NCBI GenBank assembly: GCA_021732525.1
Contig: JAKFUU010000012.1
Location: 62,001-126,000 of the forward strand
Reading direction: 5' to 3'
Source of the DNA: Sphingomonadaceae bacterium
GTDB lineage: Bacteria; Pseudomonadota; Alphaproteobacteria; Sphingomonadales; Sphingomonadaceae
DNA: 64,000 bases
A model generated the notes under the pieces. It was not told the origin of the DNA. It saw only the letters and a program-made list of their open reading frames with translations, and ran no database searches. This document shows positions 1 to 64,000 of this stretch, one piece after another (positions within the stretch are counted from its first letter, which is position 1; each line of letters starts with the position of its first letter). The position numbers were made by a program, and so were the translations under genes.

Positions 1-1663
1 ACAATTTGTCGTAGCTGAGACCCTTGCGGTTCTCAGTAAACTCGTGGTGGCCCTCGGCAGGTGCGGGAGAGACGTTCTTGTTCGGCGGTTGCGGTGTGGG
101 TTGTGACTCGACCGCCGCGGTGGCTTCCGCTTGCACGAGCTCCTCATTTGCAGACTCAGCGGTTGCTTCCTGCGCTTTAGGATCGAGCATCGGCCGCAGG
201 TGATAGAATTGAGGGAATTCCTCTTCCTCTACTGTCGTCACGCGGGTCTTCGTGCCATCGGTGCGCACGTAGTGGAAATCGACCTCGGGATACGTGCTGT
301 CGATCCGGGCAAGCTGGTCCTTCACGCGTTTGCGGCTTTCCATGGCGAGCCGCAGCAACTCCTCGACCTCGGCCTCGGTTTGGCTTCCATCGGGGAAGAT
401 GACCTTCAAGAGTCCGGACAAGGTCTTGAAGATCGCGTCCCGGTCCCGCGTCGAGATCTTCTCGCTGACCTTGAAGAACTGGTCGGCCCTGTTCGAGAAG
501 TCCTCCGAACGCAGGTGCCTGAGGATCTCGGCGAGGTAATCGACGATGAACCCATAGCCCTTGGTGAACATCTCACCGCGGATCACGTCGATCTCCCACC
601 CTGGCAGATAGGCGTGCAGGCGGTCGATGAAGGCGGAATCGTGGAATTGGCTCGGCAGCGCCTCGAACAGGTCGCTGTTCTTGAGCATGAACGGCACATT
701 GTGGTCGGTATTGCCGACAAAGGAGAAACTGGCCTCAGCTCCCATGGGATTGATCCCGCGGGAGAAGGATTTGTTGGCCATATAGTTCTTCATGATGTCG
801 ACCAGCGCCTTGTTCGCGGTCTTCTCGCGGCCCGCGAACTCATCGAATGCCACCACATCCCAATAGCCGACCAGGCCGATCCGGCCATTGGAGTTGTTCA
901 CGAAGAGCTTTGGGATCGAAACTTCACCGCCAGATATCAGCTGACCATGGGGCGAGAATTCCGAGTAGATGTGGGATTTGCCTGTACCTTTCGGCCCCAG
1001 CTCGATCAGGTTGTAGTTCCGCTCAACGTAGGGGATGAGGCGGAGCAGCTGGAGCAGCTTGCTCCGCCGTCCAAAGGCTTCAGGCTTGAAGCCGATGCTC
1101 TGCATCAAAAGATCGATCCACTCGTCGGTGGTGAAGGCCGAGCGCAGGCTCCGATATTGCTCGTAGTCGACCTTCGCGATCTGGATCGGCTTGATGGTCT
1201 CCAGGATCCACGGTGAGATGCGCGCATCCTCGGAAAACTCGTACTGCACATCCGCGATGCACCACACGCCAGTGACCAGCAGTTTCGGGTGGGCTTTCAC
1301 GGTCCCGCTGTCGACGGCGACCTTCTTGATCCCGAGGTTATCGAAGACCGCCTCGTAGCTGTCGGTCTTCTCGTTCAGCGATACGCTGACCTGATCGATG
1401 ACCTTGTAGCGGCCTTTTTCCTTGATCGTTGACTGGATCAGTCCGGCTTCGCTGCGATGCACGTAATGCTTGCGCAGGATGTCCTTGACAGTCTCGATGC
1501 CCGTCTCGATCGAAGCTTCGTCGTCGGTCGCGCAGTACTGGCCGAGGAGGTATTCGAGCACGTAGGTGGGCACAATTGCGTTGCCCTTGACCGCCTTCAC
1601 AAGGTCCTTTCGGACCACGAAGCCTGCGAAATGGTCGTTGATCTTTGCGTCGAGGTCACTCAT
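1..1663 (-). CDS. brxL: BrxL, Lon-like AAA+ protein of type I BREX (3' end outside window)
   Basis: Last gene of the BREX operon; about 554 codons are visible and the C-terminus lies beyond base 1. The protein starts MSDLDAKINDHFAGF. It has a Walker A motif GPKGTGKSH near residue 226 and an acidic Walker B-like VVAFDEFAG near residue 272, as in BrxL AAA+ proteins. BrxL is known to be needed for phage exclusion in type I BREX and forms DNA-binding rings. The family is about 680 residues long, so roughly 120-130 residues are probably missing. The ATG at 1663 is chosen because GAGGAG, overlapping the pglZ stop region, lies 7 bases upstream. The gene starts 11 bases after pglZ ends, so it is probably cotranscribed. 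Confidence 0.95.
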   Translation of the reverse strand, partial: MSDLDAKINDHFAGFVVRKDLVKAVKGNAIVPTYVLEYLLGQYCATDDEASIETGIETVKDILRKHYVHRSEAGLIQSTIKEKGRYKVIDQVSVSLNEKTDSYEAVFDNLGIKKVAVDSGTVKAHPKLLVTGVWCIADVQYEFSEDARISPWILETIKPIQIAKVDYEQYRSLRSAFTTDEWIDLLMQSIGFKPEAFGRRSKLLQLLRLIPYVERNYNLIELGPKGTGKSHIYSEFSPHGQLISGGEVSIPKLFVNNSNGRIGLVGYWDVVAFDEFAGREKTANKALVDIMKNYMANKSFSRGINPMGAEASFSFVGNTDHNVPFMLKNSDLFEALPSQFHDSAFIDRLHAYLPGWEIDVIRGEMFTKGYGFIVDYLAEILRHLRSEDFSNRADQFFKVSEKISTRDRDAIFKTLSGLLKVIFPDGSQTEAEVEELLRLAMESRKRVKDQLARIDSTYPEVDFHYVRTDGTKTRVTTVEEEEFPQFYHLRPMLDPKAQEATAESANEELVQAEATAAVESQPTPQPPNKNVSPAPAEGHHEFTENRKGLSYDKL

Positions 1664-1674
1664 CCGCGGGCTCC

Positions 1675-4176
1675 TCAGAAATCAAAATCGCTGGTCATGC
1701 CGCGCCGCAGCTGGAAGCGCTGCGTGACATGGTCCTGGTAGACGCTCGTTTTGCCGACCCGTTCGCGAAGCTTCAGGATGACGTCCTGGTTGTTGAACCG
1801 ATCCGCCTCACGCGAGAGCAGGAACTTGAGCGGCATCTCTCGTTCGCGCGCGTTCTCGGACCGGAAATCGAACATCAGCGAGTGCTCGTCCGAAATCAGT
1901 GTCCCATCAGTCGCATAGATGCCTGCCAGCAGCTCGCGGGGGCGCATTTTCTCGGACACGGGCTGGGTCTGGTATAGCGTCACGGCGGTCTGTCCTGATG
2001 AAATCAGATTCCGTCCGCTGACAAAAATCTGCACATCGACCTGCCCGACATCGGTCTCTCGCTGTTTGCCTACCCGGATCACGGGAATGACAACCTCTTG
2101 CAGGGTGGCGCCGCCGTGCACGAAGCGGCTCCCGGAGCCTTTCACGCGCATGCGATTGATCGAATTCGGAATGAGGACGTCGAGGCCACCTGAAAGCCCA
2201 AGCGCCGCAGCATCGAAGTGTTTCATGCCCGGGGTGGGGGCGAGTCCGCGGCCGATCACGAACCGCCGGTTGCGGAACAGGATTTCATCGCCTTGCGGAT
2301 CAGCGATGGCGAAGTCGCTCTCGTCCAGAGCGCGGTGCTGATAAAGGAAGCCGTGGTCCGCAGTGATCAGGATGTTGGAGAAGTTGGCCGACGTTAGCTT
2401 GCGCACGAGCTTGGTGAGGTCCTCGATCGTGTCCTCTGCGGCTTCAGGCAGCTGCTCCTCGGTCTGCAGCTTGTCCCCGATGGCATCGATACGGTTGTGG
2501 TACACATAGAGGATGTGGTGATCGCGGAAGAGCGCCTTGCCCTCGTCAGCGCGCATGTTCATCACTTCCTCGGCCTTAAGGGCCTTGGCGCTGTCTCCTT
2601 CTCGACCGGCAGCGAGGATCTTCTCACGGGCTGCAAGCCCCTTGGTGTTTGCACCGTCAGAGACGACGTCGCCGCTCCCATCTTCGGCCAAAGCAAGCGT
2701 GCCGTGGGGAAGGAGGGCAGCCATTCCGAGCTGGGTATAGCTCGGGACCGCGCTGATCATCGGCTTCAGCTCAGCATCGAAGCGATCAAGGGCACGGATG
2801 CGGCGCAGGCATTCCTCGCCTACCTCGAAGCGAAATGCGTCCGAGATGATAACGGCAACCTTCTGGTCCTTGCGCCGGTATTCCGCCGCCTGGTCGCGAT
2901 AGAAGTCGGTTTGCGAGGCAAAGCCGGGAATCTTCCATTCGTCGAGCTCGGCAATCTGATCCTGCCAGGCGTCGTTGAGCGCGAGGACGAAATTGTTGGT
3001 GTAGCGGTTCTCAACCGTGGCGTAGAGATCGGCAAGCAGAGACGCCTGGCCGCTCTTCTGCATGTGGTAGATGAACTTGCGATAGAGCTGGTCCAATCGG
3101 TACCAGCTGCTCACATAGCGCTGGACACCCTCTGAAGGGCTGGTCATGGCCAGGTTGACCTCAGCCAGCGCCTGCTGAAACTCCGTTGCGCAGCCAATCG
3201 CCTGATAGATATCTTCGTAGACCGGATACCAGTGGCTCTGCCGCCGTTCACGCACCCAGTGCAAAACCTCCGGGGCGCTGACAGACTGCGCAGCCATGGC
3301 CCGGACGATTTCCCGGATGATCTGCCGGTCGATGTCTTCGAAGTGATCGATGCTCATCAGAGAGCGGAAGTCGCGGGCCGAGAGATCATCCGCAATCTTC
3401 AACAGATCCTGATTACGTGCCGAGAGCGTCTCGAATGCCTCGGCCGAATGGCGACTGTTCTTCCATCGCCTGAAGATCAGCAGAGCCTCGGCGTTCAGCG
3501 AGCCATCTTCTCCAAGGGCCCGCGCATAGGCCGATCGGAACAGCCCGATGGCGAAATCCTCGAAGTCGGGCTCGTCGGAATTGTAGCCATAGGCCGCGTT
3601 GATCTGGCCCCAGAGGAATTCTGTCAGGCCGGAACGCTCGATCAGCCTCAAGGCATCGTCTTTCCCGCCTGCGAGTTCGCCAAGCAAGGCTTCGACAATC
3701 ATGTCCAACCCGCCTTCGGCGCCCGCGCACACGGCCAGCATGCGCATCCGCACCATCGTCTGCGTATCCGATGCTTGCAGCACGCGCTTCAGCGCCTCGA
3801 CGCGAACCTTTGACCGGAAGAATTCGATATGGCCGCGAACGACATTCTCGAATTGCAGTGGCAAGCCCAACTCCGCCAGCCAAATGGCCGCTTGGTCCGC
3901 TTTGAAGACGGCAGAAGCGAGCTGCAGATCGAGAAGCCAGTTGCCCGTCATCTCTGGCTCAGGCGCTTCCTTGAACAGCAGGAACTTCGTTTGGGGTTGC
4001 TGCTTGAGCACGCGATATTTGAGGCCGAACTCGTTGTTGGCGATCTCAAGCTTCGTGACGCCGGGCAGTTCGATTGCATCGAACTCCGCCCGCATATCGC
4101 GGTCGGCATCGTACCAGAAGACGAGCCGATGCTCATCGAACAGTTGGCGCAGACTGGCGGCGATGCGATCACTCAT
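1675..4176 (-). CDS. pglZ: PglZ, alkaline-phosphatase-superfamily BREX protein
   Basis: 833 residues, the usual size for type I PglZ. The core has the phosphatase-superfamily segment VAVIISDAFRFEVGEEC near residue 443, where the Asp is the expected metal ligand, and a later ITADHGFLYQH segment with the Asp-His pair typical of the fold. PglZ is essential in BREX and works with BrxB, BrxC and PglX in host modification and phage exclusion; its true substrate is unsettled. The start overlaps the last codons of pglX by 8 bases, which suggests translational coupling, and brxL follows directly. The frame is intact. Confidence 0.95.
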   Translation of the reverse strand: MSDRIAASLRQLFDEHRLVFWYDADRDMRAEFDAIELPGVTKLEIANNEFGLKYRVLKQQPQTKFLLFKEAPEPEMTGNWLLDLQLASAVFKADQAAIWLAELGLPLQFENVVRGHIEFFRSKVRVEALKRVLQASDTQTMVRMRMLAVCAGAEGGLDMIVEALLGELAGGKDDALRLIERSGLTEFLWGQINAAYGYNSDEPDFEDFAIGLFRSAYARALGEDGSLNAEALLIFRRWKNSRHSAEAFETLSARNQDLLKIADDLSARDFRSLMSIDHFEDIDRQIIREIVRAMAAQSVSAPEVLHWVRERRQSHWYPVYEDIYQAIGCATEFQQALAEVNLAMTSPSEGVQRYVSSWYRLDQLYRKFIYHMQKSGQASLLADLYATVENRYTNNFVLALNDAWQDQIAELDEWKIPGFASQTDFYRDQAAEYRRKDQKVAVIISDAFRFEVGEECLRRIRALDRFDAELKPMISAVPSYTQLGMAALLPHGTLALAEDGSGDVVSDGANTKGLAAREKILAAGREGDSAKALKAEEVMNMRADEGKALFRDHHILYVYHNRIDAIGDKLQTEEQLPEAAEDTIEDLTKLVRKLTSANFSNILITADHGFLYQHRALDESDFAIADPQGDEILFRNRRFVIGRGLAPTPGMKHFDAAALGLSGGLDVLIPNSINRMRVKGSGSRFVHGGATLQEVVIPVIRVGKQRETDVGQVDVQIFVSGRNLISSGQTAVTLYQTQPVSEKMRPRELLAGIYATDGTLISDEHSLMFDFRSENAREREMPLKFLLSREADRFNNQDVILKLRERVGKTSVYQDHVTQRFQLRRGMTSDFDF

Positions 4177-7100
4177 CCGCGGCCTCCAGCCCCTTGATCG
4201 GCTTTAAAGCCGCACCGAACAGCGGGTAGTTCCGCTTCACACCGTCATCGAGGTCGATCTCGATCTTGGCCTGGGCGAGGGGGAAGATGACATCGCGCTC
4301 CCACTCTTCGAGTTCAGCAATCTGCTTCGCGACTGTCGCGACGTCCTTCAAGGCGCGGGTGCGCTGGGTCTGCGTGGCCGTCGGATCGTCGGACAGCTTC
4401 TCAAGCCTATCGCGCTCACCCTCGAGCTTGCGGATGAACTCACGCAAGTAGTCGTTCAACAGTACCGAGACGGTGTCGGGCCGGTAGCGGTGCATGTAGA
4501 TCAGCGCCTGGAACGTGCCCTTGGGCGAGGCGAACATCCAGTAGATCGGGCGCTTCTTATAGCGCTTAACATGGTCTTCGTAGAAGCTCCGCGTAAAATA
4601 CCGCCGAATGTCGCCAATCTGCGCCTCGATGAAGGCGAGGTTCTCGCGGAAGTGCTCATCTCCGAAGGTCACCCGCAGAAACTTGCGGAACCTGTCGACG
4701 ATGTCGTCCGCGAACCAGTCGCTATCGAGCACAGGGATGACGTTGTCCTCGTCGGGCAGGAAGCTGGGCTCTGGCACGCGGGCGAGGTAATCGGCCAGCG
4801 TCTCGCCTTGGTTGGCGAGGATGAGACCCGGCACATCCAGGCTGTAGCGACCGAACATGCAGCCGACGGCGTAGGAGAGAAACTCGGCGATGGTATCGGC
4901 GCGAAGGCGAGTTTCGCGCTCTTCCTCGGTGCCCTTCCCTCCATAGCGATAGGCGGGGTTGCAGGTTAGGGTGATTTCCTCGATTGGCACTTCGGGCGTT
5001 AGCTCGTCCTGCAGGCCATAAGCGTCGATGAAGATGCGGTTGTTCTCTTCCTCCAAGGCTTTCATCTTGTCCGTCATGGACTGCCAGTGAGCGCGCAGGC
5101 GGGCGTAGGTGGCCTCCAGCGTCCCGGCTCGGTGGTCGGGTGATAGCAACGGGAGTGTGCCGAAATCCCAGGAGGTTTCGTAGGCGTCCCAGTCCGATTC
5201 AGCCAACTGAACAGCCTTTGCCACGGTTTCCTTAACTTCAACCGATGCGACGGGAATTGCCGACAAAGTCCCGGGAAGAATATTTCGCGTCGGGTTCAAG
5301 AAGGATTGGACGACTTCAGAAAGCGTAGAGTTTAGAACGCCGAGCATAATTTCAATATCATTGCCTGGCTTGGGTTGTCCCATGCCCGCTGCAGCATCAA
5401 ACAAATATCCCTTCGGATAATAGCGAAAGCTGCTGCCTGCGTCGGTCACTTGTGTCCAGCACACTGATGGTTTGAAAATGCTTCCAAGATTGAAGTTATG
5501 GGCCCAGATGCGATCGCCACTCGGATGCTTGGTTGTCTGAAGCAAATGTCCGTCATTTTCCCAGTTAACCAAATGTTCTCGGTTTCCTGCCCAACGACGA
5601 AACGGCCCACCCTTAGCATATGGAAACCATTTCTTGCCGCTGGCTTTAGAGGATTCTCGGCTATCTGCCGAGAGTTCGCAAAGCTCGTGAGAAACTTCCT
5701 GCCAGAGGCGCACATACAGATCGTTTTTGCCGGTCGCCATCCCAATGCGAAATTCCGCCAACTCTCCAAGCGATGGAAAATCTGCGAACGCGCGATGAAA
5801 TTGACTGCTCATCCAGTAAGCAATGGGTTTTCCAGGAAGGGCCTCAAACGCCTCGGTTTTGGTGTCGAAGTACCTTTCTTCTGACTTTCGCTCTATGAAG
5901 AGGAGGTGTTTATTCACCGTCGCGTCAACATCCGAAAGGTTCATAAAACGACCGGTCAGGTTCTGGACGCTTTTTTCGAGAATGAATGCAACGCCGCGGT
6001 TGTAGGTGTGCCCATCTGGAAAACAATTCCAGCCAACGTGAACAAGGCTCGAAATGCTTCCTGAGTCAAATACGTCTACGCGAAATGCTTGATAGGATGA
6101 AAGAAACATCCAGCTATCCAATGTAACGGACGCGCTGAACCCTCGTTCGACCAGCATTTTGTCAGCTCGCAGGACGAAACCAGTCATCAAGTCGGACTTT
6201 CCGTTGGGAAATGCTTTACCCAAGAAACTCTTCAGTTTTGGGTTTACATTACTGGCCCCTGCATATGGCGGGTTGGCCACCACCACGTGATACTTCGGCG
6301 ACAACGCCTCGGCCATGCGCAGCACGGAAACGACCCGCTCCTGCACCTCCCGCAGCAGCAGGTCGCTGCCTAAGTCCCGCGCCGCCACTATCCGCAGGGT
6401 CTCGGCCGGGTCTCGCAGCTTTGGAACGATCAGTGAGCCGAAGTTCTTAGCATGGCCGAACTGCCCCAACGTCTCTCGAAAATCATCGGTTAACAGGTCT
6501 CGCCCCACGACTGCGAGTACGTCCTGCATCTCGGCCGGGGTGATACTGACGTTCTGCAGCACGACGATGTCGGGCTTCGCCTCCGTTCGCAGGAAGCGCC
6601 GCCGCCCTAGCTTCGCCGCCGCCTTCATTGCGAGCGCGAAGGCCGCCAAGGCACCCGCACGGTCGTCGATCTCGATACCCGTCAGGTTGTATTGCAGGAT
6701 CAGCGCGGGGATCTTGTCTGGCTCGTACCCTTCTTCCTCATAGATCGCGTAGAGCAGGTCGAAGGCATAGGTCAGCATGTGCCCGGAACCGCAGGCGGGA
6801 TCGCAGAGCGTAATCTCCTCGGGTTTTCCGACTCTCAGGAAATTGGTCTCAGGCTCTTCCGGCGCGATGTAGTAGTCCATCCGCTGAGCCAGCTTCGAGC
6901 TTGGCCGATTGAGCAACCACAGCCGCCCCAGTGAATTTTCGACCAGATACCGGACGATCCAGTGCGGGGTGAACAGCTGCGTCGCTGCCGGAATGTTCTC
7001 GGCGGTGATCTTCTGGTTCTTCTTCAGCCCGGCGAAGACCTGATCCTTCTTTTCCGAGATGTAGAACTGGTAGAGCCACCCGATGATTTCGACATCCTTG

Positions 7101-7657
7101 CAATCGTCCTCGGGCATCGCGTCCCGCATACGCGCGAGGATGGAGGTCTGCGATAGCAGGTCCTCGGGCATCAGAAGCTCAGTGTAATCGCCGACTTTCT
7201 CGAACATGAAAGGCATGGTCGCATGCCAGGCGTTGCAGGCGTGGACGAGAAGCAGACGGTACGCTTCTCCCTGCGGGTCGCGTGAAGGCGTGCGGCCATC
7301 GAGAAGGGCCGCGATGGTCGCCGGCGCGCCTTCAGGCAGGTTGCCCGCGATGGCCTCCGCCAGAAGCTCTGGACGTGTCGCGTCCCCCTCGGGCGAGACA
7401 ACCCTCGGATTGGTGTAGCCATTCACGTCCATGAATCGGAGCGCCGTGAAGCGGTTGAACCAGGTGTATGCGACCTGCTCGATGACCTGAGTTTGGCCGA
7501 TCTGGGCAATCGCCGCGTCTAGCTTCTTCATTGCACCCGGGTTTTCGCGCCGGGCACTCGAGGCCGGATCAACAACCACGGCCAGCTTGGCGGTCACCTG
7601 ATCGATGAGAAGGTTGCGCGCAGCCTGCGCGAAACGTTTCAGGGCATTGGTATCCAT
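4169..7657 (-). CDS. pglX: PglX, BREX adenine-specific DNA methyltransferase
   Basis: 1162 residues. Motif I DPACGSGHM lies near residue 287 and motif IV NPPY near residue 461, the signature of N6-adenine methyltransferases. In type I BREX, PglX methylates one strand of an asymmetric site and so marks host DNA. The region after NPPY (about residues 470-820, bases 5200-6250) should contain the target recognition domain. By eye it is clearly richer in A and T than the flanking parts, consistent with exchange of specificity. A C-terminal helical region rich in E/K/R follows. The start overlaps the brxC stop (TGATG) and the end overlaps pglZ. No frameshift is seen, so methylation is probably active. 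Confidence 0.95.
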   Translation of the reverse strand: MDTNALKRFAQAARNLLIDQVTAKLAVVVDPASSARRENPGAMKKLDAAIAQIGQTQVIEQVAYTWFNRFTALRFMDVNGYTNPRVVSPEGDATRPELLAEAIAGNLPEGAPATIAALLDGRTPSRDPQGEAYRLLLVHACNAWHATMPFMFEKVGDYTELLMPEDLLSQTSILARMRDAMPEDDCKDVEIIGWLYQFYISEKKDQVFAGLKKNQKITAENIPAATQLFTPHWIVRYLVENSLGRLWLLNRPSSKLAQRMDYYIAPEEPETNFLRVGKPEEITLCDPACGSGHMLTYAFDLLYAIYEEEGYEPDKIPALILQYNLTGIEIDDRAGALAAFALAMKAAAKLGRRRFLRTEAKPDIVVLQNVSITPAEMQDVLAVVGRDLLTDDFRETLGQFGHAKNFGSLIVPKLRDPAETLRIVAARDLGSDLLLREVQERVVSVLRMAEALSPKYHVVVANPPYAGASNVNPKLKSFLGKAFPNGKSDLMTGFVLRADKMLVERGFSASVTLDSWMFLSSYQAFRVDVFDSGSISSLVHVGWNCFPDGHTYNRGVAFILEKSVQNLTGRFMNLSDVDATVNKHLLFIERKSEERYFDTKTEAFEALPGKPIAYWMSSQFHRAFADFPSLGELAEFRIGMATGKNDLYVRLWQEVSHELCELSADSRESSKASGKKWFPYAKGGPFRRWAGNREHLVNWENDGHLLQTTKHPSGDRIWAHNFNLGSIFKPSVCWTQVTDAGSSFRYYPKGYLFDAAAGMGQPKPGNDIEIMLGVLNSTLSEVVQSFLNPTRNILPGTLSAIPVASVEVKETVAKAVQLAESDWDAYETSWDFGTLPLLSPDHRAGTLEATYARLRAHWQSMTDKMKALEEENNRIFIDAYGLQDELTPEVPIEEITLTCNPAYRYGGKGTEEERETRLRADTIAEFLSYAVGCMFGRYSLDVPGLILANQGETLADYLARVPEPSFLPDEDNVIPVLDSDWFADDIVDRFRKFLRVTFGDEHFRENLAFIEAQIGDIRRYFTRSFYEDHVKRYKKRPIYWMFASPKGTFQALIYMHRYRPDTVSVLLNDYLREFIRKLEGERDRLEKLSDDPTATQTQRTRALKDVATVAKQIAELEEWERDVIFPLAQAKIEIDLDDGVKRNYPLFGAALKPIKGLEAADE

Positions 7658-10600
7658 CAGACGATCACTTTCTTCCCAGCGGCGATCTCTGACATCAGGG
7701 TCTTTCGCAGCTCATTCACGTATTGGTCGACGTCCGCCTCTTCGGCCAAATAGGGCCGAGGGTAGGCCACCTTGATCTCCGAAGCATTGACGTAGGCAGG
7801 TGGTGTTGGCGGCGGGGGCGGCGCGCCATTATCGGTGGATGTCCCGGGCGGCGGCGGCGGTGGGACGGTCATGTTCGCTATCTCGCCGAGTAGCTGTTGC
7901 ATGAGACCAGTGCGCGCACCGTTCGCCCTGTCGCGCAAGATCGGGATCATGGTTACTGCGTCCAGACCATCCTTGTGGATCGCAACGCTGCGGCGGATCT
8001 GATCCTGCTGGTCGGGGGTGAGGGCAGAAAACTCAGCTGTCTGTGAGACCTTCTGAGCGCACTCATCCACGGCAGCAATCACCGCCTTGCGCTCGTTCAG
8101 GATAGCGAGTTCGACCTTGTCCTTGAGAGTGTATAGCTCAGACTTCAGGGCCTGGATCGCTGTTCCCTTGTAGCATTCGGGATCAGCGAGGGCAGTCCGC
8201 AGCTTTTCCCCTGCGGCCGCATCCACATAACCGATGTTGGCTTCCTGCCCCTGTAGGAACTCCCGGACGTCGTCGTAAATCTCGCGCTGAGCTCCCCCCA
8301 TGAAGCTGCGGATCTTGTCGAGGATATCCTCTTTGGCGTTTAGGAGTGCGTCCTCGTCTTTGACCGGTTCCGTGATGTACCAGACCGCAGGCTTGCCGAG
8401 CATGGCGCTGATCTGCGCGCGGAATGGCTCCAGCGCGGTCACGAAAGGATACTTGTAGCTCTCTGCGAGAACTCGGTTCAGCTCGTCAGACAGCTTGCGA
8501 AGGCTTTCGGCCCACTCCCCGCCAAGAACGCGCGCCTCCGTCCCGTCCGCCGGCAAGCCGAAAAGCTCCTTGTAGAGATCCCTTGCGGCGCGGATCTGTG
8601 AGGCGGTGAACTCCAGCTGCGGAGTGAAGAGGATATTCCCCAGCACATGGCTGTTGTTGAGAGCACGGGCGAGCTCGGCACCTTCCAATAAGGTGCTGTC
8701 AGAGCGTGCCTCGCATTTGCCTTTGCCGACGAGGCTCGCGGAAAGACACAGGGTGGCCACCGTGGGCCAACCATAGGGCTTCGATCCAAAGCGCTCGGTC
8801 AGATACTTGGCGGAAACCTTGACCCCGTTGCGAGCCTGGGCCTGGATGTGATTGAGCACATCCAGTTCTGCTTCGATCAGCCCTGCGCCTGCTTCGCCGA
8901 AGAGGTTCGAATTCGGACTCGCGGCCTTTGCTATATCCGCCTCAACGTAGCCCACCCCCCTCAACATGGGCAGGTTCACATAAACTTTGTCGACGAGGGT
9001 CTGGAACGCCTTGACGATGCGCTCCTGGGGGTCTTCGCCACCTAAGGCGAGCTCATCCCCCCGAACGAACAAGCGCGACGCCGACATCAGGTTGCGCAGC
9101 CGAAGCTCCAGATCTTTCCCGCGGCGGGCGTTCTGTTCGCCCTTCTCAAGGATGATCCGGTCTCGCCCTGGCTGGGGCGCACCGCTGCGCGCCTGACGGA
9201 TGAACTTGTCGGTCTGCTTGAACAGCGTGAGATCGCGAACGAACCGCACATCGGGTTGCAGCACGATCGCCAGCTCCTCGCGCCCCATGTTTTGCATGCG
9301 GACCGCGTCGGGATTGGCTGACACATCGTTGAAAGGGCTGACGATATTGATTGAAAGCTCGTACTCGCGGCCGAGCAGATGGTCGTCGAGCCTGCGGCTG
9401 AAGGAATATTCGTAGCCAGTAGCCAGGTGCTTGATCTTCCGGTGGCGGAGGATTTCGTCGAAGGCGAGAATCTCGAGCGCCTTGGTGATCTCGGTCGGAT
9501 CGACGTCGAGCGCCTTGATCTCAGCCTCGACATCCTTCTCTTCATTGGTGAGGAATTCATAGACCTCACCATTGCGCTGAATGTAGGTTTCGCGCTCGAG
9601 GCGAGCCAAGGCGTCCTCGATCTTGCGGCGCTGACCGGCCTGATCGAGCTCGAATTCCGAGAAGAGAAGGATGCTGATGTTGCGGACAGTCGGCTTGAAT
9701 TCCTTGACGTATTTCACAAGGAACAGCACTTTGAGCACGCGCACTGCGAAGGCATCGTCGAGGTTGCGTTCAGCGATTTGGATCGACTGCTGGACGGAGG
9801 ACTTCAAAGCAGAGCGGATGCCCTCGAACATGAGATCAAACGTCGCAAGCCCACCGACGGGGCGCTCGGCCAGAGCCTTTGCCACTTCCTGAAATACGCC
9901 CAGCATCGAGCGCTCGCCCACTGAGCTATGCTTTCCCTCGAAGGCGTTGTGCTGGGAGAGCGACGTGATCGCCATCTGGAACAAGGTGTACTGGTATGGC
10001 GGGAAGGGGTAACTCGCGATGAAGTGTTCCCGGTCGCGATAGTTTTTTAGGCGGATGGAACCGTCGGCAAAGTCGAACAGGGTCTTGAGGTTGTTCTCTT
10101 CCTTGTCGTGCAGATTGCCCAACCTGATCTGTGCCGCATCGGTCTTGGCAAGCAGGCGTCGCTGAATGACCTCTGCCACGTCGGCCGAGTTCAATGGCAT
10201 GCGATTGGCAAAGCGAGCCTGGATCTTGGAGAAGTCATTTTCTTGACGCGATGTCAGGTCACCCACCACATCCGTGATCGCCTGCTGGGCCGTCACGATG
10301 ATCCACGCTTGTCCCTTGCACTTGGTGTTGAGGCTCTCGGCGATAGTCTGAAGGTTGGTCATAAGCTTGACGTTGTCAGCGATGTACTGGCCGACTTCAT
10401 CGACGAAGAAGTTGAGCCGGAAGCCCGGCACCTGCCGGTCGATCCACGCCTTTACGGTGTTCGCAAAGTCTTCGATCGAGACCCGCGTGTCCTTCCGATA
10501 CTGTGAGAGAATATCCTTCGCGTCAGCCGCATCGGTACCCGTTGCCCGGGCGAAGGCTCCAGCGATTTTTGGCGCTTCCAACAGGGCCTCCTCTCGTCCG

Positions 10601-11178
10601 CGCGTTTCCCACGGCTTGCCAGACAAATCGAGAAAGGCGTCCTTGAAGGTCTCGAACTGGCCACGTTCGTCCAGCTGACGCTCGAACTGTGCAATGTGTG
10701 GCTGCTTGCCATAATAGCCGCACATCTCGTCGAAGACTTTCTGGAAGACCGACAGCAGGGCATCGATGTCATTCTTCGAGATCACATCGGCCTTCTGGTC
10801 GATGTTGAACAGGATTGACCGCGATGGAATCGAGACAGCCTTGCGCAGAGCGCCTGCGAGCATAGGCTGATCCTTGAGCTTCTCTGCGAAGATGTCGAAC
10901 GCCTTTATCCCGTCGACCTCGCGGTTTTCCAGCAACAGCGCGAGCATCTTCAGCAGGTGGGATTTCCCCGAGCCAAAGAATCCGGAAATCCAGACGCCGT
11001 TTGCTGTCTGGTAGTTGTTGTAGGCTTCCAGGAACTGCTCGAGGCGCTGCCCGATCTCGCCTGTAATCACATATTCATCGAGTTCTGTCCGCAGGCTCGC
11101 CTCATCGTCGGCCTTGATGACACCGTCGATCGCCCGATCGACCGACTTCTCGAAAATTTCGCGCATCGCAAGGGTCAT
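7657..11178 (-). CDS. brxC: BrxC, large P-loop ATPase of BREX
   Basis: 1173 residues, typical of BrxC/PglY. The Walker A motif is GFFGSGKSH near residue 71, preceded by the conserved ITGEIGQRLEQFLEAYNNY segment. A plausible Walker B is NFFVDEVGQYIADN near residue 260. BrxC is an essential BREX component. Near the C-terminus, about residues 1103-1130, is a proline-rich linker with runs of six and five prolines, followed by a final segment of about 45 residues. The start follows the brxB stop by 4 bases and the stop overlaps the pglX start. Confidence 0.95.
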   Translation of the reverse strand: MTLAMREIFEKSVDRAIDGVIKADDEASLRTELDEYVITGEIGQRLEQFLEAYNNYQTANGVWISGFFGSGKSHLLKMLALLLENREVDGIKAFDIFAEKLKDQPMLAGALRKAVSIPSRSILFNIDQKADVISKNDIDALLSVFQKVFDEMCGYYGKQPHIAQFERQLDERGQFETFKDAFLDLSGKPWETRGREEALLEAPKIAGAFARATGTDAADAKDILSQYRKDTRVSIEDFANTVKAWIDRQVPGFRLNFFVDEVGQYIADNVKLMTNLQTIAESLNTKCKGQAWIIVTAQQAITDVVGDLTSRQENDFSKIQARFANRMPLNSADVAEVIQRRLLAKTDAAQIRLGNLHDKEENNLKTLFDFADGSIRLKNYRDREHFIASYPFPPYQYTLFQMAITSLSQHNAFEGKHSSVGERSMLGVFQEVAKALAERPVGGLATFDLMFEGIRSALKSSVQQSIQIAERNLDDAFAVRVLKVLFLVKYVKEFKPTVRNISILLFSEFELDQAGQRRKIEDALARLERETYIQRNGEVYEFLTNEEKDVEAEIKALDVDPTEITKALEILAFDEILRHRKIKHLATGYEYSFSRRLDDHLLGREYELSINIVSPFNDVSANPDAVRMQNMGREELAIVLQPDVRFVRDLTLFKQTDKFIRQARSGAPQPGRDRIILEKGEQNARRGKDLELRLRNLMSASRLFVRGDELALGGEDPQERIVKAFQTLVDKVYVNLPMLRGVGYVEADIAKAASPNSNLFGEAGAGLIEAELDVLNHIQAQARNGVKVSAKYLTERFGSKPYGWPTVATLCLSASLVGKGKCEARSDSTLLEGAELARALNNSHVLGNILFTPQLEFTASQIRAARDLYKELFGLPADGTEARVLGGEWAESLRKLSDELNRVLAESYKYPFVTALEPFRAQISAMLGKPAVWYITEPVKDEDALLNAKEDILDKIRSFMGGAQREIYDDVREFLQGQEANIGYVDAAAGEKLRTALADPECYKGTAIQALKSELYTLKDKVELAILNERKAVIAAVDECAQKVSQTAEFSALTPDQQDQIRRSVAIHKDGLDAVTMIPILRDRANGARTGLMQQLLGEIANMTVPPPPPPGTSTDNGAPPPPPTPPAYVNASEIKVAYPRPYLAEEADVDQYVNELRKTLMSEIAAGKKVIV

Positions 11179-11182
11179 CGGA

Positions 11183-11785
11183 TCAAACCTCGTAATTCAG
11201 GATATTGAAGGCCCGGTAGTACTTGTCGTCATGCAAGCATCCGAACAGATCGAGCGATGCCCCGGTGGCCAACGCATGGGTGTAGCTGCCGGGGAAGAAC
11301 ATAACCGTCGGCTTATCCTTCGCGGTGCTCTGGAGATTGTTCAGGACGTTGTGCGAGCGGATGTAAGGGTACACCTCTCCCACGCCTGACAGGAAGATCA
11401 CGTCATGCGGCGTTTGCTCGATTGCTTCGCCAATCTTTGGGATGAGATTGGCTTGGGGATCGAGCACTGACTGCAAAAGCTCGCGGAGCTCGCCCTTGTC
11501 TGTTTCCGGCTCCACCTCCAGAACCTGCTCAAGGATGCCGCGCTCTTCGAGGATGCTCAGCGAGAGATCGAATAGGCTAATGTCGAGCACGGCGACGCTG
11601 GCATGAGTGATGCGGGTGATCAGGTCGATCCGGTCTTCTACCATCGAGAGCCCTTCTTCCGCCGGGTAGGGGCAGATGAAGAATGGGACCTCGTTGCCAA
11701 GTCCCTGCTTCGTCAAGAAGCGCTCGCTGGTAACCACGTTGAACAGGTGCTCGGCGCGTTCCTTGCGGGTTGATGCCTTGATCAC
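11183..11785 (-). CDS. brxB: BrxB (DUF1788), BREX core protein
   Basis: 200 residues from a GTG start. GTG at 11785 is preferred because a strong GGAGG lies 7 bases upstream and the start overlaps the brxA stop (GTGA). The sequence begins VIKASTRKERAEHLFNVV and contains FFICPYPAEEG and IFLSGVGEVYPYIRSH, which are characteristic of DUF1788/BrxB. The biochemical role is not known beyond its requirement in BREX, where it is thought to bridge PglZ and the other core proteins. It sits between brxA and brxC in the standard order. Confidence 0.93.
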   Translation of the reverse strand: MIKASTRKERAEHLFNVVTSERFLTKQGLGNEVPFFICPYPAEEGLSMVEDRIDLITRITHASVAVLDISLFDLSLSILEERGILEQVLEVEPETDKGELRELLQSVLDPQANLIPKIGEAIEQTPHDVIFLSGVGEVYPYIRSHNVLNNLQSTAKDKPTVMFFPGSYTHALATGASLDLFGCLHDDKYYRAFNILNYEV

Positions 11786-12399
11786 AAAGCACCTCCGTTG
11801 AGGTTCAATCCGGGGAACAGGTTGAGATCGCCCGGGCAATTCCTTGCCAGCATTGCCTTGAGCTGAGGCGAGACATAGGTCGCCAGAATCCGGCCTTCTA
11901 TGGTAATCACGTTTGCCTCTCGCATCATTCGGAACAGCACCTGGCGCAGCTTTGCACGCGTGGTTGCGCTGATTCCGTTAAGACCTTCATCCCATTCAGC
12001 TTTCGCTTCGAACAGGACGTCAAAGCTCTCCAAGGGAAGATCCAGCTTGAACGAGAGAAATCGCTCGTTGATCACCTCGATCGCAAACTCGCGCACAAAG
12101 CGGTATGCCCGGCAAGTTGCCAGCCATAGGAGGGCTTGTTGATCCTGTCGGTCGGCTTCTTCAACGAGGTAGCTCAGTTCCTCGTCGTCCAAGGTCGAGA
12201 TCCGGTTGACGATCTCACGTAGTGTTCGCCGTCGCGACGCAGCCTTCGGCAAGGATGAGACGCCCTGCTCAAGGGCACGACGTATCGTCTCTTCCCATGC
12301 CTCCCCTCGAGCATGCATACGAGCGACCTCGATGCTCTCATTGAGAAACAAGCCGCCAGTCACGAACGACATTTTGTAGGTTGGCGCAGCTGAGGTCAC
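11782..12399 (-). CDS. brxA: BrxA (DUF1819), small DNA-binding BREX protein
   Basis: About 205 residues. The family-typical segment YKMSFVTGGLFLNESIEVA is near the N-terminus. Two starts are possible: GTG at 12399, which overlaps the regulator stop (GTGA) and gives MTSAAPTYKMSF, or ATG at 12372, which gives MSFVTGG. I prefer the GTG because of the coupling to the upstream gene and because family members usually have a few residues before YxMSF. The open frame continues further upstream, but that part is antisense-like sequence inside the regulator gene. BrxA homologues bind DNA. First core gene of the operon. Confidence 0.92.
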   Translation of the reverse strand: MTSAAPTYKMSFVTGGLFLNESIEVARMHARGEAWEETIRRALEQGVSSLPKAASRRRTLREIVNRISTLDDEELSYLVEEADRQDQQALLWLATCRAYRFVREFAIEVINERFLSFKLDLPLESFDVLFEAKAEWDEGLNGISATTRAKLRQVLFRMMREANVITIEGRILATYVSPQLKAMLARNCPGDLNLFPGLNLNGGAL

Positions 12400-13268
12400 T
12401 GAGCGCGGCTCCCGGCAACGGGGAGGACTGCATCGCTGTTCAGAAGAACAATCTGCTGATCTTGCGGGCGCCTTGCGGATGGGTCTGTATCCAGCCCGAG
12501 GCGCTTGAGCGCATAGTAGAGAAGGGCTTTTCGCACCCGGATTTCTGCCCGTCCGCCGCGCATTCCATAATCGAGCGCGATGACCTTTTTCTGAGCATCT
12601 GAGAGATCTGGATGCGGCCCAATCTCCAAGGTCAGCTCTTCGTTCCAGGCGACGTCCTCCTCGCCAGGCCTCGGGCTCGCCTTGGTTTTGCGGGTCTCGA
12701 GTATGCGGGAGAAGAGGAAGTCCTTGAAGCTGTTGCCGGAAAGGCAAAAAGCCCTTGCGTGCCAACGGTAGCCGTCGAAGCCGATTGCATGAGGCGCGAT
12801 CCAGCGCCAGCTAGGTTCCCGCCGGGACATCGACTGATATTTGATCTCGATAGCTTCGGAGCGACGGATTGCGGCAACGACCGACCGTAGTGTTTTCGCG
12901 TCAACACCGCGCACGGGAGTAGGGGCGCAATCATAGCTCGGGAATTTGCCGATCCAAGTGTCGGAGCGGTCGACGATACCGTCTGCGACCGATCGCAGCT
13001 TCGAGAGATAAAAGCTGGCGTCAGGCTCCAAAAATCGCGCCGCAAACCCGCTGCTGCGGATATAGGTCCGGCTGCTTTTGTCGTAGGCCATGTTGTCCGG
13101 AGCCATGGCGATGTAACGGTTCAGATCTGTAGAAGCCTGGTTCACCGATACGCCGAAAGCGTCCATCAGGTCACTGCGATTGACGTGCCCCTCCCAGAAC
13201 AGGCGGAACTCGATGAATTCGAGCCGTCGCTCGATACCCCACCTGAGCCCAGCGTTATCTGCTTCCAC
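12396..13268 (-). CDS. brxR: WYL-domain transcriptional regulator of the BREX operon (BrxR-like)
   Basis: About 290 residues from GTG at 13268, which has a G-rich stretch (GGGGG) just upstream. The N-terminus (LEFIEFRLFWEGHVNRSDLMDAFGVSVNQASTDLNRY) is a winged helix-turn-helix. The middle (about residues 120-200) is a WYL domain with SWRWIAPHAIGFDGYRWHARAFC, and a C-terminal WCX-like part follows. BrxR/CapW proteins repress defence operons and lie directly upstream of them, as here. The stop overlaps the brxA start. An upstream in-frame ATG at 13361 would add 31 residues that do not look like the family. The ligand is unknown. Confidence 0.88.
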   Translation of the reverse strand: MEADNAGLRWGIERRLEFIEFRLFWEGHVNRSDLMDAFGVSVNQASTDLNRYIAMAPDNMAYDKSSRTYIRSSGFAARFLEPDASFYLSKLRSVADGIVDRSDTWIGKFPSYDCAPTPVRGVDAKTLRSVVAAIRRSEAIEIKYQSMSRREPSWRWIAPHAIGFDGYRWHARAFCLSGNSFKDFLFSRILETRKTKASPRPGEEDVAWNEELTLEIGPHPDLSDAQKKVIALDYGMRGGRAEIRVRKALLYYALKRLGLDTDPSARRPQDQQIVLLNSDAVLPVAGSRAQ

Positions 13269-13697
13269 AAGGCCCCCGCCTGATTGCCCGTATTGAAACT
13301 GGGTGAGTCTAGTTACTATGCCTACGGCGGTATCCCAGAGGCACACCAAGTGCAATCGCAAATGTCAGGCATTCCAACAAGATCGTAGCTGCTAGCTGGC
13401 TCTTGATGCCTCTAATGCTAGGAGGATTTTCATAAACGATTGTGTCTGGTTGGAGGATACGTGCCGTTGGGCATCCTAGTCGTGGATTTGCCGCCATCCG
13501 CTCGTCGCTAGGATGCAGACGTTCGGATCGACAAACCATTCAGTACTGACAGCGGCCATTGCTGCACTGCGCCTTGACCGGCAACATGATAAGAGAGATT
13601 TCAGGTTTGCTAAACTTCAATCGTTGCCTGCCGATTTTTCCTAGCTCCGCGCAAGTGTTTCCTCTATGTTCCAGGGGGAAGCAGGATAAATGCAATC
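13269..13697. promoter_or_regulatory. Intergenic region upstream of the BREX operon
   Basis: About 430 bases without a convincing gene, between the minus-strand BREX regulator and a plus-strand small membrane-protein gene. It should contain the BREX promoter. A short palindrome TAGTTACTA (13310-13318), about 45 bases upstream of the regulator start, is a candidate BrxR half-operator. A perfect 9-bp inverted repeat (GCATCCTAG at 13471-13479 and CTAGGATGC at 13508-13516) sits in the middle. An AGGA sequence precedes the small gene. A minus-strand open frame at 13309-13539 has no ribosome site or recognisable sequence, and I do not call it. Confidence 0.4.
13471..13516. repeat. Perfect 9-bp inverted repeat, possible hairpin or operator
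   Basis: GCATCCTAG at 13471-13479 is mirrored exactly by CTAGGATGC at 13508-13516, with a 28-base loop that itself holds GGAT and ATCC. No T-run follows, so a simple terminator is unlikely. It could be a protein-binding site or a structured leader. Function unknown. Confidence 0.4.
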
Positions 13698-13916
13698 ATG
13701 ACCAATTTCGATAACGAAAGCTCCAAAGCTCGCGAAACCCGCAATTGGGATGGGCTGTACGAGATCGATCAGGCAATCCGTGACAACCGGCTGATGGAGT
13801 ATCGGGTCAAGAAATCTTGGGCTGATCCTTGGGGACGAAAGCTGACGATACTAGGCGTTTCCCTCATCGTTGCAGTGTTCGCTTTTTTGGCAGGCGCGTC
13901 ATTCGGACTGTGGTGA
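13698..13916 (+). CDS. Small membrane protein of unknown function
   Basis: 72 residues (MTNFDNESSKARETRNWDG...). The N-terminal 45 residues are charged and soluble. Residues about 50-70 (LTILGVSLIVAVFAFLAGASF) form one transmembrane helix with the C-terminus at the membrane. An AGGA lies 11 bases upstream of the ATG. It is convergent with traG and lies upstream of the BREX region, on the opposite strand to both. I do not recognise the family. The size, helix and ribosome site make it a likely real gene, perhaps an accessory of the transfer apparatus. Confidence 0.6.
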   Translation: MTNFDNESSKARETRNWDGLYEIDQAIRDNRLMEYRVKKSWADPWGRKLTILGVSLIVAVFAFLAGASFGLW

Positions 13917-13931
13917 TCCGAACATCACCAC
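13910..13931. terminator. Hairpin between convergent small gene and traG
   Basis: GTGGTGAT (13910-13917) and ATCACCAC (13924-13931) form a perfect 8-bp stem with a 6-base loop. The stop codons of both convergent genes lie inside the stem. No clear T-run follows on either strand, so it may be an imperfect bidirectional terminator or an RNA-stabilising 3' hairpin for the long tra transcript. Confidence 0.45.
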
Positions 13932-16627
13932 TGCTTTACATCATCCGCTGCCTCTGCACTCGCGCCCTTGGCGCCCTTGGTGACAGCGTCCAGGCGCGAT
14001 TTCGATCCGCCTATAGTCTGGCGACCGCCAGCCTGAGCTCGCTGTACCTCATCTTGGATGGTAACTGTGTCTACCTGAGGGACCTCAGGTGGAACTCCCC
14101 CGCCAATCTGCGCGCGCCCACGCACGGCGCTTGGACCAGATATCGAAGGGCGAGAAACGGGCTGACCTGCGGGTAGAACAAGGCGATCTTCAATCCCGTC
14201 GCGAAGTTGCTCGGCGTAGCTCCCGATGAATTTCCCCTGCAGTGCTTGGCCTTCCGAACTGAGCTGGAAAGCGATGTCGTCGAACCGCGCGGTGCCGTAG
14301 AAATCGCGATTGCCTTCGATCTCGGCCAAGCCCCAGTCTCTATAAGCTTGCGATAGGTTGAGGTTGCCCGCTGCACTGTCGCCTTCGAAGAACGATGCCT
14401 GGCTTTCGAGACGATTGGCAAGCTCCTCAGCCCGGCGTGCCTCTACTGTGTAGCTTTGCGCTTCTGTCAGAGAGGCATTCAGTCCGCTAGCGGTGGTCGA
14501 GACTGACGAGCTAGACGAGGTACTGACGGACCGGACGAAGCCGTCGCGGGTGTGCGACCAATTTCGGCTATCCGACATTTGAGACAGACTCCCGAAGATT
14601 CGCGAACGATCCTCCGATGCTATGCCGATATCACTGTCGGTCCAGGTCCGTGTCCCACCGCCCTTTGCGCCTATGCTTCCAGAAAGCACACCATTTGACA
14701 GGCCAGCTTTGGCTCCCGCCTCGCCACCAAGGAACCAGGCCGTAGAGATGTCATCCGCCGCTCTTCGCGAAAGCCCGAACTGCCGCTGCAGATTGCTCGA
14801 GGCCTGATCGACCTCGCTGAAAGCGGTCTGGATGCTGTCGGAGTTCGAGGTGCCGCTGGCGCTCTCGAAGGAGGAGCCCTTGCTGAATTGGTCCCTGAGC
14901 TCGCGGAACTTGCTCACTGCACTGGTGGTCGATTCCGCGGCGACGTTGGCATAGCTTTCGCTATTGGCGCGGGCTTGGGACGCCATGGTCGACAGCCGTG
15001 ATGTGAACTCCTGCCCCAGCATCGGAGTAAAAGGGTAGCTCGAATTCGGCAGCTGATCGTAGCTCGCCTCGCCAAAGCTGGTGGTCACTGCGCCGCTGTC
15101 GCTGACCGTGCGGGTCTGCTGTGCTCCATAGGTGAAGCTCGGCGCGATCGTGCCTTGCGCGAATTGGCGCGTCATGACGCTCGAGTTCTCGAAGCTGGTG
15201 TTGCCGAGCGCAACATTGCCGGTGCTCGCCTCGCGGGCAGCTTCCTCCGCCGCATTCTGGCTCGGGTTGAGATAGCTTGTCGCCTGGTGCGAGATTGCCA
15301 AGGCACCCCTCGCAACACCGCCGGCAAGAAAGGGCACCGAGGCGATCAGGTAGCCTGCTAAAAGCCCAATATCGCTGTTGACGTCGGCCATGCCGATGAA
15401 GCTGGCAAGGCTCAGACCATTCGCGCCCGTCGCCGCGGTCATGTCAGCCGCACCCTTGTACATCAGCATCATGTGCAGGATGACGAACAGGGGGCCCCAG
15501 GCTGCAAGGTAGAAGAAACCCGTCACATAGCCCTTGAGCGCGATCGGCCCGGTTTTGGGCATCAGGAACAGCGGGAAGAGCACCGGGAACAGCGCGTAGA
15601 ACAGCACGGTCAGAACGATGTTGAGGAGCGGCACCCATTTCATCGCGTTGCTGGCAATCGAGCCATAGGTCCGCTCAGTCTGGATGTCGGCGCGGGTCTG
15701 CGCATAGACATCGACATTCCCCGCACCGGTTGCCGCTGACATGGAGTGCATCGCCTGGCCCATCGCATTGATGGTGAGCGTCTGCTTGAAGATGTCGGTC
15801 GCATTTGCTGACACCCCCGTGAGGTACTGATAGGCGACAGGCAGGTCGGCAAACAGCTTGGCCTTGGCGAGCGCCGCGGTCTGATTGGGATAGAGTTGGC
15901 GGCCAAATACCGTGCCCATGCTGTCGACAAGGCTCGTCCACTGGCCGTTGAGCGCGCCATAAGCTTCGCGGCAGGTGACGATGTCCGAGATTACCTCGCC
16001 CGAACCCGCATCGCGCGTGAGGAAGCGCTGCGCCCGTGCCTGGCTACCTGGCGCAATGGTCGTCCAGATATCGCCGCTCTCGGCCAGCTCCTTCATCGAA
16101 TAGCGGCCGAGCAGCACGTCGTAGAAGACGCATTGCCGGAAATGCTCATCGAGATTGGCGGCAAACTCGGGATCGGAGATGCGCAAGGAACGCGTCGCGT
16201 CGTAGAGCCGCGCGCCGTAGATCATGCCGTTCTTCGAGTAGTTGAGATCGCCCGGCAGGCCGAACACCACCTCGGCCGATCCGGTGAGATAATCGCCCAC
16301 CTGACTGGTGAAGCTCGCCATCAGCGCAAGCCCAAGCGGGACGTTGCTGACAGCGGCTGGCGCGAGGCTGGGATTGAGGCGGTCGGTGACGCGCACATCG
16401 AGCCGCGGCACCATCAGGCATGAGTAGATGAGGGTCGCACCAAGGAACCAGTTGATCCACGCGCGCCAGTCCTGATTGAAGGCCAGCGTGATCGCCGACA
16501 GAGCGAGGCCCATGACCATCACGACCTGAAGCAGGCTCTTGTAGCCGCCGTTGCCGGTCCAGGCAGCGACCGCCTGAAAGACGTTGACGAGATAGTCGCC
16601 GCCGCCGACCGTGAAGATCTCAACCAT
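13925..16627 (-). CDS. traG: TraG, F-type mating-pair formation/stabilisation protein
   Basis: 900 residues, close to the 938 of F TraG. The N-terminal half has several membrane segments: about residues 30-80, about 335-395 (WVPLLNIVLTVLFYALFPVLF and following) and about 420-450. The C-terminal half is soluble, rich in S/T/A/Q, and includes long low-complexity and helical stretches. TraG is an inner-membrane protein needed for pilus assembly (N-terminal part) and mating-aggregate stabilisation or entry exclusion (C-terminal part). It is the last gene of the operon and starts about 30 bases after traH. Confidence 0.92.
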   Translation of the reverse strand: MVEIFTVGGGDYLVNVFQAVAAWTGNGGYKSLLQVVMVMGLALSAITLAFNQDWRAWINWFLGATLIYSCLMVPRLDVRVTDRLNPSLAPAAVSNVPLGLALMASFTSQVGDYLTGSAEVVFGLPGDLNYSKNGMIYGARLYDATRSLRISDPEFAANLDEHFRQCVFYDVLLGRYSMKELAESGDIWTTIAPGSQARAQRFLTRDAGSGEVISDIVTCREAYGALNGQWTSLVDSMGTVFGRQLYPNQTAALAKAKLFADLPVAYQYLTGVSANATDIFKQTLTINAMGQAMHSMSAATGAGNVDVYAQTRADIQTERTYGSIASNAMKWVPLLNIVLTVLFYALFPVLFPLFLMPKTGPIALKGYVTGFFYLAAWGPLFVILHMMLMYKGAADMTAATGANGLSLASFIGMADVNSDIGLLAGYLIASVPFLAGGVARGALAISHQATSYLNPSQNAAEEAAREASTGNVALGNTSFENSSVMTRQFAQGTIAPSFTYGAQQTRTVSDSGAVTTSFGEASYDQLPNSSYPFTPMLGQEFTSRLSTMASQARANSESYANVAAESTTSAVSKFRELRDQFSKGSSFESASGTSNSDSIQTAFSEVDQASSNLQRQFGLSRRAADDISTAWFLGGEAGAKAGLSNGVLSGSIGAKGGGTRTWTDSDIGIASEDRSRIFGSLSQMSDSRNWSHTRDGFVRSVSTSSSSSVSTTASGLNASLTEAQSYTVEARRAEELANRLESQASFFEGDSAAGNLNLSQAYRDWGLAEIEGNRDFYGTARFDDIAFQLSSEGQALQGKFIGSYAEQLRDGIEDRLVLPAGQPVSRPSISGPSAVRGRAQIGGGVPPEVPQVDTVTIQDEVQRAQAGGRQTIGGSKSRLDAVTKGAKGASAEAADDVKQW

Positions 16628-16656
16628 TGTGCTGCGCTTTCAGATCGTCAGTGGGG

Positions 16657-18150
16657 TTATTGGGTGAGGGCGCGGGTTTGGACACCGCGCGACCAGTCGA
16701 GCGAGGCGGCCATGCCCGGCGACATCGAGGCGGCCAGCACGTTCTCGATGAAAGCGGTTTTCTCGATGATCTGCATGATCGCGCCGACCTTGAGGTGCGT
16801 ATTGGCCTGCCGGTCCGCCAGCGTCTGGCGCACGACATTCACCTGACCCTGCCACATCGCGATCTTGGCCTCGTCAGCGCCAATGAAGCTCGACATCGAC
16901 CGGCCCGCCTCGCTGACAATCCGGTCAAGCACCGCGAACAAGAGGTCGACGCTCGCGATCTCAGCGAGGGTCTCGCGGTCATCGGTCGGCATGCCCCGGC
17001 CATAGGCCGCCTGAACAGTCAGGATCTTGTAGAGCGGGATCGAGGAGACCTGCAGGAGTTCCTTTTGAGCCTCGGTGATCGGCGTATCCTCGCGGATCGC
17101 GTCGACCATTCCGGCGATCAGCGCCGATACTCTCGGGCGCAGCGCCTTCGATGCCGGAAGGCTCAATGGCTTGAAGCCGGGATTGAGGCACTTGTCCGGC
17201 TCGTCGCAGTCATAGATCAGGACATTGCTCCCGCTCGTGCCATCGAGCAGCGAGGTGACGAGCGTCGATGAAGCTTCGCCCGCAATCGGAATGAACTTGC
17301 CCGGCTGGTCGTCGGTCGGCGGCACGTAGATGATCGTCCCGAGCAGGGTCATTGCATATTCAGCGAGTTCGCGATCGAAGTTGCCGCCCGGTGAGAAGAA
17401 CGCGGACTTCTTGAGGATCGTCCAGGTGTAGTTGCGCGCCACGCCCGGATTGACGTCGTCATACTTGCCTGCACCCTGTGCAGTCGTGCTGGTACGCTGG
17501 CCTCTGGTGCCGCAGCCATGCTTGGCTGCGGCATAGTCGGTGAAGATCCCTTCCGAGTTACCGATGGCTTCGCAGACGGCCTTGTCGGCGAGATCGCCCT
17601 TGGGCCAGATGCCGCCGACCAACCCTTGCGCCATCTCGCAGGAGTTGATGTTGAGGTTGTTCATGAGCTGCGCTTTCTGGCTGAACTCCTGCATGATCTT
17701 CGAGCATTCCGGGCAGACCGTGTCGATCGCGAGGCTGAAGGCAAAGCCGACCGCGTTGTTCGCCACCGCCTTCATCATCGCGACGATCTCGCTGGCGTTG
17801 ATGAAGCTGAAGGAGCCTGCAAAGATGTCGATGCCCCCGCAGCCTGCCCGCGCGCGGGGCAACTGCAGATTGGCGATGTTGGTCGTCTTTTGCGGAAAGC
17901 GCGTCCAGACATTGCCGAGGCTGTAATAGCCTGCCGACTGTCCCTCGAACGCCGTCGGCCCCGTCACATTGGCGGCGCCGCCAACATCACTGAGGAAGGA
18001 ATCCATCGAGCTTCCGACATCGGCCGAGACGCTGGACAGGGGGACAGTGACAGCAAGCACGCCCGCGATGAGGCGTTTTGCGGTGAGCGCTGCGGTTTGT
18101 TTTGAAGCGGGGCTGGGGCTACGCTTCTGGCGCGATGGATCAGTAGTCAC
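16657..18150 (-). CDS. traH: TraH, F-type conjugative pilus assembly protein
   Basis: 497 residues (F TraH about 458). An N-terminal signal-like hydrophobic segment (about residues 24-44) is followed by the family start DVGSSMDSFLSDVGGAANVTGPTAF. Conserved features include CGGIDIFAGSFSFINASE and the Cys-containing TVCPECSKIMQEF. TraH is periplasmic or outer-membrane associated, interacts with TraF and TraU, and is needed for pilus extension. The start overlaps the traF end by 11 bases. Confidence 0.95.
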   Translation of the reverse strand: MTTDPSRQKRSPSPASKQTAALTAKRLIAGVLAVTVPLSSVSADVGSSMDSFLSDVGGAANVTGPTAFEGQSAGYYSLGNVWTRFPQKTTNIANLQLPRARAGCGGIDIFAGSFSFINASEIVAMMKAVANNAVGFAFSLAIDTVCPECSKIMQEFSQKAQLMNNLNINSCEMAQGLVGGIWPKGDLADKAVCEAIGNSEGIFTDYAAAKHGCGTRGQRTSTTAQGAGKYDDVNPGVARNYTWTILKKSAFFSPGGNFDRELAEYAMTLLGTIIYVPPTDDQPGKFIPIAGEASSTLVTSLLDGTSGSNVLIYDCDEPDKCLNPGFKPLSLPASKALRPRVSALIAGMVDAIREDTPITEAQKELLQVSSIPLYKILTVQAAYGRGMPTDDRETLAEIASVDLLFAVLDRIVSEAGRSMSSFIGADEAKIAMWQGQVNVVRQTLADRQANTHLKVGAIMQIIEKTAFIENVLAASMSPGMAASLDWSRGVQTRALTQ

Positions 18151-18970
18151 GTCCGGCTTCCTTCGATGTGAGGAGAAAAATGCGGTCCTGAAGCTCGTCA
18201 GCGCTCATCACGCCGTAGCCGATCGGGATGGGCTGGTTCTTGAGGGCGTCCCACAGGACCACGGCGGGCGTGATCTTCGGCTCCAGTCCCATGCGGGTGC
18301 GCTGATTGGTCTCGACCGTGTAGCCCGGGAAGTGCCGCGAAGGCCCGCCGTCGGTCGAGATCGCCCGTACGGTAATCTTCCAGCGCGATGCCACGCCCTG
18401 AACGATTGGCGACATCACCTCGCAGGCAGCGCAGCTTTGGGCAAAGAAGTAGAACAGCCCGTAGCGCTGCGAGAGCTGCATCATCGCCGCATCGCGTTCG
18501 GCGCTGCGGCTGTCCTGCCATTGGCGCTTGCCGAGCGTCGAGACCGGCCGCTGCAGCGTGTAGTCGAGCTCGGGATCCTGCCAGATCGCCCGCTGCCAGA
18601 CATCGCTGAACAACGACGCACGATCGAGCTGCTCGCGCTGGAAGCGAATATAGGCAGTCACATTCGCCGGGGTCGGCTCGAGAATGGCTTTCGCCTTGAG
18701 CTCGCGAAGGGTCGTGGTGATCACATCGAGCTGGCTTGTCGCACTAGGAGCGGCCGTCGGCGCCGTTTGCTCTGTCGGCTTTGGCCGGGTGCAGTAAAAC
18801 CAGTAACCGAGCTTGCGCTCCTCGCAGTAGAAACTGTCCTGCACCTCGACATTCTCGGATGTGGGCTGCTCCTGTGCTTGCGCAGGGGCCGCATGGGCAC
18901 CAAGGTAGGCGAGGGCACCGAGACAAGCGGCGAGCGGGCGCCAAGCGGCCTTAGTTGGTGGCACGGGCAT
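18140..18970 (-). CDS. traF: TraF, thioredoxin-fold F-pilus assembly protein
   Basis: 276 residues from the ATG at 18970, which opens a signal peptide (MPVPPTKAAWRPLAACLGALAY, then AHAAPAQAQ). A longer frame upstream lies inside traN and is not needed. The C-terminal thioredoxin-like domain has GLFYFFAQSCAACEVMSPIV, so a CAAC redox pair is retained, whereas F TraF lacks one. The role is periplasmic pilus assembly, working with TraH and probably with the DsbC-like protein of the same operon on the many disulfides of TraN, TraU and TraH. It overlaps traN by 20 bases and traH by 11. Confidence 0.92.
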   Translation of the reverse strand: MPVPPTKAAWRPLAACLGALAYLGAHAAPAQAQEQPTSENVEVQDSFYCEERKLGYWFYCTRPKPTEQTAPTAAPSATSQLDVITTTLRELKAKAILEPTPANVTAYIRFQREQLDRASLFSDVWQRAIWQDPELDYTLQRPVSTLGKRQWQDSRSAERDAAMMQLSQRYGLFYFFAQSCAACEVMSPIVQGVASRWKITVRAISTDGGPSRHFPGYTVETNQRTRMGLEPKITPAVVLWDALKNQPIPIGYGVMSADELQDRIFLLTSKEAGRDY

Positions 18971-20684
18971 AATAGTCCTCGATTTTTTGCTGGAGATCGC
19001 TCGCGACCGCGAGTTCGTCGGGCAGCCGCGCCGCCTCGGTGAACTCGGCATAGACCTCGCTGAAATCCATCTGACTGAGATCGAGCCGCGAGAATTCCTC
19101 GAGGGTGAAGCCCCGGCATTGCTCGGTCTTGGGCTTTGCCCACGGCTTGTTCAGCTGCTTGCGACCCTGCTCCTGCAGGATCCGCGATAGTTTGGATTCA
19201 AAGCAGCAATAGACCTTCTTCTTGGTCAGGCAGACGCCGAGAAAACTGTCCGAGCAATAGGTGCCGACATAGGCGCACAGGCCTTGCGCATCGCGTTCAT
19301 GGAGGAGCATTTCCTCGCGGCTGCAGCCAAGGCTGACCAGCAGCTGGATCCCCGGGATCAGCGGAAAGCCCTTGCCCTTGCAGCAGTTGAGCACGCCAAA
19401 GACCTTGGAGGAACATGTGTTTCGCGTGCCCTTGAACAGAGTGAGGTTGTCGGGATCGAACTCGCGGCGAGCTTGGTCCATGGCATTGAGCGCGACCACG
19501 GCGTCCTTGAATTCGTCATTGGCTTCGCGCGCGATCGTCTCGCAGGAGCCGTCGATGCAGTAGACATCGGCGTCGCAGATGAACTGGTTGGGGCTGCCTG
19601 GTTGATCGGGCACCGGGCAGTCATAGACCCGCTCCCAGGTGCGGCACGGTTCGCCCGACAGACACTCCTCGCCTACCAAGTTGCAGCCCGGCGTTGTCTC
19701 GAGCGTCTGGCAATCTTGGGCTTCGACATATTGCGCGCAGGCGTACTGCCGTTCCCACCCCCAGCAGGGCTGCGTGACGGCAACGCCGTCGATGATCCGG
19801 GTGACCGGATCGTTGTCAGTGCAGACCTCGGTGGTCTGGCGGCAGCTATTGTCCGATGCGAGGCTGGCACACCGGCTTTCGTCGCGATTGGTGGTAATGC
19901 TCCGCGTCGCGACGATGTTCTGAAGTTCGCCGCCCGTAACCGGGGCGGGGCAGTACATGACGCTGATGGGGTTTCCGGGCTCTGCACAGAAGCGCGGGCC
20001 GCCAAAGTCAGCCCATTGCAGGCAAGGACCTTCGATAAAGCCCGTGCGCTCGCAGCCTGCAGCGTCGAAGCGCGTGCAGCTTTCCTGATCACCGGAGCCG
20101 AATTCGCTGCACCAATAGATATAGCGGGTCTGTGTCTCAACGGTGACATCGAGCGGGATCGCACAGCTGCGCGTCTCCTCGCTGGCGGTGTAGCCGACAT
20201 TGCAGGTTGCCATGTAGCGCGCAGCCGACCCGTTGCCGGGTGGTAGCGGGACGCAGCGGCCCTGCGAGCCGCTGACGCTCATGCCGCTGGTAAAGGCGAG
20301 CGGATCGGTGTTGATCAGATCGCTGCGCGCGATCACGGCATCGAGATCCTGGGGCGCGAAGCGGGCGCGGCGATCCATGGACTCGCGCATCGCGCGATAG
20401 CCACTGTGGCCATTGGCCTGACTGGCCGCTTCGCGCTCCATGCGTGCCGGATCATCGAAATAGCGTGCTTCGCCTGGGTCGCTGCTGAAATTGGGAATGC
20501 GGCTCGCATCGGGGCGTGTGGTTGCGGCGCTTTGCGCAGCCGCCGCCTGTTCGCGCCCGAACGCCTTCCCGTCAGCCTTGGCCGCGTCGGTGCTGCCTGG
20601 GGCTTGCGGCGCATTCTGCGCCTCGGCCGCAGGTGCAAGCCACACTCCGAAGGCAGCGAACCCGGTGATGAGAGTTCGGATCAT
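18951..20684 (-). CDS. traN: TraN, cysteine-rich outer-membrane mating-pair stabilisation protein
   Basis: 577 residues (F TraN 602). A signal peptide (MIRTLITGFAAFGVWLAPAAEAQ) is followed by an Ala-rich linker and then a long Cys-rich region (CNVGYTASEETRSC, CQTLETTPGCNLVGEEC, CDADVYCIDGSC, and more). TraN sits in the outer membrane of the donor and recognises recipient surface proteins. The C-terminal part with VFGVLNCCKGKGFPLIPG and YCCFESKLSRILQEQG is the conserved TraN core. The ATG overlaps the trbC stop. Confidence 0.94.
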   Translation of the reverse strand: MIRTLITGFAAFGVWLAPAAEAQNAPQAPGSTDAAKADGKAFGREQAAAAQSAATTRPDASRIPNFSSDPGEARYFDDPARMEREAASQANGHSGYRAMRESMDRRARFAPQDLDAVIARSDLINTDPLAFTSGMSVSGSQGRCVPLPPGNGSAARYMATCNVGYTASEETRSCAIPLDVTVETQTRYIYWCSEFGSGDQESCTRFDAAGCERTGFIEGPCLQWADFGGPRFCAEPGNPISVMYCPAPVTGGELQNIVATRSITTNRDESRCASLASDNSCRQTTEVCTDNDPVTRIIDGVAVTQPCWGWERQYACAQYVEAQDCQTLETTPGCNLVGEECLSGEPCRTWERVYDCPVPDQPGSPNQFICDADVYCIDGSCETIAREANDEFKDAVVALNAMDQARREFDPDNLTLFKGTRNTCSSKVFGVLNCCKGKGFPLIPGIQLLVSLGCSREEMLLHERDAQGLCAYVGTYCSDSFLGVCLTKKKVYCCFESKLSRILQEQGRKQLNKPWAKPKTEQCRGFTLEEFSRLDLSQMDFSEVYAEFTEAARLPDELAVASDLQQKIEDYYARATN

Positions 20685-21445
20685 TGGTCCGCTCCCTTGA
20701 GACGAACAAGATGCTGCGAGGCGATGCGCGCGGCAGGGCCGCCGCCCCGCGCGATCGTTTCAAGCGCGAAATCGGCCGTCACATTGCCGCTGAGGCGGTC
20801 ATGCGGCGGGATTTGCGTCTGGCAGTCGAACCCGTCGCAGAGGTCGAAGTCGGTACTTGCGACGACATAGGTCGGAACTGCAGTGACGTTGAACGCCCGG
20901 AACAGCCGGGGATCGATCCCGACGCTGCCAATCTGGTCCTGATCCAGCGCAACCTTGCTGAGCGCTTCGGTCAGCACCTTGGCGCTTCCCGCCGGAAAGC
21001 CGCGCAGCGCCACAACGCCGCCAGCGGCATTCACACGGGTGATCATGTCGCGCAGCGCCTGAGGCGGCATCGATAGCGAGGCAAAGGCAATGAAGCGCGG
21101 CGCTTCACCGAGATTGCCTTTGGCCGCTGTCCCGGCGGCGGCCACCATCTGATCGAAATCGAAGATCGGGTCTGACGGCTGCGGGGCCGCAGTCGGGGTC
21201 GTCCGCGCATACTGCTGGCCATGCGCCTTGGCCTGATCGGCAGTCGCATCTGCCTGCTCCATGACCGCTTTGGCCCGCGTGCGCGCAGCGGCAGCCAGCG
21301 CTTCGGCTTCGCCAGTGCCGCTCTGCGCCTTTGCGCGAATGGCCGCGAGATCAAGCTCGGGCTCGATCGTCTGCGCGGCTGCGCCTGCGAGAGCCGATGC
21401 GGCGGCGAGGCCCGTGCAAACAAGGATTTGGGGGAGCATCTTCAT
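20681..21445 (-). CDS. trbC: TrbC, F-type pilus assembly protein
   Basis: 254 residues from ATG at 21445, which overlaps the traU stop (ATGA). The start opens a signal peptide (MKMLPQILVCTGLAAASALAGAAAQ). After an Ala-rich helical linker comes the thioredoxin-like type-F TrbC domain (FIAFASLSMPPQALRDMITR, GGVVALRGFPAGS, IDPRLFRAFNVTAVPTYVV). TrbC is periplasmic and interacts with TraW; in some elements the two are fused. The frame continues upstream inside traU without family sequence. Confidence 0.93.
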   Translation of the reverse strand: MKMLPQILVCTGLAAASALAGAAAQTIEPELDLAAIRAKAQSGTGEAEALAAAARTRAKAVMEQADATADQAKAHGQQYARTTPTAAPQPSDPIFDFDQMVAAAGTAAKGNLGEAPRFIAFASLSMPPQALRDMITRVNAAGGVVALRGFPAGSAKVLTEALSKVALDQDQIGSVGIDPRLFRAFNVTAVPTYVVASTDFDLCDGFDCQTQIPPHDRLSGNVTADFALETIARGGGPAARIASQHLVRLKGADQ

Positions 21446-22458
21446 AGCGCGCAGCAGTTCCGTTTGCGCCAGACCAGGTAGCCCATGTCCTCGCCAATGG
21501 CGGGGTAGACCTGTCCTGCTGACATGAAGGTGGTGGAGGCGCCAATCGGCGCGCAGGCATAGCGGCCCTTGGTCTGCGGATTGGGATTGGTGGCCTGAAA
21601 GCGGTATTGCTGCTTGCGCATTACCGGCATGAGGTACTTGCCGCACAATCCCTTGCTGCCCATCGTGCCCCAAGCGACGAGCTGGCGGTGAAGCTTGTAG
21701 GAGAAGCGCGACAGCGCGAGCCGAGAGGCCTGCACATGGCCGATGGTCGCCGAGACATTACCATTGAGCGGATACATCGTCCCCTGGCACCCTGCGCACC
21801 AGAACAGGTCATCTACTGGCAGCTTCGTTGTCGCCGAGGCGCAGTCGGCGGCGCAGGCCGCGAGCGCCAGCGGATTGGCAAAGAGCACGCTTTCGGGATT
21901 GATGATCGCGGTGAGCTCGCTGTCCTGCCACAGCGGATCGATCTCGCTCACGTAGAGGATGTCGACCGAGCCTGCCTCAAGGCACAAGAAATCCGCGACC
22001 AGCTCCATCCAGTAGATGAGCGGGTAGGCGTACCAGTGGACATGCCACTGCGAATGGTACTGCGTGGCGCCGCCCACAGCCGAAGGCCCGGCCATGGTCT
22101 TAAACCCGATGTCGAACCCGGGATCGATCTTCATGCCGCCGAGATTGACGAAGCACCACGGCTTCATGCTGACATCGGCGAGGCGCACCGGCTCCCAGAA
22201 GCCCATCGCGATCCCCGGTCTGATCCCGCACAGGCACACGGGAAGATCCGGGTTGTCGGGGTCAGGGCGGTTCGATGGCCAGATCTTGAGACTGCCGACC
22301 GAAATCGGGAAAAGGCACGACCAGCAGATATCGGTGATCGGGTTGACGAACTTGCCGGTGCATTTGCCCGGGCCCGCGTCAGCACTTGCCGGCGAGCTGA
22401 TCGCCAACATCAAGAGTGCGGCGCAAATCCATCTTAAGATGGTGCTTTGTCGGTTCAT
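21442..22458 (-). CDS. traU: TraU, F-type conjugation protein
   Basis: 338 residues (F TraU 330). A signal peptide (MNRQSTILRWICAALLMLAISSPASA) precedes CTGKFVNPITDICWSCLFPISVG, the family hallmark, and the protein is rich in cysteines (CLCGIRPG, CAADCASATTK, FWCAGCQGTMYPLNG). TraU is a periplasmic disulfide-rich protein needed for DNA transfer more than for pilus formation. The start overlaps the traW stop and the end overlaps the trbC start. Confidence 0.95.
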   Translation of the reverse strand: MNRQSTILRWICAALLMLAISSPASADAGPGKCTGKFVNPITDICWSCLFPISVGSLKIWPSNRPDPDNPDLPVCLCGIRPGIAMGFWEPVRLADVSMKPWCFVNLGGMKIDPGFDIGFKTMAGPSAVGGATQYHSQWHVHWYAYPLIYWMELVADFLCLEAGSVDILYVSEIDPLWQDSELTAIINPESVLFANPLALAACAADCASATTKLPVDDLFWCAGCQGTMYPLNGNVSATIGHVQASRLALSRFSYKLHRQLVAWGTMGSKGLCGKYLMPVMRKQQYRFQATNPNPQTKGRYACAPIGASTTFMSAGQVYPAIGEDMGYLVWRKRNCCAL

Positions 22459-23093
22459 GATGGGTCTCGACCTCCGGCTTTGACCGGTGTTTCGGTGATG
22501 CGAAGCATGCGGCCCTGCTGCTCGACCACGGCGGGCACGGCACGGATGCCGAAGTGCTTCACCAGCGTGCCGCCCTGATCGAAATAGAACCGGCGCTGGC
22601 GCGCTTTCATGAGGGCGAGCGGTGCGCCGCGCACGAGGATCAGCTTGGCATTCGTCTTGCCGAAGCGTGCGCTCGCCCAGGCCAGCTGCGCAGGATCGTC
22701 GCCGTCAAGGAACACCAGCGGTGCACGCAGGGAGACGGTATCGAGCGGATTGACCCGCGTGCCGGCCGCAATGATGATCCGGCCCTTGTCGTCGGCAATA
22801 TCGCGCTCGGCGCTGATGGTCGGATCGAGCTGCCAGCTGCGAAGACTTGCGGCATGGGTGATCCCGGCGACCGGCTCGGGCCGGTTGACCCGGGCAATCG
22901 TGCGCTGCTTGAGACGCTCATTGAGACGCGCGGTTTCGCCGCTTGCCTCGAGATGGCTGAGCCGCGCTTCAATCTGCTCGAGAAGATCGGGCTCGATCAC
23001 CGGCCAGAGTGTTCCGTGCTGGCCATAATCTTTCGCCGCCGCAGGCGCGCTGCAGGCGAGCACAATCAGGGTAGGGATGAGGAATGGCTTCAC
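22455..23093 (-). CDS. traW: TraW, F-type pilus assembly protein
   Basis: 212 residues (F TraW 210) from GTG at 23093, overlapping the stop of the peptidase gene upstream (GTGA). A signal peptide (VKPFLIPTLIVLACSAPAAA) leads to KDYGQHGTLWPVIEPDLLEQIEARL, the typical TraW start. The C-terminal half (LVFLDGDDPAQLAW, FGIRAVPAVVEQQG) is the conserved domain. Periplasmic partner of TrbC in pilus assembly. The longer frame upstream has no family similarity. Confidence 0.93.
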   Translation of the reverse strand: MKPFLIPTLIVLACSAPAAAKDYGQHGTLWPVIEPDLLEQIEARLSHLEASGETARLNERLKQRTIARVNRPEPVAGITHAASLRSWQLDPTISAERDIADDKGRIIIAAGTRVNPLDTVSLRAPLVFLDGDDPAQLAWASARFGKTNAKLILVRGAPLALMKARQRRFYFDQGGTLVKHFGIRAVPAVVEQQGRMLRITETPVKAGGRDPS

Positions 23094-23644
23094 AGGATCG
23101 GCCTCCCGGTCCCGAGAATGCTCTCGCGGCAAATCCACCCGATCGCGGCGTAGCGGCTGTCGAAGCCGTCCTTGTGCCGGGTGGTGACGAAGTAGCAGTT
23201 CTCGGGAACCTTGCCCGTGGGCCCTAGCGCCAGCGGTTCGCCGAGGCGGCTCATCGTCTTGGCCGTTGCCACAGCGCGGCCGTTCACATGGAACGTGCGG
23301 CCCTCGCGGGTCACGAGATCGCCGGGCATGCCGCTGACGATCTTGCCAAAGGGCTGGAGCCGCGTCCCGAAGTGCTTCTGGAGCAGCGGCGAGGCTGGCG
23401 GGGCGAAGAGAATGATGTCGCCGCGCTGAGGGAGCTCGTTGCGGCTCGTCCAGATCGCCCAAAAAGGCAGGCTCGGGCTGACATTGATCATCAACGCATG
23501 GCTGCTGGCAAAGCCGCTGAGTGCGGTGAGGCCAAACGCGCCCGCACCGACACACGCGAGGAGCGCAAGGCGGCGGGCCGTGGCCGAGCGGGCAAAGATG
23601 TCAGCGGCGCGCATCGGGACCACCGGCGATCCGGCGCGCGACAT
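23090..23644 (-). CDS. S26-family signal peptidase of the transfer operon (TraF/TrhF type)
   Basis: 184 residues if the first ATG is used; ATG at 23614 would give about 174 and a shorter overlap with trbI. One N-terminal membrane segment (LALLACVGAGAFGLTALSG) precedes NVSPSLPFW, whose Ser is the expected nucleophile, and GKIVSGMPGDLV, whose Lys is the expected general base. The C-terminus has YAAIGWICRESILGTGRP, the conserved GxG block. It is probably used for propilin or other exported Tra substrates. This protein is distinct from the thioredoxin-like TraF of this operon despite the shared name in the literature. Confidence 0.88.
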   Translation of the reverse strand: MSRAGSPVVPMRAADIFARSATARRLALLACVGAGAFGLTALSGFASSHALMINVSPSLPFWAIWTSRNELPQRGDIILFAPPASPLLQKHFGTRLQPFGKIVSGMPGDLVTREGRTFHVNGRAVATAKTMSRLGEPLALGPTGKVPENCYFVTTRHKDGFDSRYAAIGWICRESILGTGRPIL

Positions 23645-24002
23645 CGGCGCGCACGCTCTCAGTCAGATCGGGCGCGCTGCCCGAGACTACTGCTTCTGCG
23701 ACAAGCACCGTGCGGCCCTCGCGCCCCAGCGCTTGGACCGATGCCTCGACCGCCTTCAGATAAAGCTCGACCCGCATGCGGGTTTCTTCAGGAGGACGAC
23801 CGGCGCGCGCCTCAGCTTCGATGAATTCGCCCATGATCTGGCTCAGCTGGACTGTGACGACCTCGCGCTTTTCGAGCGTGAGCAGCCGATCGGTCGCCCA
23901 GACACCCCAAAGCGTGGAGCCGATCATGCTTGCTCCGAGCAGCATCGCAGTCGGGCTGAAAGCGAGGCCGCGCCACTTTTGTGTTGCCAATATGTTCCTC
24001 AC
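23601..24002 (-). CDS. trbI: TrbI, F-type transfer inner-membrane protein
   Basis: 133 residues, near the 128 of F TrbI. One membrane segment (FSPTAMLLGASMIGSTLWGVW) is followed by a periplasmic coiled-coil-like domain (LTLEKREVVTVQLSQIMGEF) and the VLVAEAVVSGSAPDLTESV block. TrbI affects pilus retraction. It overlaps the previous gene by 4 bases and the peptidase gene by up to 44. Confidence 0.82.
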   Translation of the reverse strand: MRNILATQKWRGLAFSPTAMLLGASMIGSTLWGVWATDRLLTLEKREVVTVQLSQIMGEFIEAEARAGRPPEETRMRVELYLKAVEASVQALGREGRTVLVAEAVVSGSAPDLTESVRADVARRIAGGPDARR

Positions 24003-24412
24003 TTCTTTTCTCCCGAAAGGTCGCGCTCGAGATCCCTGAGGAAGCGCGGCAGGCGCCAGGCTGCGATCAGTGTTGCGGCGGCGATCAGCACCAGCTTGAA
24101 CTCAGCGAGAAAGCTGACCTGCCGGGCGTAGTCCGCCGCGAGGAACCGCTCGGCCAGATTGGCGAGATGGGCAAAGAGGCTCGAACCATCGCCGCCCGCA
24201 ATCGCGAGAAAGAAGACCAGCGGCACACCGAGCGCCATCAGGTAGCTCGAACCCAGAAAGGTGCTGGCCCTCAGCGTGATAAAGCACATGTCCGCCGCGC
24301 GTGTGCGCCAGCCTTTGTGAGCCTTTTCGCCACGAAGCGCATGGAGCGCGTCGTCGTGCGCGGGGTTGTGCTTTGCGGCAGCAACCAGATGGATGGGCGG
24401 GGATGTGGTCAT
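23999..24412 (-). CDS. Unknown membrane protein in the transfer operon
   Basis: 137 residues with two hydrophobic segments (LGSSYLMALGVPLVFFLAIAG and FKLVLIAAATLIAAW) and a charged C-terminus. It lies between traC and trbI, where F has smaller accessory genes. The 4-base overlap with trbI and 28-base gap from traC show it belongs to the operon. I do not recognise a named family. It is probably an inner-membrane accessory of the secretion channel. Confidence 0.75.
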   Translation of the reverse strand: MTTSPPIHLVAAAKHNPAHDDALHALRGEKAHKGWRTRAADMCFITLRASTFLGSSYLMALGVPLVFFLAIAGGDGSSLFAHLANLAERFLAADYARQVSFLAEFKLVLIAAATLIAAWRLPRFLRDLERDLSGEKK

Positions 24413-24440
24413 GGAAGGTTATCCTCAGTGATCGGAATGG

Positions 24441-26990
24441 TCAGGACGATTGGCCAAAGGCGATGCGTTCGATCGCGTCAGCCAGCTGGTGTCCGCGCGC
24501 GACTTCGGCGTCGATCGCAGCAAAGGTGTCGGGAGAGCTCGAGAACAACGTCGATGAGTACGCGTCGAGCACGAGCCGTCCGATCGCTTCGACCTCCGGC
24601 CCCTTGATGAAGACCTCGGAATAGTCATTGCCCGAGCGCTTGAGGCTGCGGATCAGCGTCTCGGTGCGATCATCCATGTCGAGGCGCTTGGAGGCCTTGA
24701 AGTCGGCGATCGTCTCGGGCTTCTGCTGCAGGATCAGCATCCAGTCGCTGTTCTCAAGTGCGGCCGTGGCCCCGTCGGACTTGTAGTAGTCGTTCAGGGA
24801 CTGCGTCGCGGTCGCCAGCGCGCCGCCATATTTGCGGCAGGTGCGCGCATAGGTCTCGACGAACTCGCCCATCGAGCCGCCCTTCAGCATCGACCAGGCT
24901 TCATCGATCAGCAGCAGCTTGCGAACCTGCCGCGGCGTGCGCGTCATCGCCTGGCTGGTCATGAACATGATCGCCGAGAGCACGACAGCGCGCAGCTCTT
25001 CGCGCGCGCCTAGATCCGACATCTCGAAGACCGTGAAATCGCTGTCGAGCGCCAGGCTCGCCTCGCCCTCGAAAAAGGCGCCATAGGTCCCGCCTGCCAT
25101 GTACGGCGCGAGCGAGGTCGCAAGATCATCAGCCATGTCGTGCCCGGTAGCGCTGAGCGCTTCGCCGACACTCGTGACCGTTGCTGCGGTGCCGGCCTCG
25201 TTCCAGACGGTGTTGACCGCCCGGTCGATCAGCCCGCGCTCGATATCCGAGAGCGCCGCCGAATGCCGCGCCATCTGGCCGATGATGGCCTTGACCATCC
25301 CGAAGCAGTCGAGCCGATAATCCTCGTCCTCGGCAGCGCGCGCGGCATCGATCATCGAAAAGGGATTGAGGCAGAACCCCGCCTTCATCGTGAACTCGAC
25401 AAAGCGGCCGCCTTGCAGCTTGACCGAATGCTCGAAGCTGCGCCCGTCGTCGATCACGACCACCTGTGCGCCGGCACCGCGCAGCGCGGCGCACATTTCC
25501 TGAAGCAGCACCGACTTGCCCGATCCCGATTTGCCGCAGATCGCGACATTGTGGTTGCCCGCCTCATTCTCGAAAGGGGACCAGAAGAAGGGCTGACCGC
25601 GCCGTCCGACGAACAACAGGTGCGGGTGGGCGCTGCCGAGATATTCGCCCTGCATCGGGGCGACGTTGGCGGCCGTAGTGGAGAGCAGGGTGCGGAAGCG
25701 CTTCAGGCGCTCCATGTCGGCTCCGAGGCCGTCAGCAAGGGTCATCGGCATAGCGGCAAGCAGGCCCTGAATCTGGAGAAAGCGCTCGTCGGCAAGGTCC
25801 CAGCCTGCCGCCTTGTAGATCGACTTGATGGCGCGCTCGTCGCTGTCGCCGCGCCCCAGTGGCGAATAGGTGAGGAGGCCGTAGAAGACCCGCACGAGCC
25901 GCCGGCCCTCTTGCAGCTCTGCCTGGACATGCTGCCACTCGGCCGCCTGTTCGCCGATGCGCGGCAGGAACCGCGCGCTGCGCGTACCTGACAGGCTGGT
26001 GGTGCGCATAAACTTGAACCCGGCCTTCGCTTCGGCGGCCTCGCGGTCCGGATAGACAAGGCACAGCATCGTTGCCGCAGGGCAGGGGAAGCGCAGCTTG
26101 TCGGTGAACATGTCGCCGATCAGCCGCGCGCATTCCCACGGCGCCCAGCGGGCCGGCGTATTGCGTACCGAGAAATGCCGTACATCAAAGGCATCAGGAT
26201 AGATCGAACCGATCTCTGGCACGCCGGCATGGCTTTTGCCCGTCGGACGGAACCGCTCGGTCGCAAGCCGCATGCGATCTTCCTCGACAAGAAGCTCGAT
26301 ATCGTGGCGGATCGCCTGCGCCGCGATGGCATCATGGGGATTGTAGGCCGTCGTATCTTCCTGCGGCGCAGTGGTGGGTGAGGTAAGGTCATCAATCAGC
26401 GCGATCAGACCTTCAGGGCCGACTTCGACCACCCCGAGGTTCAGCGAGCGCAGCATGGCGATGAGCCCATCGCGGGTCTGCTTCAAGTCTTCATGGGAGA
26501 CATGCTTCGATGCCGGCACGCTGACCGAGACGATCACCTGGTGATGGCGCGCATGGAATGGCGCATCAGCCGAGCCCGACTGCCAAACGAGACCATAGAG
26601 GCGCTTGGCACGGTGGCGCGCAATCGCCCCATAAACACCGCCCTGAAGGTATCGCGGTGCAAACCACGGTCCGATAATCCGGCTGATGCGGGGGCTCGCC
26701 CAGTGCAGCACCTGAAGGCACGCGCCGGGCGGCAGACCCTCGGAGAAGAATTGGCCGAGGATCTCGCCAGTGCGCTCGTCGGCGCCGATCAGCGGCGTGA
26801 CCGACAACACAAAGCCTTCGGAGCGCGCGTTGAGGTACAGCCGGTTTGCCGGATCATAGACCCGGTAAGGCAGCCAGTCCGACAACAGGTCGAGCATCAG
26901 GGCTGGACGCCCCGCCTCGGCATGTTCGGCATCGCCCAGCAGACCACTGAGCACGGAATCGACGACAGTTTTGATCCGCTGCGCCATCAC
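24441..26990 (-). CDS. traC: TraC, VirB4-like ATPase of the F-type secretion system
   Basis: 849 residues (F TraC 875). Walker A is NVAICGKSGSGKSVLLQEM near residue 487. The Walker B region is KLLLIDEAWSMLKGG near residue 693, followed by RKYGGALATATQSLNDYY, typical of VirB4/TraC. The N-terminal half is the TraC-specific domain. It energises pilus assembly and substrate transfer at the inner membrane. The start overlaps the traV stop. Confidence 0.96.
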   Translation of the reverse strand: MMAQRIKTVVDSVLSGLLGDAEHAEAGRPALMLDLLSDWLPYRVYDPANRLYLNARSEGFVLSVTPLIGADERTGEILGQFFSEGLPPGACLQVLHWASPRISRIIGPWFAPRYLQGGVYGAIARHRAKRLYGLVWQSGSADAPFHARHHQVIVSVSVPASKHVSHEDLKQTRDGLIAMLRSLNLGVVEVGPEGLIALIDDLTSPTTAPQEDTTAYNPHDAIAAQAIRHDIELLVEEDRMRLATERFRPTGKSHAGVPEIGSIYPDAFDVRHFSVRNTPARWAPWECARLIGDMFTDKLRFPCPAATMLCLVYPDREAAEAKAGFKFMRTTSLSGTRSARFLPRIGEQAAEWQHVQAELQEGRRLVRVFYGLLTYSPLGRGDSDERAIKSIYKAAGWDLADERFLQIQGLLAAMPMTLADGLGADMERLKRFRTLLSTTAANVAPMQGEYLGSAHPHLLFVGRRGQPFFWSPFENEAGNHNVAICGKSGSGKSVLLQEMCAALRGAGAQVVVIDDGRSFEHSVKLQGGRFVEFTMKAGFCLNPFSMIDAARAAEDEDYRLDCFGMVKAIIGQMARHSAALSDIERGLIDRAVNTVWNEAGTAATVTSVGEALSATGHDMADDLATSLAPYMAGGTYGAFFEGEASLALDSDFTVFEMSDLGAREELRAVVLSAIMFMTSQAMTRTPRQVRKLLLIDEAWSMLKGGSMGEFVETYARTCRKYGGALATATQSLNDYYKSDGATAALENSDWMLILQQKPETIADFKASKRLDMDDRTETLIRSLKRSGNDYSEVFIKGPEVEAIGRLVLDAYSSTLFSSSPDTFAAIDAEVARGHQLADAIERIAFGQSS

Positions 26991-27721
26991 ATTGGCTCCT
27001 TGGAACCGGCTGCGCTGCTCTTCGCGGCCTCAATCGCCTCGATGCTGGGATAGGTCAGTGCGCTCTCCGAGGCAGAAGGCCGAGGGGCTCGATCATGCGG
27101 GGACACAGGCATGTCGAACCCCTCGGCCGCCGGTGCATCAGCACCGGCATCAGCCTCGCGCGCCGTGGAGGGGAGGGCCAGCGGCGAGGCCAAGGGGAAA
27201 AGGTCATCGGAAGGCGATGGCGTAAACAGCTGCGAGGGATCGTCCTGGCTGCCGGGTGCGCCATCGGGATTGGTGGTGGACACCGCTTGCTCTTGCGCTG
27301 CCTTCAGCTGACGGCGCAGCTGCCGCATCAGCGGCGTTGCAGCCTCACTGCCCGGCTTGCTGCGCAGCTCAGCCGCCCAGCGCGGGTTTTCGACGACTGT
27401 CCACGCCACCGCCTCATCGTGCAGCGTTCCGGTCTCATCGACACGAGCTGGAAATACGATCTTCAAGGTGCGCTCGGCCGTGCGCGCCTGATCGCCAGAG
27501 GCGACCATGCGCGGCGGGCGGATGGTGTTAGGGGGCGTTTCGGCCTGCCTGATTTCGCCCGCTGCGCGGCCATCAATGATGTGCGAGGGTGCGCAGCTGC
27601 CTTCAGGAGCGCGGCATTGGAACGAGCCTTCGACATTGGTGCCAAAGGTGGCGCAGCCGCTCAGCAACACGGCGAGGCTGGCGCACAGCGGAAGTCGAAA
27701 ATTGCGACGCATGGCGATCAT
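26987..27721 (-). CDS. traV: TraV, outer-membrane lipoprotein of the secretion channel
   Basis: 244 residues from ATG at 27721 (ATGA overlap with the dsbC-like stop). The N-terminus has a lipoprotein signal (RRNFRLPLCASLAVLLSGC, lipobox LLSGC). CRAPEGSCAPSHIIDGRAAG resembles the TraV CxxxxxxxC core. It is longer than F TraV (171 residues) because of a Pro/Ser/Asp-rich C-terminal tail. TraV anchors the TraK-TraB scaffold to the outer membrane. The extended frame upstream belongs to sequence antisense to nothing useful and is not used. Confidence 0.9.
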   Translation of the reverse strand: MIAMRRNFRLPLCASLAVLLSGCATFGTNVEGSFQCRAPEGSCAPSHIIDGRAAGEIRQAETPPNTIRPPRMVASGDQARTAERTLKIVFPARVDETGTLHDEAVAWTVVENPRWAAELRSKPGSEAATPLMRQLRRQLKAAQEQAVSTTNPDGAPGSQDDPSQLFTPSPSDDLFPLASPLALPSTAREADAGADAPAAEGFDMPVSPHDRAPRPSASESALTYPSIEAIEAAKSSAAGSKEPM

Positions 27722-28608
27722 CCTTTCTTGGTCGGGGTTGGGGTCGGCGCGGTCTTCCCGGAGAGGAAAGCGCGCAGCACATGCGCCGGACGGTAGCCCT
27801 CCAGCACAGCGCCATCGGACGGGCGCACGATCACCGGCGTGCCCATGAAACCATTGGCCTTCGCGAAGGCTTCGTTGGCATCGAGCCCGCTTGTGTCGCA
27901 GGGCCTCGGATTGGCGAGCGCAGTCCCGGCATAGGCCAGCCTCAGCGCAAGGTCGGGCTTCGGCGCACACAGCACCCGCTCGGCCTCGCGGCGGCTTTCC
28001 GGTCCGAAGATCGAGATCGGGCGTTCCTCGACCCGCGCGCCGATTTCCTTCAACTCCTCCTCGAGCTTCTTGCAATAGCCGCAGTTGAAGTCCGAAAAGA
28101 CCACGGCCTTCAGGCCGTTCGGCGGTCCCCAGGTAATCGCGCCATTGGCCGGAAGGCCTGCAAGCGAGACCTTTGTTGCCGCTGCGCGCGGGGCCTGCTG
28201 CCCTCTATCTTGCGGCTCCGCGCTGCGCGGCGCTCCTGCGGTCAAAAGGTCAGGATTGAGCTCCAGCAGCCGTGCAGCGGTCAGATCCTGCCGCGTCTCC
28301 ATGTCGTAGACACGGCCGATCACGAGATAGCGGGCTGCCCGGTCGACATAGAACAGCGTCGATTTGGAGGCGACCTCGCACAGGCCCCCGATCCCCTTGC
28401 AGTCGATCTGCGTGATCGGCGTCTTGGGCAGGCGCAGTTCGAGCGCCTTCTTGACGGTGTCCGTGTCCGCAGCCTTGGTGGTACTTGCAAAGCTGGCGGC
28501 AGCCCAGCCTGTGGCAGCTGACAGTGCTATGAGCGAGGCGATGGCGGCAGCAGGCCGGATCCAGCGCGGCGCCTTGCGCTTTGGGGAGTGGTTTGCGTCA
28601 AGGATCAT
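27718..28608 (-). CDS. DsbC-like disulfide isomerase of the transfer operon
   Basis: 296 residues. One N-terminal membrane or signal segment (AAAIASLIALSAATGWAAASF) is followed by a DsbC-like dimerisation part and a thioredoxin domain with FNCGYCKKLEEEL (CGYC active site, about residue 174) and the cis-Pro region FMGTPVIVRPSDG. It presumably shuffles disulfides in the Cys-rich TraN, TraU and TraH. It replaces the TrbB of F and sits between traB and traV with 4-base overlaps on both sides. Confidence 0.9.
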   Translation of the reverse strand: MILDANHSPKRKAPRWIRPAAAIASLIALSAATGWAAASFASTTKAADTDTVKKALELRLPKTPITQIDCKGIGGLCEVASKSTLFYVDRAARYLVIGRVYDMETRQDLTAARLLELNPDLLTAGAPRSAEPQDRGQQAPRAAATKVSLAGLPANGAITWGPPNGLKAVVFSDFNCGYCKKLEEELKEIGARVEERPISIFGPESRREAERVLCAPKPDLALRLAYAGTALANPRPCDTSGLDANEAFAKANGFMGTPVIVRPSDGAVLEGYRPAHVLRAFLSGKTAPTPTPTKKG

Positions 28609-29933
28609 TGGGAATTCCTCACATAGACGCCGTCGAGAAAGACGATCTCGACTGCGATGCCGGTCGGCATTTCGACGACAGGTTGGTACTGTTCGGCGCG
28701 TTCGATGAGATAGCGGCTGACCGTGTCAGCCGCCTCGCCGGCGCCCTGGCCGAGACCGCCAGCGACAATGTCGGTCGCCGACAGGGAAGGGCGCTGCTGG
28801 CCAGCGCCCAGCTGTCCGGCGAAAATGCCATTGGCATTGGCCGAAAAGCCGCGCCCGAAGCCGCCGACGATGCCAGCCAGCAAAGCCTGGCTGACCAGAT
28901 TGCCTTCCCGGCTGACGACACGCCCGCGCACACCGGATTTACCGGCAAAGCTGATGAAGCCCTTGACCTCGCTTACCGCGACCCGGCCACCAGGCTGATC
29001 GCAGGTCATGCGGGCCAGCTTCACATAGACCTTTTCGGAAGAAAGATCGCCGCGGGCTGCCCCATTGACGATGCAGCCCTCGATACGCGTCGTCAGCACC
29101 TTGCCATTCTGCATGACCGAGCGCGCTGGCCCGGTGATCCGCAGCACCACCGGCAGCGGATCGGTCTGGCTGCTGACCCCGGCAGAGGCATCGACGCCCA
29201 CGATCACCCGCGCCGAGGCATAGGAGTTGGGCGGCAGGTAATCGGGAGAGTCCTCGACTACCACCGGAGGCACTTCAGGCCGGATGGACCGGGCACCGCC
29301 GCCTGCTGCCTTGTCGCTGCCAAAGCTCATCAGCTTGACTTCGCCCGGGGCCGCAAAGACCGGCTCTGCGATATTTGGCGCTCCTGCTCCAACCGAAGTT
29401 GGCGCGCGCCCGCGGGCATCATAGCCGCCCGCTTGCGGGCCGTAGGCTGGCAGCGGCGCACTTGGCGGGGGCGGGGCGCTTTGGCTCGCAAGCCGCGAGC
29501 GCAATTCAGCATTTTCTGCTGAGATGGCGTCGATCGCTGCCTGGCCGTCGGTCCGCATCGCTTGATTTTCTGACTTGAGCGCGGCGAGCTGTGCCTCGAT
29601 CTCCGAGCGCGGAACGCTCGTGTCCTTCAGCGCCTTTTGCTCACGCGACACCGCATCGAGCCTATTGCCATAAGTTGCCACGAACTCACGCTGGGAGAGG
29701 TCTCGGTTCACGAGGCCCGCCGTATCGATTGTCTGCGGTGCATCAGGGTCGCTTCCCTTGGCGGTGTCATCGCCGCCGAGGATGAACCAGCTGCCACCTG
29801 CGAGGATAACCGCGCCAATCGTGCCGAGCAGCAGCTTCTGGCGGCGCGCGGTCTTGGCATTGAGGTCGGCGACGGGCGAGGTTGTCGCCTTCTCGGCCTG
29901 AGCCGGGACGGGAGGGGTAGGAGCTTCGCTCAT
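28605..29933 (-). CDS. traB: TraB, VirB10-like scaffold protein
   Basis: 442 residues from ATG at 29933 (F TraB 475). The N-terminus is cytoplasmic, with one membrane helix (LLLGTIGAVILAGGSWFILG). A coiled-coil stretch (about residues 65-125, SEIEAQLAALKSENQAM...) and a Pro-rich linker (SAPPPPSAPLPAYGP) follow, then the VirB10-type beta domain with TRIEGCIVNGAARGDLSSEKVYVKL. It spans the envelope and links TraC/TraD-level energy to the TraK/TraV pore. The start overlaps the traK stop. The upstream frame has no TraB similarity. Confidence 0.93.
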   Translation of the reverse strand: MSEAPTPPVPAQAEKATTSPVADLNAKTARRQKLLLGTIGAVILAGGSWFILGGDDTAKGSDPDAPQTIDTAGLVNRDLSQREFVATYGNRLDAVSREQKALKDTSVPRSEIEAQLAALKSENQAMRTDGQAAIDAISAENAELRSRLASQSAPPPPSAPLPAYGPQAGGYDARGRAPTSVGAGAPNIAEPVFAAPGEVKLMSFGSDKAAGGGARSIRPEVPPVVVEDSPDYLPPNSYASARVIVGVDASAGVSSQTDPLPVVLRITGPARSVMQNGKVLTTRIEGCIVNGAARGDLSSEKVYVKLARMTCDQPGGRVAVSEVKGFISFAGKSGVRGRVVSREGNLVSQALLAGIVGGFGRGFSANANGIFAGQLGAGQQRPSLSATDIVAGGLGQGAGEAADTVSRYLIERAEQYQPVVEMPTGIAVEIVFLDGVYVRNSQ

Positions 29934-30682
29934 TGGCCCTGCTCCCCGTTGCCACCGACAACAAAGGCGGTGGTGCTCATGCCCGGTGTGAGCACCGGGC
30001 TGACAATTGCGACCGCAAGGGCGCCAGTGGGCGCCAGGTCGCGCTCTGCAAGAGTGACGTTTTGCGCGCCGCGGTTGGCGATGCGGATGATTTTGCCGGC
30101 AAGGCTGCTGCCCCGGTAATCGGCAATCAGCTGAACCTCGAGGTCGCCGACGCGCGCGGGCGGCGCAGCCAATTGCCGTACCTCGAAGCCCTCGACCGAC
30201 CGGTCGTCCGCCATCGCTTGTATGAGCCGCACCGCGCTTGCGGTGAGCGGGGTCTCTTTCTCCCAATCCGCCGCCATGTTCCGGGCAATCGCCGGATTGG
30301 TGATGAAGACCTGGACAGCAGGGATTTGCTCGATCCGGCAGGCAACCTTGTAGACGAAGCCCTTGCGGGTCGTGGCAAAAAAGCTGATCGAGCGGGCCGC
30401 GAAGGTCTCGGGCACCGAAACATAGATATCGCCCCGCAGCGGCTCGTTGGTCACCGCAAAATCATTGTACGGCGTGCCGCTGGAAATCTTCGAGACGCTC
30501 GCAAACTGATCGTCGATCAGCGCAAAACGGGTGAGCTCGCGCGCGGACACCGCGCATTCGATGCTCGACCCATCGGCGGCTTGTTTGAACTGGTCAGCGG
30601 CAAGGGCAGGGCAAGCAAAGGCGAGAGCGCTGGCACAGGCGAGCCTCTTCGCGCGTCGCAAGGCATGGGCGTAAGCCATCAA
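29930..30682 (-). CDS. traK: TraK, VirB9-like secretin-type channel protein
   Basis: 250 residues (F TraK 242). A signal peptide (RAKRLACASALAFACPALA) is followed by the domain start DQFKQAADGSSIECAVSARELTRF and the VFITNPAI and GSSLAGKIIRIANRG blocks typical of TraK. Two adjacent ATGs (30682, 30679) overlap the traE stop. TraK forms the outer-membrane-proximal ring with TraV and TraB. Confidence 0.92.
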   Translation of the reverse strand: MMAYAHALRRAKRLACASALAFACPALAADQFKQAADGSSIECAVSARELTRFALIDDQFASVSKISSGTPYNDFAVTNEPLRGDIYVSVPETFAARSISFFATTRKGFVYKVACRIEQIPAVQVFITNPAIARNMAADWEKETPLTASAVRLIQAMADDRSVEGFEVRQLAAPPARVGDLEVQLIADYRGSSLAGKIIRIANRGAQNVTLAERDLAPTGALAVAIVSPVLTPGMSTTAFVVGGNGEQGQ

Positions 30683-31251
30683 CGGGCCTCCTTGGATGTG
30701 TCTTTGGTGGGGAGCTGGGCGAACCCGGCAAGCGAGAGCCTCAGCCCGCGATAGGTCCAGGTGAACCGGAAACGGCGATCATCGCTGGCGATCACCTGCG
30801 CGCCCACGAAGGTCTTGAGCGTGCCCGTAACCTCCGATGTTAAACCCTTGGGATCGACGGTCATTGATCGGATGATGAAGGCCTGGGTGACGTCCGAGCC
30901 GCGCTGCTCGGCGACGATCTTCACGAGGTCGGCCTTGAGTTGGCCATGGCTGACCGGGTCGGCGAGCTTCAGAATCTCGCCCATCCAGTAGTCGAGACCC
31001 TCCGGGCTGCGGTTGAGCAGCACCAGCGCGGTGTCGCGGGTCACGAGCTCAAGGTAGTCGGCATCGACCCCGGCGCTGCTGACAGTGAGTTCGCGCGGCA
31101 GCGTGGGGAGCAGGACAACCTCGCGGTCACGTGTCGCAGCTAGGCTTGTGGCAACGACAAGCGCGATCCCGAGACCGGCACTGGTCAGTGCAAACAGATT
31201 GCGTTGGCGCAGCAGCGTCTGCTGGCGCTCATGGGAAATGTCGGCAAACAT
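30679..31251 (-). CDS. traE: TraE, VirB5/VirB8-like inner-membrane assembly protein
   Basis: 190 residues (F TraE 188). A single membrane segment (LFALTSAGLGIALVVATSLA) is followed by a periplasmic domain with VVLLPTLPRELTVSSAGVDADYL, the usual TraE block. It works early in pilus assembly at the inner membrane. It starts 12 bases after traL and is coupled to traK. Confidence 0.92.
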   Translation of the reverse strand: MFADISHERQQTLLRQRNLFALTSAGLGIALVVATSLAATRDREVVLLPTLPRELTVSSAGVDADYLELVTRDTALVLLNRSPEGLDYWMGEILKLADPVSHGQLKADLVKIVAEQRGSDVTQAFIIRSMTVDPKGLTSEVTGTLKTFVGAQVIASDDRRFRFTWTYRGLRLSLAGFAQLPTKDTSKEAR

Positions 31252-31263
31252 GAGTGTCTCCCC

Positions 31264-31551
31264 TCAACCGGCAAGCAGGCGGCAGTGGGAAGGCGGCGTG
31301 GATTTCAGACTCAGCAATCCGGCCGGCAGATACCAATAGGCGGCATGGGCTACCCAGGAGCTGGCGCGTCCTGCTTTTGCCTTTCGCAGCGCGAACCAGG
31401 CGCCGAACGCAACAATGATGCCGATAAAGATATGCTGGCTGAGGATCCCCCAGGTGAAGGGGACAATCATCCCGGCAAACTCGTCGATGGTCCAAAAGCC
31501 AATAAGCTCCGGGTCGTCGAGCCGCCGGGGAATGATGTAGGGATCTGCCAT
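31264..31551 (-). CDS. traL: TraL, small pilus assembly protein (VirB3-like)
   Basis: 95 residues (F TraL 91). It begins MADPYIIPRRLDDPELIGFWTIDEFAG, the characteristic TraL start, followed by two closely spaced hydrophobic segments (MIVPFTWGILSQHIFIGIIVA). An inner-membrane protein. It follows traA by 29 bases and precedes traE by 12. Confidence 0.93.
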   Translation of the reverse strand: MADPYIIPRRLDDPELIGFWTIDEFAGMIVPFTWGILSQHIFIGIIVAFGAWFALRKAKAGRASSWVAHAAYWYLPAGLLSLKSTPPSHCRLLAG

Positions 31552-31580
31552 GAGAACGCCGCCTTCCAGTGTCCGATGCG

Positions 31581-31925
31581 TCAGATGATCGCGGTCACGA
31601 CCGAGGTGACGATCGGAACACCCGTGCCGACGCCGATGCCGACACCCACCGGCACAGCGACCTGGCCGAGCGAGAAGCGGCCCGAGGCAAGGCCAATGAG
31701 GCCGCCAGCAAGGCTGAGCACGGTGATGATCTTGCCGCCCGAGCCCTCGAGGAAATTCGTGAACTGGGTGAGAGCCGGATCGAAGGTTGTATCAGCGCCT
31801 GCAAAGGCTGCGCCAGCAGCAAGGCTGGCGATGAGCGCGGGGATGGCAAAGGTCATCGCCCGGTTGGCTTTGGTGGTGCGCTGGTCGGACGCGCTATTGC
31901 GTCGGAGGAGGGGGAGGGACTGCAT
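31581..31925 (-). CDS. traA: TraA-like F-type propilin
   Basis: 114 residues. The start at 31925 has GGAG 6-7 bases upstream; a second ATG at 31856 lacks a ribosome site. A long leader (about 42 residues ending AAGAAFAG) is followed by a mature pilin of about 70 residues with two hydrophobic helices (KIITVLSLAGGLIGLASGRFS and a Gly/Val-rich stretch). F propilin has the same plan (51-residue leader, 70-residue pilin). First gene of the tra operon. Confidence 0.88.
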   Translation of the reverse strand: MQSLPLLRRNSASDQRTTKANRAMTFAIPALIASLAAGAAFAGADTTFDPALTQFTNFLEGSGGKIITVLSLAGGLIGLASGRFSLGQVAVPVGVGIGVGTGVPIVTSVVTAII

Positions 31926-32272
31926 AAAGAACTCCGTGTGGGAGGGTGGAACAGCGTCCTTGTGTTCGCTGTGGGTTCTCTATGCGTCTAGGAAGTTGGC
32001 GTAGGAAAGTTGGAAGGAGCTCGATGGCCCACAGGCGGATGCATATGGACGCTGGCAATGGGCTTCGTTGCTAATTTTATACCTAAACAGCCACTTAATA
32101 GCGGTTCACTGTAGATCTTTCGCAACATGGCAGTCGGCAATTCACAACGAATCAACGTCTGAGATCGATTCGCCTAGAAACGAGAGGTTCTATATATGTT
32201 CTAAATTGTTTCCTACATGAGCCGCCCGCGATAAGCCTTCGACTCACTTGCTTATCGAAAGGAGCCATCACC
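31926..32272. promoter_or_regulatory. Divergent regulatory region between the tra operon and the XRE regulator gene
   Basis: 347 bases with no gene. On the minus strand TATAAAAT (32074-32081) is a possible -10 for the tra operon, about 150 bases upstream of traA, with no clear -35. Near the plus-strand gene is a cluster of TAGAA/TTCTA elements: TAGAAA at 32175-32180, GTTCTA at 32187-32192 and GTTCTA at 32198-32203. The first two form an 18-bp imperfect palindrome and the last two are 11 bp apart, one helical turn. The XRE regulator is the natural candidate to bind here. AAGGAG lies just before its ATG. Confidence 0.45.
32175..32203. promoter_or_regulatory. Candidate operator cluster for the XRE-type regulator
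   Basis: TAGAAACGAGAGGTTCTA (32175-32192) is an imperfect palindrome and is followed by another GTTCTA 11 bases after the first one. The AT-rich TATATAT in between could be a -10. The position between the divergent tra operon and the regulator gene fits autoregulation and control of transfer. Inferred from pattern only. Confidence 0.4.
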
Positions 32273-32725
32273 ATGCATCAATCCGCCATACCTACGAATG
32301 CGAGCCTCGCACGCGTTCTAACCCACGCCATCGAAACGGCCGACAAGCCGAAGCATCAGATCGCCAGTGAGGCAGGGATCCATCGTGTAACCCTCTTCAA
32401 GATCATGCGCGGCGAGCATGTCATCAGTATCGACAGGGCAGTGCGGATCTTCGAGGTCTGCGGCGCCAGTCCTCACGCCGCCATCGTGCTGACGCTCGCC
32501 GGTGAAGAGGTGCTGGCCTGCGAATGGATGCGCCGTGACATGGGCGCATTCCTCGATGAATTCATCACTAGCTTGCCTGGGCAGCTTGATCGCACCCTAG
32601 GTCGCCGGGTCGAGGACCTCAGGCCGCGCTGGGCTATCGGCACCTCGCAGCTCGTGGCCAAGCTGCTCGCCAAACACATTGATGATCTCGCCAATCGCGA
32701 CATCGCCATGACCCTGACACGCTGA
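32273..32725 (+). CDS. XRE-type helix-turn-helix regulator
   Basis: 150 residues. Residues about 12-65 form an HTH of the XRE type (KHQIASEAGIHRVTLFKIMRGEHVISIDRAVRIFEVCG). The C-terminal half is helical and unrecognised. AAGGAG precedes the ATG by about 9 bases. It is divergent from the 18-gene tra operon across a region with palindromic elements, so it is probably a regulator of transfer. It is followed by an AlpA-like gene in the same direction. Confidence 0.82.
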   Translation: MHQSAIPTNASLARVLTHAIETADKPKHQIASEAGIHRVTLFKIMRGEHVISIDRAVRIFEVCGASPHAAIVLTLAGEEVLACEWMRRDMGAFLDEFITSLPGQLDRTLGRRVEDLRPRWAIGTSQLVAKLLAKHIDDLANRDIAMTLTR

Positions 32726-32774
32726 AGCAGGGCAACTCGGAGGGGACCGAGCCAAGAACCTGACAGGACCATCA

Positions 32775-33023
32775 ATGACTGCAAATTCCAAAACCGCCGA
32801 AGTTAGCGCCGCCGCCGCTGCTAGAATCGAACCTGCCGGCACACACCCGCCGCGTCTCCTGCGCCTGCCTGAGGTTATGGACCGGGTGGGGCTTCGCCGT
32901 TCGGCGATCTATCAGCGCATGAGCGAGGGTCGTTTTCCCAAATGCCGCACGCTGGGGGCAAAATGCTCAGTGTGGGTCGAGGCCGAGATCAACGACTGGA
33001 TCGATGCGATCGCCCGACAATGA
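32775..33023 (+). CDS. AlpA-family DNA-binding regulator
   Basis: 82 residues. After an Ala-rich start, LLRLPEVMDRVGLRRSAIYQRMSEGRFPKCRTLGAKCSVWVEAEINDWIDAI is a full AlpA/MerR-like winged HTH. Such proteins control excision or transfer genes in phage-like and integrative elements. AGGA lies 6 bases upstream. A small hairpin (CTCGG-AGGGGA-CCGAG) sits in the 49-base gap from the preceding gene, which is probably cotranscribed. Confidence 0.85.
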   Translation: MTANSKTAEVSAAAAARIEPAGTHPPRLLRLPEVMDRVGLRRSAIYQRMSEGRFPKCRTLGAKCSVWVEAEINDWIDAIARQ

Positions 33024-33097
33024 TCTCACTCACGTGATGAGGCTCCTCGTCGGCACTCTCGGCGCACAATTGGCCAACTGTGCCTCCCATAAAAATA

Positions 33098-33155
33098 GTG
33101 ATAGGTCAGGTATCACTTTTCGATTGACTTAAATTTATGATTGGTTACCTATCAT
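33098..33155 (+). promoter_or_regulatory. Two related 19-bp palindromic sites around a promoter
   Basis: GTGATAGGTCAGGTATCAC (33098-33116) and ATGATTGGTTACCTATCAT (33137-33155) are both near-palindromes. The second, read on the other strand, shares TGATAGGT...ATCA with the first. A possible -35 TTGACT (33124-33129) and -10 TACCTA (33146-33151, 16-bp spacer) lie so that the second site covers the -10. This is the layout of a repressor pair for the gene starting at 33173. The repressor is unknown; the upstream XRE and AlpA-like proteins are candidates. Confidence 0.5.
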
Positions 33156-33172
33156 ATCCAAGGAGGCCAATC

Positions 33173-34108
33173 ATGCGACTGCCATCACTCTCGGAATTGC
33201 AAAAGCATCTGCAAACGACCCTCGTGGTGAATGCAGAGGTTCAATACCTTGCCGCAGGCGGCAAACTTGGAGCCCAGCTTGCAAGCCTGATCACGGGAAC
33301 GAATTTCGAAGAGGGCACGCTTCCGACCGACGCCTTCGATGATGCAAGTATCAGCACGATCCCTATCGATCATCTGTCTATCTACCGGTGCGTGGTCGAG
33401 TTGCGCCAACTGCTCGAGTCTCGTTCGCTTGGATATGGCGCAGACTCAGAAGCGCTAGACAGCGACTTCATTGCCCAAGAATACCTTGATTTCCTTGAGC
33501 TACATCTCTCGGCGCTGCCTGAAATGACCTACGGCGGTTACGACTGGGGCGGCTGCCGCTTCGGGGCAATGCGAGATCTCCTGCTCGCAGGAAGGGCTTG
33601 GCACCGTCTAGTCTCTATAATCGACTTAGGCAGCGCAGGCGATTTTCATGCCGACGGTTTAACTGCGACGGATTTGGCACTGATCGCCGATATCGAACTG
33701 CGTTCTCTTCGAAATCTCGTGGGCCCGAACAAAAAACTTCGATCGCAGGAGCATTATCAGAAGGCGAGCTCCAACGTCGGCGTGCGTGGCTTTGCGACTA
33801 TCAACTCATTCGATGCGCTTGATTGGCTTGTTCAGCGAAAGGGATTCGCTTTTGCGCCTGTCAAAGCAGGGCTATTCGTCGAACGCCTTGATCGCATCTC
33901 TGACCCGATCGCCCGCGGTCGCGCCGCACTCATTGCAAGCTTCGTGTTTGAGAAATCGTTCCTCGCTCTGGCCGAGGACCTTCAGGAAGAAGTGCATCGT
34001 TTGCGCGAGCTAGCGGACGGCCAGTGCCACTACGACTTGGCAGAGCGAGTAGCACGACATGTGATGGAGATCGATAAGCGGTGGGCATCCAAAACCGCCC
34101 CGGCTTAG
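33173..34108 (+). CDS. Unknown protein behind a double palindromic operator
   Basis: 311 residues from ATG at 33173, which has AAGGAGG 6 bases upstream; an earlier in-frame ATG at 33137 lies inside the putative operator and has no ribosome site. The protein is soluble, mixed alpha/beta with many helices, rich in Leu, Ala and Asp (LPSLSELQKHLQTTLVVNAEVQYLAAGGKL...). It has no membrane segment or P-loop. I do not recognise a family. The strong ribosome site and regulated promoter indicate a genuine, controlled gene. Confidence 0.7.
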   Translation: MRLPSLSELQKHLQTTLVVNAEVQYLAAGGKLGAQLASLITGTNFEEGTLPTDAFDDASISTIPIDHLSIYRCVVELRQLLESRSLGYGADSEALDSDFIAQEYLDFLELHLSALPEMTYGGYDWGGCRFGAMRDLLLAGRAWHRLVSIIDLGSAGDFHADGLTATDLALIADIELRSLRNLVGPNKKLRSQEHYQKASSNVGVRGFATINSFDALDWLVQRKGFAFAPVKAGLFVERLDRISDPIARGRAALIASFVFEKSFLALAEDLQEEVHRLRELADGQCHYDLAERVARHVMEIDKRWASKTAPA

Positions 34109-34306
34109 CCGGTGGGATGCCTGCTTCGAGCAGCTCAGCTGCTCGCGATAGCCGGTGGTCGGTTGCGCCGGATGGCACCTTGGTCGTCACTTTCTCCGAC
34201 CCGGAGTGCCTCCAAACGCGGGAACCAGCGTGACAGCCGGAGAGACGGCAACCAATCCTCAATTCGGTAATGCACCGCGCATCCACGATCCGCGAAAGGC
34301 TTCAAT

Positions 34307-35200
34307 ATGTACAGGCACGATCAAATTTCGATGGGGGTCGATTTGACCACCCTTAATCAGCAGGCAGTTGCCAATGCTTGGCATGTCGCTGAACTCTTGA
34401 AAGAAATGAGCAGTACTGAGGTCGCGCGGCGCACCCGAGCGGGCGCACTCGTTTCGGATCAGCGATTTGGCAGGGGCCAACATGGCGACCTAGGCGCATT
34501 TTACGCCCCATTCGATTGGATCAATACCGAAGCAGACATCATTATCGTCGGGATAACACCGGGTATGCGCCAGGCGGAGACTGCCCTTCTGACACTGCGC
34601 CAAAGGCTCATCACAACTGCCCTCGACGATCAATCGATGGCACGCGCACTCAACGATGCCAAGAAGGCAGCATCGTTCGAAGGCCCTATGCGGGGCATTG
34701 CTGCGCAGCTGATGGACCACTTTGGATTCCACCACCTCTTCGGACTAGAAACGACAGCTGAGTTGTTTGGAAAGGCGGCGAACCGTGCGCACTATACATC
34801 GGTCTACCGCTACCCGGTTTTACAGGCGAAAGCCGCTCAATGGCGCAATTACTCCGGCGGTGAGGCCCCCAAGTCGAGAGCTAACCCGCTATTGGCTCGC
34901 TTCGTGGAGGAATATCTCATGCCCGAGCTCATGTGCTTCAAAAGCGCCTGGATTGTTCCGTTCGGGCCAACCCCCGCCGCAGTTCTTAATGATCTGGGTA
35001 AGAAAGGCATCATTGACCAGGATCGGATCCTCTCTGGCCTGAATCACCCCTCTGGGGAGCAATGGAATCGGCACAATTGCCAGCTGGACCGGGTCGATCA
35101 TGCTCACTGCGCAAAAAACGTTGGCTGTGCAAAAGTGCAGGATCGCTCACGTGTCCTTCGCAGTCAGATGGCCGCATTGGTTGGGCAGCAAATCGGGTAG
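34307..35200 (+). CDS. Protein with uracil-DNA-glycosylase-superfamily-like motifs
   Basis: 297 residues; ATG at 34331 is an alternative start. ADIIIVGITPGMRQAE (about residue 77) resembles the UDG motif GxxPGxxQ, and LSGLNHPSGEQWNRHNCQL (about residue 241) resembles the second UDG motif HPSG. Between them is a beta-strand followed by FGPTPAAVLNDLG, as in the fold. This may be a base-excision or base-sensing enzyme used in defence or repair of transferred DNA. Activity is not assured because the catalytic Asp/Asn of known families cannot be placed with certainty. There are no close upstream promoter signals; it lies 198 bases after the previous gene. Confidence 0.55.
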   Translation: MYRHDQISMGVDLTTLNQQAVANAWHVAELLKEMSSTEVARRTRAGALVSDQRFGRGQHGDLGAFYAPFDWINTEADIIIVGITPGMRQAETALLTLRQRLITTALDDQSMARALNDAKKAASFEGPMRGIAAQLMDHFGFHHLFGLETTAELFGKAANRAHYTSVYRYPVLQAKAAQWRNYSGGEAPKSRANPLLARFVEEYLMPELMCFKSAWIVPFGPTPAAVLNDLGKKGIIDQDRILSGLNHPSGEQWNRHNCQLDRVDHAHCAKNVGCAKVQDRSRVLRSQMAALVGQQIG

Positions 35201-35259
35201 AAGTGCATTTCGGCGGCAACCATCTACCGCAATGCAAGACCGCTCGCTAAGCAGCACAA

Positions 35260-35952
35260 ATGGCTTACCGTTATCCTGTCGGCAATTCTCTCCATCCAGA
35301 AGCCCTGAAGGAGAAGCAACGGCTTTTCCGTGATGCCTTCCCTACGCCTTTAGCCCTCCGGGCTCATCGCGCCTTATCCTGGCTTCGCCGTGCTGAGGCT
35401 GAAGACAAGGACGATGATGTTCGCTTCATCCTGCTGTGGATTGGCTTCAATGCGGCCTATGCGGGCGACGTTGAAGCATCGGCAAGCAGCTCAGCACCCG
35501 AGGGCGAGCGAGGCTTGTTTCAGGCGTTCTTCTCCACCTTGGTGAAGTTTGACGGGCGCCACCGCGTTTATGATGCGGTTTGGGACCGTTTCAGTCAGGA
35601 GATCCGGCTGCTCCTCGACAATCGCTATGTCTTTCATCCCTTTTGGCAGCATCAAAATGGGGCTTCAGGTTACGCTGATTGGGAGCAAAGGCTTGAGCGC
35701 AGCCGGTCTGCTGTGAAAAACGCGCTGAGAGAGCACGACACAGCCCGAATATTGTCGATCCTGTTCGACCGGCTCTACGTTCTGCGCAATCAGCTGGTGC
35801 ACGGTGGGTCAACCTGGAACAGCGACGTCAATCGCGATCAGGTTCGCGATGGTGCTTCGCTGCTAGGCTGCCTCCTGCCCATCTTTATTGATCTCATGAT
35901 GGATAATCCGCAGCACGAGTGGCCGATGCCCAATTACCCCGTCGTGGATTGA
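35260..35952 (+). CDS. HEPN-domain protein, possible RNase
   Basis: 230 residues. Near residue 173, LYVLRNQLVHGGSTW contains the HEPN RNase signature Rx4H (RNQLVH). An upstream helical region (DDVRFILLWIGFNAAYAG, about residues 52-70) matches the ApeA/HEPN-like start found in many small defence proteins. HEPN proteins often cut tRNA or other RNA in abortive infection or toxin systems. Its 3' end overlaps the convergent helicase gene by 19 bases. No clear antitoxin is adjacent. Confidence 0.72.
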   Translation: MAYRYPVGNSLHPEALKEKQRLFRDAFPTPLALRAHRALSWLRRAEAEDKDDDVRFILLWIGFNAAYAGDVEASASSSAPEGERGLFQAFFSTLVKFDGRHRVYDAVWDRFSQEIRLLLDNRYVFHPFWQHQNGASGYADWEQRLERSRSAVKNALREHDTARILSILFDRLYVLRNQLVHGGSTWNSDVNRDQVRDGASLLGCLLPIFIDLMMDNPQHEWPMPNYPVVD

Positions 35953-38900
35953 TTTGGTTCGATACTCAGGCGAGATCCTGGTCTCAGCGAAATCTGAAGC
36001 TCGGCCAGCTCACCCATGATCTCCTCGCTCATCCCGGAGAAGAGTTCGATCATCTCGTCTTGTCGCGGTTGGCCAAATGCAAGTCGATAGGTGGCAAGAG
36101 ACTTTTTCAGGTTCTCATAGCGTTCGATCTCACGGCTGAAGGGGAGCATCAGCACCACGCGCTCGATCTTCGCGTCGCCAGGATAGATCCAGTAGGGTAC
36201 GATATCCCCAGGATGCCCATCGGCCGTCTGCTGATCCTCCGCCTCCCTAAACATCGCGGTCCATGGCGCCTCGACACCGACCAGCGCCGAGGCGCAACCG
36301 CCAAGATCTGCCACAATGTTTCGGCGCACAGCATGGTTCTTGAAGCGATGGACGCGCCCCTCACGCTGCTCGATATCAACCGGATTACGCGGAAGGTTCC
36401 AGTGGACGATCCGCGAACAATATGGGTGAAAGTCGAGGCCCTCTTGGCCGATCGACGTGGATGCCAGCACGAACGGGCGAAAAGGCGACTTGAAAGCAGC
36501 CTGGACCAGGGTGGTTCGGCGAACGCCCTTTTCTTCTTCGGCTTTGGTCGCAAACCGCATGGCGAACCGTGCGCGGATTTCGAAGGTTTCATCCTGCAAG
36601 CGGGAGCGGCCAGCAGTCCATTGGTCGAGCGTAATCTGAGCCGGCCGCAGGGCGACAACCTCGACCACTTTGATGGCAATGGTCCGGGCCCGTTCGGCTG
36701 CATCGGCTTGCTCGGCGCGCTCACTTTCAAGGACCAGGTGCAGATACTCATCTAACACTGCAACAAGATCATTCTGCGCTGCGTGAGCATTGATCTGGCG
36801 CCAATAGTTCAGCGGCGAAGCTTCCTCGAGCAGAGCCCGGCTCTCTGGCTGATTGTAGAGGCTGCGAAAACCAAGCGCGATCACGATAGACGCACCGATG
36901 AGCAAAGGATCGTCGATCTTCAGTTCGGGGCAAAGGCGAGCGAGAGCCCGAAGTGCGCATGTGGCAGGCGAGCCAAGCGCAGCTTCTGCAAGTTTGTCGA
37001 GAATGTCCCTTGAATCCGGATCACCATGGTGATCGTCGGATGAAAGCGCCGCATCGATGACGTCAATCGTCCGTGCCATAGCGCCATGCTCTTCGTGCGC
37101 CTCATGATCGATAGCGGCGACGCGGCCCCAATCTACGCCACGGCCGAGCTCGGCCTCGATGGCAAGAGGAAGCAGACGGTCGGACCGCTCCGCCAGTCGA
37201 GCAAGACAGGCCGGATCGAGGCGTTCCCTGAGAGCCTGACGAGCTTGGGTAAGCAAATCGGTATAACTGGTGGCTCGCCCATAGCGCTGCTCGAGCTGCA
37301 AGGGATCAACCCATGCCGCAAGGGTCGGAGAAGGACACAACATCGGCATCATTTCTTCGACACCGATTGGACGGCTTGTGCGTCCGACCAGGTCCGGCGA
37401 CATGTTCATGCGTCGGCTTGCTTCATGTGAGAGCAGCGCCGCAATCGCATCCGGGACCATCGACCAATCCGAGAATACCAGTGTCTTTGTCGCCGGAACG
37501 GGATCTCCAAATGACGGACGGGACGGAGGAACCCAGAGCGCGCGATCAAGGCCGTTTTGGAACGCAGTCTCGGCGAGGGCGCGCATTCGTCCGTTGCGAA
37601 GCGGGATCTCTTCGAAGCTTTCGACCTGGGCCTTGTCGATCAAGTACGGTGCAGCGGCTCTGATCGCCGTCCGAAGTTCCTTGGCTGGCCGCAACTTCAC
37701 TGTCTGCAGCCGTTCTCGCAGTTTGTAGCCTCGCATGAAATTGAGAAGATAAGGCGAGGATTTCCAATACTCGATGACGCCCGGCGCGCCGACCAGCTCT
37801 GCCACCTGCGCGACTGCTTTCGCTTCCCGCAGATCATCCGTCTCGACCGTCAGCGGCGGCTTCAACTCTGTGACCAGCGAGTTGCGGTCTGAAGTGGAGT
37901 CCACGCGCTCCGTCCGAGCGATAACCTGGCTGAGGATGTGGTGGACGCGGTCGCGCTGGATGCGTGCAGCCAATCTTGACTGAGGCATGGCCTGCAGCGC
38001 CCGCCGGAATTGCGAGAGCTCATTCTCAAGTTCCCGGACACGCGCTTCGCCGTCCATGTCTCCGAATAGAAAGCGCATGGTTCGCAGAAAATCGCTGTAG
38101 TGATCGCCTTCTTCGGGATCGTCGCTGCTCAAACTGAGCATTCGGTAAGGCGTAGCGGACAGCAACAGCAAACGTGCCGCAGAACCGTCGGAGCCCGAGT
38201 AGGAAAAGAGTGCCCGAGCAAGCTCCGCAGCCGCTGCTTTTTCGGGCGAAACGCTCTCATCATGCTCATGCAGCAACTCAGCAAAACGTTGGAACTCGTC
38301 CAGAATGATGAGATCCGGGGTAAGGGCGTCGACGCAAATTCTTGCGAGGATCCGGCGAAGTTCGCCGATTATCGCGGCCGGTCGCTGGTCGGACGGGTAG
38401 TCCGGCTTCTTCTGGTTCCGCGCCAGTTCCGCTGCTTCGCGAATGCGATCAATGAAATCATCCCCGACGGCTGCGTTGAATTTCTTGGATATTTCTTTCG
38501 AAATCGACTTGCTGCGCATCCGCTCTGTGCAGTTGGGCCAGTTCTTAGGCGAAACTCCGCCGCGAAAAATGCGGTGAACGCCGCGATGCCGGATACCGAT
38601 CCTCTTTCGCAACATCTCATAGATAAGTGCCCTTTCGTCTGCCGTCCCCAACGATGATTTGAGATCGAGTGCAGTTCCCGGCGTTAAACTAATGAGATTG
38701 ATGGGCCTGGAGCCGATCCCTCCCTCCAAGTCCATTTCAAGCGGCAGAAGCGTGAGGCGGGTGTTCAGCGGTTTCGTCGCTGACCCGATGACATTGAGCG
38801 ACTTGATGTTCTGTTCGGCTATCGCTTGATTGGAGCAGATGTAGACGACATCAATCCGGTCAACCTTCCCGGTCAGTTCTTCGATCGTCTTGGCGATAAC

Positions 38901-39059
38901 GCCACGCGCAACCATGGTTTTTCCTAGGCCGACTTCATCGGCAACGAGAAACTGGCGCGTGGGAGAGGCATCCGTAAACAGACGCTGGAAAACATAATCA
39001 ACCGTGGCGCGCTGGAAAGGCTTCAAAAGCGCCAGATGATCGTTCGCCCGGTAGGTCAT
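35934..39059 (-). CDS. SNF2/DEAD-like superfamily 2 helicase
   Basis: 1041 residues from ATG at 39059, overlapping the stop of the PLD gene (ATGA). The N-terminal helicase part has FLVADEVGLGKTMVARG (Walker A, about residue 38), LIILDEFQRF (motif II, about 253) and LLLSATPYRM (motif III, about 301). The C-terminal helicase half has STSIGQEGLDFHPYCSRIVHW and DIEQREGRVHRF (motifs V-VI, about 870-900). A long insertion separates the halves. Such proteins translocate on or remodel DNA in DISARM and related defence systems. It is the last gene of a four-gene operon. Confidence 0.88.
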   Translation of the reverse strand: MTYRANDHLALLKPFQRATVDYVFQRLFTDASPTRQFLVADEVGLGKTMVARGVIAKTIEELTGKVDRIDVVYICSNQAIAEQNIKSLNVIGSATKPLNTRLTLLPLEMDLEGGIGSRPINLISLTPGTALDLKSSLGTADERALIYEMLRKRIGIRHRGVHRIFRGGVSPKNWPNCTERMRSKSISKEISKKFNAAVGDDFIDRIREAAELARNQKKPDYPSDQRPAAIIGELRRILARICVDALTPDLIILDEFQRFAELLHEHDESVSPEKAAAAELARALFSYSGSDGSAARLLLLSATPYRMLSLSSDDPEEGDHYSDFLRTMRFLFGDMDGEARVRELENELSQFRRALQAMPQSRLAARIQRDRVHHILSQVIARTERVDSTSDRNSLVTELKPPLTVETDDLREAKAVAQVAELVGAPGVIEYWKSSPYLLNFMRGYKLRERLQTVKLRPAKELRTAIRAAAPYLIDKAQVESFEEIPLRNGRMRALAETAFQNGLDRALWVPPSRPSFGDPVPATKTLVFSDWSMVPDAIAALLSHEASRRMNMSPDLVGRTSRPIGVEEMMPMLCPSPTLAAWVDPLQLEQRYGRATSYTDLLTQARQALRERLDPACLARLAERSDRLLPLAIEAELGRGVDWGRVAAIDHEAHEEHGAMARTIDVIDAALSSDDHHGDPDSRDILDKLAEAALGSPATCALRALARLCPELKIDDPLLIGASIVIALGFRSLYNQPESRALLEEASPLNYWRQINAHAAQNDLVAVLDEYLHLVLESERAEQADAAERARTIAIKVVEVVALRPAQITLDQWTAGRSRLQDETFEIRARFAMRFATKAEEEKGVRRTTLVQAAFKSPFRPFVLASTSIGQEGLDFHPYCSRIVHWNLPRNPVDIEQREGRVHRFKNHAVRRNIVADLGGCASALVGVEAPWTAMFREAEDQQTADGHPGDIVPYWIYPGDAKIERVVLMLPFSREIERYENLKKSLATYRLAFGQPRQDEMIELFSGMSEEIMGELAELQISLRPGSRLSIEPNQSTTG

Positions 39060-40915
39060 ACCCGCGCTCCTTTGCTGCCTAAGAGCGGCGCAAAGCTTGA
39101 CCAAAGTGCGAGAAACTCTGGCGGTACAAGGCTCGGACCCTCGGGATCTTCAAGACGCTTGATGAGCTGATCAATTTCGAGGAGCTCGCCGCTATCAAGG
39201 CTCAACGCGCGAACCATCGGCTCAAGCAGGGATGCTCCGCCCTGGCCAAGCCTTCGCAGCCATTGCCCTTCGCCAGCAGCCTCGCTTTCGAGGAAGCTAC
39301 CTTCACCCAAACTCCCGAGGAGCAAGCTCAGATATCGGAAGAAGTTCTCGACATTCGCAATGTGAGCCCGGAGCACGGCAGCGTCGCGCCCATCGGGCAC
39401 CCCGACCAGGCGTGCGCCAAGGGTGAAGGCAATCTCCACGCCCGTCTCATCGTCGCGAAGGCGAATGGCCAACCAACGGGTGACTTCGCTCAAAGGCACC
39501 GAACCGAGTGCCAATCGAGATTGTGCTCTCGAGAACAGCGCAGCAGTATCGTGCCCGCGCTCGTTCGCCACTGTGATCGCGCGCATGGAACAGCTTACCC
39601 CGTCGGGCAGGTCGAGCGATGGGGCTTTCCCTGCGATCTCCACCTCGAGCGCGACGGTATCCGTCAGCTGCGTGCAGTGAAGATCAAGAGCGATCGCCGC
39701 GATTTTGATCCGGAGTTTGTCGAGTACCTTCTCGGCTGCCGCTGCGGCATCCTGCTCAGGCGGCTCGGAGGGCGTGTAAGGGGCTAGAAGGCGCCGAAAT
39801 CCCTCGGACAAAACCGCATCCTCGATGGTTCCCATCCGCGATTTCGGCCCATCAAGCGTCGCCATTATCTCGACATTCTGCGTCCGGCCTTGGTGGGTTG
39901 GGACGAGTGCAGCGGTCGTTGCATTGGCGGAACCAAGATGAATGTGCAGGCGTGATCCGCGCTCGACCACATAGGCTTTGGCATGAAGACCTTCGAGATC
40001 GGCTGAAAAGACCTCTTCCCGGTCCTCTTCCTCGTATTCGGTCGCGCGGTCTTCGAGAGTATGTAGCTCAAATAGTTTGCGAATGTCGGACTTGATGCAG
40101 TCGAGTTCCTCCGCGCGAGCAATGAGTTGGCAAGCTGCAGGATCATCGTAGCCCGATGCCAATTGCTCAAGCGCTTTGCCGCTTACAAACGGCGACAGAA
40201 TTGCGATGCGCTCGCCCTTTTGAGGCGCCCAGGCTCCCGCTGCAACGCCATTAACGGCAAAGCGAACCTTCGTGGCGCCGGCTGGAAGATCTTCCCACCA
40301 GCAGCGGGAGAGATCGCGCAGCAGAGAAGGCAGGAATTTTGGCGGTGTCGGCCGATTGGCTGCATTTGCCATGCTTGGAAGAGCGCGTAGAAGCGCAACG
40401 ACTGGCTCGTTGTCCTCGCAAACCTCGTCAGCGACCGTGCCGTCGAGACAGAGCGCCAAATCCCAGCATCGATCATTGGTCAGGTTGCGAGAAAGGATCG
40501 CTAGGCGCATGCGAACCGGCATGCCCTTACGATCTGGCTGGAAGCGAATGCACCACAATTTGGGGTGAAATGCGCCTCCTCCCGGCGCCGAAACCTCGGT
40601 TATCGTTTTCTCATAGAGTGCCATCAGGCGGGCCGCATTCGGGCGGGCCTCCTTGATGCGGCCACGATCGCAGTAGATGGCCATCCGGCTCGCCATCCGT
40701 TCAACGCTCTGCAGCAGAGCTAAGGGGCTACGCAGCATTTCGTCACGATTCTCGGCGTCGCGAAACACGATGGCGATCGGGATCGCGAGGGCAGTCTCGA
40801 AATCGAGGGAATAGGTGGTGGCTACCGCGTGATCGAACCTATAGCCATCTGGCGAACGCATGAGGGCCGTGTAGAGTTCGCGATTTTCGGGGTCGAAGGC
40901 AGGGTCAACCGGCAT
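39056..40915 (-). CDS. Phospholipase-D-fold protein (possible nuclease)
   Basis: 619 residues from ATG at 40915, with an 11-base overlap with the preceding gene. Two HxK blocks are visible: GAFHPKLWCIRF followed by AILSRNLT (about residue 118), and LHAKAYVVERGSRLHIHLGSANAT (about residue 310). Paired HxK...N motifs form one active site in the PLD family, which includes nucleases such as DrmC. The N-terminus (YRFDHAVATTYSLDFETALAIP) is the usual start of defence-type PLD proteins. The C-terminal third is helical and unrecognised. It is probably the effector or a DNA-processing subunit together with the helicase. Confidence 0.85.
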   Translation of the reverse strand: MPVDPAFDPENRELYTALMRSPDGYRFDHAVATTYSLDFETALAIPIAIVFRDAENRDEMLRSPLALLQSVERMASRMAIYCDRGRIKEARPNAARLMALYEKTITEVSAPGGGAFHPKLWCIRFQPDRKGMPVRMRLAILSRNLTNDRCWDLALCLDGTVADEVCEDNEPVVALLRALPSMANAANRPTPPKFLPSLLRDLSRCWWEDLPAGATKVRFAVNGVAAGAWAPQKGERIAILSPFVSGKALEQLASGYDDPAACQLIARAEELDCIKSDIRKLFELHTLEDRATEYEEEDREEVFSADLEGLHAKAYVVERGSRLHIHLGSANATTAALVPTHQGRTQNVEIMATLDGPKSRMGTIEDAVLSEGFRRLLAPYTPSEPPEQDAAAAAEKVLDKLRIKIAAIALDLHCTQLTDTVALEVEIAGKAPSLDLPDGVSCSMRAITVANERGHDTAALFSRAQSRLALGSVPLSEVTRWLAIRLRDDETGVEIAFTLGARLVGVPDGRDAAVLRAHIANVENFFRYLSLLLGSLGEGSFLESEAAGEGQWLRRLGQGGASLLEPMVRALSLDSGELLEIDQLIKRLEDPEGPSLVPPEFLALWSSFAPLLGSKGARV

Positions 40916-42074
40916 CAGCAAGCTCCCCGAGATAGCGGCTGGCGATACCCCACCTGAAATCGAGCCGCGCGTCCCCTGATGCACCTGACCAACGCTCAAG
41001 CGGCGCATCGTGCAGGAGCCTGGCTTTCATGCGTTTCAGGCCATGCTCTCGCTGCTTGATCAGTTCAGTTGCCCGTTGATCTGTTTCGATGGTGCCACCG
41101 CTGTCCCGCACAATTGTCACCCATCCTCGGATGAAGTCTCGCGATGGCTTGGTGAGGTTATGGCTGGTCTTGCCGATCAGAGCGAAAAGATCATCGAGAT
41201 CCCAATCGTTCAACGACAGATTGTCGAGCTCCGACTTCCAGTCTTCAATGCTCGTGCGATAATACGCCGTTAAATTAGCAGCATCGGCGTGCCTTTTGGC
41301 GTTCGGGCGATCTGCAGCACGAAGGGCCAAGAGCAGATTGTAAAGAAGACTGGCGCCGTACATCACCCCGGAAAATCGTTCGGCGTGCCGGAGAATTGCG
41401 CGATTGAAGTCTGATATGGTGTCGACACCGACCTGCCAGGGCCAATCCTCCGTGAAGGTTTTGCCGTTGCGCGCCAATTCGTTGAGCAAGCTATTACCTG
41501 CATGGCTTTCAAGCCGGTCTCGCAAGAAGTCCGCTTCGCCTTTTTCGAGCGTAAAGGAAGCCTCATCCAAGAGGTTTGCCGGTGCCTTAGGAAGGTTTGG
41601 CGCCCAAAGTTTGAGATCATGATCTTTCAAGCTCTCGGGACCATATGACAGAAATGTTGACTGGCTGCCCGACAGCCCCCGAATGCCGAGCGTGCTCAAG
41701 CCTGCCCAATAAACGCTTGATGCAAGTCGCTTCAGGTTTCGCCCGGCGTCGCGCCCGATCACACCGACAGTCTCGCCGCCGCGGAGCAGTGCTTCGCTCA
41801 ACTGGAATTCGAGCTCGCGCGCGATCGCTGCGCGCTCCGCCTGTGTGGCCTTACGGCTCTGGGCCTCTTGGTAGATCCAAGGGATGAACAGCATGTAACG
41901 CAGCCGTGTCTGGATGGTGCTTGTCCCCGGAAAGAGGAGATCGGCAAGTCCGTCACGAACCGTGCCGAGGCCGAGCTCGTCTCGGGCCTCGGGCTGTTTG
42001 AACAGGTCGATCAGTGTTTGAGCGCGGCGACGCTCTTCGGGGTCAAAATCAATCCAGGCGAGATAGGACATCAA
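40905..42074 (-). CDS. DUF6361-like protein of the AAA/PLD/helicase operon
   Basis: 389 residues. It starts MMSYLAWIDFDPEERRRAQTLIDLFKQPEARDELGLG and contains RLRYMLFIPWIYQEAQSRK, which I associate with DUF6361, a family of unknown function seen beside helicase and PLD genes. No catalytic motif stands out and the fold is mainly helical. It overlaps the PLD gene by 11 bases and follows the AAA gene by 68. It could be a structural adaptor. The family name is from memory, so treat it as tentative. Confidence 0.75.
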   Translation of the reverse strand: MMSYLAWIDFDPEERRRAQTLIDLFKQPEARDELGLGTVRDGLADLLFPGTSTIQTRLRYMLFIPWIYQEAQSRKATQAERAAIARELEFQLSEALLRGGETVGVIGRDAGRNLKRLASSVYWAGLSTLGIRGLSGSQSTFLSYGPESLKDHDLKLWAPNLPKAPANLLDEASFTLEKGEADFLRDRLESHAGNSLLNELARNGKTFTEDWPWQVGVDTISDFNRAILRHAERFSGVMYGASLLYNLLLALRAADRPNAKRHADAANLTAYYRTSIEDWKSELDNLSLNDWDLDDLFALIGKTSHNLTKPSRDFIRGWVTIVRDSGGTIETDQRATELIKQREHGLKRMKARLLHDAPLERWSGASGDARLDFRWGIASRYLGELADAG

Positions 42075-42142
42075 GGTTTCTCAACTACATATGGATGATG
42101 GTGTCAATCGAGAGGGGGTCGCAACACGCGATCCATTATCAC

Positions 42143-44185
42143 TCAGGCAGCTTTTTGATCGGGGTTTTGGAAGCGCGAACTTGGCTCGAGGGACGGCAAT
42201 TGGAATCCGACAGGTCCCCTTGTGGTTTCTCCGCGTGCTTCGATTTCCTCAAGGAGCCATCTGACCAGAACCCCAGGATCGCGCTCACCCAGTAATCGCG
42301 CGCGATGCGCGACAACCGCAAAGTCACCGGGAGTTTGCCCGTCGTGAAACGGAAAACGCTGCGGCCAGCCGAGTGCGAAGGTTTTCTCGAAAAGCGCCTT
42401 TACCTGGCTTTGCGTCATCGCCTTGAATGTCGTGCGAATGGTGAAACGACGCTGTGTTGCAGCATCGAGGTTATCTGCCAGGTTTGTCGTCGCGACGAAG
42501 GGCGCGCGCAAATGCTCGAGCTGGACCAGCATCTCGTTCACCTGCCTTACCTCCCAGCTGCGCTGTCCCGCCTCACGCCGGTACAGGAAGCTCTCGGCCT
42601 CATCGATCAAGAGCAGGGCACCGCGCTCTGCTGCGATGGCAAAGGCCTCGGCAATTTTCTGCTCGGTCTCGCCCACAAATGGGCTCATCAGATCTGATGC
42701 CCGCCGCTCTTCGATCTCGATCCCCATCAGCTCGGCAAGATGCCTGGCAAAAGCTGATTTGCCCGTGCCGGATGGTCCAGAAAGAAGCAGGCTCCATGCC
42801 CGATCCGGTGAAACGGCCAGTTGCTGGGCTAAGCGCTTGAGGTCCGTCTCTGCGTTCGACAATCGCGGATCATAGGTCGACCGCGTGCAGATCTCGGGCG
42901 TGCATGACTGACCGAGACCGCGCATGACACTGTGGATCGCAGTTTTTGCCACCTCCGCGCCGCCGCTCGTCAACTTGGCGGCATTGAGTCCGGCTGCCAC
43001 CACCGCAGCGGGTGCCTTGATACTGGCAAGGTCGCGCAACTCCGCTGAGTTTAGCGATAGCGACACATTCTCGGCCGACCGCCTCACAATTCGTTCGCGT
43101 ACGGCAAAGCGAGGCCTCTCGAACCCAATCGCCAGTGTCATTCGCCTGAGGACCGCAGGACTCAGCTGTGACCGATCATTGACGATCCAGATGGTAGAAA
43201 CTTCGGGGTTCTCGACCAGTCGGTGAATCCATTGCTTCGAGGTCGGCCGCCGTTCGCTCATCCTCAGAACGTCGTCTGCCTCGTCGACAACGATGACCCG
43301 ATCTCGGTGGTGACGGCACATGGCGCGCAGCACCATAAGGTGATCAAGTCGCTCCGACCGGTCGGGCTCGTTGCCGTAGTCGTCCGCTAGCCCGGCGAAG
43401 GTTGCTCCGCTGCCCGCCTGAGCAGCGAGTGTCCGCGCAAATTCGGTCTTGCCTGTGCCAGGCTCGCCGAACAGCAGAATGCTCACAGGTTGTCTGGTCG
43501 CAAGAACCTTCAATGCGATGTCTCGCAGCGGGTTGAGATGCTCGAAATCGTCCCAGCCCAAAGCACCAAGCTCGGGTTCGGGCAAAAGCCAGCGCAGCAT
43601 CTCCTCCTGCGTTGCAGCGTTCAAACAGATAAGGCGCTTGAGCAGAGAACTCAGGCTATATTCGCCATCACGATCATCATTGATGAGCCGCGATGCGAAG
43701 AGCGGCGATCCCTGAACAAGCCTTTGCTCTGCCATACTGCTCGGAAGGCTCGCGAGGCGTCCGATCACCCTCGGGGACAAGTTGCTGCATGAAAACGGTC
43801 CGCGCCGCACCAGTTCGCGCCAGCTTTCGTATCGTCCCCAGCGCGCAAATACGCTTAAAATGACCGTGTCGGTCGGCTCAAGGCCAAACAGATCGCTGAT
43901 CCAGGACAGGAGCCGATCGAGCTCTGTCGTTTCACCGGGCATTGAGGTCAGCTGTCGAGCGATGACCTTCGCTTCGGCGATCGTCGGTTTTTCACGATTG
44001 GCGATCCTGCGCAGTCCAGGGACGGGTGTTTCCCGTTCGATCAACTCGATCAGATCCTCGCCTGAGCGTTTCAACTGATGAGCAGTCAGGCTTTGCAGGA
44101 TTTTTCCTGCAGCCTGCGCGAAATGTGCAGCCTCGCCCTTGGTGTCGAGATCGAGATTGGTTTGATAAGGCGAGCGACGTGCCAT
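42143..44185 (-). CDS. Tandem AAA+ ATPase heading a putative defence operon
   Basis: 680 residues from ATG at 44185; an upstream in-frame ATG (44503) would run through the promoter and operator and is rejected. Two AAA modules are visible: LLFGEPGTGKTEFARTL with VIVVDEADDVL (about residues 243-300) and LLLSGPSGTGKSAFARHL with ALLLIDEAESFL (about 471-525). The second also has SRH-like ATQRRF. The N-terminal 230 residues are helical. First gene of the operon; a candidate WYL operator (44241-44255) lies 56 bases upstream. It may act as a sensor or remodeller for the PLD/helicase pair. Confidence 0.85.
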   Translation of the reverse strand: MARRSPYQTNLDLDTKGEAAHFAQAAGKILQSLTAHQLKRSGEDLIELIERETPVPGLRRIANREKPTIAEAKVIARQLTSMPGETTELDRLLSWISDLFGLEPTDTVILSVFARWGRYESWRELVRRGPFSCSNLSPRVIGRLASLPSSMAEQRLVQGSPLFASRLINDDRDGEYSLSSLLKRLICLNAATQEEMLRWLLPEPELGALGWDDFEHLNPLRDIALKVLATRQPVSILLFGEPGTGKTEFARTLAAQAGSGATFAGLADDYGNEPDRSERLDHLMVLRAMCRHHRDRVIVVDEADDVLRMSERRPTSKQWIHRLVENPEVSTIWIVNDRSQLSPAVLRRMTLAIGFERPRFAVRERIVRRSAENVSLSLNSAELRDLASIKAPAAVVAAGLNAAKLTSGGAEVAKTAIHSVMRGLGQSCTPEICTRSTYDPRLSNAETDLKRLAQQLAVSPDRAWSLLLSGPSGTGKSAFARHLAELMGIEIEERRASDLMSPFVGETEQKIAEAFAIAAERGALLLIDEAESFLYRREAGQRSWEVRQVNEMLVQLEHLRAPFVATTNLADNLDAATQRRFTIRTTFKAMTQSQVKALFEKTFALGWPQRFPFHDGQTPGDFAVVAHRARLLGERDPGVLVRWLLEEIEARGETTRGPVGFQLPSLEPSSRFQNPDQKAA

Positions 44186-44240
44186 GATAGCGGTGGTTTC
44201 CCGTGAAGTTTGTTCGCATTCACCTTCAATCACGCGCGTA

Positions 44241-44255
44241 CGACAAATTTGGTCA
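44241..44255. promoter_or_regulatory. WYL-type operator site 1, upstream of the AAA/PLD/helicase operon
   Basis: CGACAAATTTGGTCA, one of four near-identical 15-bp imperfect palindromes in this island (consensus CGACAAATYTGGTCG). On the minus strand the TTGTCG at its end could serve as a -35 with a weak -10 GTGAAT 17 bases further. It lies 56 bases before the AAA start and also upstream of the divergent gene at 44431. Confidence 0.65.
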
Positions 44256-44430
44256 TATTGAAGAATGGGGTCGCGCGCCCATCGTTGTCGAACAGCGAGA
44301 CGAGAGCAGTGCCAGAGATGGAAATGCGCTTTCGAGGCGTAGTTCCGAAATGTTGACATGCAGGCATCGATCCCGAACTGAATGGACTGTACCACCTCTA
44401 TTAAGTTGTCGATTTCTGGAGCTATTTGAA

Positions 44431-44949
44431 ATGTCTGCCCCTGAAGCCCTGATCGAGGAAATCCGTCTGCGCCATGAACTCTACACCGCGCTTCATCGGG
44501 CAAGGGCTTCGGATCCGACGACGTTCACGAATGGGTTTAGCAACCAAATCTTCGGAGCGATCCTGGGAGGCGCTCGAAGCTATGGCTGGCGGGTTGTCGG
44601 GATCACAAAGGCGGCACTGCAAGCCTACAAAGATCATAATTTCACAATCAAGGCGCAGGCGGCAACCCGAATGGAGCGCGGCCATCTCTACCGAAGGATC
44701 GACACCACAGTAATGGCTCTCGCGACCCCCGCGCCGATGACGGTTGAACAGCTTGCAAGACTTTTATGGGAACGGGACATGACTGTCATTGGTGTGCGAG
44801 GTGAGAACAAGATGGTCGAAACCGGAAAGGTTACGCCAATCAGCATCCCCAATGATGATTGCAAGCTGTTCACCGGCAGAACGGTCAGTTGGCAATTTGG
44901 GCCAGCTGAAAAGGCCTGCCTGCGAGAGCTGGCAGCACAACATCTGTGA
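44431..44949 (+). CDS. Unknown protein divergent from the AAA operon
   Basis: 172 residues from ATG at 44431 with GGAG 9 bases upstream; a longer frame from 44203 would include the operator and is rejected. The sequence (MSAPEALIEEIRLRHELYTALHRARASDPTTFTNGF...) suggests an N-terminal helical part and a mixed C-terminal part with MTVEQLARLLWERDMTVIGVRGENKMVETGKV. No family is recognised. It lies between operator sites 1 and 2, in the same direction as the WYL gene, and may be part of the regulon. Confidence 0.62.
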   Translation: MSAPEALIEEIRLRHELYTALHRARASDPTTFTNGFSNQIFGAILGGARSYGWRVVGITKAALQAYKDHNFTIKAQAATRMERGHLYRRIDTTVMALATPAPMTVEQLARLLWERDMTVIGVRGENKMVETGKVTPISIPNDDCKLFTGRTVSWQFGPAEKACLRELAAQHL

Positions 44950-45149
44950 CAGCTATGTCCCCAGTTCGTGTAGGTTCTAGAGCTTGGACTTACACGGACC
45001 TGGTTCAGTATTACCAAACAATCCCGCTATGATTTGAGCACGCAGGAGTGCTTGATCGAGGTTGCCGCCAACCTGGAGATGTCGGCAAACATTCCGGCCA
45101 AGAGAAGCAACTCGCGTCGGTGATCAGATGTTCCTCTAGAGTCATATTG

Positions 45150-45164
45150 CGACAAATCTGGTCG
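45150..45164. promoter_or_regulatory. WYL-type operator site 2, upstream of the WYL regulator
   Basis: CGACAAATCTGGTCG, identical on the opposite strand to site 3. It lies 65 bases before the regulator ATG and is followed at once by TCTAAAT, a possible -10. The position fits autoregulation. Confidence 0.65.
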
Positions 45165-45229
45165 TCTAAATCTTGCACATGCTCGTTCTGGCTTGCTCAC
45201 TGCGAACAATGGGTTAGCAGTACAACCGC

Positions 45230-46222
45230 ATGCCCCAACGTCTCAGCAACCTTGATCGCACCCTCAAGCTTGTGCACGCGCTCACCCAGAGCATCGAAGG
45301 CCTTACCCTGGACGAAATGGCGGTCTTGCTCGGAGTCAACCGCCGCACGATTGAGCGAATGCGCAATGTGATCTTGCTTCACTTCGACCTTGAGGAATTG
45401 GTCGATGGCCGTCTCAAGCGCTTCAGGATCAAGGATAGCCCGGGCCGAGCCTATGCCCGCCCGAGTTCAGCTGAGGTGGCTGCGCTTCAATCCGTGGTCG
45501 AAGCAGGGCGGCGAGAAGGTACGGCAAACACCGATGCACTCGAGAAGCTGCTCTCCAAAACCAAAATTGCCTTCGACAGCGCTGAGCGGCGACGGCTCGA
45601 CAATGATTTGGAGCTCCTGACCAAGCTGCAACGATCACGCGTTGCCGCAGGGCCAGCGGTAGTAGTTTCTCCGGAAGACCTCACGACAATCCAGTCGGCA
45701 ATTCTTGCCAGCCATTGTGTTGATTTCGACTACCGCCCGGATTGGGCGGATGAACCCTCCTGGCGGAGGGTCATCCCTTTTGGCCTGATCCATGGACCGA
45801 TCACGTACCTTCTCGGAAAGATGCCTGACCGGGACGATCCGCCCTTTACCTTCCGGCTCGACCGGATGACCAACGTGCGGGATAGCGGCGTTGTGGGCTG
45901 CCCGCCGGAGGACTGGGATCTTGATGCCTGGATGGCCCGAAGCTTCGGCATTTGGCAGGAGGCTGACCACGACATCGTTTTCAGAATTCTGCCCCATGCT
46001 ACCGAGCGGGCCCGTGCATGGCGATTTCATCCCAAACAACAGATCGAAGAAGATGGCGAAGAGCTCGTGGTTCGCTTCAGTTCCGGAGGCTTGGTCGAGC
46101 TGGCCAACCACCTGTTTGGCTGGGCAGGGGACCTGATCATCGAGCAGCCGGAGGCGCTCAAAGACGTTATGTGCGAACGACTTGCCACCGCCCAAACTAT
46201 GGTGCGACCAGATTTGTCGTAA
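45230..46222 (+). CDS. WYL-domain transcriptional regulator of the second island
   Basis: 330 residues. The N-terminus (LDRTLKLVHALTQSIEGLTLDEMAVLLGVNRRTIERMRNVI) is a winged HTH, the centre (about residues 140-235, with WRRVIPFGLIHGPITYLLGKM and FTFRLDRMTNVRD) is a WYL domain, and the C-terminus (VVRFSSGGLVELANHLFGWAGDLIIEQPEALKDVM) is a WCX dimerisation domain. This is the complete plan of WYL regulators that sense a nucleotide-like ligand during infection. Its own promoter and three other units carry the same palindrome. Its last five codons are part of operator site 3. It is only distantly like the BREX regulator at 12396-13268. Confidence 0.9.
   Translation: MPQRLSNLDRTLKLVHALTQSIEGLTLDEMAVLLGVNRRTIERMRNVILLHFDLEELVDGRLKRFRIKDSPGRAYARPSSAEVAALQSVVEAGRREGTANTDALEKLLSKTKIAFDSAERRRLDNDLELLTKLQRSRVAAGPAVVVSPEDLTTIQSAILASHCVDFDYRPDWADEPSWRRVIPFGLIHGPITYLLGKMPDRDDPPFTFRLDRMTNVRDSGVVGCPPEDWDLDAWMARSFGIWQEADHDIVFRILPHATERARAWRFHPKQQIEEDGEELVVRFSSGGLVELANHLFGWAGDLIIEQPEALKDVMCERLATAQTMVRPDLS
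46205..46219. promoter_or_regulatory. WYL-type operator site 3, at the end of the WYL gene and upstream of the AddB-like gene
   Basis: CGACCAGATTTGTCG, the exact reverse complement of site 2. It encodes the C-terminal RPDLS of the regulator and lies about 60 bases before the AddB-like start, so coding and regulatory use coincide. Confidence 0.62.
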
Positions 46223-46280
46223 GCGAGAGGTAAGGAACAAGCGCGTAGGCAGTCAGCAGAGCGCTGGGGGAAATTTTTTG

Positions 46281-48995
46281 ATGTTTGAAGACTGTTATCT
46301 CCGGATCGGGGACGCGCCCTTTACGAGCTGCATGCCGCTTAACGCGCAACTTCTCGCCAGCCTTTATGCTCTGCCCCATGCAACCGAAAAGCCTGTCCAC
46401 GACGCCCTCGAGCAGCTTGGTGACGCTGCTCCATGGGCGGAAAGCTATGCAATCGCGCCGGAGCAAACGGCAGCAGCGGTGAGCGCGATGCTGCGTCACC
46501 TCATGATGGCGACAAGCGATCTTGATCCGGCATCTATCACAACCGAAGGCTTGCCCGCCGGCACGCGGGCGCGTCTTCACCTTGAGGCTCTCTCGAACCT
46601 TTGGTCGGGCAATCAGGACCTTCTTCCTGCTGATCTTGCAGCACTGAAGGCTTTTCTGGCCTGCGATGCGGGTGATGCGCTTCAGTCCTTCGCTGTCGTG
46701 TGGGATCGCAATCGGGAAGATCTGACGCGTATGGAGCGCTCCGTTCTTGAGCGCCTCGAGCTTCATCACGGCAGATTGAGCGATGAGGACCCTGATTTCG
46801 GCCGGCTTATCGCTGCGCGTAAGCACCACTCAGCTTCGCAATCGACATTCCTGGGTCATGCGCAACGTCATCTGCTTGATGCTCATGCGTTTCCTGCACC
46901 CCAAGATGACAGCCTCGCCGTTCTTTCCGTCCGCGACTCTTTGACCGAATGCGAGGCGGCCGCAGCCATAATCCAGCGCTGGCTTGCCGAGGATCAAGAC
47001 CTCAAGCAGAGCGACATCGGGATCATCGTGCCGCCCAATAGCGAATATGGTCTCTATCTCGCCGAAAGCCTGCAGCATGCAGGATTGAGTGCGTCGTCTT
47101 TGCCAAGCCCGTGCGCGCGTCGGAATGTCGGACCGGAAGCGCTTTTGCATTTCCTCCAATGTCGTCGGCGCCCGGCGCCCGCGATGGCGCTTGCATCGCT
47201 TTATTGTTCGCCAGTCCTGTGTTGGCCGCCGGAATTGGGCAACGCGCTCGCCACAGCTGCAATGTCAGGCGATTTTGCACCGCGCCTGACCTACGATCTG
47301 ACCGGCAACGAGGCAGCATTGTTTTCGCTGATCCGCTCGCCTTCGCCTGCAACCAATGGGCAGCTCAAAGAGCAAATCCGATGCTTCGTGCGGCTCCTCA
47401 GTCAAAGCAGCGCATTTGCGCAGGATGTTTTCGAGGCCAAGCAACATGCGGCACGCGTCATCAACGCGCTTGGCAATGGTCAGGATGCGGGTGAGGCAGA
47501 GCTCGAAAGGGCCATCAAGATCGCTGCGGCCTATCAGGCAGAAGCTGCATCAAGGGCCCCATACTTTCTTGGCGGTCTCTCTGTGATGCTCGCGCATGAG
47601 GCGCCAAAGCGAGCCTATCGCAAGCTGCTTCTGCTGGGCTTCAACGACGGACAATATCCCTCAACCCCGTCCGGCAATCCTTTCTTTCTGGATAGCGAAG
47701 TGGCCCTGATCGCCGAGCGTACTGGCATACAGCTGCCATCGCAGGCGAGGCAGCTCGGCAATGCGCTCGATCTTTTCAATCGCCAAATCGGCGCCGGCAG
47801 CGAGCAGGTGATTGTCCTTCTCTCGGAGCGCGATCGCGCCGGCAACGCGCAGTCCGTCTCATCGAGCTTGCCGCTGATCTCTCGTCTCGTTGAAGGCATC
47901 GATGATCCGGAGACGCTGATTGAACCGCTCAGCCATAGCGATGGGACGATCTGGGACCAACTGGTCAGCTGGAAACTACGTCCTGTCATCGAGCCGCAGG
48001 CCTATCCCGAGGTCCCGGCGCACTACGAATTCGAATTTGATCTCCTCAGCCTGCGCAAGAAGGACGACGGCACACCACGCGCCCAAAGCCCGAGCCGGCT
48101 TGAGAAGCTGCTGGTCAGCCCGCTTGCCTGGGTGTTGGCCGAACTCGAGGCCGAACATGTCTCATGGCAGCCCGAGGCGCTCGACGTGATGCTCCGCGGG
48201 TCGCTTGCTCACGAAGTGTTCGAACGTCTCTTCCCGCCAGGAAAGGACCACCCTTCGCCGGAAAAGATCGAAGCCGAGGTTCCCAAACTGCTTCTTGACC
48301 GCATCCGCGCCATCGCCCCGTTCCTGCAGACCTCTGCATGGACCGTAGAGCGCAACATGCTTGAGACGGAAATTATCAAATCCGCCAAGCATTGGTCGCT
48401 GGTTCTCAAGTCTTTGGACGCAGAGATTGTGGGCAATGAATTCTGGCTGGGCGGCAGTCTGTTCGATCACCCCATTCATGGGAAGGCCGATTGCCTGCTG
48501 CGGCTGCCCAACGGGCAACCAGTCGTTGTTGACTACAAGAAAAGCAGCTCCGGCAACCGGCGTGACCGACTTCAGAAGGGATGGGATCTGCAAGTCGACC
48601 TCTACCGCCGGATGGAGGTTCGGATTGATGACCGCAGCGGCGACGCTGTCATTCGAATTGCCGAGACTCTCACCAGTTGGCCGACGCCGCCAGCGGTCGC
48701 TTACCACACACTCAATGATGGCAATCTACTGCTCAACGGTGTCGACGACCTGGACAACGCTGAGGTCGAACTTGTCGGCGGCGACATTGCCAAGAATGCC
48801 GTCTCGCTCATTTCTGCAAGGTTCAAGGCGCTCAAGGCGGGCCGCTTGGAAACCAACACCACGGCTGACGCCAAGTCGTTCCAGAAATCAGCCGCTCTCA
48901 GCACCTATGCACTCGAAGACAGTCCGCTCATCGCTGCGTTCATGCGCGACGACACCGCGCCGTCAGTAAGCTTCACGGATGATCAAAATGACTGA
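46281..48995 (+). CDS. AddB/RexB-like nuclease with PD-(D/E)XK domain
   Basis: 904 residues from ATG at 46281, which has a G-rich ribosome site (GGGGG) 10 bases upstream; the frame extends back to 46182 inside the regulator but that part is not protein-like. The body is an inactive helicase-like scaffold (SLTECEAAAAIIQRWLAEDQ, LLLLGFNDGQYPS). The C-terminal nuclease domain has HGKADCLL, VVVDYKKSSSG and WDLQVDLYRRM (about residues 733-770), giving the D-x(n)-DxK-Q pattern of RecB/AddB nucleases. The partner overlaps it by 17 bases. No iron-sulfur cysteine cluster is obvious. Confidence 0.85.
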   Translation: MFEDCYLRIGDAPFTSCMPLNAQLLASLYALPHATEKPVHDALEQLGDAAPWAESYAIAPEQTAAAVSAMLRHLMMATSDLDPASITTEGLPAGTRARLHLEALSNLWSGNQDLLPADLAALKAFLACDAGDALQSFAVVWDRNREDLTRMERSVLERLELHHGRLSDEDPDFGRLIAARKHHSASQSTFLGHAQRHLLDAHAFPAPQDDSLAVLSVRDSLTECEAAAAIIQRWLAEDQDLKQSDIGIIVPPNSEYGLYLAESLQHAGLSASSLPSPCARRNVGPEALLHFLQCRRRPAPAMALASLYCSPVLCWPPELGNALATAAMSGDFAPRLTYDLTGNEAALFSLIRSPSPATNGQLKEQIRCFVRLLSQSSAFAQDVFEAKQHAARVINALGNGQDAGEAELERAIKIAAAYQAEAASRAPYFLGGLSVMLAHEAPKRAYRKLLLLGFNDGQYPSTPSGNPFFLDSEVALIAERTGIQLPSQARQLGNALDLFNRQIGAGSEQVIVLLSERDRAGNAQSVSSSLPLISRLVEGIDDPETLIEPLSHSDGTIWDQLVSWKLRPVIEPQAYPEVPAHYEFEFDLLSLRKKDDGTPRAQSPSRLEKLLVSPLAWVLAELEAEHVSWQPEALDVMLRGSLAHEVFERLFPPGKDHPSPEKIEAEVPKLLLDRIRAIAPFLQTSAWTVERNMLETEIIKSAKHWSLVLKSLDAEIVGNEFWLGGSLFDHPIHGKADCLLRLPNGQPVVVDYKKSSSGNRRDRLQKGWDLQVDLYRRMEVRIDDRSGDAVIRIAETLTSWPTPPAVAYHTLNDGNLLLNGVDDLDNAEVELVGGDIAKNAVSLISARFKALKAGRLETNTTADAKSFQKSAALSTYALEDSPLIAAFMRDDTAPSVSFTDDQND

Positions 48996-51900
48996 ACTTT
49001 CGATTGTGCCGGCAGGGGCAGGGGCGGGCAAAACCCATCACATCCAGGAAACTCTTACCCAGTGGGTAAGGGAAGAAAAGGTGCGGCCCGAGCGCATATT
49101 GGCCGTAACCTTCACCGAGGCCGCTGCTGGTGAACTGCGCCAGCGGATCAGGAGTGCGCTGATCAGTGATGGCAATCTCCAGGCGGCGCTCGCTGTCGAA
49201 CGGGCCTATGTCTCGACCATCCATGGTCTCGGCCGGCGCCTGCTGATCGAGCATGCCTTTGCGTCCGGATCATCGCCGCAGCAGCGCCTGATCGCCGAAG
49301 ATGAGCAGGACCTGCTGATCCGCCGCTCGATCGAGGAAAACGATGCCCTGCGCGAGCTGTCGCGCAACCTTTCGGCATTCGGTTATCGCGGCAGCTTTGT
49401 TTCGGACGAAAGTGCTGAAGATAGTTTTCGCAAACGGCTTTTGGGCGTCATCGCGCTGCTGCGAACGCTTGGCCCGCGCGGCAGTGATCCGGCTATGTCC
49501 GATTTTGTCGAAGCATCGATCCGGCAAGGCTACGGCGAGCCGCAGGGCAGGACTGATGCACTGGCAGCCGGGTTGAAGGCAGCCGTCGACGACCTGCTTC
49601 GTGCCTTCCCGAGATCCTTGGCCGAGACTGCGGCGAATGCGACCGCAAAGAGCGACTTCCGGGAAAATTTCCAGGCGCTCAAACAGTCTGCGCAGATGCT
49701 GGCAGGAGAGGGCAAGGACTGGCGTCTGTGGCAGAAGCTCCGCGGTCTTCGTCAGTCGAAGCGCGGCAGTCCGACCCCCGATGGCTACGACGACTTGGCC
49801 GATGCAGTGATGGCGGCCGCCGACAAGCTTGTCTCCCATCCTGGCCCGCTTGAAGATGCCGTTCTCCACGCGCGTGCGTTGGTCGAGGGCGCTCAGGCAG
49901 CCATGTCTGACTATGAAACCCGCAAGCGAGAGCTTGGCGTTATCGACTTCAGCGATATGGTTACGAACGCTGCGAGGATCCTCGACGAGAAGCCTGAAGT
50001 GCTTGCCGCGATCATGGACGAAGTGGACTGCGTCATTGTCGACGAGTTCCAGGACACAAACCCGATCCAGTTTACCTTCCTGTGGTCATTGGCGCGCCAG
50101 GCCAAGCATGCGCTGATTGTGGGCGACACCAAACAGGCGATCATGGGTTTTCAGGGCGCTGATCCGCGGCTCACGGTCGCCCTCACAAACCAATTCGACA
50201 CCAGCCCGCTCCATCGCAACTGGCGCTCCGATGCGCGGATCATGGATTTCGTGAACGCGCTCGGCCCGTGTCTCTTTGGCGAAGATTACACGCCGCTGAC
50301 TGCACAGAATCCAGCGGGCCCTGAAACTGCGCTGGAGGTGATCCAGCTGGCTTGCAAACGCAATTCGAGGTCCAGCGGCAAACCTCAGCATTTCATCGCC
50401 GACAGGCTCTTGTCGCTGCTGGCCGACGAGAAGATTGCGATCATTGACCGTCACTCGAAGAAGCTGCGAGAACTCGAGCCACGAGACATTGCCGTTCTGT
50501 GTCCAACGCATAATCATTGTGCGAGCTATGCAGGTGCTCTGCGCTCGCTGGGATTGCCAGTACGCGTGGCTGAAGGCGGCTGGTGGCAGAGCCAGGTGGT
50601 TCAGGCCGCCTGCTTCGCACTTCGCGTCGCTGTGGACCCCAATGACCGTCACGCGGCAATTTGCATGGCGACCTTGGGGCCGGGCGCAACGCCTCTTCCC
50701 GAAGCGCTCGGCGCGCTTGCGCAGCATGGTCGCATAGCTGCGCCGGAGCTCGCGGGGCTGGAAGCGCTCTGGCCCGAGTCCCTTGCCACCCCGGTTGATC
50801 ACCTTGTTCATCAGGTGATCCGGGCATCAGGACTTCGGGAGTGGTGCGATCTGCTCGATGACCCGGCGCAGATGAGAGCAGACCTGCTGCGCTTTGAGGC
50901 GGAAGCGGGAGCCTTCATAGAGGCTCACCGTGATATGCGCGAAGCATCCGGCTTCTATGGTCAAAGCGCCAACGTTTTCCTTGGATGGCTCGAGAACAAG
51001 GTTGGCTTGAAGGGTGAGGACCTGCGGCCCAATCCCGCAGGCGCTGAAGCAGACGGGATCGAGATTGTGACCTGGCACGCGTCCAAGGGACGCGAATGGC
51101 CGATCGTCGTAGTTTGCGGATTGGACCACAAGTTCGACCCCAGGCCTGCGACATTCAGCACGAAGTTTCCCGGTTTTGACGATCTCGACCACGTTATTGG
51201 AGAGGCAACCCTGGCCTATGCGCCCGAGTTTGCCGCGCCCGAAGCGACCGATCGTTTTCTCGAAGAGCTCTACCCGGAGTGCGAAGAAACGGCGCGTCGG
51301 TTGCTCTACGTAGCGCTCACGCGAGCGCGCAATCGCCTCATTATTGAATGGCCGCAGGACGACGAGAAGGTTGAGCCACCATTGCCGATCACGTCTCGCC
51401 GTCTGATGAACGATGTCTGCGGCCTCACGCTGCAGGGAAATCAGATCATTATCGGTACGGACAGCTTTCCTGCTCGCATGACGATCTGCGACAAGGAAAT
51501 CCCGGCTTCCTTCGCAGCTGACACCCGGGTTGGCTTGGGTGCGTCGGATCGCGAGTTGCGTTTCGCCATTGAACAGCGACCAGTCATGGAGCTGGAGGCG
51601 GTGATCAGCCCCTCACTGGCGCTCTCAACTCATCGCCCATCGCCGCGTGAGATCGAGACCAGAGCGATTGCGGATGGTGTTCGGCTCTCAGGGACGGATC
51701 TCGCCCAGGCGACGGATAAGGGGACTGCCGTCCACGAGGCTTTGCGGATCCTGCTGTGCCGACCAAATCTGAGAGATAGAGTGGGTCAGCACTGCCGGGC
51801 TTCCGAGGCCGAGGTCGAGCTTCTCGCGAAGCAGGCGCAAGCACTTCGTCAGACCCTCATGGATCTCGGCTATTCGCGTCTGCATGTCGAACAGCCAATC

Positions 51901-52161
51901 GAGATCGAACTGGCCGATGGAGGACGTCAGAGCATCATCGTCGATCTGATCGCCGAGGGGGCAAATGGCTTCATGATCATCGATCACAAGAGTGGGGCAG
52001 TCGTAGATCATGCCCTTCGCTTCGAAAGCTACTGGCCGCAGTTGGCAGCGTACATCGATGCTGTCGGCACAAAGGGCGGAAGGCCGGTTGATAGCGCAGC
52101 CATTTTTTGGACAGAAACCGGCGAGCTAACGATCGGTCGAGATCCCGGGCTGAGCGCGTGA
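48979..52161 (+). CDS. AddA/RexA-like UvrD helicase-nuclease
   Basis: 1060 residues. Walker A PAGAGAGKTHH lies at residues 11-21, the UvrD motif II VIVDEFQDTNP near 353, motif V-VI IVTWHASKGREWPIVVV near 695 and RRLLYVALTRARNRLI near 775. The C-terminal nuclease domain has GTAVHEAL, SIIVDLIAEG and FMIIDHKSG (about residues 915-1003). With the AddB-like partner it would resect double-stranded DNA ends. ATG at 48979 overlaps the previous stop; ATG at 48988 is an alternative. The last base pairs precede 180 bases of spacer. Confidence 0.88.
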   Translation: MIKMTELSIVPAGAGAGKTHHIQETLTQWVREEKVRPERILAVTFTEAAAGELRQRIRSALISDGNLQAALAVERAYVSTIHGLGRRLLIEHAFASGSSPQQRLIAEDEQDLLIRRSIEENDALRELSRNLSAFGYRGSFVSDESAEDSFRKRLLGVIALLRTLGPRGSDPAMSDFVEASIRQGYGEPQGRTDALAAGLKAAVDDLLRAFPRSLAETAANATAKSDFRENFQALKQSAQMLAGEGKDWRLWQKLRGLRQSKRGSPTPDGYDDLADAVMAAADKLVSHPGPLEDAVLHARALVEGAQAAMSDYETRKRELGVIDFSDMVTNAARILDEKPEVLAAIMDEVDCVIVDEFQDTNPIQFTFLWSLARQAKHALIVGDTKQAIMGFQGADPRLTVALTNQFDTSPLHRNWRSDARIMDFVNALGPCLFGEDYTPLTAQNPAGPETALEVIQLACKRNSRSSGKPQHFIADRLLSLLADEKIAIIDRHSKKLRELEPRDIAVLCPTHNHCASYAGALRSLGLPVRVAEGGWWQSQVVQAACFALRVAVDPNDRHAAICMATLGPGATPLPEALGALAQHGRIAAPELAGLEALWPESLATPVDHLVHQVIRASGLREWCDLLDDPAQMRADLLRFEAEAGAFIEAHRDMREASGFYGQSANVFLGWLENKVGLKGEDLRPNPAGAEADGIEIVTWHASKGREWPIVVVCGLDHKFDPRPATFSTKFPGFDDLDHVIGEATLAYAPEFAAPEATDRFLEELYPECEETARRLLYVALTRARNRLIIEWPQDDEKVEPPLPITSRRLMNDVCGLTLQGNQIIIGTDSFPARMTICDKEIPASFAADTRVGLGASDRELRFAIEQRPVMELEAVISPSLALSTHRPSPREIETRAIADGVRLSGTDLAQATDKGTAVHEALRILLCRPNLRDRVGQHCRASEAEVELLAKQAQALRQTLMDLGYSRLHVEQPIEIELADGGRQSIIVDLIAEGANGFMIIDHKSGAVVDHALRFESYWPQLAAYIDAVGTKGGRPVDSAAIFWTETGELTIGRDPGLSA

Positions 52162-52344
52162 CGCAACAATTGGGAACTCCTCATGCTTTAAGATCGGTGT
52201 GATTGATCGCTTTCCTTCCGATGGTCAGTCTCGGCTGAACGACGCAGGATATCTAGATGTCTTGCAAGAGGAAATGAGGGATCAAGTGGTTCATTGGCCC
52301 AAGGTGCCACCGCTTTTGACGTATCGGGATGAGAGGCTTGGCAC

Positions 52345-52992
52345 ATGAAAAAACCTGATTCTGTTGCGGCGCTGACCGAATTGGGCCGTGTTCGCCTATC
52401 AAAGTCATTCTTTTTGCGGGATTTTCTGTTCTCGGACATCGCCGCGATTCATGGTCTGACCAACGTGCCTGATGATCCGGACCTAGCGATCGCAGCAGGA
52501 AGCAAGCTCTGCGAAGAACTGCTTGAACCATTGCAGGATCGGTTTGGCCGTATCGCTGTTCGATCCGCCTTTCGGTCGTGCGAAGTCAATGGGTTGGGCA
52601 ATGAGATGCAAGCTGCGGGGAAGGGCGGGTACAACTGCGCGTCGAACGAGGCCAATTTTGCCGGGCATATCTGGGATCGACGCGATGCCAAAGGCCGGAT
52701 GGGTGCCACGGCCTGCGTCGTCGTTCCGGCATTCTGGGACACCTTTCAGGCAGACGGGGATTGGCGAAAGCTGGCCTGGTGGATCCACGACCGCCTTCCC
52801 TATTCGAGCCTCTATTTCTTCCCGAAGTTCTGGGCCGTCAACATCGCCTGGCGCGAGGAGCCAGAGCGACGGATCGACAGCTACACCTATCCCAAGGGCT
52901 GTTTGACCAAGGCGGGCATGCCGAACAATTCTGGATCACACGAGCAGGAATGGGCTGGCATCGAGGCAGCGATGGTGCGCGGATTTGCGTGA
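52345..52992 (+). CDS. Peptidase M15-fold-like protein
   Basis: 215 residues. SKSFFLRDFLFSDIAAIHGLTNVPDDPDL followed by LCEELLEPLQDRFGRIAVRSAFRSCEVNGLGNE and NFAGHIWDRRD follows the pattern of M15 (D-Ala-D-Ala dipeptidase) proteins: N-x-P-D start, SxxRS-x-xVN, and an H...D metal pair. The final metal His of the family is not obvious (NIAWREEP instead of WVH), so it may be inactive or bind another ligand. GAGG lies 8 bases upstream of the ATG. Function in the island is unknown. Confidence 0.6.
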   Translation: MKKPDSVAALTELGRVRLSKSFFLRDFLFSDIAAIHGLTNVPDDPDLAIAAGSKLCEELLEPLQDRFGRIAVRSAFRSCEVNGLGNEMQAAGKGGYNCASNEANFAGHIWDRRDAKGRMGATACVVVPAFWDTFQADGDWRKLAWWIHDRLPYSSLYFFPKFWAVNIAWREEPERRIDSYTYPKGCLTKAGMPNNSGSHEQEWAGIEAAMVRGFA

Positions 52993-53005
52993 AAGGGAAG
53001 CCGGC

Positions 53006-53662
53006 ATGTCGATCCCAGGTCAGCTAATCACCGCCGTTGATATGGCGATCGCGAGCGGAATAGATCCGAAGCGCTTTCGAGCTGCTCTTCGCGCTGCAAC
53101 TCTCGATTGGCATCCGCAAAATGGACGTTGGGAGGTCGTCCGGGGGAGCGATCAGCACCAAGACATGGAGAGGGTCATGGCGCAGCTGGCAGCAGGGCGT
53201 CTCAGGCTCCGACCGCCTTCTAAAGCCGTACAACGCGTTGCCTCGGCCGCAATTCGCGACGAGCATTACGTGCTCGATCTTTGTGATGCAGTTCTCGGAC
53301 TGAAGGCTGCCAGGCAGCATTGCTTCCCATTTCTCACTGGAGATCCGGATCGGCATGGTCGCCAAAAGCCATTGCCCGTTGATGGCTTTTACCCGGCTCT
53401 TGGCCTTGTTGTGGAATATCATGAGCGCCAACACCGCGAACGCGTCGGGTTCTTCGACGATAAGCCGACGGTTTCCGGCGTGTCGCGGGGCGAGCAGCGC
53501 CGACGATATGATGAGCGCCGCGCCGAAGTGCTGCCGAGGCATGGCTATAGCTTAGTCGTTCTCGAGGTGCATGAATTCGCGCATGATAGAGCCAAGCGCC
53601 TGCTCAGGTTACCTCAAGACGAGGCAATCGTCAGGCAGCGCCTTCAAAGCTTTATCGCCTGA
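53006..53662 (+). CDS. Unknown protein with restriction-endonuclease-like motif (VSR/DUF559-like)
   Basis: 218 residues from ATG at 53006, with a purine-rich ribosome site (GGGAAG); an ATG at 52985 overlaps the previous stop. The C-terminal half has PVDGFYPALGLVVEYHERQHRERV, then RRRYDERRAEVLPRHGYSLVVLEVHEF. This D-x(13)-E-x-H layout with a following R...R...G-V pattern recalls the Vsr/DUF559 endonuclease fold. The N-terminus (residues 1-80) may be DNA binding. The assignment is from pattern only. Confidence 0.55.
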   Translation: MSIPGQLITAVDMAIASGIDPKRFRAALRAATLDWHPQNGRWEVVRGSDQHQDMERVMAQLAAGRLRLRPPSKAVQRVASAAIRDEHYVLDLCDAVLGLKAARQHCFPFLTGDPDRHGRQKPLPVDGFYPALGLVVEYHERQHRERVGFFDDKPTVSGVSRGEQRRRYDERRAEVLPRHGYSLVVLEVHEFAHDRAKRLLRLPQDEAIVRQRLQSFIA

Positions 53663-53690
53663 TTAATGGTTATTCGGGCAATGATGCACG

Positions 53691-54467
53691 ATGGCTATTG
53701 AACCTCGTAATCCCCGACTTGCTGTATTGATAGACGCCGACAATGCGTCCTCCCGGATCGCACCGCGGCTTTTTGAGGAGATTGCCAAAATCGGTGAGGC
53801 AAGTGTCCGACGTATCTACGGCGATTTTTCAGGCACCAGACTGAAATCCTGGGCCGACGTTCTCGCTACGCATGCGATCAAGGCGCACCAGAACTTCGCA
53901 TACACCAGTGGCAAGAATGCCTCGGACATCGCTTTGGTTATCGACGCAATGGACCTTCTCCATACCGGTCGTTTCGATGGCTTTTGCCTTGTCTCGTCCG
54001 ACAGTGATTTTACTGGCTTGGCCTCGCGTATCCGAGAGCAAGGCATAGACGTGTACGGTTTCGGAGAGCAGAAAACACCCGAGAGCTTTCGCCAAGCCTG
54101 TCGCCGCTTCATCTACACTGAAAACCTGCTGCCAGAGGCGCCCACTCCAGATCAGCTGGGTGGACAGGACTCCCGTCCGGCTAATGTCATGAAACCGCCC
54201 ACGGCCGCAGCACCTTTGATTCGGACCGCTATCTCACAGCTTGATGATGAAGGGGGCTGGGTACCTCTCGGCCGCGTGGGCCAACGTCTTGCGGCGCTCG
54301 CTTCCGACTTTGACCCCCGAACCTATGGCCAAGGCAAGCTGAGCGACTTGGTCGAAAATGCCGGGGGTTTCGAATCTCGCCGAACTGATACGGGACACTT
54401 GCAGATCCGCGTCGTTGCCTCGGAAAATGCGGGCAAGGCTAAGGCTAAACATGCCAAGCCCTCATGA
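53691..54467 (+). CDS. NYN-domain RNase-like protein with OST-HTH/LOTUS domain
   Basis: 258 residues. The N-terminal PIN-like NYN domain has LAVLIDADNAS (about residues 10-20), YTSGKNASDIALVIDAMDLL and FCLVSSDSDFTGLASRIREQGIDVYGFG, with the acidic residues of the metal site kept. The C-terminal domain (about residues 178-245, IRTAISQLDDEGGWVPLGRVGQRL, YGQGKLSDLVENAGGFE) is an OST-HTH/LOTUS RNA-binding fold. This family is common in bacteria and is thought to act on RNA. It lies in line with the defence-like genes. Confidence 0.85.
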   Translation: MAIEPRNPRLAVLIDADNASSRIAPRLFEEIAKIGEASVRRIYGDFSGTRLKSWADVLATHAIKAHQNFAYTSGKNASDIALVIDAMDLLHTGRFDGFCLVSSDSDFTGLASRIREQGIDVYGFGEQKTPESFRQACRRFIYTENLLPEAPTPDQLGGQDSRPANVMKPPTAAAPLIRTAISQLDDEGGWVPLGRVGQRLAALASDFDPRTYGQGKLSDLVENAGGFESRRTDTGHLQIRVVASENAGKAKAKHAKPS

Positions 54468-54538
54468 TCTTCCCGGTTCGCTCCTGCGTGAGCTTGGCTC
54501 GCCTGGTGTGCTGAAGGTTTAACGAGGGGGCACTGCGG

Positions 54539-55117
54539 ATGGCTCGCCTCACTAAAGCGAATTTGAGCTACCTGAAACGCCATGGGATCGAACCCGAAGA
54601 AGCTTTTGATGCCTCGGGTCTGAAACGCGCCGAATATCGACCGAGAATGAAGGCTGAGGGGAAGTTCGTCGCCTACGGTGTCACGCCGTGTCAAAACGGT
54701 CATGCTCTGCGCAATCGGTACGGAAACTGCATTGAGTGTTTCCCGGCCTCAATCGCATTTGCGCGCCGGAGTGAATTGCCAGGCTACCTTTACCTTGCCC
54801 AGTCGTCGGATTTGGGTTTGATCAAAATCGGCTTCTCAAGCGACGATCCGGACAATCGGATCTACATCGCGAATCTCGACGGCTACGGCGGAGCGTGGGA
54901 CTGGCGGATTTGCATGACGGTTTGGGCAGAACATGCCGGCGCGAAAGAGATCGCCGTGCATCGCTCGCTTTTCGAATTTCGCAATGAAAGGCTCTGGGTA
55001 CGGAATGGGGCGGCAGTCGTTTCGAAGGAGCTTTTCGATTGTGATCTCGCTCTGGCCATCGAAACTTTGTCGGCGCATCTAACGGCCAGAGAGCAAAAGG
55101 CGATCGACTACCGATAA
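54539..55117 (+). CDS. T5orf172 (GIY-YIG-like) domain protein
   Basis: 192 residues. GYLYLAQSSDLGLIKIGFSSDDPDNRI (about residues 80-106) and a following WAEHAGAKEIAVHRSLFEFRNERLWVRN are characteristic of T5orf172/MUG113 domains, a GIY-YIG nuclease relative. The N-terminal part has CQNGHALRNRYGNCIEC, a possible CxxH...CxxC zinc ribbon. GAGGGGG lies 9 bases before the ATG. A role in DNA cutting or binding is likely but unproven. Confidence 0.78.
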   Translation: MARLTKANLSYLKRHGIEPEEAFDASGLKRAEYRPRMKAEGKFVAYGVTPCQNGHALRNRYGNCIECFPASIAFARRSELPGYLYLAQSSDLGLIKIGFSSDDPDNRIYIANLDGYGGAWDWRICMTVWAEHAGAKEIAVHRSLFEFRNERLWVRNGAAVVSKELFDCDLALAIETLSAHLTAREQKAIDYR

Positions 55118-55180
55118 GCGTCATTGAAAATGCATCTGCGTGGTCGCGTCACGAACCCACCAAGCACTGGCGCATTGTCG

Positions 55181-55195
55181 CGACCAATTTTGTCG
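55181..55195. promoter_or_regulatory. WYL-type operator site 4, upstream of the ADP-ribosylglycohydrolase gene
   Basis: CGACCAATTTTGTCG, read on the other strand CGACAAAATTGGTCG, matches the consensus of sites 1-3. It lies 23 bases before the ATG at 55219, overlapping the expected -35 to -20 region; TATAGA at 55205-55210 may be the -10. Confidence 0.62.
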
Positions 55196-55218
55196 TAGAG
55201 AACGTATAGAGGGTCGGA

Positions 55219-56682
55219 ATGAACTCAAACTTCCGCACAAGCTTCACCGACCCCATCCAGATTGCAACCCTGGCCGCTGGCAGTGGCTGCATCGGCGTAT
55301 CATTTTGCCCGGGCAAACAGAGTAGGTCCGTTGGTGGATTTGACTGGCGGCGTGACCTCGCTGTTGACTTGGACGCGGTCTCTGAGTGGGGCGCTGTAGC
55401 GGTGATTTCGCTCATAGAGGACCATGAGATTGATGCGCTTGGCGTTTCAAATCTGGCGTCGGAGGTGGCAGCTCGAGGGATGCAGTGGTTTCACCTGCCA
55501 ATCCCCGACGTCACCGCACCTGGCGCTGATTTCGAGCATGGGTGGCGCTCTGCCGGGCCCCATGTGCGCGGCTTACTCGCCAGCGGACAAAGCGTCTTCA
55601 TTCATTGCAAGGGCGGGCTCGGCCGCGCGGGGACGGTAGCCGCGAGGCTCCTCATTGAGCTGGGAGAAGCCGAGCCGAAAGATGCAATTGCACGCGTGCG
55701 CGAAGTCCGCCGCGGCGCAATCGAGACTGTGCCTCAAGAAGATCACCTGCATTCGATCTGGAATATCTACGACCGCGCTTGTGGATGCTTGCTTGGATTG
55801 GCTGTGGGCGATGCCTTGGGGACGACCCTCGAGTTCAGGCCGCGCGATTCCTATGATCACATTACCGACATGGTCGGGGGAGGGCCGTTCGGTCTGGAGC
55901 CGGGAACTTGGACCGATGACACATCCATGGCATTGGCGCTCGCAGAGGCATTACTCGCAAGTGCGGCGCAGGGATCCGCTTTCGAGCCAGAGGAGGCGCA
56001 AAGTCGCTTCGTCGATTGGTGGCGAAATGGAGCATACAGCCCGACAGGTGACTGTTTCGACATCGGGATTACGACCAGCCAAGCGCTTGGCCGGTTTGAA
56101 GCGACCGGCGATCCCATGTCGGGCTCAGCTGACCCTTATTCGGCGGGGAATGGTTCGCTCATGAGGCTGGCACCCGTCGCAATCTGGGGAATCCATGAGG
56201 ATCCCTCAATTGTGGCTCGTGTCGCACGTCGGCAAAGCGCAACTACCCACGCGGCACCAGCCTGTCTGCAAGCCTGCGATGCTTACTCACTGATCCTTCG
56301 GGCAGCCATTCTCGGTGCTGATTTCGAGGCGGCATTGACCCAGGCTCATGGCGAGTATGGGCCTGTGATCGCGCCGATCATTGCTGGCAGTTGGCGCGGG
56401 AAGCAGCGCCACCAGATTTCCAGCAGCGGTTTTGTGGCGCATAGCCTTGAGGCAGCTCTCTGGTGCGTCGCAAACACAGACAATTTTGACCACGCCGTGC
56501 TCATGGCAACAAACCTGGGGGACGACGCCGACACAACTGCGGCCATCACAGGTCAGCTAGCCGGAGCTCTGTACGGAGCCTCGTCCATCCGGAAGTCATG
56601 GCTCGAAAAGCTGGCTTGGCGCGGGAAGATTGAGAATCTTGCTCGGGATTTGGCTTTCCCGCAAATGACGGTGCAGGCCTAG
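55219..56682 (+). CDS. Dual-specificity phosphatase fused to ADP-ribosylglycohydrolase
   Basis: 487 residues. Residues about 30-175 are a cyclin-dependent-kinase-inhibitor-3-like phosphatase with HCKGGLGRAGTVAARLL (CxxGxxR loop near residue 129). Residues about 185-480 are an ADP-ribosylglycohydrolase with LGLAVGDALGTTLEF, GTWTDDTSMALALAEALL and NLGDDADTTAAITGQLAGALYG, keeping the acidic metal ligands. It could remove ADP-ribose and phosphate from proteins or nucleic acid, or detoxify ADP-ribosylation. An isolated gene with its own operator copy. GAGG precedes the ATG by 7 bases. Confidence 0.9.
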   Translation: MNSNFRTSFTDPIQIATLAAGSGCIGVSFCPGKQSRSVGGFDWRRDLAVDLDAVSEWGAVAVISLIEDHEIDALGVSNLASEVAARGMQWFHLPIPDVTAPGADFEHGWRSAGPHVRGLLASGQSVFIHCKGGLGRAGTVAARLLIELGEAEPKDAIARVREVRRGAIETVPQEDHLHSIWNIYDRACGCLLGLAVGDALGTTLEFRPRDSYDHITDMVGGGPFGLEPGTWTDDTSMALALAEALLASAAQGSAFEPEEAQSRFVDWWRNGAYSPTGDCFDIGITTSQALGRFEATGDPMSGSADPYSAGNGSLMRLAPVAIWGIHEDPSIVARVARRQSATTHAAPACLQACDAYSLILRAAILGADFEAALTQAHGEYGPVIAPIIAGSWRGKQRHQISSSGFVAHSLEAALWCVANTDNFDHAVLMATNLGDDADTTAAITGQLAGALYGASSIRKSWLEKLAWRGKIENLARDLAFPQMTVQA

Positions 56683-56745
56683 TGGTGATCGAGGGAGGCC
56701 AACGGCGAAAGGCCTGGGACATTCCTTTCGTGGCGGAGTAGGTCG

Positions 56746-58689
56746 TTAGGCTGCCTCCCAAACGCGATTGAGGATCTGCGCGGCCAGCGCGGCCTTGTCT
56801 TGAGGAAGGAACCTTCCGTAGTGCTTGGCGACTGTGTCGGCCGTGTCCTGAATAGCATAGCTAGCCTGCTCGTATGACCCTGTTTGTTTCAGGATATGCG
56901 TCGCCAAAATATCCCTCACGTTATGCGGACCGTGCGGCAGTAGGCCCTTGATGGCACCGCGATTGGTGTAGGGATTGTAGATCCCATAGCGCTGAATGAT
57001 GAGACGCCATGCCTCGTAGAACGTATTCTGATCGTAAGCCGCATTCAGGCTTGTCGACTTCGCAGTCTTGACGAAGAACGTCCCGGGGTCTTCGGCGCCG
57101 CCAAGGAGGGCGGCCCGGTGTACATTCAGATAGGCATCAATCTGAAGGTACAGCCCGAGAAGATCAGGCAGGATCAGCCTGAAAGGCATCTTCCCAAAGA
57201 ACGACGAGTGCGCGTTCTTGAAGGCAGACGCCGGAATGAAAACCTCCCAACCCTTGTCACGGTCACTCCAGCGAAGTTCGCCGCGCTTGCGGGATGCGAG
57301 GTTGCGCTCTGAGGTCGGCGGCGTACCGCGAGGGCAAACAAGCAATTCTCGTAGGTTCTTCTGCCTGAGGCCCAAGTGGAGCCCAAAACGCAAAATCAGA
57401 AAAGAGCGCACTGATTCCGCCGCCGTTCGCGGATATCGCTTTGGATCGGGCATCAACCGCATGATCTCCTCGGTGATCAAGCGATAGGTGCCAACCGGAC
57501 TATCAGACTCCAGGACGACCATGATCGGCTCAAACGGGTCTCGGTGAACTCTGGCGACCCGCTGGATCTCTTTGACCCTGGCTGTTCCGTAACGATAAAA
57601 TTGGTCGCAGGCTCCGTCCCAATCCACGCGTGAAGCGGTTATTTCATCCTCAGACACCAGGCCGGGGATTGGCTTGAGCTCATCGCCTAATGCAGGACTC
57701 TGACGCAGCCACCCGGTTTCCGCGCGTGCCAAAGACAGGCCCAGCTGGAGCATGTTGACTTCCCAGGAGGTGTAGCATCCACGCCGGGCCTCACGCCATT
57801 GGATGTACCAATCCCACACTGCCGGGAAGATGAGCATGCCCATTGTTAGGTGTTTTGATGGAACACCAAAGCCCCGAACCTTGCTGTGAGGGGAGGCGGC
57901 AAGAGCCCCGAAAAGCAGGCCTAGATGCTCGATTTTCTGCGAAGAGGTGTACTCGTTCCAAACGCCGTTGCGCTGATACCCGATGTCCGTCAGCGTCGAG
58001 GTCTTGAAGCGAATAAGCTCAGCGACCTCAGCGGCAAGGGCCGGAGGCGCATCAATGTTGGCGTCCAGCAAATCGAGCTCAACGTCGTCCAAGAACCGCT
58101 CGTCATCTCGATCATCATCCCGCGCCTGTTTCAGCGGCTTTCGGCCGGTTAGGCTCGGGAAGCGGACTGCAAAGCGGTTCCTTGATGCCTCTGCCTGGTA
58201 GCGGCGATAGTCCGTTGATCCGGAAATGATGACAGTTCGGACCCAATCGAGGATATCTCGTCTCTCGGCTGCAGGGCGACTGTCGAAGTCATCGGGCAAA
58301 TGCCAAGCTAGTCGCCGCCGCTCAGCATCAGAAATGCCCTTGAGCCTTCGATGTCCGGACGGAGCACGGCACTGATTCGGGAGCTTCGATTTGAAGTAGC
58401 CTTCTGGAAGCCGGTACCGCCGCTCAATCTGCTGAAGGATGGCCAGGCTGGCTACGGCGCGCGGAAACTTCTTACCACCTGCCCACTGCAGAAGCGTGGA
58501 TCGCTCGATGATGTCGCCCTGATGGGTCAGTGCACGATGCAAGCCACAGATCGTCTCGCCATGCCGCCGTACCTGCAAGGTCAGCGCATCCTCGAAAGTT
58601 GGCGGATCGAGCCAGTTCGATGTGATTGGGTCAGGGAACGCGACAATCGGCTTCGGCTTTCGGCCCCGCTTTGGCGTAGCATCAGACAT
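56746..58689 (-). CDS. Large tyrosine recombinase/integrase-like protein
   Basis: About 647 residues from the MSDATPKRGRKPK start (58689; ATG at 58692 and at 58731 are alternatives, none with a strong ribosome site). The C-terminal catalytic domain has FGLHLGLRQKNLREL (Arg near residue 440), GPHNVRDILATHIL (HxxR near 590) and ADTVAKHYGRF (Tyr near 622), the tyrosine recombinase set. The N-terminal 300 residues are unusual, with a zinc-free helical region and an HTH-like part (ERSTLLQWAGGKKFPRA). It is larger than a typical phage integrase. It ends 63 bases from the convergent gene. No tRNA or att repeat is visible beside it. Confidence 0.8.
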   Translation of the reverse strand: MSDATPKRGRKPKPIVAFPDPITSNWLDPPTFEDALTLQVRRHGETICGLHRALTHQGDIIERSTLLQWAGGKKFPRAVASLAILQQIERRYRLPEGYFKSKLPNQCRAPSGHRRLKGISDAERRRLAWHLPDDFDSRPAAERRDILDWVRTVIISGSTDYRRYQAEASRNRFAVRFPSLTGRKPLKQARDDDRDDERFLDDVELDLLDANIDAPPALAAEVAELIRFKTSTLTDIGYQRNGVWNEYTSSQKIEHLGLLFGALAASPHSKVRGFGVPSKHLTMGMLIFPAVWDWYIQWREARRGCYTSWEVNMLQLGLSLARAETGWLRQSPALGDELKPIPGLVSEDEITASRVDWDGACDQFYRYGTARVKEIQRVARVHRDPFEPIMVVLESDSPVGTYRLITEEIMRLMPDPKRYPRTAAESVRSFLILRFGLHLGLRQKNLRELLVCPRGTPPTSERNLASRKRGELRWSDRDKGWEVFIPASAFKNAHSSFFGKMPFRLILPDLLGLYLQIDAYLNVHRAALLGGAEDPGTFFVKTAKSTSLNAAYDQNTFYEAWRLIIQRYGIYNPYTNRGAIKGLLPHGPHNVRDILATHILKQTGSYEQASYAIQDTADTVAKHYGRFLPQDKAALAAQILNRVWEAA

Positions 58690-58930
58690 CATGGGAGATC
58701 CAAAGCCAGATAAGCTTTGGACGAAAGGCATTTAGTGAGCATGGTTTCGCTTGAGGTTTAGAACGCCGTTAAAGGGGGGCGCCGCCTACAACAAATTGCT
58801 CAGATAGCTAGGTCCCGCCAAAAACTTATGGAGCAAATCTCAATGGCCAGCGGTAACTGTAGGTGGCGAACTCTCATAAGCTCTTGTTTATCTGTCAAAC
58901 GATGTCAATGAAATGGGGGGAGTAGCGCTT

Positions 58931-59142
58931 ATGGGCGTGACCATTCTAACGGGGGATAAACGGACGAAGGAGGCAAAGCACTGGCCAACTTGGCTCAGTA
59001 AGGTGCCTGAGGTTCGTCGGCGCTTCCATACGTGGTCTGACGATTTCGACCCATTCCACTACAATGAAACATCGAGTGTTGCGGCTTTGGCGAACGCTGC
59101 GACACTTGCTGGGTTTGTTGCGCAAACAGAATATGTTTTGGA
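58931..59142 (+). pseudogene. 5' part of a PD-(D/E)XK-like gene split by IS66
   Basis: First 71 codons (MGVTILTGDKRTKEAKHW...) from ATG at 58931, which has a strong GGGGGGAG 8 bases upstream. Joining 59142 to 61705 (removing the insertion and one target copy) restores one open frame of 188 codons without any change. In the joined protein, D87, E102 and K104 (GDLWLADNQSG...WVFEAKQ) give a PD-(D/E)XK nuclease pattern. In the present state translation would run 16 codons into the insertion and stop, so the gene is broken. Confidence 0.75.
59135..59142. repeat. Left target-site duplication of the IS66 element
   Basis: GTTTTGGA, repeated exactly at 61697-61704 on the other side of the element. 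Eight bases is the normal target duplication for IS66. Confidence 0.92.
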
Positions 59143-59191
59143 GTATCCATCCGGTGAAGGCCGCATGATGCTGGCCGGCGCGTAGCCGGGT

Positions 59192-60877
59192 TTAGGCGGC
59201 GATTGCGTCGGGGAGCGGCGCCCAGTTCCAAGGCAGCAACTGATCGAGCCGGGTGGCGGGGTGGTCCGCAATGCGGGCGAAGACATCGGCGAGCCAAGCC
59301 TGCGGATCGACATCGTTGAGCTTCGCGGTCTGGATCAGGGTGTAGATGATGGCGGCACGCTGGCCGCCGCGATCAGATCCGCAGAACAGCCATGCCTTGC
59401 GACCGAGCGGGATGCAGCGAAGGGCGCGTTCGGCAGCGTTGTTCGTCAAGCAGATGCGCCCATTGTCGAGGAACCGGGTGAACGCATCCCAGCGCTTCAG
59501 CATGTAGAGGCAGGCCTTGGTCAGATCATGGCCGCGCGACAGCTTGGCGACCTGCTCGGTGAGCCAAGCGTGCAGGTCGGCCATCAGCTGCGCGCTGAGT
59601 TCCTGGCGGGTGGCAAGCCGCTCGGCGGGGCTCTTGCCGTTGATGCCGCGCTCGATGTCGAACAGGGCATCGAGACGTTGCACGGCTTCCAGCGCGATCG
59701 GATAGACCATGCTGCTGCGCTGGCCGCGGCTCTTCTTGCGGGCCGAGCTGACGACATCGGCGAGCTCGAAGAACTTGCGCCTGGCATGGGCAAAGCAGCC
59801 CGCCTCGAGCACGGGACCGGGGTTGCGTCCTTCGCGGTAGAGCTCGTTGTAGCCGCTATAGGCATCGGCCTGCAGGATGCCGGACCATGGCGCGAGATGA
59901 GCTTGCGGGTGCTCGCCGCGCCGGTCGCGCGAGTAGTGGAACAGAGCGGCGGGTGGATCGGCCCCAGCAAAGGGGCGATCATCGCGGACGTAGACCCATA
60001 ATCGGGCCGTATCGGTCTTGCCTCTGGCCATGACCGGCACCGTCGTATCGTCGCCGTGGATACGGGTTGCGGCGAGAACGTGCGCCTCGATGAGCTTGTA
60101 GATCGGCATCAGCGCGTGCGCCGCAGCGCCAACCTGATCGGCAAGGGTCGAGAGGCTGAGCGGCACGCCTTCGCGGGCGAACCGCTCGGCCTGACGGTTG
60201 AGGGGCTGATGCTGCCCATACTTCTCGAACAGGAGCATGGCGAGGAAGCTGGGGCCCGCCCACCCGCGCGGAACCACGTGGAACGGTGCCGGCGCCTGCG
60301 CGATCTTCTCGCAGTCCCGGCACGCAAACTTCTCGCGCACCGTCTGGATCACCTTCCACGAGCGCGGGATCACCTCGAGCGTCTCGGTGACGTCCTCGCC
60401 AAGCTTGGAGAGCCGACCGCCGCCGCAGGCCGGGCAGGAACAGGGCGCAGGCACCACGACACGCTCGCGCGGCAGGTGCTCGGGGAACGGCTTCCTTGCG
60501 GGCCGCTTGCGCTCGAAGGCGGTGACCGTGGTGGTCTTAGCCGCCGCCGCCTCGGCGATCAGGTCGTCTTCGGCCGCGTCAGCCTCGAGCTCTTCGAGTT
60601 GCAGCTCCATCTGGTCGAGCAGGCGGCGGCTACGCTCGGCGCTGGGGCCATACTGCTCGCGCTTCAACTTGGCGATCTGCAGCTTGAGGTGCGCGATCAG
60701 CGCCTCGATGGCGCTCTCGCGGGCATGGGCGTTGGCGAGCTTGGCCTCTGCTTCGTCAGCCTTCTGGAGCGCGGAAACCAGCAGCGCCTTGAGCGCTTCG
60801 ACATCGTCCGGAAGGGGCGAAATGACGGCTTCCATGGAGGAGAGTGAATCATCATCCACCCTCTGCTGCAAGGCCAA
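59192..60877 (-). CDS. tnpC: IS66 TnpC transposase (DDE)
   Basis: 561 residues, usual for IS66 TnpC. An N-terminal helical and leucine-zipper-like region (VEALKALLVSALQKADEAEAKL...) precedes a zinc-finger (CSCPACGG...CRDCEK, about residues 142-200) and the DDE catalytic domain with RIHGDDTTVPV and LQADAYSGYNELY, then the C-terminal FLDNGRICLTNNAAERALR block with the catalytic Glu. Intact, so the element is probably still mobile. Confidence 0.95.
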   Translation of the reverse strand: MALQQRVDDDSLSSMEAVISPLPDDVEALKALLVSALQKADEAEAKLANAHARESAIEALIAHLKLQIAKLKREQYGPSAERSRRLLDQMELQLEELEADAAEDDLIAEAAAAKTTTVTAFERKRPARKPFPEHLPRERVVVPAPCSCPACGGGRLSKLGEDVTETLEVIPRSWKVIQTVREKFACRDCEKIAQAPAPFHVVPRGWAGPSFLAMLLFEKYGQHQPLNRQAERFAREGVPLSLSTLADQVGAAAHALMPIYKLIEAHVLAATRIHGDDTTVPVMARGKTDTARLWVYVRDDRPFAGADPPAALFHYSRDRRGEHPQAHLAPWSGILQADAYSGYNELYREGRNPGPVLEAGCFAHARRKFFELADVVSSARKKSRGQRSSMVYPIALEAVQRLDALFDIERGINGKSPAERLATRQELSAQLMADLHAWLTEQVAKLSRGHDLTKACLYMLKRWDAFTRFLDNGRICLTNNAAERALRCIPLGRKAWLFCGSDRGGQRAAIIYTLIQTAKLNDVDPQAWLADVFARIADHPATRLDQLLPWNWAPLPDAIAA

Positions 60878-60895
60878 AATGCCCGCATCTGCCGG

Positions 60896-61237
60896 TTATC
60901 CTGCGCTCTGCGGCCGCCACGTATACTGCGGGTTGCGCCAGTCGATCCCCTCCAGCAGGCAGGCCAGCTGCGAGGGGGTCAGCGACACCGTTCCCTCACT
61001 CGCTGCAGGCCATATGAACCGCCCCTTCTCGAGCCGCTTGGCGTAAAGCGACATGCCGATCCCGTCGTGCCAGATGATCTTGACCAGCGAGCCTGCGCGG
61101 CCGCGGAATACGAACAGATCGCCGCAATGCGGATTACGCTTGAGCCCTTGCTGGACCAGCAGCGCCAGGCCCTGCATGCCCTTCCTCATATCCGTGTGGC
61201 CGAGCGCGATCCACACACGGGCGCCGGGAGGGATCAC
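60896..61237 (-). CDS. tnpB: IS66 TnpB accessory protein
   Basis: 113 residues from GTG at 61237, overlapping the tnpA stop (GTGA). IPPGARVWIALGHTDMRKGMQGLALLVQ and GDLFVFRGRAGSLVKIIWHDG are the conserved IS66 Orf2 blocks. The frame continues further upstream without TnpB similarity. Confidence 0.94.
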   Translation of the reverse strand: MIPPGARVWIALGHTDMRKGMQGLALLVQQGLKRNPHCGDLFVFRGRAGSLVKIIWHDGIGMSLYAKRLEKGRFIWPAASEGTVSLTPSQLACLLEGIDWRNPQYTWRPQSAG

Positions 61238-61611
61238 CGCAGCGCCTTCAGGGCAGCCGCAACCAGCGCTGGCGACGCCGCGGGATAAATGCTCAGCCGC
61301 TTCCCGCGTGGCAGGTCGATGATCATCGCGGGGTGCTCGGCAGCGCTGACTGCCACCGCATCCTCGTCCAGCACAGCTTCGGCAAACACCGGCGCTGGCA
61401 ACGCCTCGGCCGCGCTGGCCTCCTGCGCCGCATCTGCCTCGCGCAGCTTGCGCCGCCACGTGTAGATCAGCGCCGATGAAATATCGTGCCGTCGGCACAC
61501 CTCGGCAACGCAGGCGCTCGGCGCGAAAGCCTCGGACAGGATCCGCAGCCGCTCTTCCTCGCTCCACCGTCGGCGCCGCTCTGGCCCCGAAAACACCGTC
61601 ACCTGACCCAT
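61234..61611 (-). CDS. tnpA: IS66 TnpA accessory protein
   Basis: 125 residues. RRRWSEEERLRILSEAFAPSACVAEVCRRHDISSALIYTWRRKLRE is a helix-turn-helix of IS66 Orf1/TnpA type. GGAG lies 6 bases before the ATG. Confidence 0.94.
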   Translation of the reverse strand: MGQVTVFSGPERRRRWSEEERLRILSEAFAPSACVAEVCRRHDISSALIYTWRRKLREADAAQEASAAEALPAPVFAEAVLDEDAVAVSAAEHPAMIIDLPRGKRLSIYPAASPALVAAALKALR

Positions 61612-61696
61612 CGACCACTCCTAAGCGCGCTCACAAGAGCACGCTAAAGAGCGCTCAATACCTACCCAGACAAGGCGGCCCCCGCCGGATGGATAC

Positions 61697-61704
61697 GTTT
61701 TGGA
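61697..61704. repeat. Right target-site duplication of the IS66 element
   Basis: GTTTTGGA, exact copy of 59135-59142, directly after the right inverted repeat. Confidence 0.92.
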
Positions 61705-62059
61705 TAAGAGACACACGACAAGAGGACGTGCGTGGCGGCGTGGTCGAGGCGATTTATGGCTGGCGGACAATCAAAGCGGTTGTTGTTGGGTTTTCGAAGC
61801 AAAGCAGCATTTCGCAGCTACCCAGATACGAGCCTCCACCTTCGATCAGCATCTCCAACGAGCTTGTCGCGATGCGAAAGGCATTGATCGCGATGAGGCG
61901 GATCAACGTGTCGGTTGTCTCATCGTTGCCCCGCGAAGTGATGCAAGGCTTGACGACCTAAATCCACGGATGGACGAAATAGCTATGAGATCAGACTTCG
62001 CCTTCCGGATCGATGGTGCTCTGGGACCTATTTGGCTTGCCTTTGATATTGTCGGCTAA
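61705..62059 (+). pseudogene. 3' part of the PD-(D/E)XK-like gene split by IS66
   Basis: About 117 codons continuing the frame begun at 58931 and ending with TAA at 62059. It carries the motif region GDLWLADNQSGCCWVFEAKQ (D...ExK) and DQRVGCLIVAPRSDARL. A separate start inside this part would lose the N-terminus, and no ribosome site is seen, so it is unlikely to be made alone. Confidence 0.7.
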
Positions 62060-62166
62060 TCACGATAGCGATCTCACCAGGTATTAAGTCGCTATGAGCT
62101 CCATTATGATTGACTTATTTGAGCCACGGATGGTCGAAACGAAGCTGCATAAGAGCTTCCAAGACA

Positions 62167-64000
62167 TCAGGCGGGACTCAGCCGATGCCCCGGTTCAGTC
62201 GGTGACGGCGTTGCAAACACTTTAAATCTGCTTCGCTCGCGGACCTGATCGATATTGAATTCGTACTGAGCGACGAGCGCATTTCGATATCGCAATGGAT
62301 CGCAAACGATGGTCAGTTCTGCCGATTCACGGTTTCCCGCATCAAAGTGAATTCGATACACGAAGAAGCAATTGCCCCGGGTCTCTGCCGCTCGCGTCTC
62401 GTTGTCAGAGAATTGGATGACTCCGGATTTGGTCTCGATGAAGCGAGCGACGAGGTCGGTTCGCTTCGGATCCGCCTTAAAGGTTTCGAGGTCAGCCTTG
62501 CTCGTGAAGCTGAGGCAGTCGCAACCAAAGGCGTCCTTTCCTTGAAGAAAGGCAACGTCGAGCGGAAACCGGCCCTGTTCGATCTCGAACAGTCGCGTCC
62601 AGGCCTCCGCGTCGGCGGCGCGAAACGGGTCTGCTTGGGGTGCTGCGCCGACCGGGCCTGTCGATGTCGTGATCCTCAAACCGATGACCGAATCGCCGAC
62701 TGGCGCCCCCGGTCCGGTGCCCGATGGCGCGGGGGTTCCCAACAGCGTCGACGTGACTGACATCGGGACAACGGGCTTGGATGGAGGCTGCGACGGCGGC
62801 GCGGTAATGAGCGGCGCCATGTCGCTGGCTACCCCGGCATGAGTGGTGCCGTCACTGCTTTCCGCTGATTTGCCGGCGTCCTTGGGGCCGCGGGCCAAAG
62901 TGGTGGGATCGACCTTTGAAGGCTCGTAGCGCTCGTCAGGCTCGCTCACGTCGGCTAGCGATTGGGTCAGCTCCTCCTCAGAGAAATTCGGTAGCATTCG
63001 CGCAAGAAGTGTCCGACGCACACTGCCGTCGCGGGCCGACAGCAGCTTCGCGAAGTCGCCGCCGCTCTGAAGCTCGAAGAGCTCCGCAATGCCGTCAGCA
63101 ATCGCCTCGTGCGCCAGGAGCCCAGCCGAGTTCATGTCCCTCGAAGCGTCGATAGCGACGATCAGATCATTGCCCTGCAGGATATGCGTCCAGGGCTCGA
63201 GTGGCCCCGAGATTTGTTGATCGCCGATTGTGATGCGGATCTCGGCCGCGCGCACGATCTTGAGTGTCAGCCGATCGAACCGTTTGAGCCGTGCGGAGAC
63301 GTTGGAATCGAGCAGCCTCAGCGCCCTGATGTAAGGGCGCGCACTTTGGAGATCCGAGCGAAGTGAGGCAGCCGCGAGACTCGTTTCCTCGGTGAACTGG
63401 GTCAACTCGAGCTCGAAGTTCTGCTTGCTGAGTGCCGCCACGCCAAATCTGTCGCGGACATTCGTCGCGCTGCGTCGAGGCGGCAGGCCGATCAGTCCCA
63501 GATGCTCGCGGGCCGCCTGTGGGAAGCCACTCTGGTCAGCATAGAGCGCGTCGCTTGGTCGCACCCACTGGGTCGCGGTGCCTTTGTAGACCTGGATTTT
63601 GCCTTGGCTCAGGAAGTTCGCGCGCTCGACCGGCGCCTTGCCGATGTCGAAGGGCTCAAGCTCGAGGATCTGCTGATAGAGCCGCTTCACCACATCATCG
63701 GCGATTGGCCGCCCGGATAGCGACGTCAGCAAGTCGTAAACGTCCGCCTCCGATAGGTCGGAAAGCTCGTGGGGGACGGACGCGTTGGCAAGGCCACGTC
63801 GCCAGAGCAGCTGAGATAGCCCGTATTCGGCCTCGCTCCCGGCTGCAGCGGTTCGAGGCACATTGAAGAGGTCGGTGAGCCGTCCAGGTTGGGCCATGCA
63901 ATCAGCTGGCGCATGATGCGCGCTGTCGGCGCAGGCGAGCCATGGTGTGGTGCGGATCTGGTGGCGCACGAGGTCGGGCAGCGCTCCCTCGTATCGACGC
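62167..64000 (-). CDS. C-terminal part of a large DUF3883-domain protein (5' end outside window)
   Basis: The frame is open to the right edge (RYEGALPDLVRHQIRTTPWLACADSAHHAPADC...), so the true start lies beyond base 64000; a GTG at 63969 is only an internal codon. About 610 residues are visible. The last part (WTRLFEIEQGRFPLDVAFLQGKDAFGCDCLSF, then LVARFIETKSGVIQFSDNETRAA and FFVYRIHF) matches DUF3883, a nuclease-like fold with an ExK pair. A Pro/Ser/Thr-rich linker (about 150 residues before it) separates it from a helical region. Proteins of this type often have a sacsin/HATPase N-terminus and occur in defence islands. Confidence 0.78.
   Translation of the reverse strand, partial: RRYEGALPDLVRHQIRTTPWLACADSAHHAPADCMAQPGRLTDLFNVPRTAAAGSEAEYGLSQLLWRRGLANASVPHELSDLSEADVYDLLTSLSGRPIADDVVKRLYQQILELEPFDIGKAPVERANFLSQGKIQVYKGTATQWVRPSDALYADQSGFPQAAREHLGLIGLPPRRSATNVRDRFGVAALSKQNFELELTQFTEETSLAAASLRSDLQSARPYIRALRLLDSNVSARLKRFDRLTLKIVRAAEIRITIGDQQISGPLEPWTHILQGNDLIVAIDASRDMNSAGLLAHEAIADGIAELFELQSGGDFAKLLSARDGSVRRTLLARMLPNFSEEELTQSLADVSEPDERYEPSKVDPTTLARGPKDAGKSAESSDGTTHAGVASDMAPLITAPPSQPPSKPVVPMSVTSTLLGTPAPSGTGPGAPVGDSVIGLRITTSTGPVGAAPQADPFRAADAEAWTRLFEIEQGRFPLDVAFLQGKDAFGCDCLSFTSKADLETFKADPKRTDLVARFIETKSGVIQFSDNETRAAETRGNCFFVYRIHFDAGNRESAELTIVCDPLRYRNALVAQYEFNIDQVRERSRFKVFATPSPTEPGHRLSPA

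Follow-up and report, generated by a model that had tools for sequence, protein, structure and literature searches.

Four candidate operators of a DriD-type WYL protein in a Sphingomonadaceae defence island

Four copies of one 15-bp box, placed before separate gene units around a WYL gene, raise the question of whether one regulator switches on several units together, as the original prediction proposed, and of what kind of regulator this would be. Regulation of whole defence islands is poorly known, and BrxR, a WYL defence regulator, acts as a repressor according to the available part of PMC9122601. The locus was analysed within a stretch of 64,000 nucleotides of a Sphingomonadaceae contig (the window), and its features are listed in Table 1. 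Literature comparisons draw on excerpts of PMC12340889 (a preprint), PMC10693628, PMC11804915, PMC9122601 and PMC4211646.

Boxes and genes of the locus

The window was scanned with the 15-bp motif, and ten matches were found at up to three mismatches (100 shuffles: mean 2.89, maximum 8). All four predicted copies were recovered at their positions: boxes 2 and 3 (45150 and 46205) match the motif exactly on opposite strands, box 1 has one mismatch, and box 4 (55181) has one mismatch in the minus-strand reading. The claim that the window holds no fifth clear copy stands, because the further matches at 57593 (two mismatches) and 28763 (three mismatches, yet an exact CGACA-N5-GGTCG) fall inside ORFs. 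The description of the box as a palindrome needs qualification: the CGAC-N7-GTCG arms are exact in 3/4 window sites, with one change in the fourth, but symmetry is broken at 3-5 of the 15 positions and the asymmetry is conserved (A at position 5, G at position 11). Box 1 (44241) is the weakest copy, with T replacing C in the outer arm. Box 3 does lie upstream of addB, as predicted, but within the WYL coding end, of which it forms the final 15 nt (the RPDLS codons before the stop); the addB ATG (46281) follows 62 nt downstream.

Table 1. Features of the locus, in window coordinates
Feature	Position	Strand	Details
zacC helicase of Azaca	35934..39104	-	PADLOC ZacC, E 0, 1046.9 bits
zacB of Azaca	39056..41008	-	PADLOC ZacB, 7.3e-162
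zacA (DUF6361) of Azaca	40905..42074	-	PADLOC ZacA, 1.6e-120; Pfam DUF6361
Double AAA ATPase, IetA/TRIP13-like	42143..44185	-	
Box 1	44241..44255	-	TGACC-N5-TGTCG facing AAA-zacABC genes; ATG 44185 56 nt away
Small ORF, no assigned function	44431..44949	+	Between box 1 and box 2
Box 2	45150..45164	+	CGACA-N5-GGTCG facing WYL gene; WYL ATG 66 nt downstream
DriD-like WYL regulator, 330 aa	45230..46222	+	Pfam WYL and WCX
Box 3	46205..46219	+	CGACC-N5-TGTCG facing addB; overlaps final WYL codons
Accessory AddB-like PD-(D/E)XK protein	46281..48995	+	
Accessory AddA-like UvrD helicase-nuclease	48979..52161	+	
Genes from addA to box 4	52345..55117	+	Two unknowns, NYN-LOTUS, T5orf172
Box 4	55181..55195	+	CGACC-N5-TGTCG facing phosphatase-ADP-ribosylglycohydrolase gene; A at index 27
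DSP-type phosphatase fused to ADP-ribosylglycohydrolase	55219..56682	+	

The zacA, zacB and zacC genes are contiguous and, as in known Azaca, all three proteins match PADLOC models; the arrangement differs in that a double AAA ATPase and a DriD-type box precede zacABC. The island pair does not qualify as housekeeping AddAB: the island AddA (130.8 bits) falls below the alphaproteobacterial AddA equivalog cut-off (860.75); the over-cut-off AddA of the genome is located elsewhere (contig C9, 951.5 bits). The island also carries conjugation genes. Related loci keep the AAA-WYL-addB-addA order, and Azaca directly follows addA in 6/11 informative loci. The zacABC that relatives carry behind WYL-AddB-AddA is more diverged (38-50% identical). 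The suggestion that the units form one composite system was partly borne out: the AAA-WYL-AddB-AddA core recurs, and Azaca is attached to it in those six loci.

The WYL protein and its solved relatives

Over its full length, the WYL protein is homologous to Caulobacter DriD (36% identity). Residues 8-321 align to the DriD structures 9pfq/8tp8 (E 4e-49), the profile match reached E 2e-88, and DriD was the top solved relative. The homology covers the HTH, three-helix, WYL and WCX regions, and the N-terminal HTH and middle region were assigned by it. R209 and R212 (RxxR, WYL domain) are invariant in 20/20 rows of A1; they match, by spacing and not by alignment, the arginines that PafBC ssDNA binding and SiwR function need in the excerpts available. 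RNA polymerase-contact residues R120-R122 are kept in the clade and E128 is E or D, while other DriD contact residues are changed (G18->Q/E, A20->I/M, P125->N, D71->G).

As excerpted, DriD is an ssDNA-activated activator with the consensus ATACGAC(X)7GTCGTAT, and the C. crescentus driD promoter, as printed, contains CGACAGAAACGGTCG, which fits the present motif without mismatch. The island shares with DriD the CGAC-N7-GTCG box, the inner asymmetry seen in the printed driD and didA promoters, the equal spacing of G and A behind the box, and the use of a box within the promoter of the regulator gene for the gene on the divergent side. In the C. crescentus excerpt, DriD at the driD promoter switches on the operon diverging from driD but does not activate driD itself, in agreement with the orientation rule of the island boxes described below. 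The systems differ in the genes behind their boxes (didA, bapE, recJ and dnaG for DriD; accessory AddAB, AAA-Azaca and the ADP-ribosylglycohydrolase here), in the placement of this WYL gene in an island with conjugation genes, and in the changed polymerase contacts.

The mycobacterial PafBC and SiwR are likewise described, in the parts available, as WYL activators with DNA-damage input that act near -26, but PafBC is a heterodimer and the best PafBC-entry match of the window protein is weak (E 7e-9). The spacing from the TGTCG half of the island boxes to the -10 resembles the PafBC motif. A PafBC-like -26 element was dropped as the closest model, since DriD fits better in both box and homology.

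Distribution, direction and promoter spacing of the box

In the organism's own genome (3.0 Mb), the motif matched 43 times at up to two mismatches and its letter-reversed form 15 times. Just two of the 43 matches are exact, both in the island; three one-mismatch copies elsewhere (contigs C3, C6 and C44) lie inside ORFs of unrelated genes, and the box followed by N12 and A occurs three times, always in the island. On account of these ORF-internal distant copies and the island-only box+N12+A, a genome-wide regulon in trans has no supporting evidence in this organism.

In related loci the consensus sharpens to the asymmetric CGACA-N5-GGTCG. Among 47 held-out loci, this pattern gave 70 sites in 39 loci (letter-reversed control, 2) and was absent as an exact box from the other 8; the strict motif CGACARAWNYGGTCG gave 44 sites in 31 loci (reversed control, 0; letter-shuffled controls, mean 0.06, maximum 1). 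A chance origin of the sites was rejected on the basis of the shuffles, the reversed patterns and the held-out loci. A box at the WYL end ahead of addB was found in 13 other loci (L069-L081), and a box 124 nt before addB in L125. Across 22 WYL-bearing genomes, 21/31 strict sites are no more than 15 kb away from the WYL gene, 16 of them in stretches from which the motif was derived and 5 outside. No exact box was found in a Croceicoccus marinus plasmid stretch with a 56% relative, and a near search of plasmids with the 10-kb core yielded a single short match. Taken alone, the motifs are not specific: the strict motif gave 35 matches in 99 family genomes against 25 for the reversed control, and box+N12+A, much less specific in other genomes than in this one, gave 109 matches against 33 in the 22 WYL-bearing genomes, with 28/109 within 20 kb of the WYL gene.

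Thirteen more distant WYL loci (Caulobacteraceae) hold one CGACA-N5-GGTCG site and 11 CGTCA-N5-GGACG sites; 8/11 of the latter lie at the WYL promoter or end in the same orientation, and 3/11 elsewhere. A switch in specificity was rejected there because the recognition helix is nearly unchanged, and the variant was read as tolerance at the third base.

The scan of the genome and of related islands, proposed earlier as a check, indicates that the sites follow the WYL clade across genomes. The sites might still be real operators of some cellular regulator other than the neighbouring WYL protein, a reading that we judge very improbable: sites occur at the promoter and end of the WYL gene itself in many genomes, they were found in 0/5 loci of distant WYL paralogues, and they match the known DNA site of the protein's closest solved homologue.

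The boxes have a direction, reading CGACC-N5-TGTCG toward cargo genes and the opposite toward the WYL gene. Sites at the WYL end share one orientation in 35/35 cases and those at the WYL promoter the opposite one in 20/20. Because box 3 overlaps coding sequence, its conservation and uniform orientation may partly reflect the protein and common descent. Other sites with only one neighbour class nearby stand in the cargo sense by 18 to 3.

Spacing to the predicted promoter is also regular. Among 47 non-redundant cargo sites, an A stands at index 27 (a -10-like distance) in 39 and an ATG at index 38 (the implied transcription start) in 13, and G24 was found in 23/47 sites across relatives, in line with the weak, G-14-bearing -10 that DriD-type activators have at a constant distance from their operator. 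With index 27 taken as -11, the box spans about -38 to -24. Six near-WYL sites outside the motif-derivation stretches have A27 in 6/6 and ATG38 in 5/6, against 3/8 and 0/8 for eight far sites; the divergent AAA-type promoters as a group have A27 in only 1/10 and G24 in 9/10. Three printed C. crescentus DriD promoters, with boxes placed by us, have both G24 and A27. Within the window and in the cargo reading, G24 is present at boxes 1 and 3 and A27 at boxes 3 (implied start ~46243) and 4, and is missing at box 1; box 2 has A27 when read leftward. At box 4 the ATG (55219) coincides exactly with the implied start, which predicts a leaderless transcript, and in L079 a box before the ADP-ribosylglycohydrolase gene likewise shows A27 and ATG38.

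This regularity bears on the idea that the boxes are non-regulatory scars left when modules were shuffled, with short repeats duplicated at cassette-insertion junctions. The small ORF between the AAA and WYL genes is indeed flanked by boxes 1 and 2, and the related locus L069, in which a 95% identical AAA gene is divergent from WYL, has no equivalent ORF and a single shared box (CGACAAAATTGGTCA) between the two genes; both flanks of the ORF align to the stretch around that box. Such scars would not predict the orientation, the A27 spacing or the ATG at index 38, nor the match to an experimentally studied operator, and we judge this origin very improbable as well.

A repressor deserves more weight. 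A WYL protein of the BrxR/CapW type would sit on the boxes and block RNA polymerase until released in infection, so that the units would be derepressed together. CapW is a WYL repressor, both BrxR and CapW are, like the protein studied here, encoded in or beside defence systems, and a box over the -35 could equally block polymerase. BrxR represses a defence island, and roughly half the BrxR-family homologues identified are defence-linked (PMC9122601, as excerpted). Its operator as given there, however, consists of 11-bp repeats with a 5-bp spacer just after the promoter, whereas the island has CGAC-N7-GTCG over the -35. The BrxR entries 7QFZ and 7T8K are absent from the nine PDB sequences matched at E<=0.001, among which DriD and PafBC are present, and the fixed direction and fixed -10 spacing suit an activator better. 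We regard repression as unlikely.

A proposed damage-responsive regulon

The prediction of one regulator for several units is well supported by the sites' linkage to the WYL clade, their match to the DriD consensus and their fixed promoter spacing, with the regulator taken as a directional DriD-like activator and not a BrxR-like repressor. The four copies probably serve the DriD-type WYL protein of the island as operators, and this protein would act as an ssDNA-triggered activator. The mismatched arm and missing A27 of box 1, the changed polymerase contacts, the loci lacking an exact box and the low specificity of the motifs alone weigh against this reading. Homology, box identity, linkage, orientation and spacing form the sequence basis of this proposal; from them we infer binding, activation, the ssDNA trigger and an anti-phage outcome.

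In the proposed mechanism, phage infection or other damage would expose single-stranded DNA, which would bind the WYL domain of the regulator. The homodimer would then dock asymmetrically on the CGACC-N5-TGTCG boxes over the -35 region and, where the -35 itself is poor, keep RNA polymerase at the promoter; box and -10 would be separated by a constant distance, with G-14 and A-11 frequently present in the -10. Which way transcription runs would depend on the asymmetry of the box: outward into addBA and the ADP-ribosylglycohydrolase gene and, from the shared box of relatives, into the AAA gene and the genes behind it. Because the box in the WYL promoter points away from the WYL gene, the regulator would not be self-activated; its gene may be either constitutive, as excerpted reports describe driD, or mildly repressed. 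As the sites look like docking sites of the island's regulator, a relative of a damage-sensing protein, DNA damage, for example by a virus, probably turns on several of the defence and DNA-cutting units at once.

On balance we also favour, with less assurance, a broader interpretation, in which an activator that senses DNA damage (ssDNA) has come to control a mobile, modular immune island in plug-in fashion. Each arriving module would be preceded by a short directional box that supplies a replacement for the -35, a direction and often a leaderless start. Through this box unrelated units (here Azaca-AAA, accessory AddAB and the ADP-ribosylglycohydrolase; elsewhere DUF2779/Cas4-like nucleases, McrB-like ATPases, SNF2 helicases and restriction-type nucleases) would join one SOS-independent, infection-induced regulon. 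Among the matches listed in a literature search by title and start of abstract, none tied a DriD box or homologue to a defence island. The locus offers a computable directional operator that predicts the set of island genes responding jointly, their direction and their start base. Immunity would be tied to an ssDNA sensor that works outside RecA/LexA, more damage-induced immune genes could be sought around such regulators in sphingomonads, and it would become testable whether Azaca, the AAA ATPase and the accessory AddAB work as one system.

Features of the island and its boxes

The original prediction placed four 15-bp palindromic sites in the island, two of them identical in opposite orientation; all four were present as described, and the identical pair lay on opposite strands. 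Near-matches to this palindrome were more numerous in the window than in each of 100 shuffles. When the whole genome (3,009,692 bases) was scanned with up to two mismatches, 43 matches were obtained, versus 15 for the letter-reversed control. Both exact matches were within the island, and the three one-mismatch copies outside it each lay inside the ORF of an unrelated gene. The BREX region contained no copy of the palindrome at ≤2 mismatches.

Features of the island and its surroundings (window coordinates)
Feature	Position	Strand	Remark
BREX genes pglZ, pglX, brxC, brxA	1675-12765	minus	left side of window
F-type conjugation genes TraG, TraH, TraN, TraC, TraE	13925-31251	minus	
Complete Azaca set ZacC, ZacB, ZacA	35934-42074	minus	
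Double AAA ATPase	42143-44185	minus	upstream of Azaca set
Box 1	44241-44255		
Small ORF	44431-44949		AAA-WYL spacer
Box 2	45150-45164		
WYL gene	45230-46222	plus	predicted regulator
Box 3	46205-46219		before addB
Box 4	55181-55195		before phosphatase-ADP-ribosylglycohydrolase gene
661-aa protein	56746-58731	minus	no Pfam match
IS66 element	59192-61618		adjoins TmtA match
Tiamat model TmtA match	62167-63969	minus	partial (797-1139 of 1538 profile positions)

The plus-strand order was: WYL gene, AddB-like gene, AddA-like gene, two unknowns, NYN-LOTUS, T5orf172 and phosphatase-ADP-ribosylglycohydrolase. A housekeeping-type AddA (above the model's cut-off) is encoded elsewhere in the genome, and the island AddAB is therefore accessory. 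Because F-type conjugation genes lie in the window, the defence genes are probably carried by a conjugative element. The TmtA match is perhaps a truncated copy. The C-terminus of the 661-aa protein has a motif resembling that of a tyrosine recombinase, and a 58% relative of this protein was found in a related locus (L065).

Read toward a cargo gene (cargo sense), the box is CGACC-N5-TGTCG. The only three occurrences of this box followed by N12-A in the genome were island ones, namely boxes 3 and 4 and the leftward reading of box 2 (control 0). Transcription leftward from box 2 would run antisense to the small ORF, toward the AAA genes. The AAA-WYL spacer of the window has acquired this extra ORF, with a box on either side, versus one shared box in the close relative L069.

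A probable DriD-type regulator and its putative operator

The island appears to carry a DriD-type activator, as homology, operator, spacing, direction and linkage all agree; this reading is favoured mainly because of held-out motif counts, the DriD consensus and homology, box direction, promoter spacing and the comparison of far and near sites. The best solved relatives of the WYL protein were DriD chains of C. crescentus (9pfq and 8tp8; E 4e-49 with the single sequence, 2e-88 with a profile). DriD is activated by ssDNA and has the consensus ATACGAC(X)7GTCGTAT (PMC12340889, preprint). By analogy with DriD, the island WYL protein probably binds the boxes and mediates damage induction.

The C. 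crescentus driD promoter, as printed in that preprint, holds CGACAGAAACGGTCG, which matches our motif (CGACA-N5-GGTCG) perfectly (PMC12340889). The didA and bapE boxes, as placed by us, depart from CGAC. Judged from the printed sequence, the driD-promoter box would read forward toward driD; the preprint itself reports that the target activated by DriD from this box is the divergent operon, not driD (PMC12340889).

In a tree of WYL proteins (83 rows, with four rows left out), the window protein grouped with the AddAB-linked rows, L082-L084 and L086 in a clade of 19 rows (support 100/99), separate from the Caulobacteraceae proteins including DriD; the 27%-identical paralogue of its own genome was also outside this clade. 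Novosphingobium sediminis had three DriD-like genes on three contigs (L075, L077, L132), and the AddAB clade included two of these. A record titled Bacillus sp. 2B10 (L107) nested among Sphingomonas proteins and is probably mislabelled or contaminated.

Of 396 genomes from the order, 44 encoded WYL relatives (E ≤ 1e-20). The motif was drawn from a first set of 30 locus stretches plus part of the window, which contained 30 exact CGACA-N5-GGTCG sites versus 0 for the reversed control; five distant WYL paralogue loci had no exact site. A search for a second, named set yielded 234 relatives, of which the best 79 loci were used. Nineteen of these duplicated first-set loci, as judged by an exact 400-nt match, and 13 others were more distant; their removal left 47 held-out loci. 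In these, the strict motif gave 44 sites in 31 loci (reversed 0; letter-shuffled mean 0.06, maximum 1). The relaxed, looser form gave 70 sites in 39 loci (reversed 2; letter-shuffled mean 3.6, maximum 17), and six altered-arm motifs searched in the relaxed manner gave 2-14 sites. Eight of the 47 had no exact box (L096, L110, L114, L118, L124, L128, L130, L135). More distant DriD-like loci, mostly Caulobacteraceae (L137, L139-L142, L144, L146), carried CGTCA-N5-GGACG boxes, and 8 of 11 such sites occupied the WYL promoter or WYL end and kept the orientation.

Direction and promoter spacing

Directions were counted in the named close loci, including first-set repeats, after removal of identical contexts. 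WYL-promoter sites read forward (20/20) and WYL-end sites backward, toward the next gene (35/35). The remaining sites had a gene start in cargo sense (18), in the other sense (3), in both (2) or none near (11); the held-out loci alone gave, for the same six classes, 17, 30, 12, 2, 2 and 7. Kinship among the loci and homology of the WYL-end position mean that these counts are not independent. One other-sense exception (L083:303) lay where its contig ends, so that any neighbour in cargo sense would be missing from the sequence.

Cargo sites were defined as WYL-end sites plus those strict sites that had a neighbour in cargo sense. They numbered 59 before and 47 after removal of redundancy, three of the 47 being from the window, and positions were indexed from the first base of CGACC-N5-TGTCG (index 0). 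An A at index 27 (A27) was found in 39 of the 47, a G at index 24 (G24) in 23 and an ATG at index 38 (ATG38) in 13, whereas a rate of 1 in 64 predicts about 0.7. Taking index 27 as -11 puts index 38 at +1, and the ATG38 genes should then be leaderless. Counted from box 4, the ADP-ribosylglycohydrolase gene has its ATG exactly at index 38, and the same holds for the box of the corresponding gene in L079. The three promoters of C. crescentus that the preprint prints (PMC12340889) had both G24 and A27, with boxes placed by us.

Divergent AAA-type promoters differed from cargo sites (A27 1/10, G24 9/10). WYL promoters showed no A27 signal when read forward (6/17), and those without a divergent gene had A27 in 2/7 when read backward. 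Six near-WYL sites outside the motif-deriving stretches had A27 in 6/6 and ATG38 in 5/6, versus 3/8 and 0/8 for eight of the ten strict sites distant from a WYL gene. Each of these eight lay inside an ORF of at least 60 aa, yet three (in L160, L161 and L163) had an ORF start in cargo sense at or close to the site.

Specificity and gene neighbourhoods

The strict motif had 31 sites in 22 genomes with a WYL gene, and 21 of them were no more than 15 kb from that gene (16 in motif-deriving stretches, five outside). The strict motif by itself is not specific, because 99 genomes of the family, some with a WYL gene, gave 35 matches in 26 genomes versus 25 for the reversed control. Box plus N12-A occurred 109 times in the 22 genomes (reversed control 33) with only 28 of the 109 within 20 kb of a WYL gene, and is therefore no clean predictor in other genomes. 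Weak points of the DriD-type reading include this low motif specificity away from WYL loci, box 1 and the changed polymerase-contact residues.

The original prediction also proposed that one regulator switches several units, perhaps as one composite system. Shared control of several units is well supported. The repeated neighbourhood is the one line of evidence for a shared function, and the units may or may not all form one machine.

Genes behind boxes elsewhere included double AAA ATPases, AddB, DUF2779 (Cas4-like) nucleases, an AAA_12/RNase_H_2 helicase-nuclease, an AAA_5 protein (which we take to be McrB-like), an SNF2 helicase near DrmD, restriction-type nucleases, an HD protein and a VWA protein. 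A Pfam scan of 20 representatives left four without a match. In the named set, addB was present in 17 loci, 14 of them with a divergent AAA gene beside WYL (fragmented in L076). A complete Novosphingobium humi plasmid had the order AAA, box, WYL, addB, addA, and its sole exact box was the one separating AAA from WYL; a Croceicoccus marinus plasmid stretch with a 56% WYL relative had no exact box. Other genes followed addA in L074, L081, L082 and L125. The zacA-zacB-zacC genes directly followed addA in 6 of 11 loci with enough sequence (L069-L072, L076, L078; L070 and L071 have identical WYL proteins), and L079 had a window-like arrangement ending in the boxed ADP-ribosylglycohydrolase gene.
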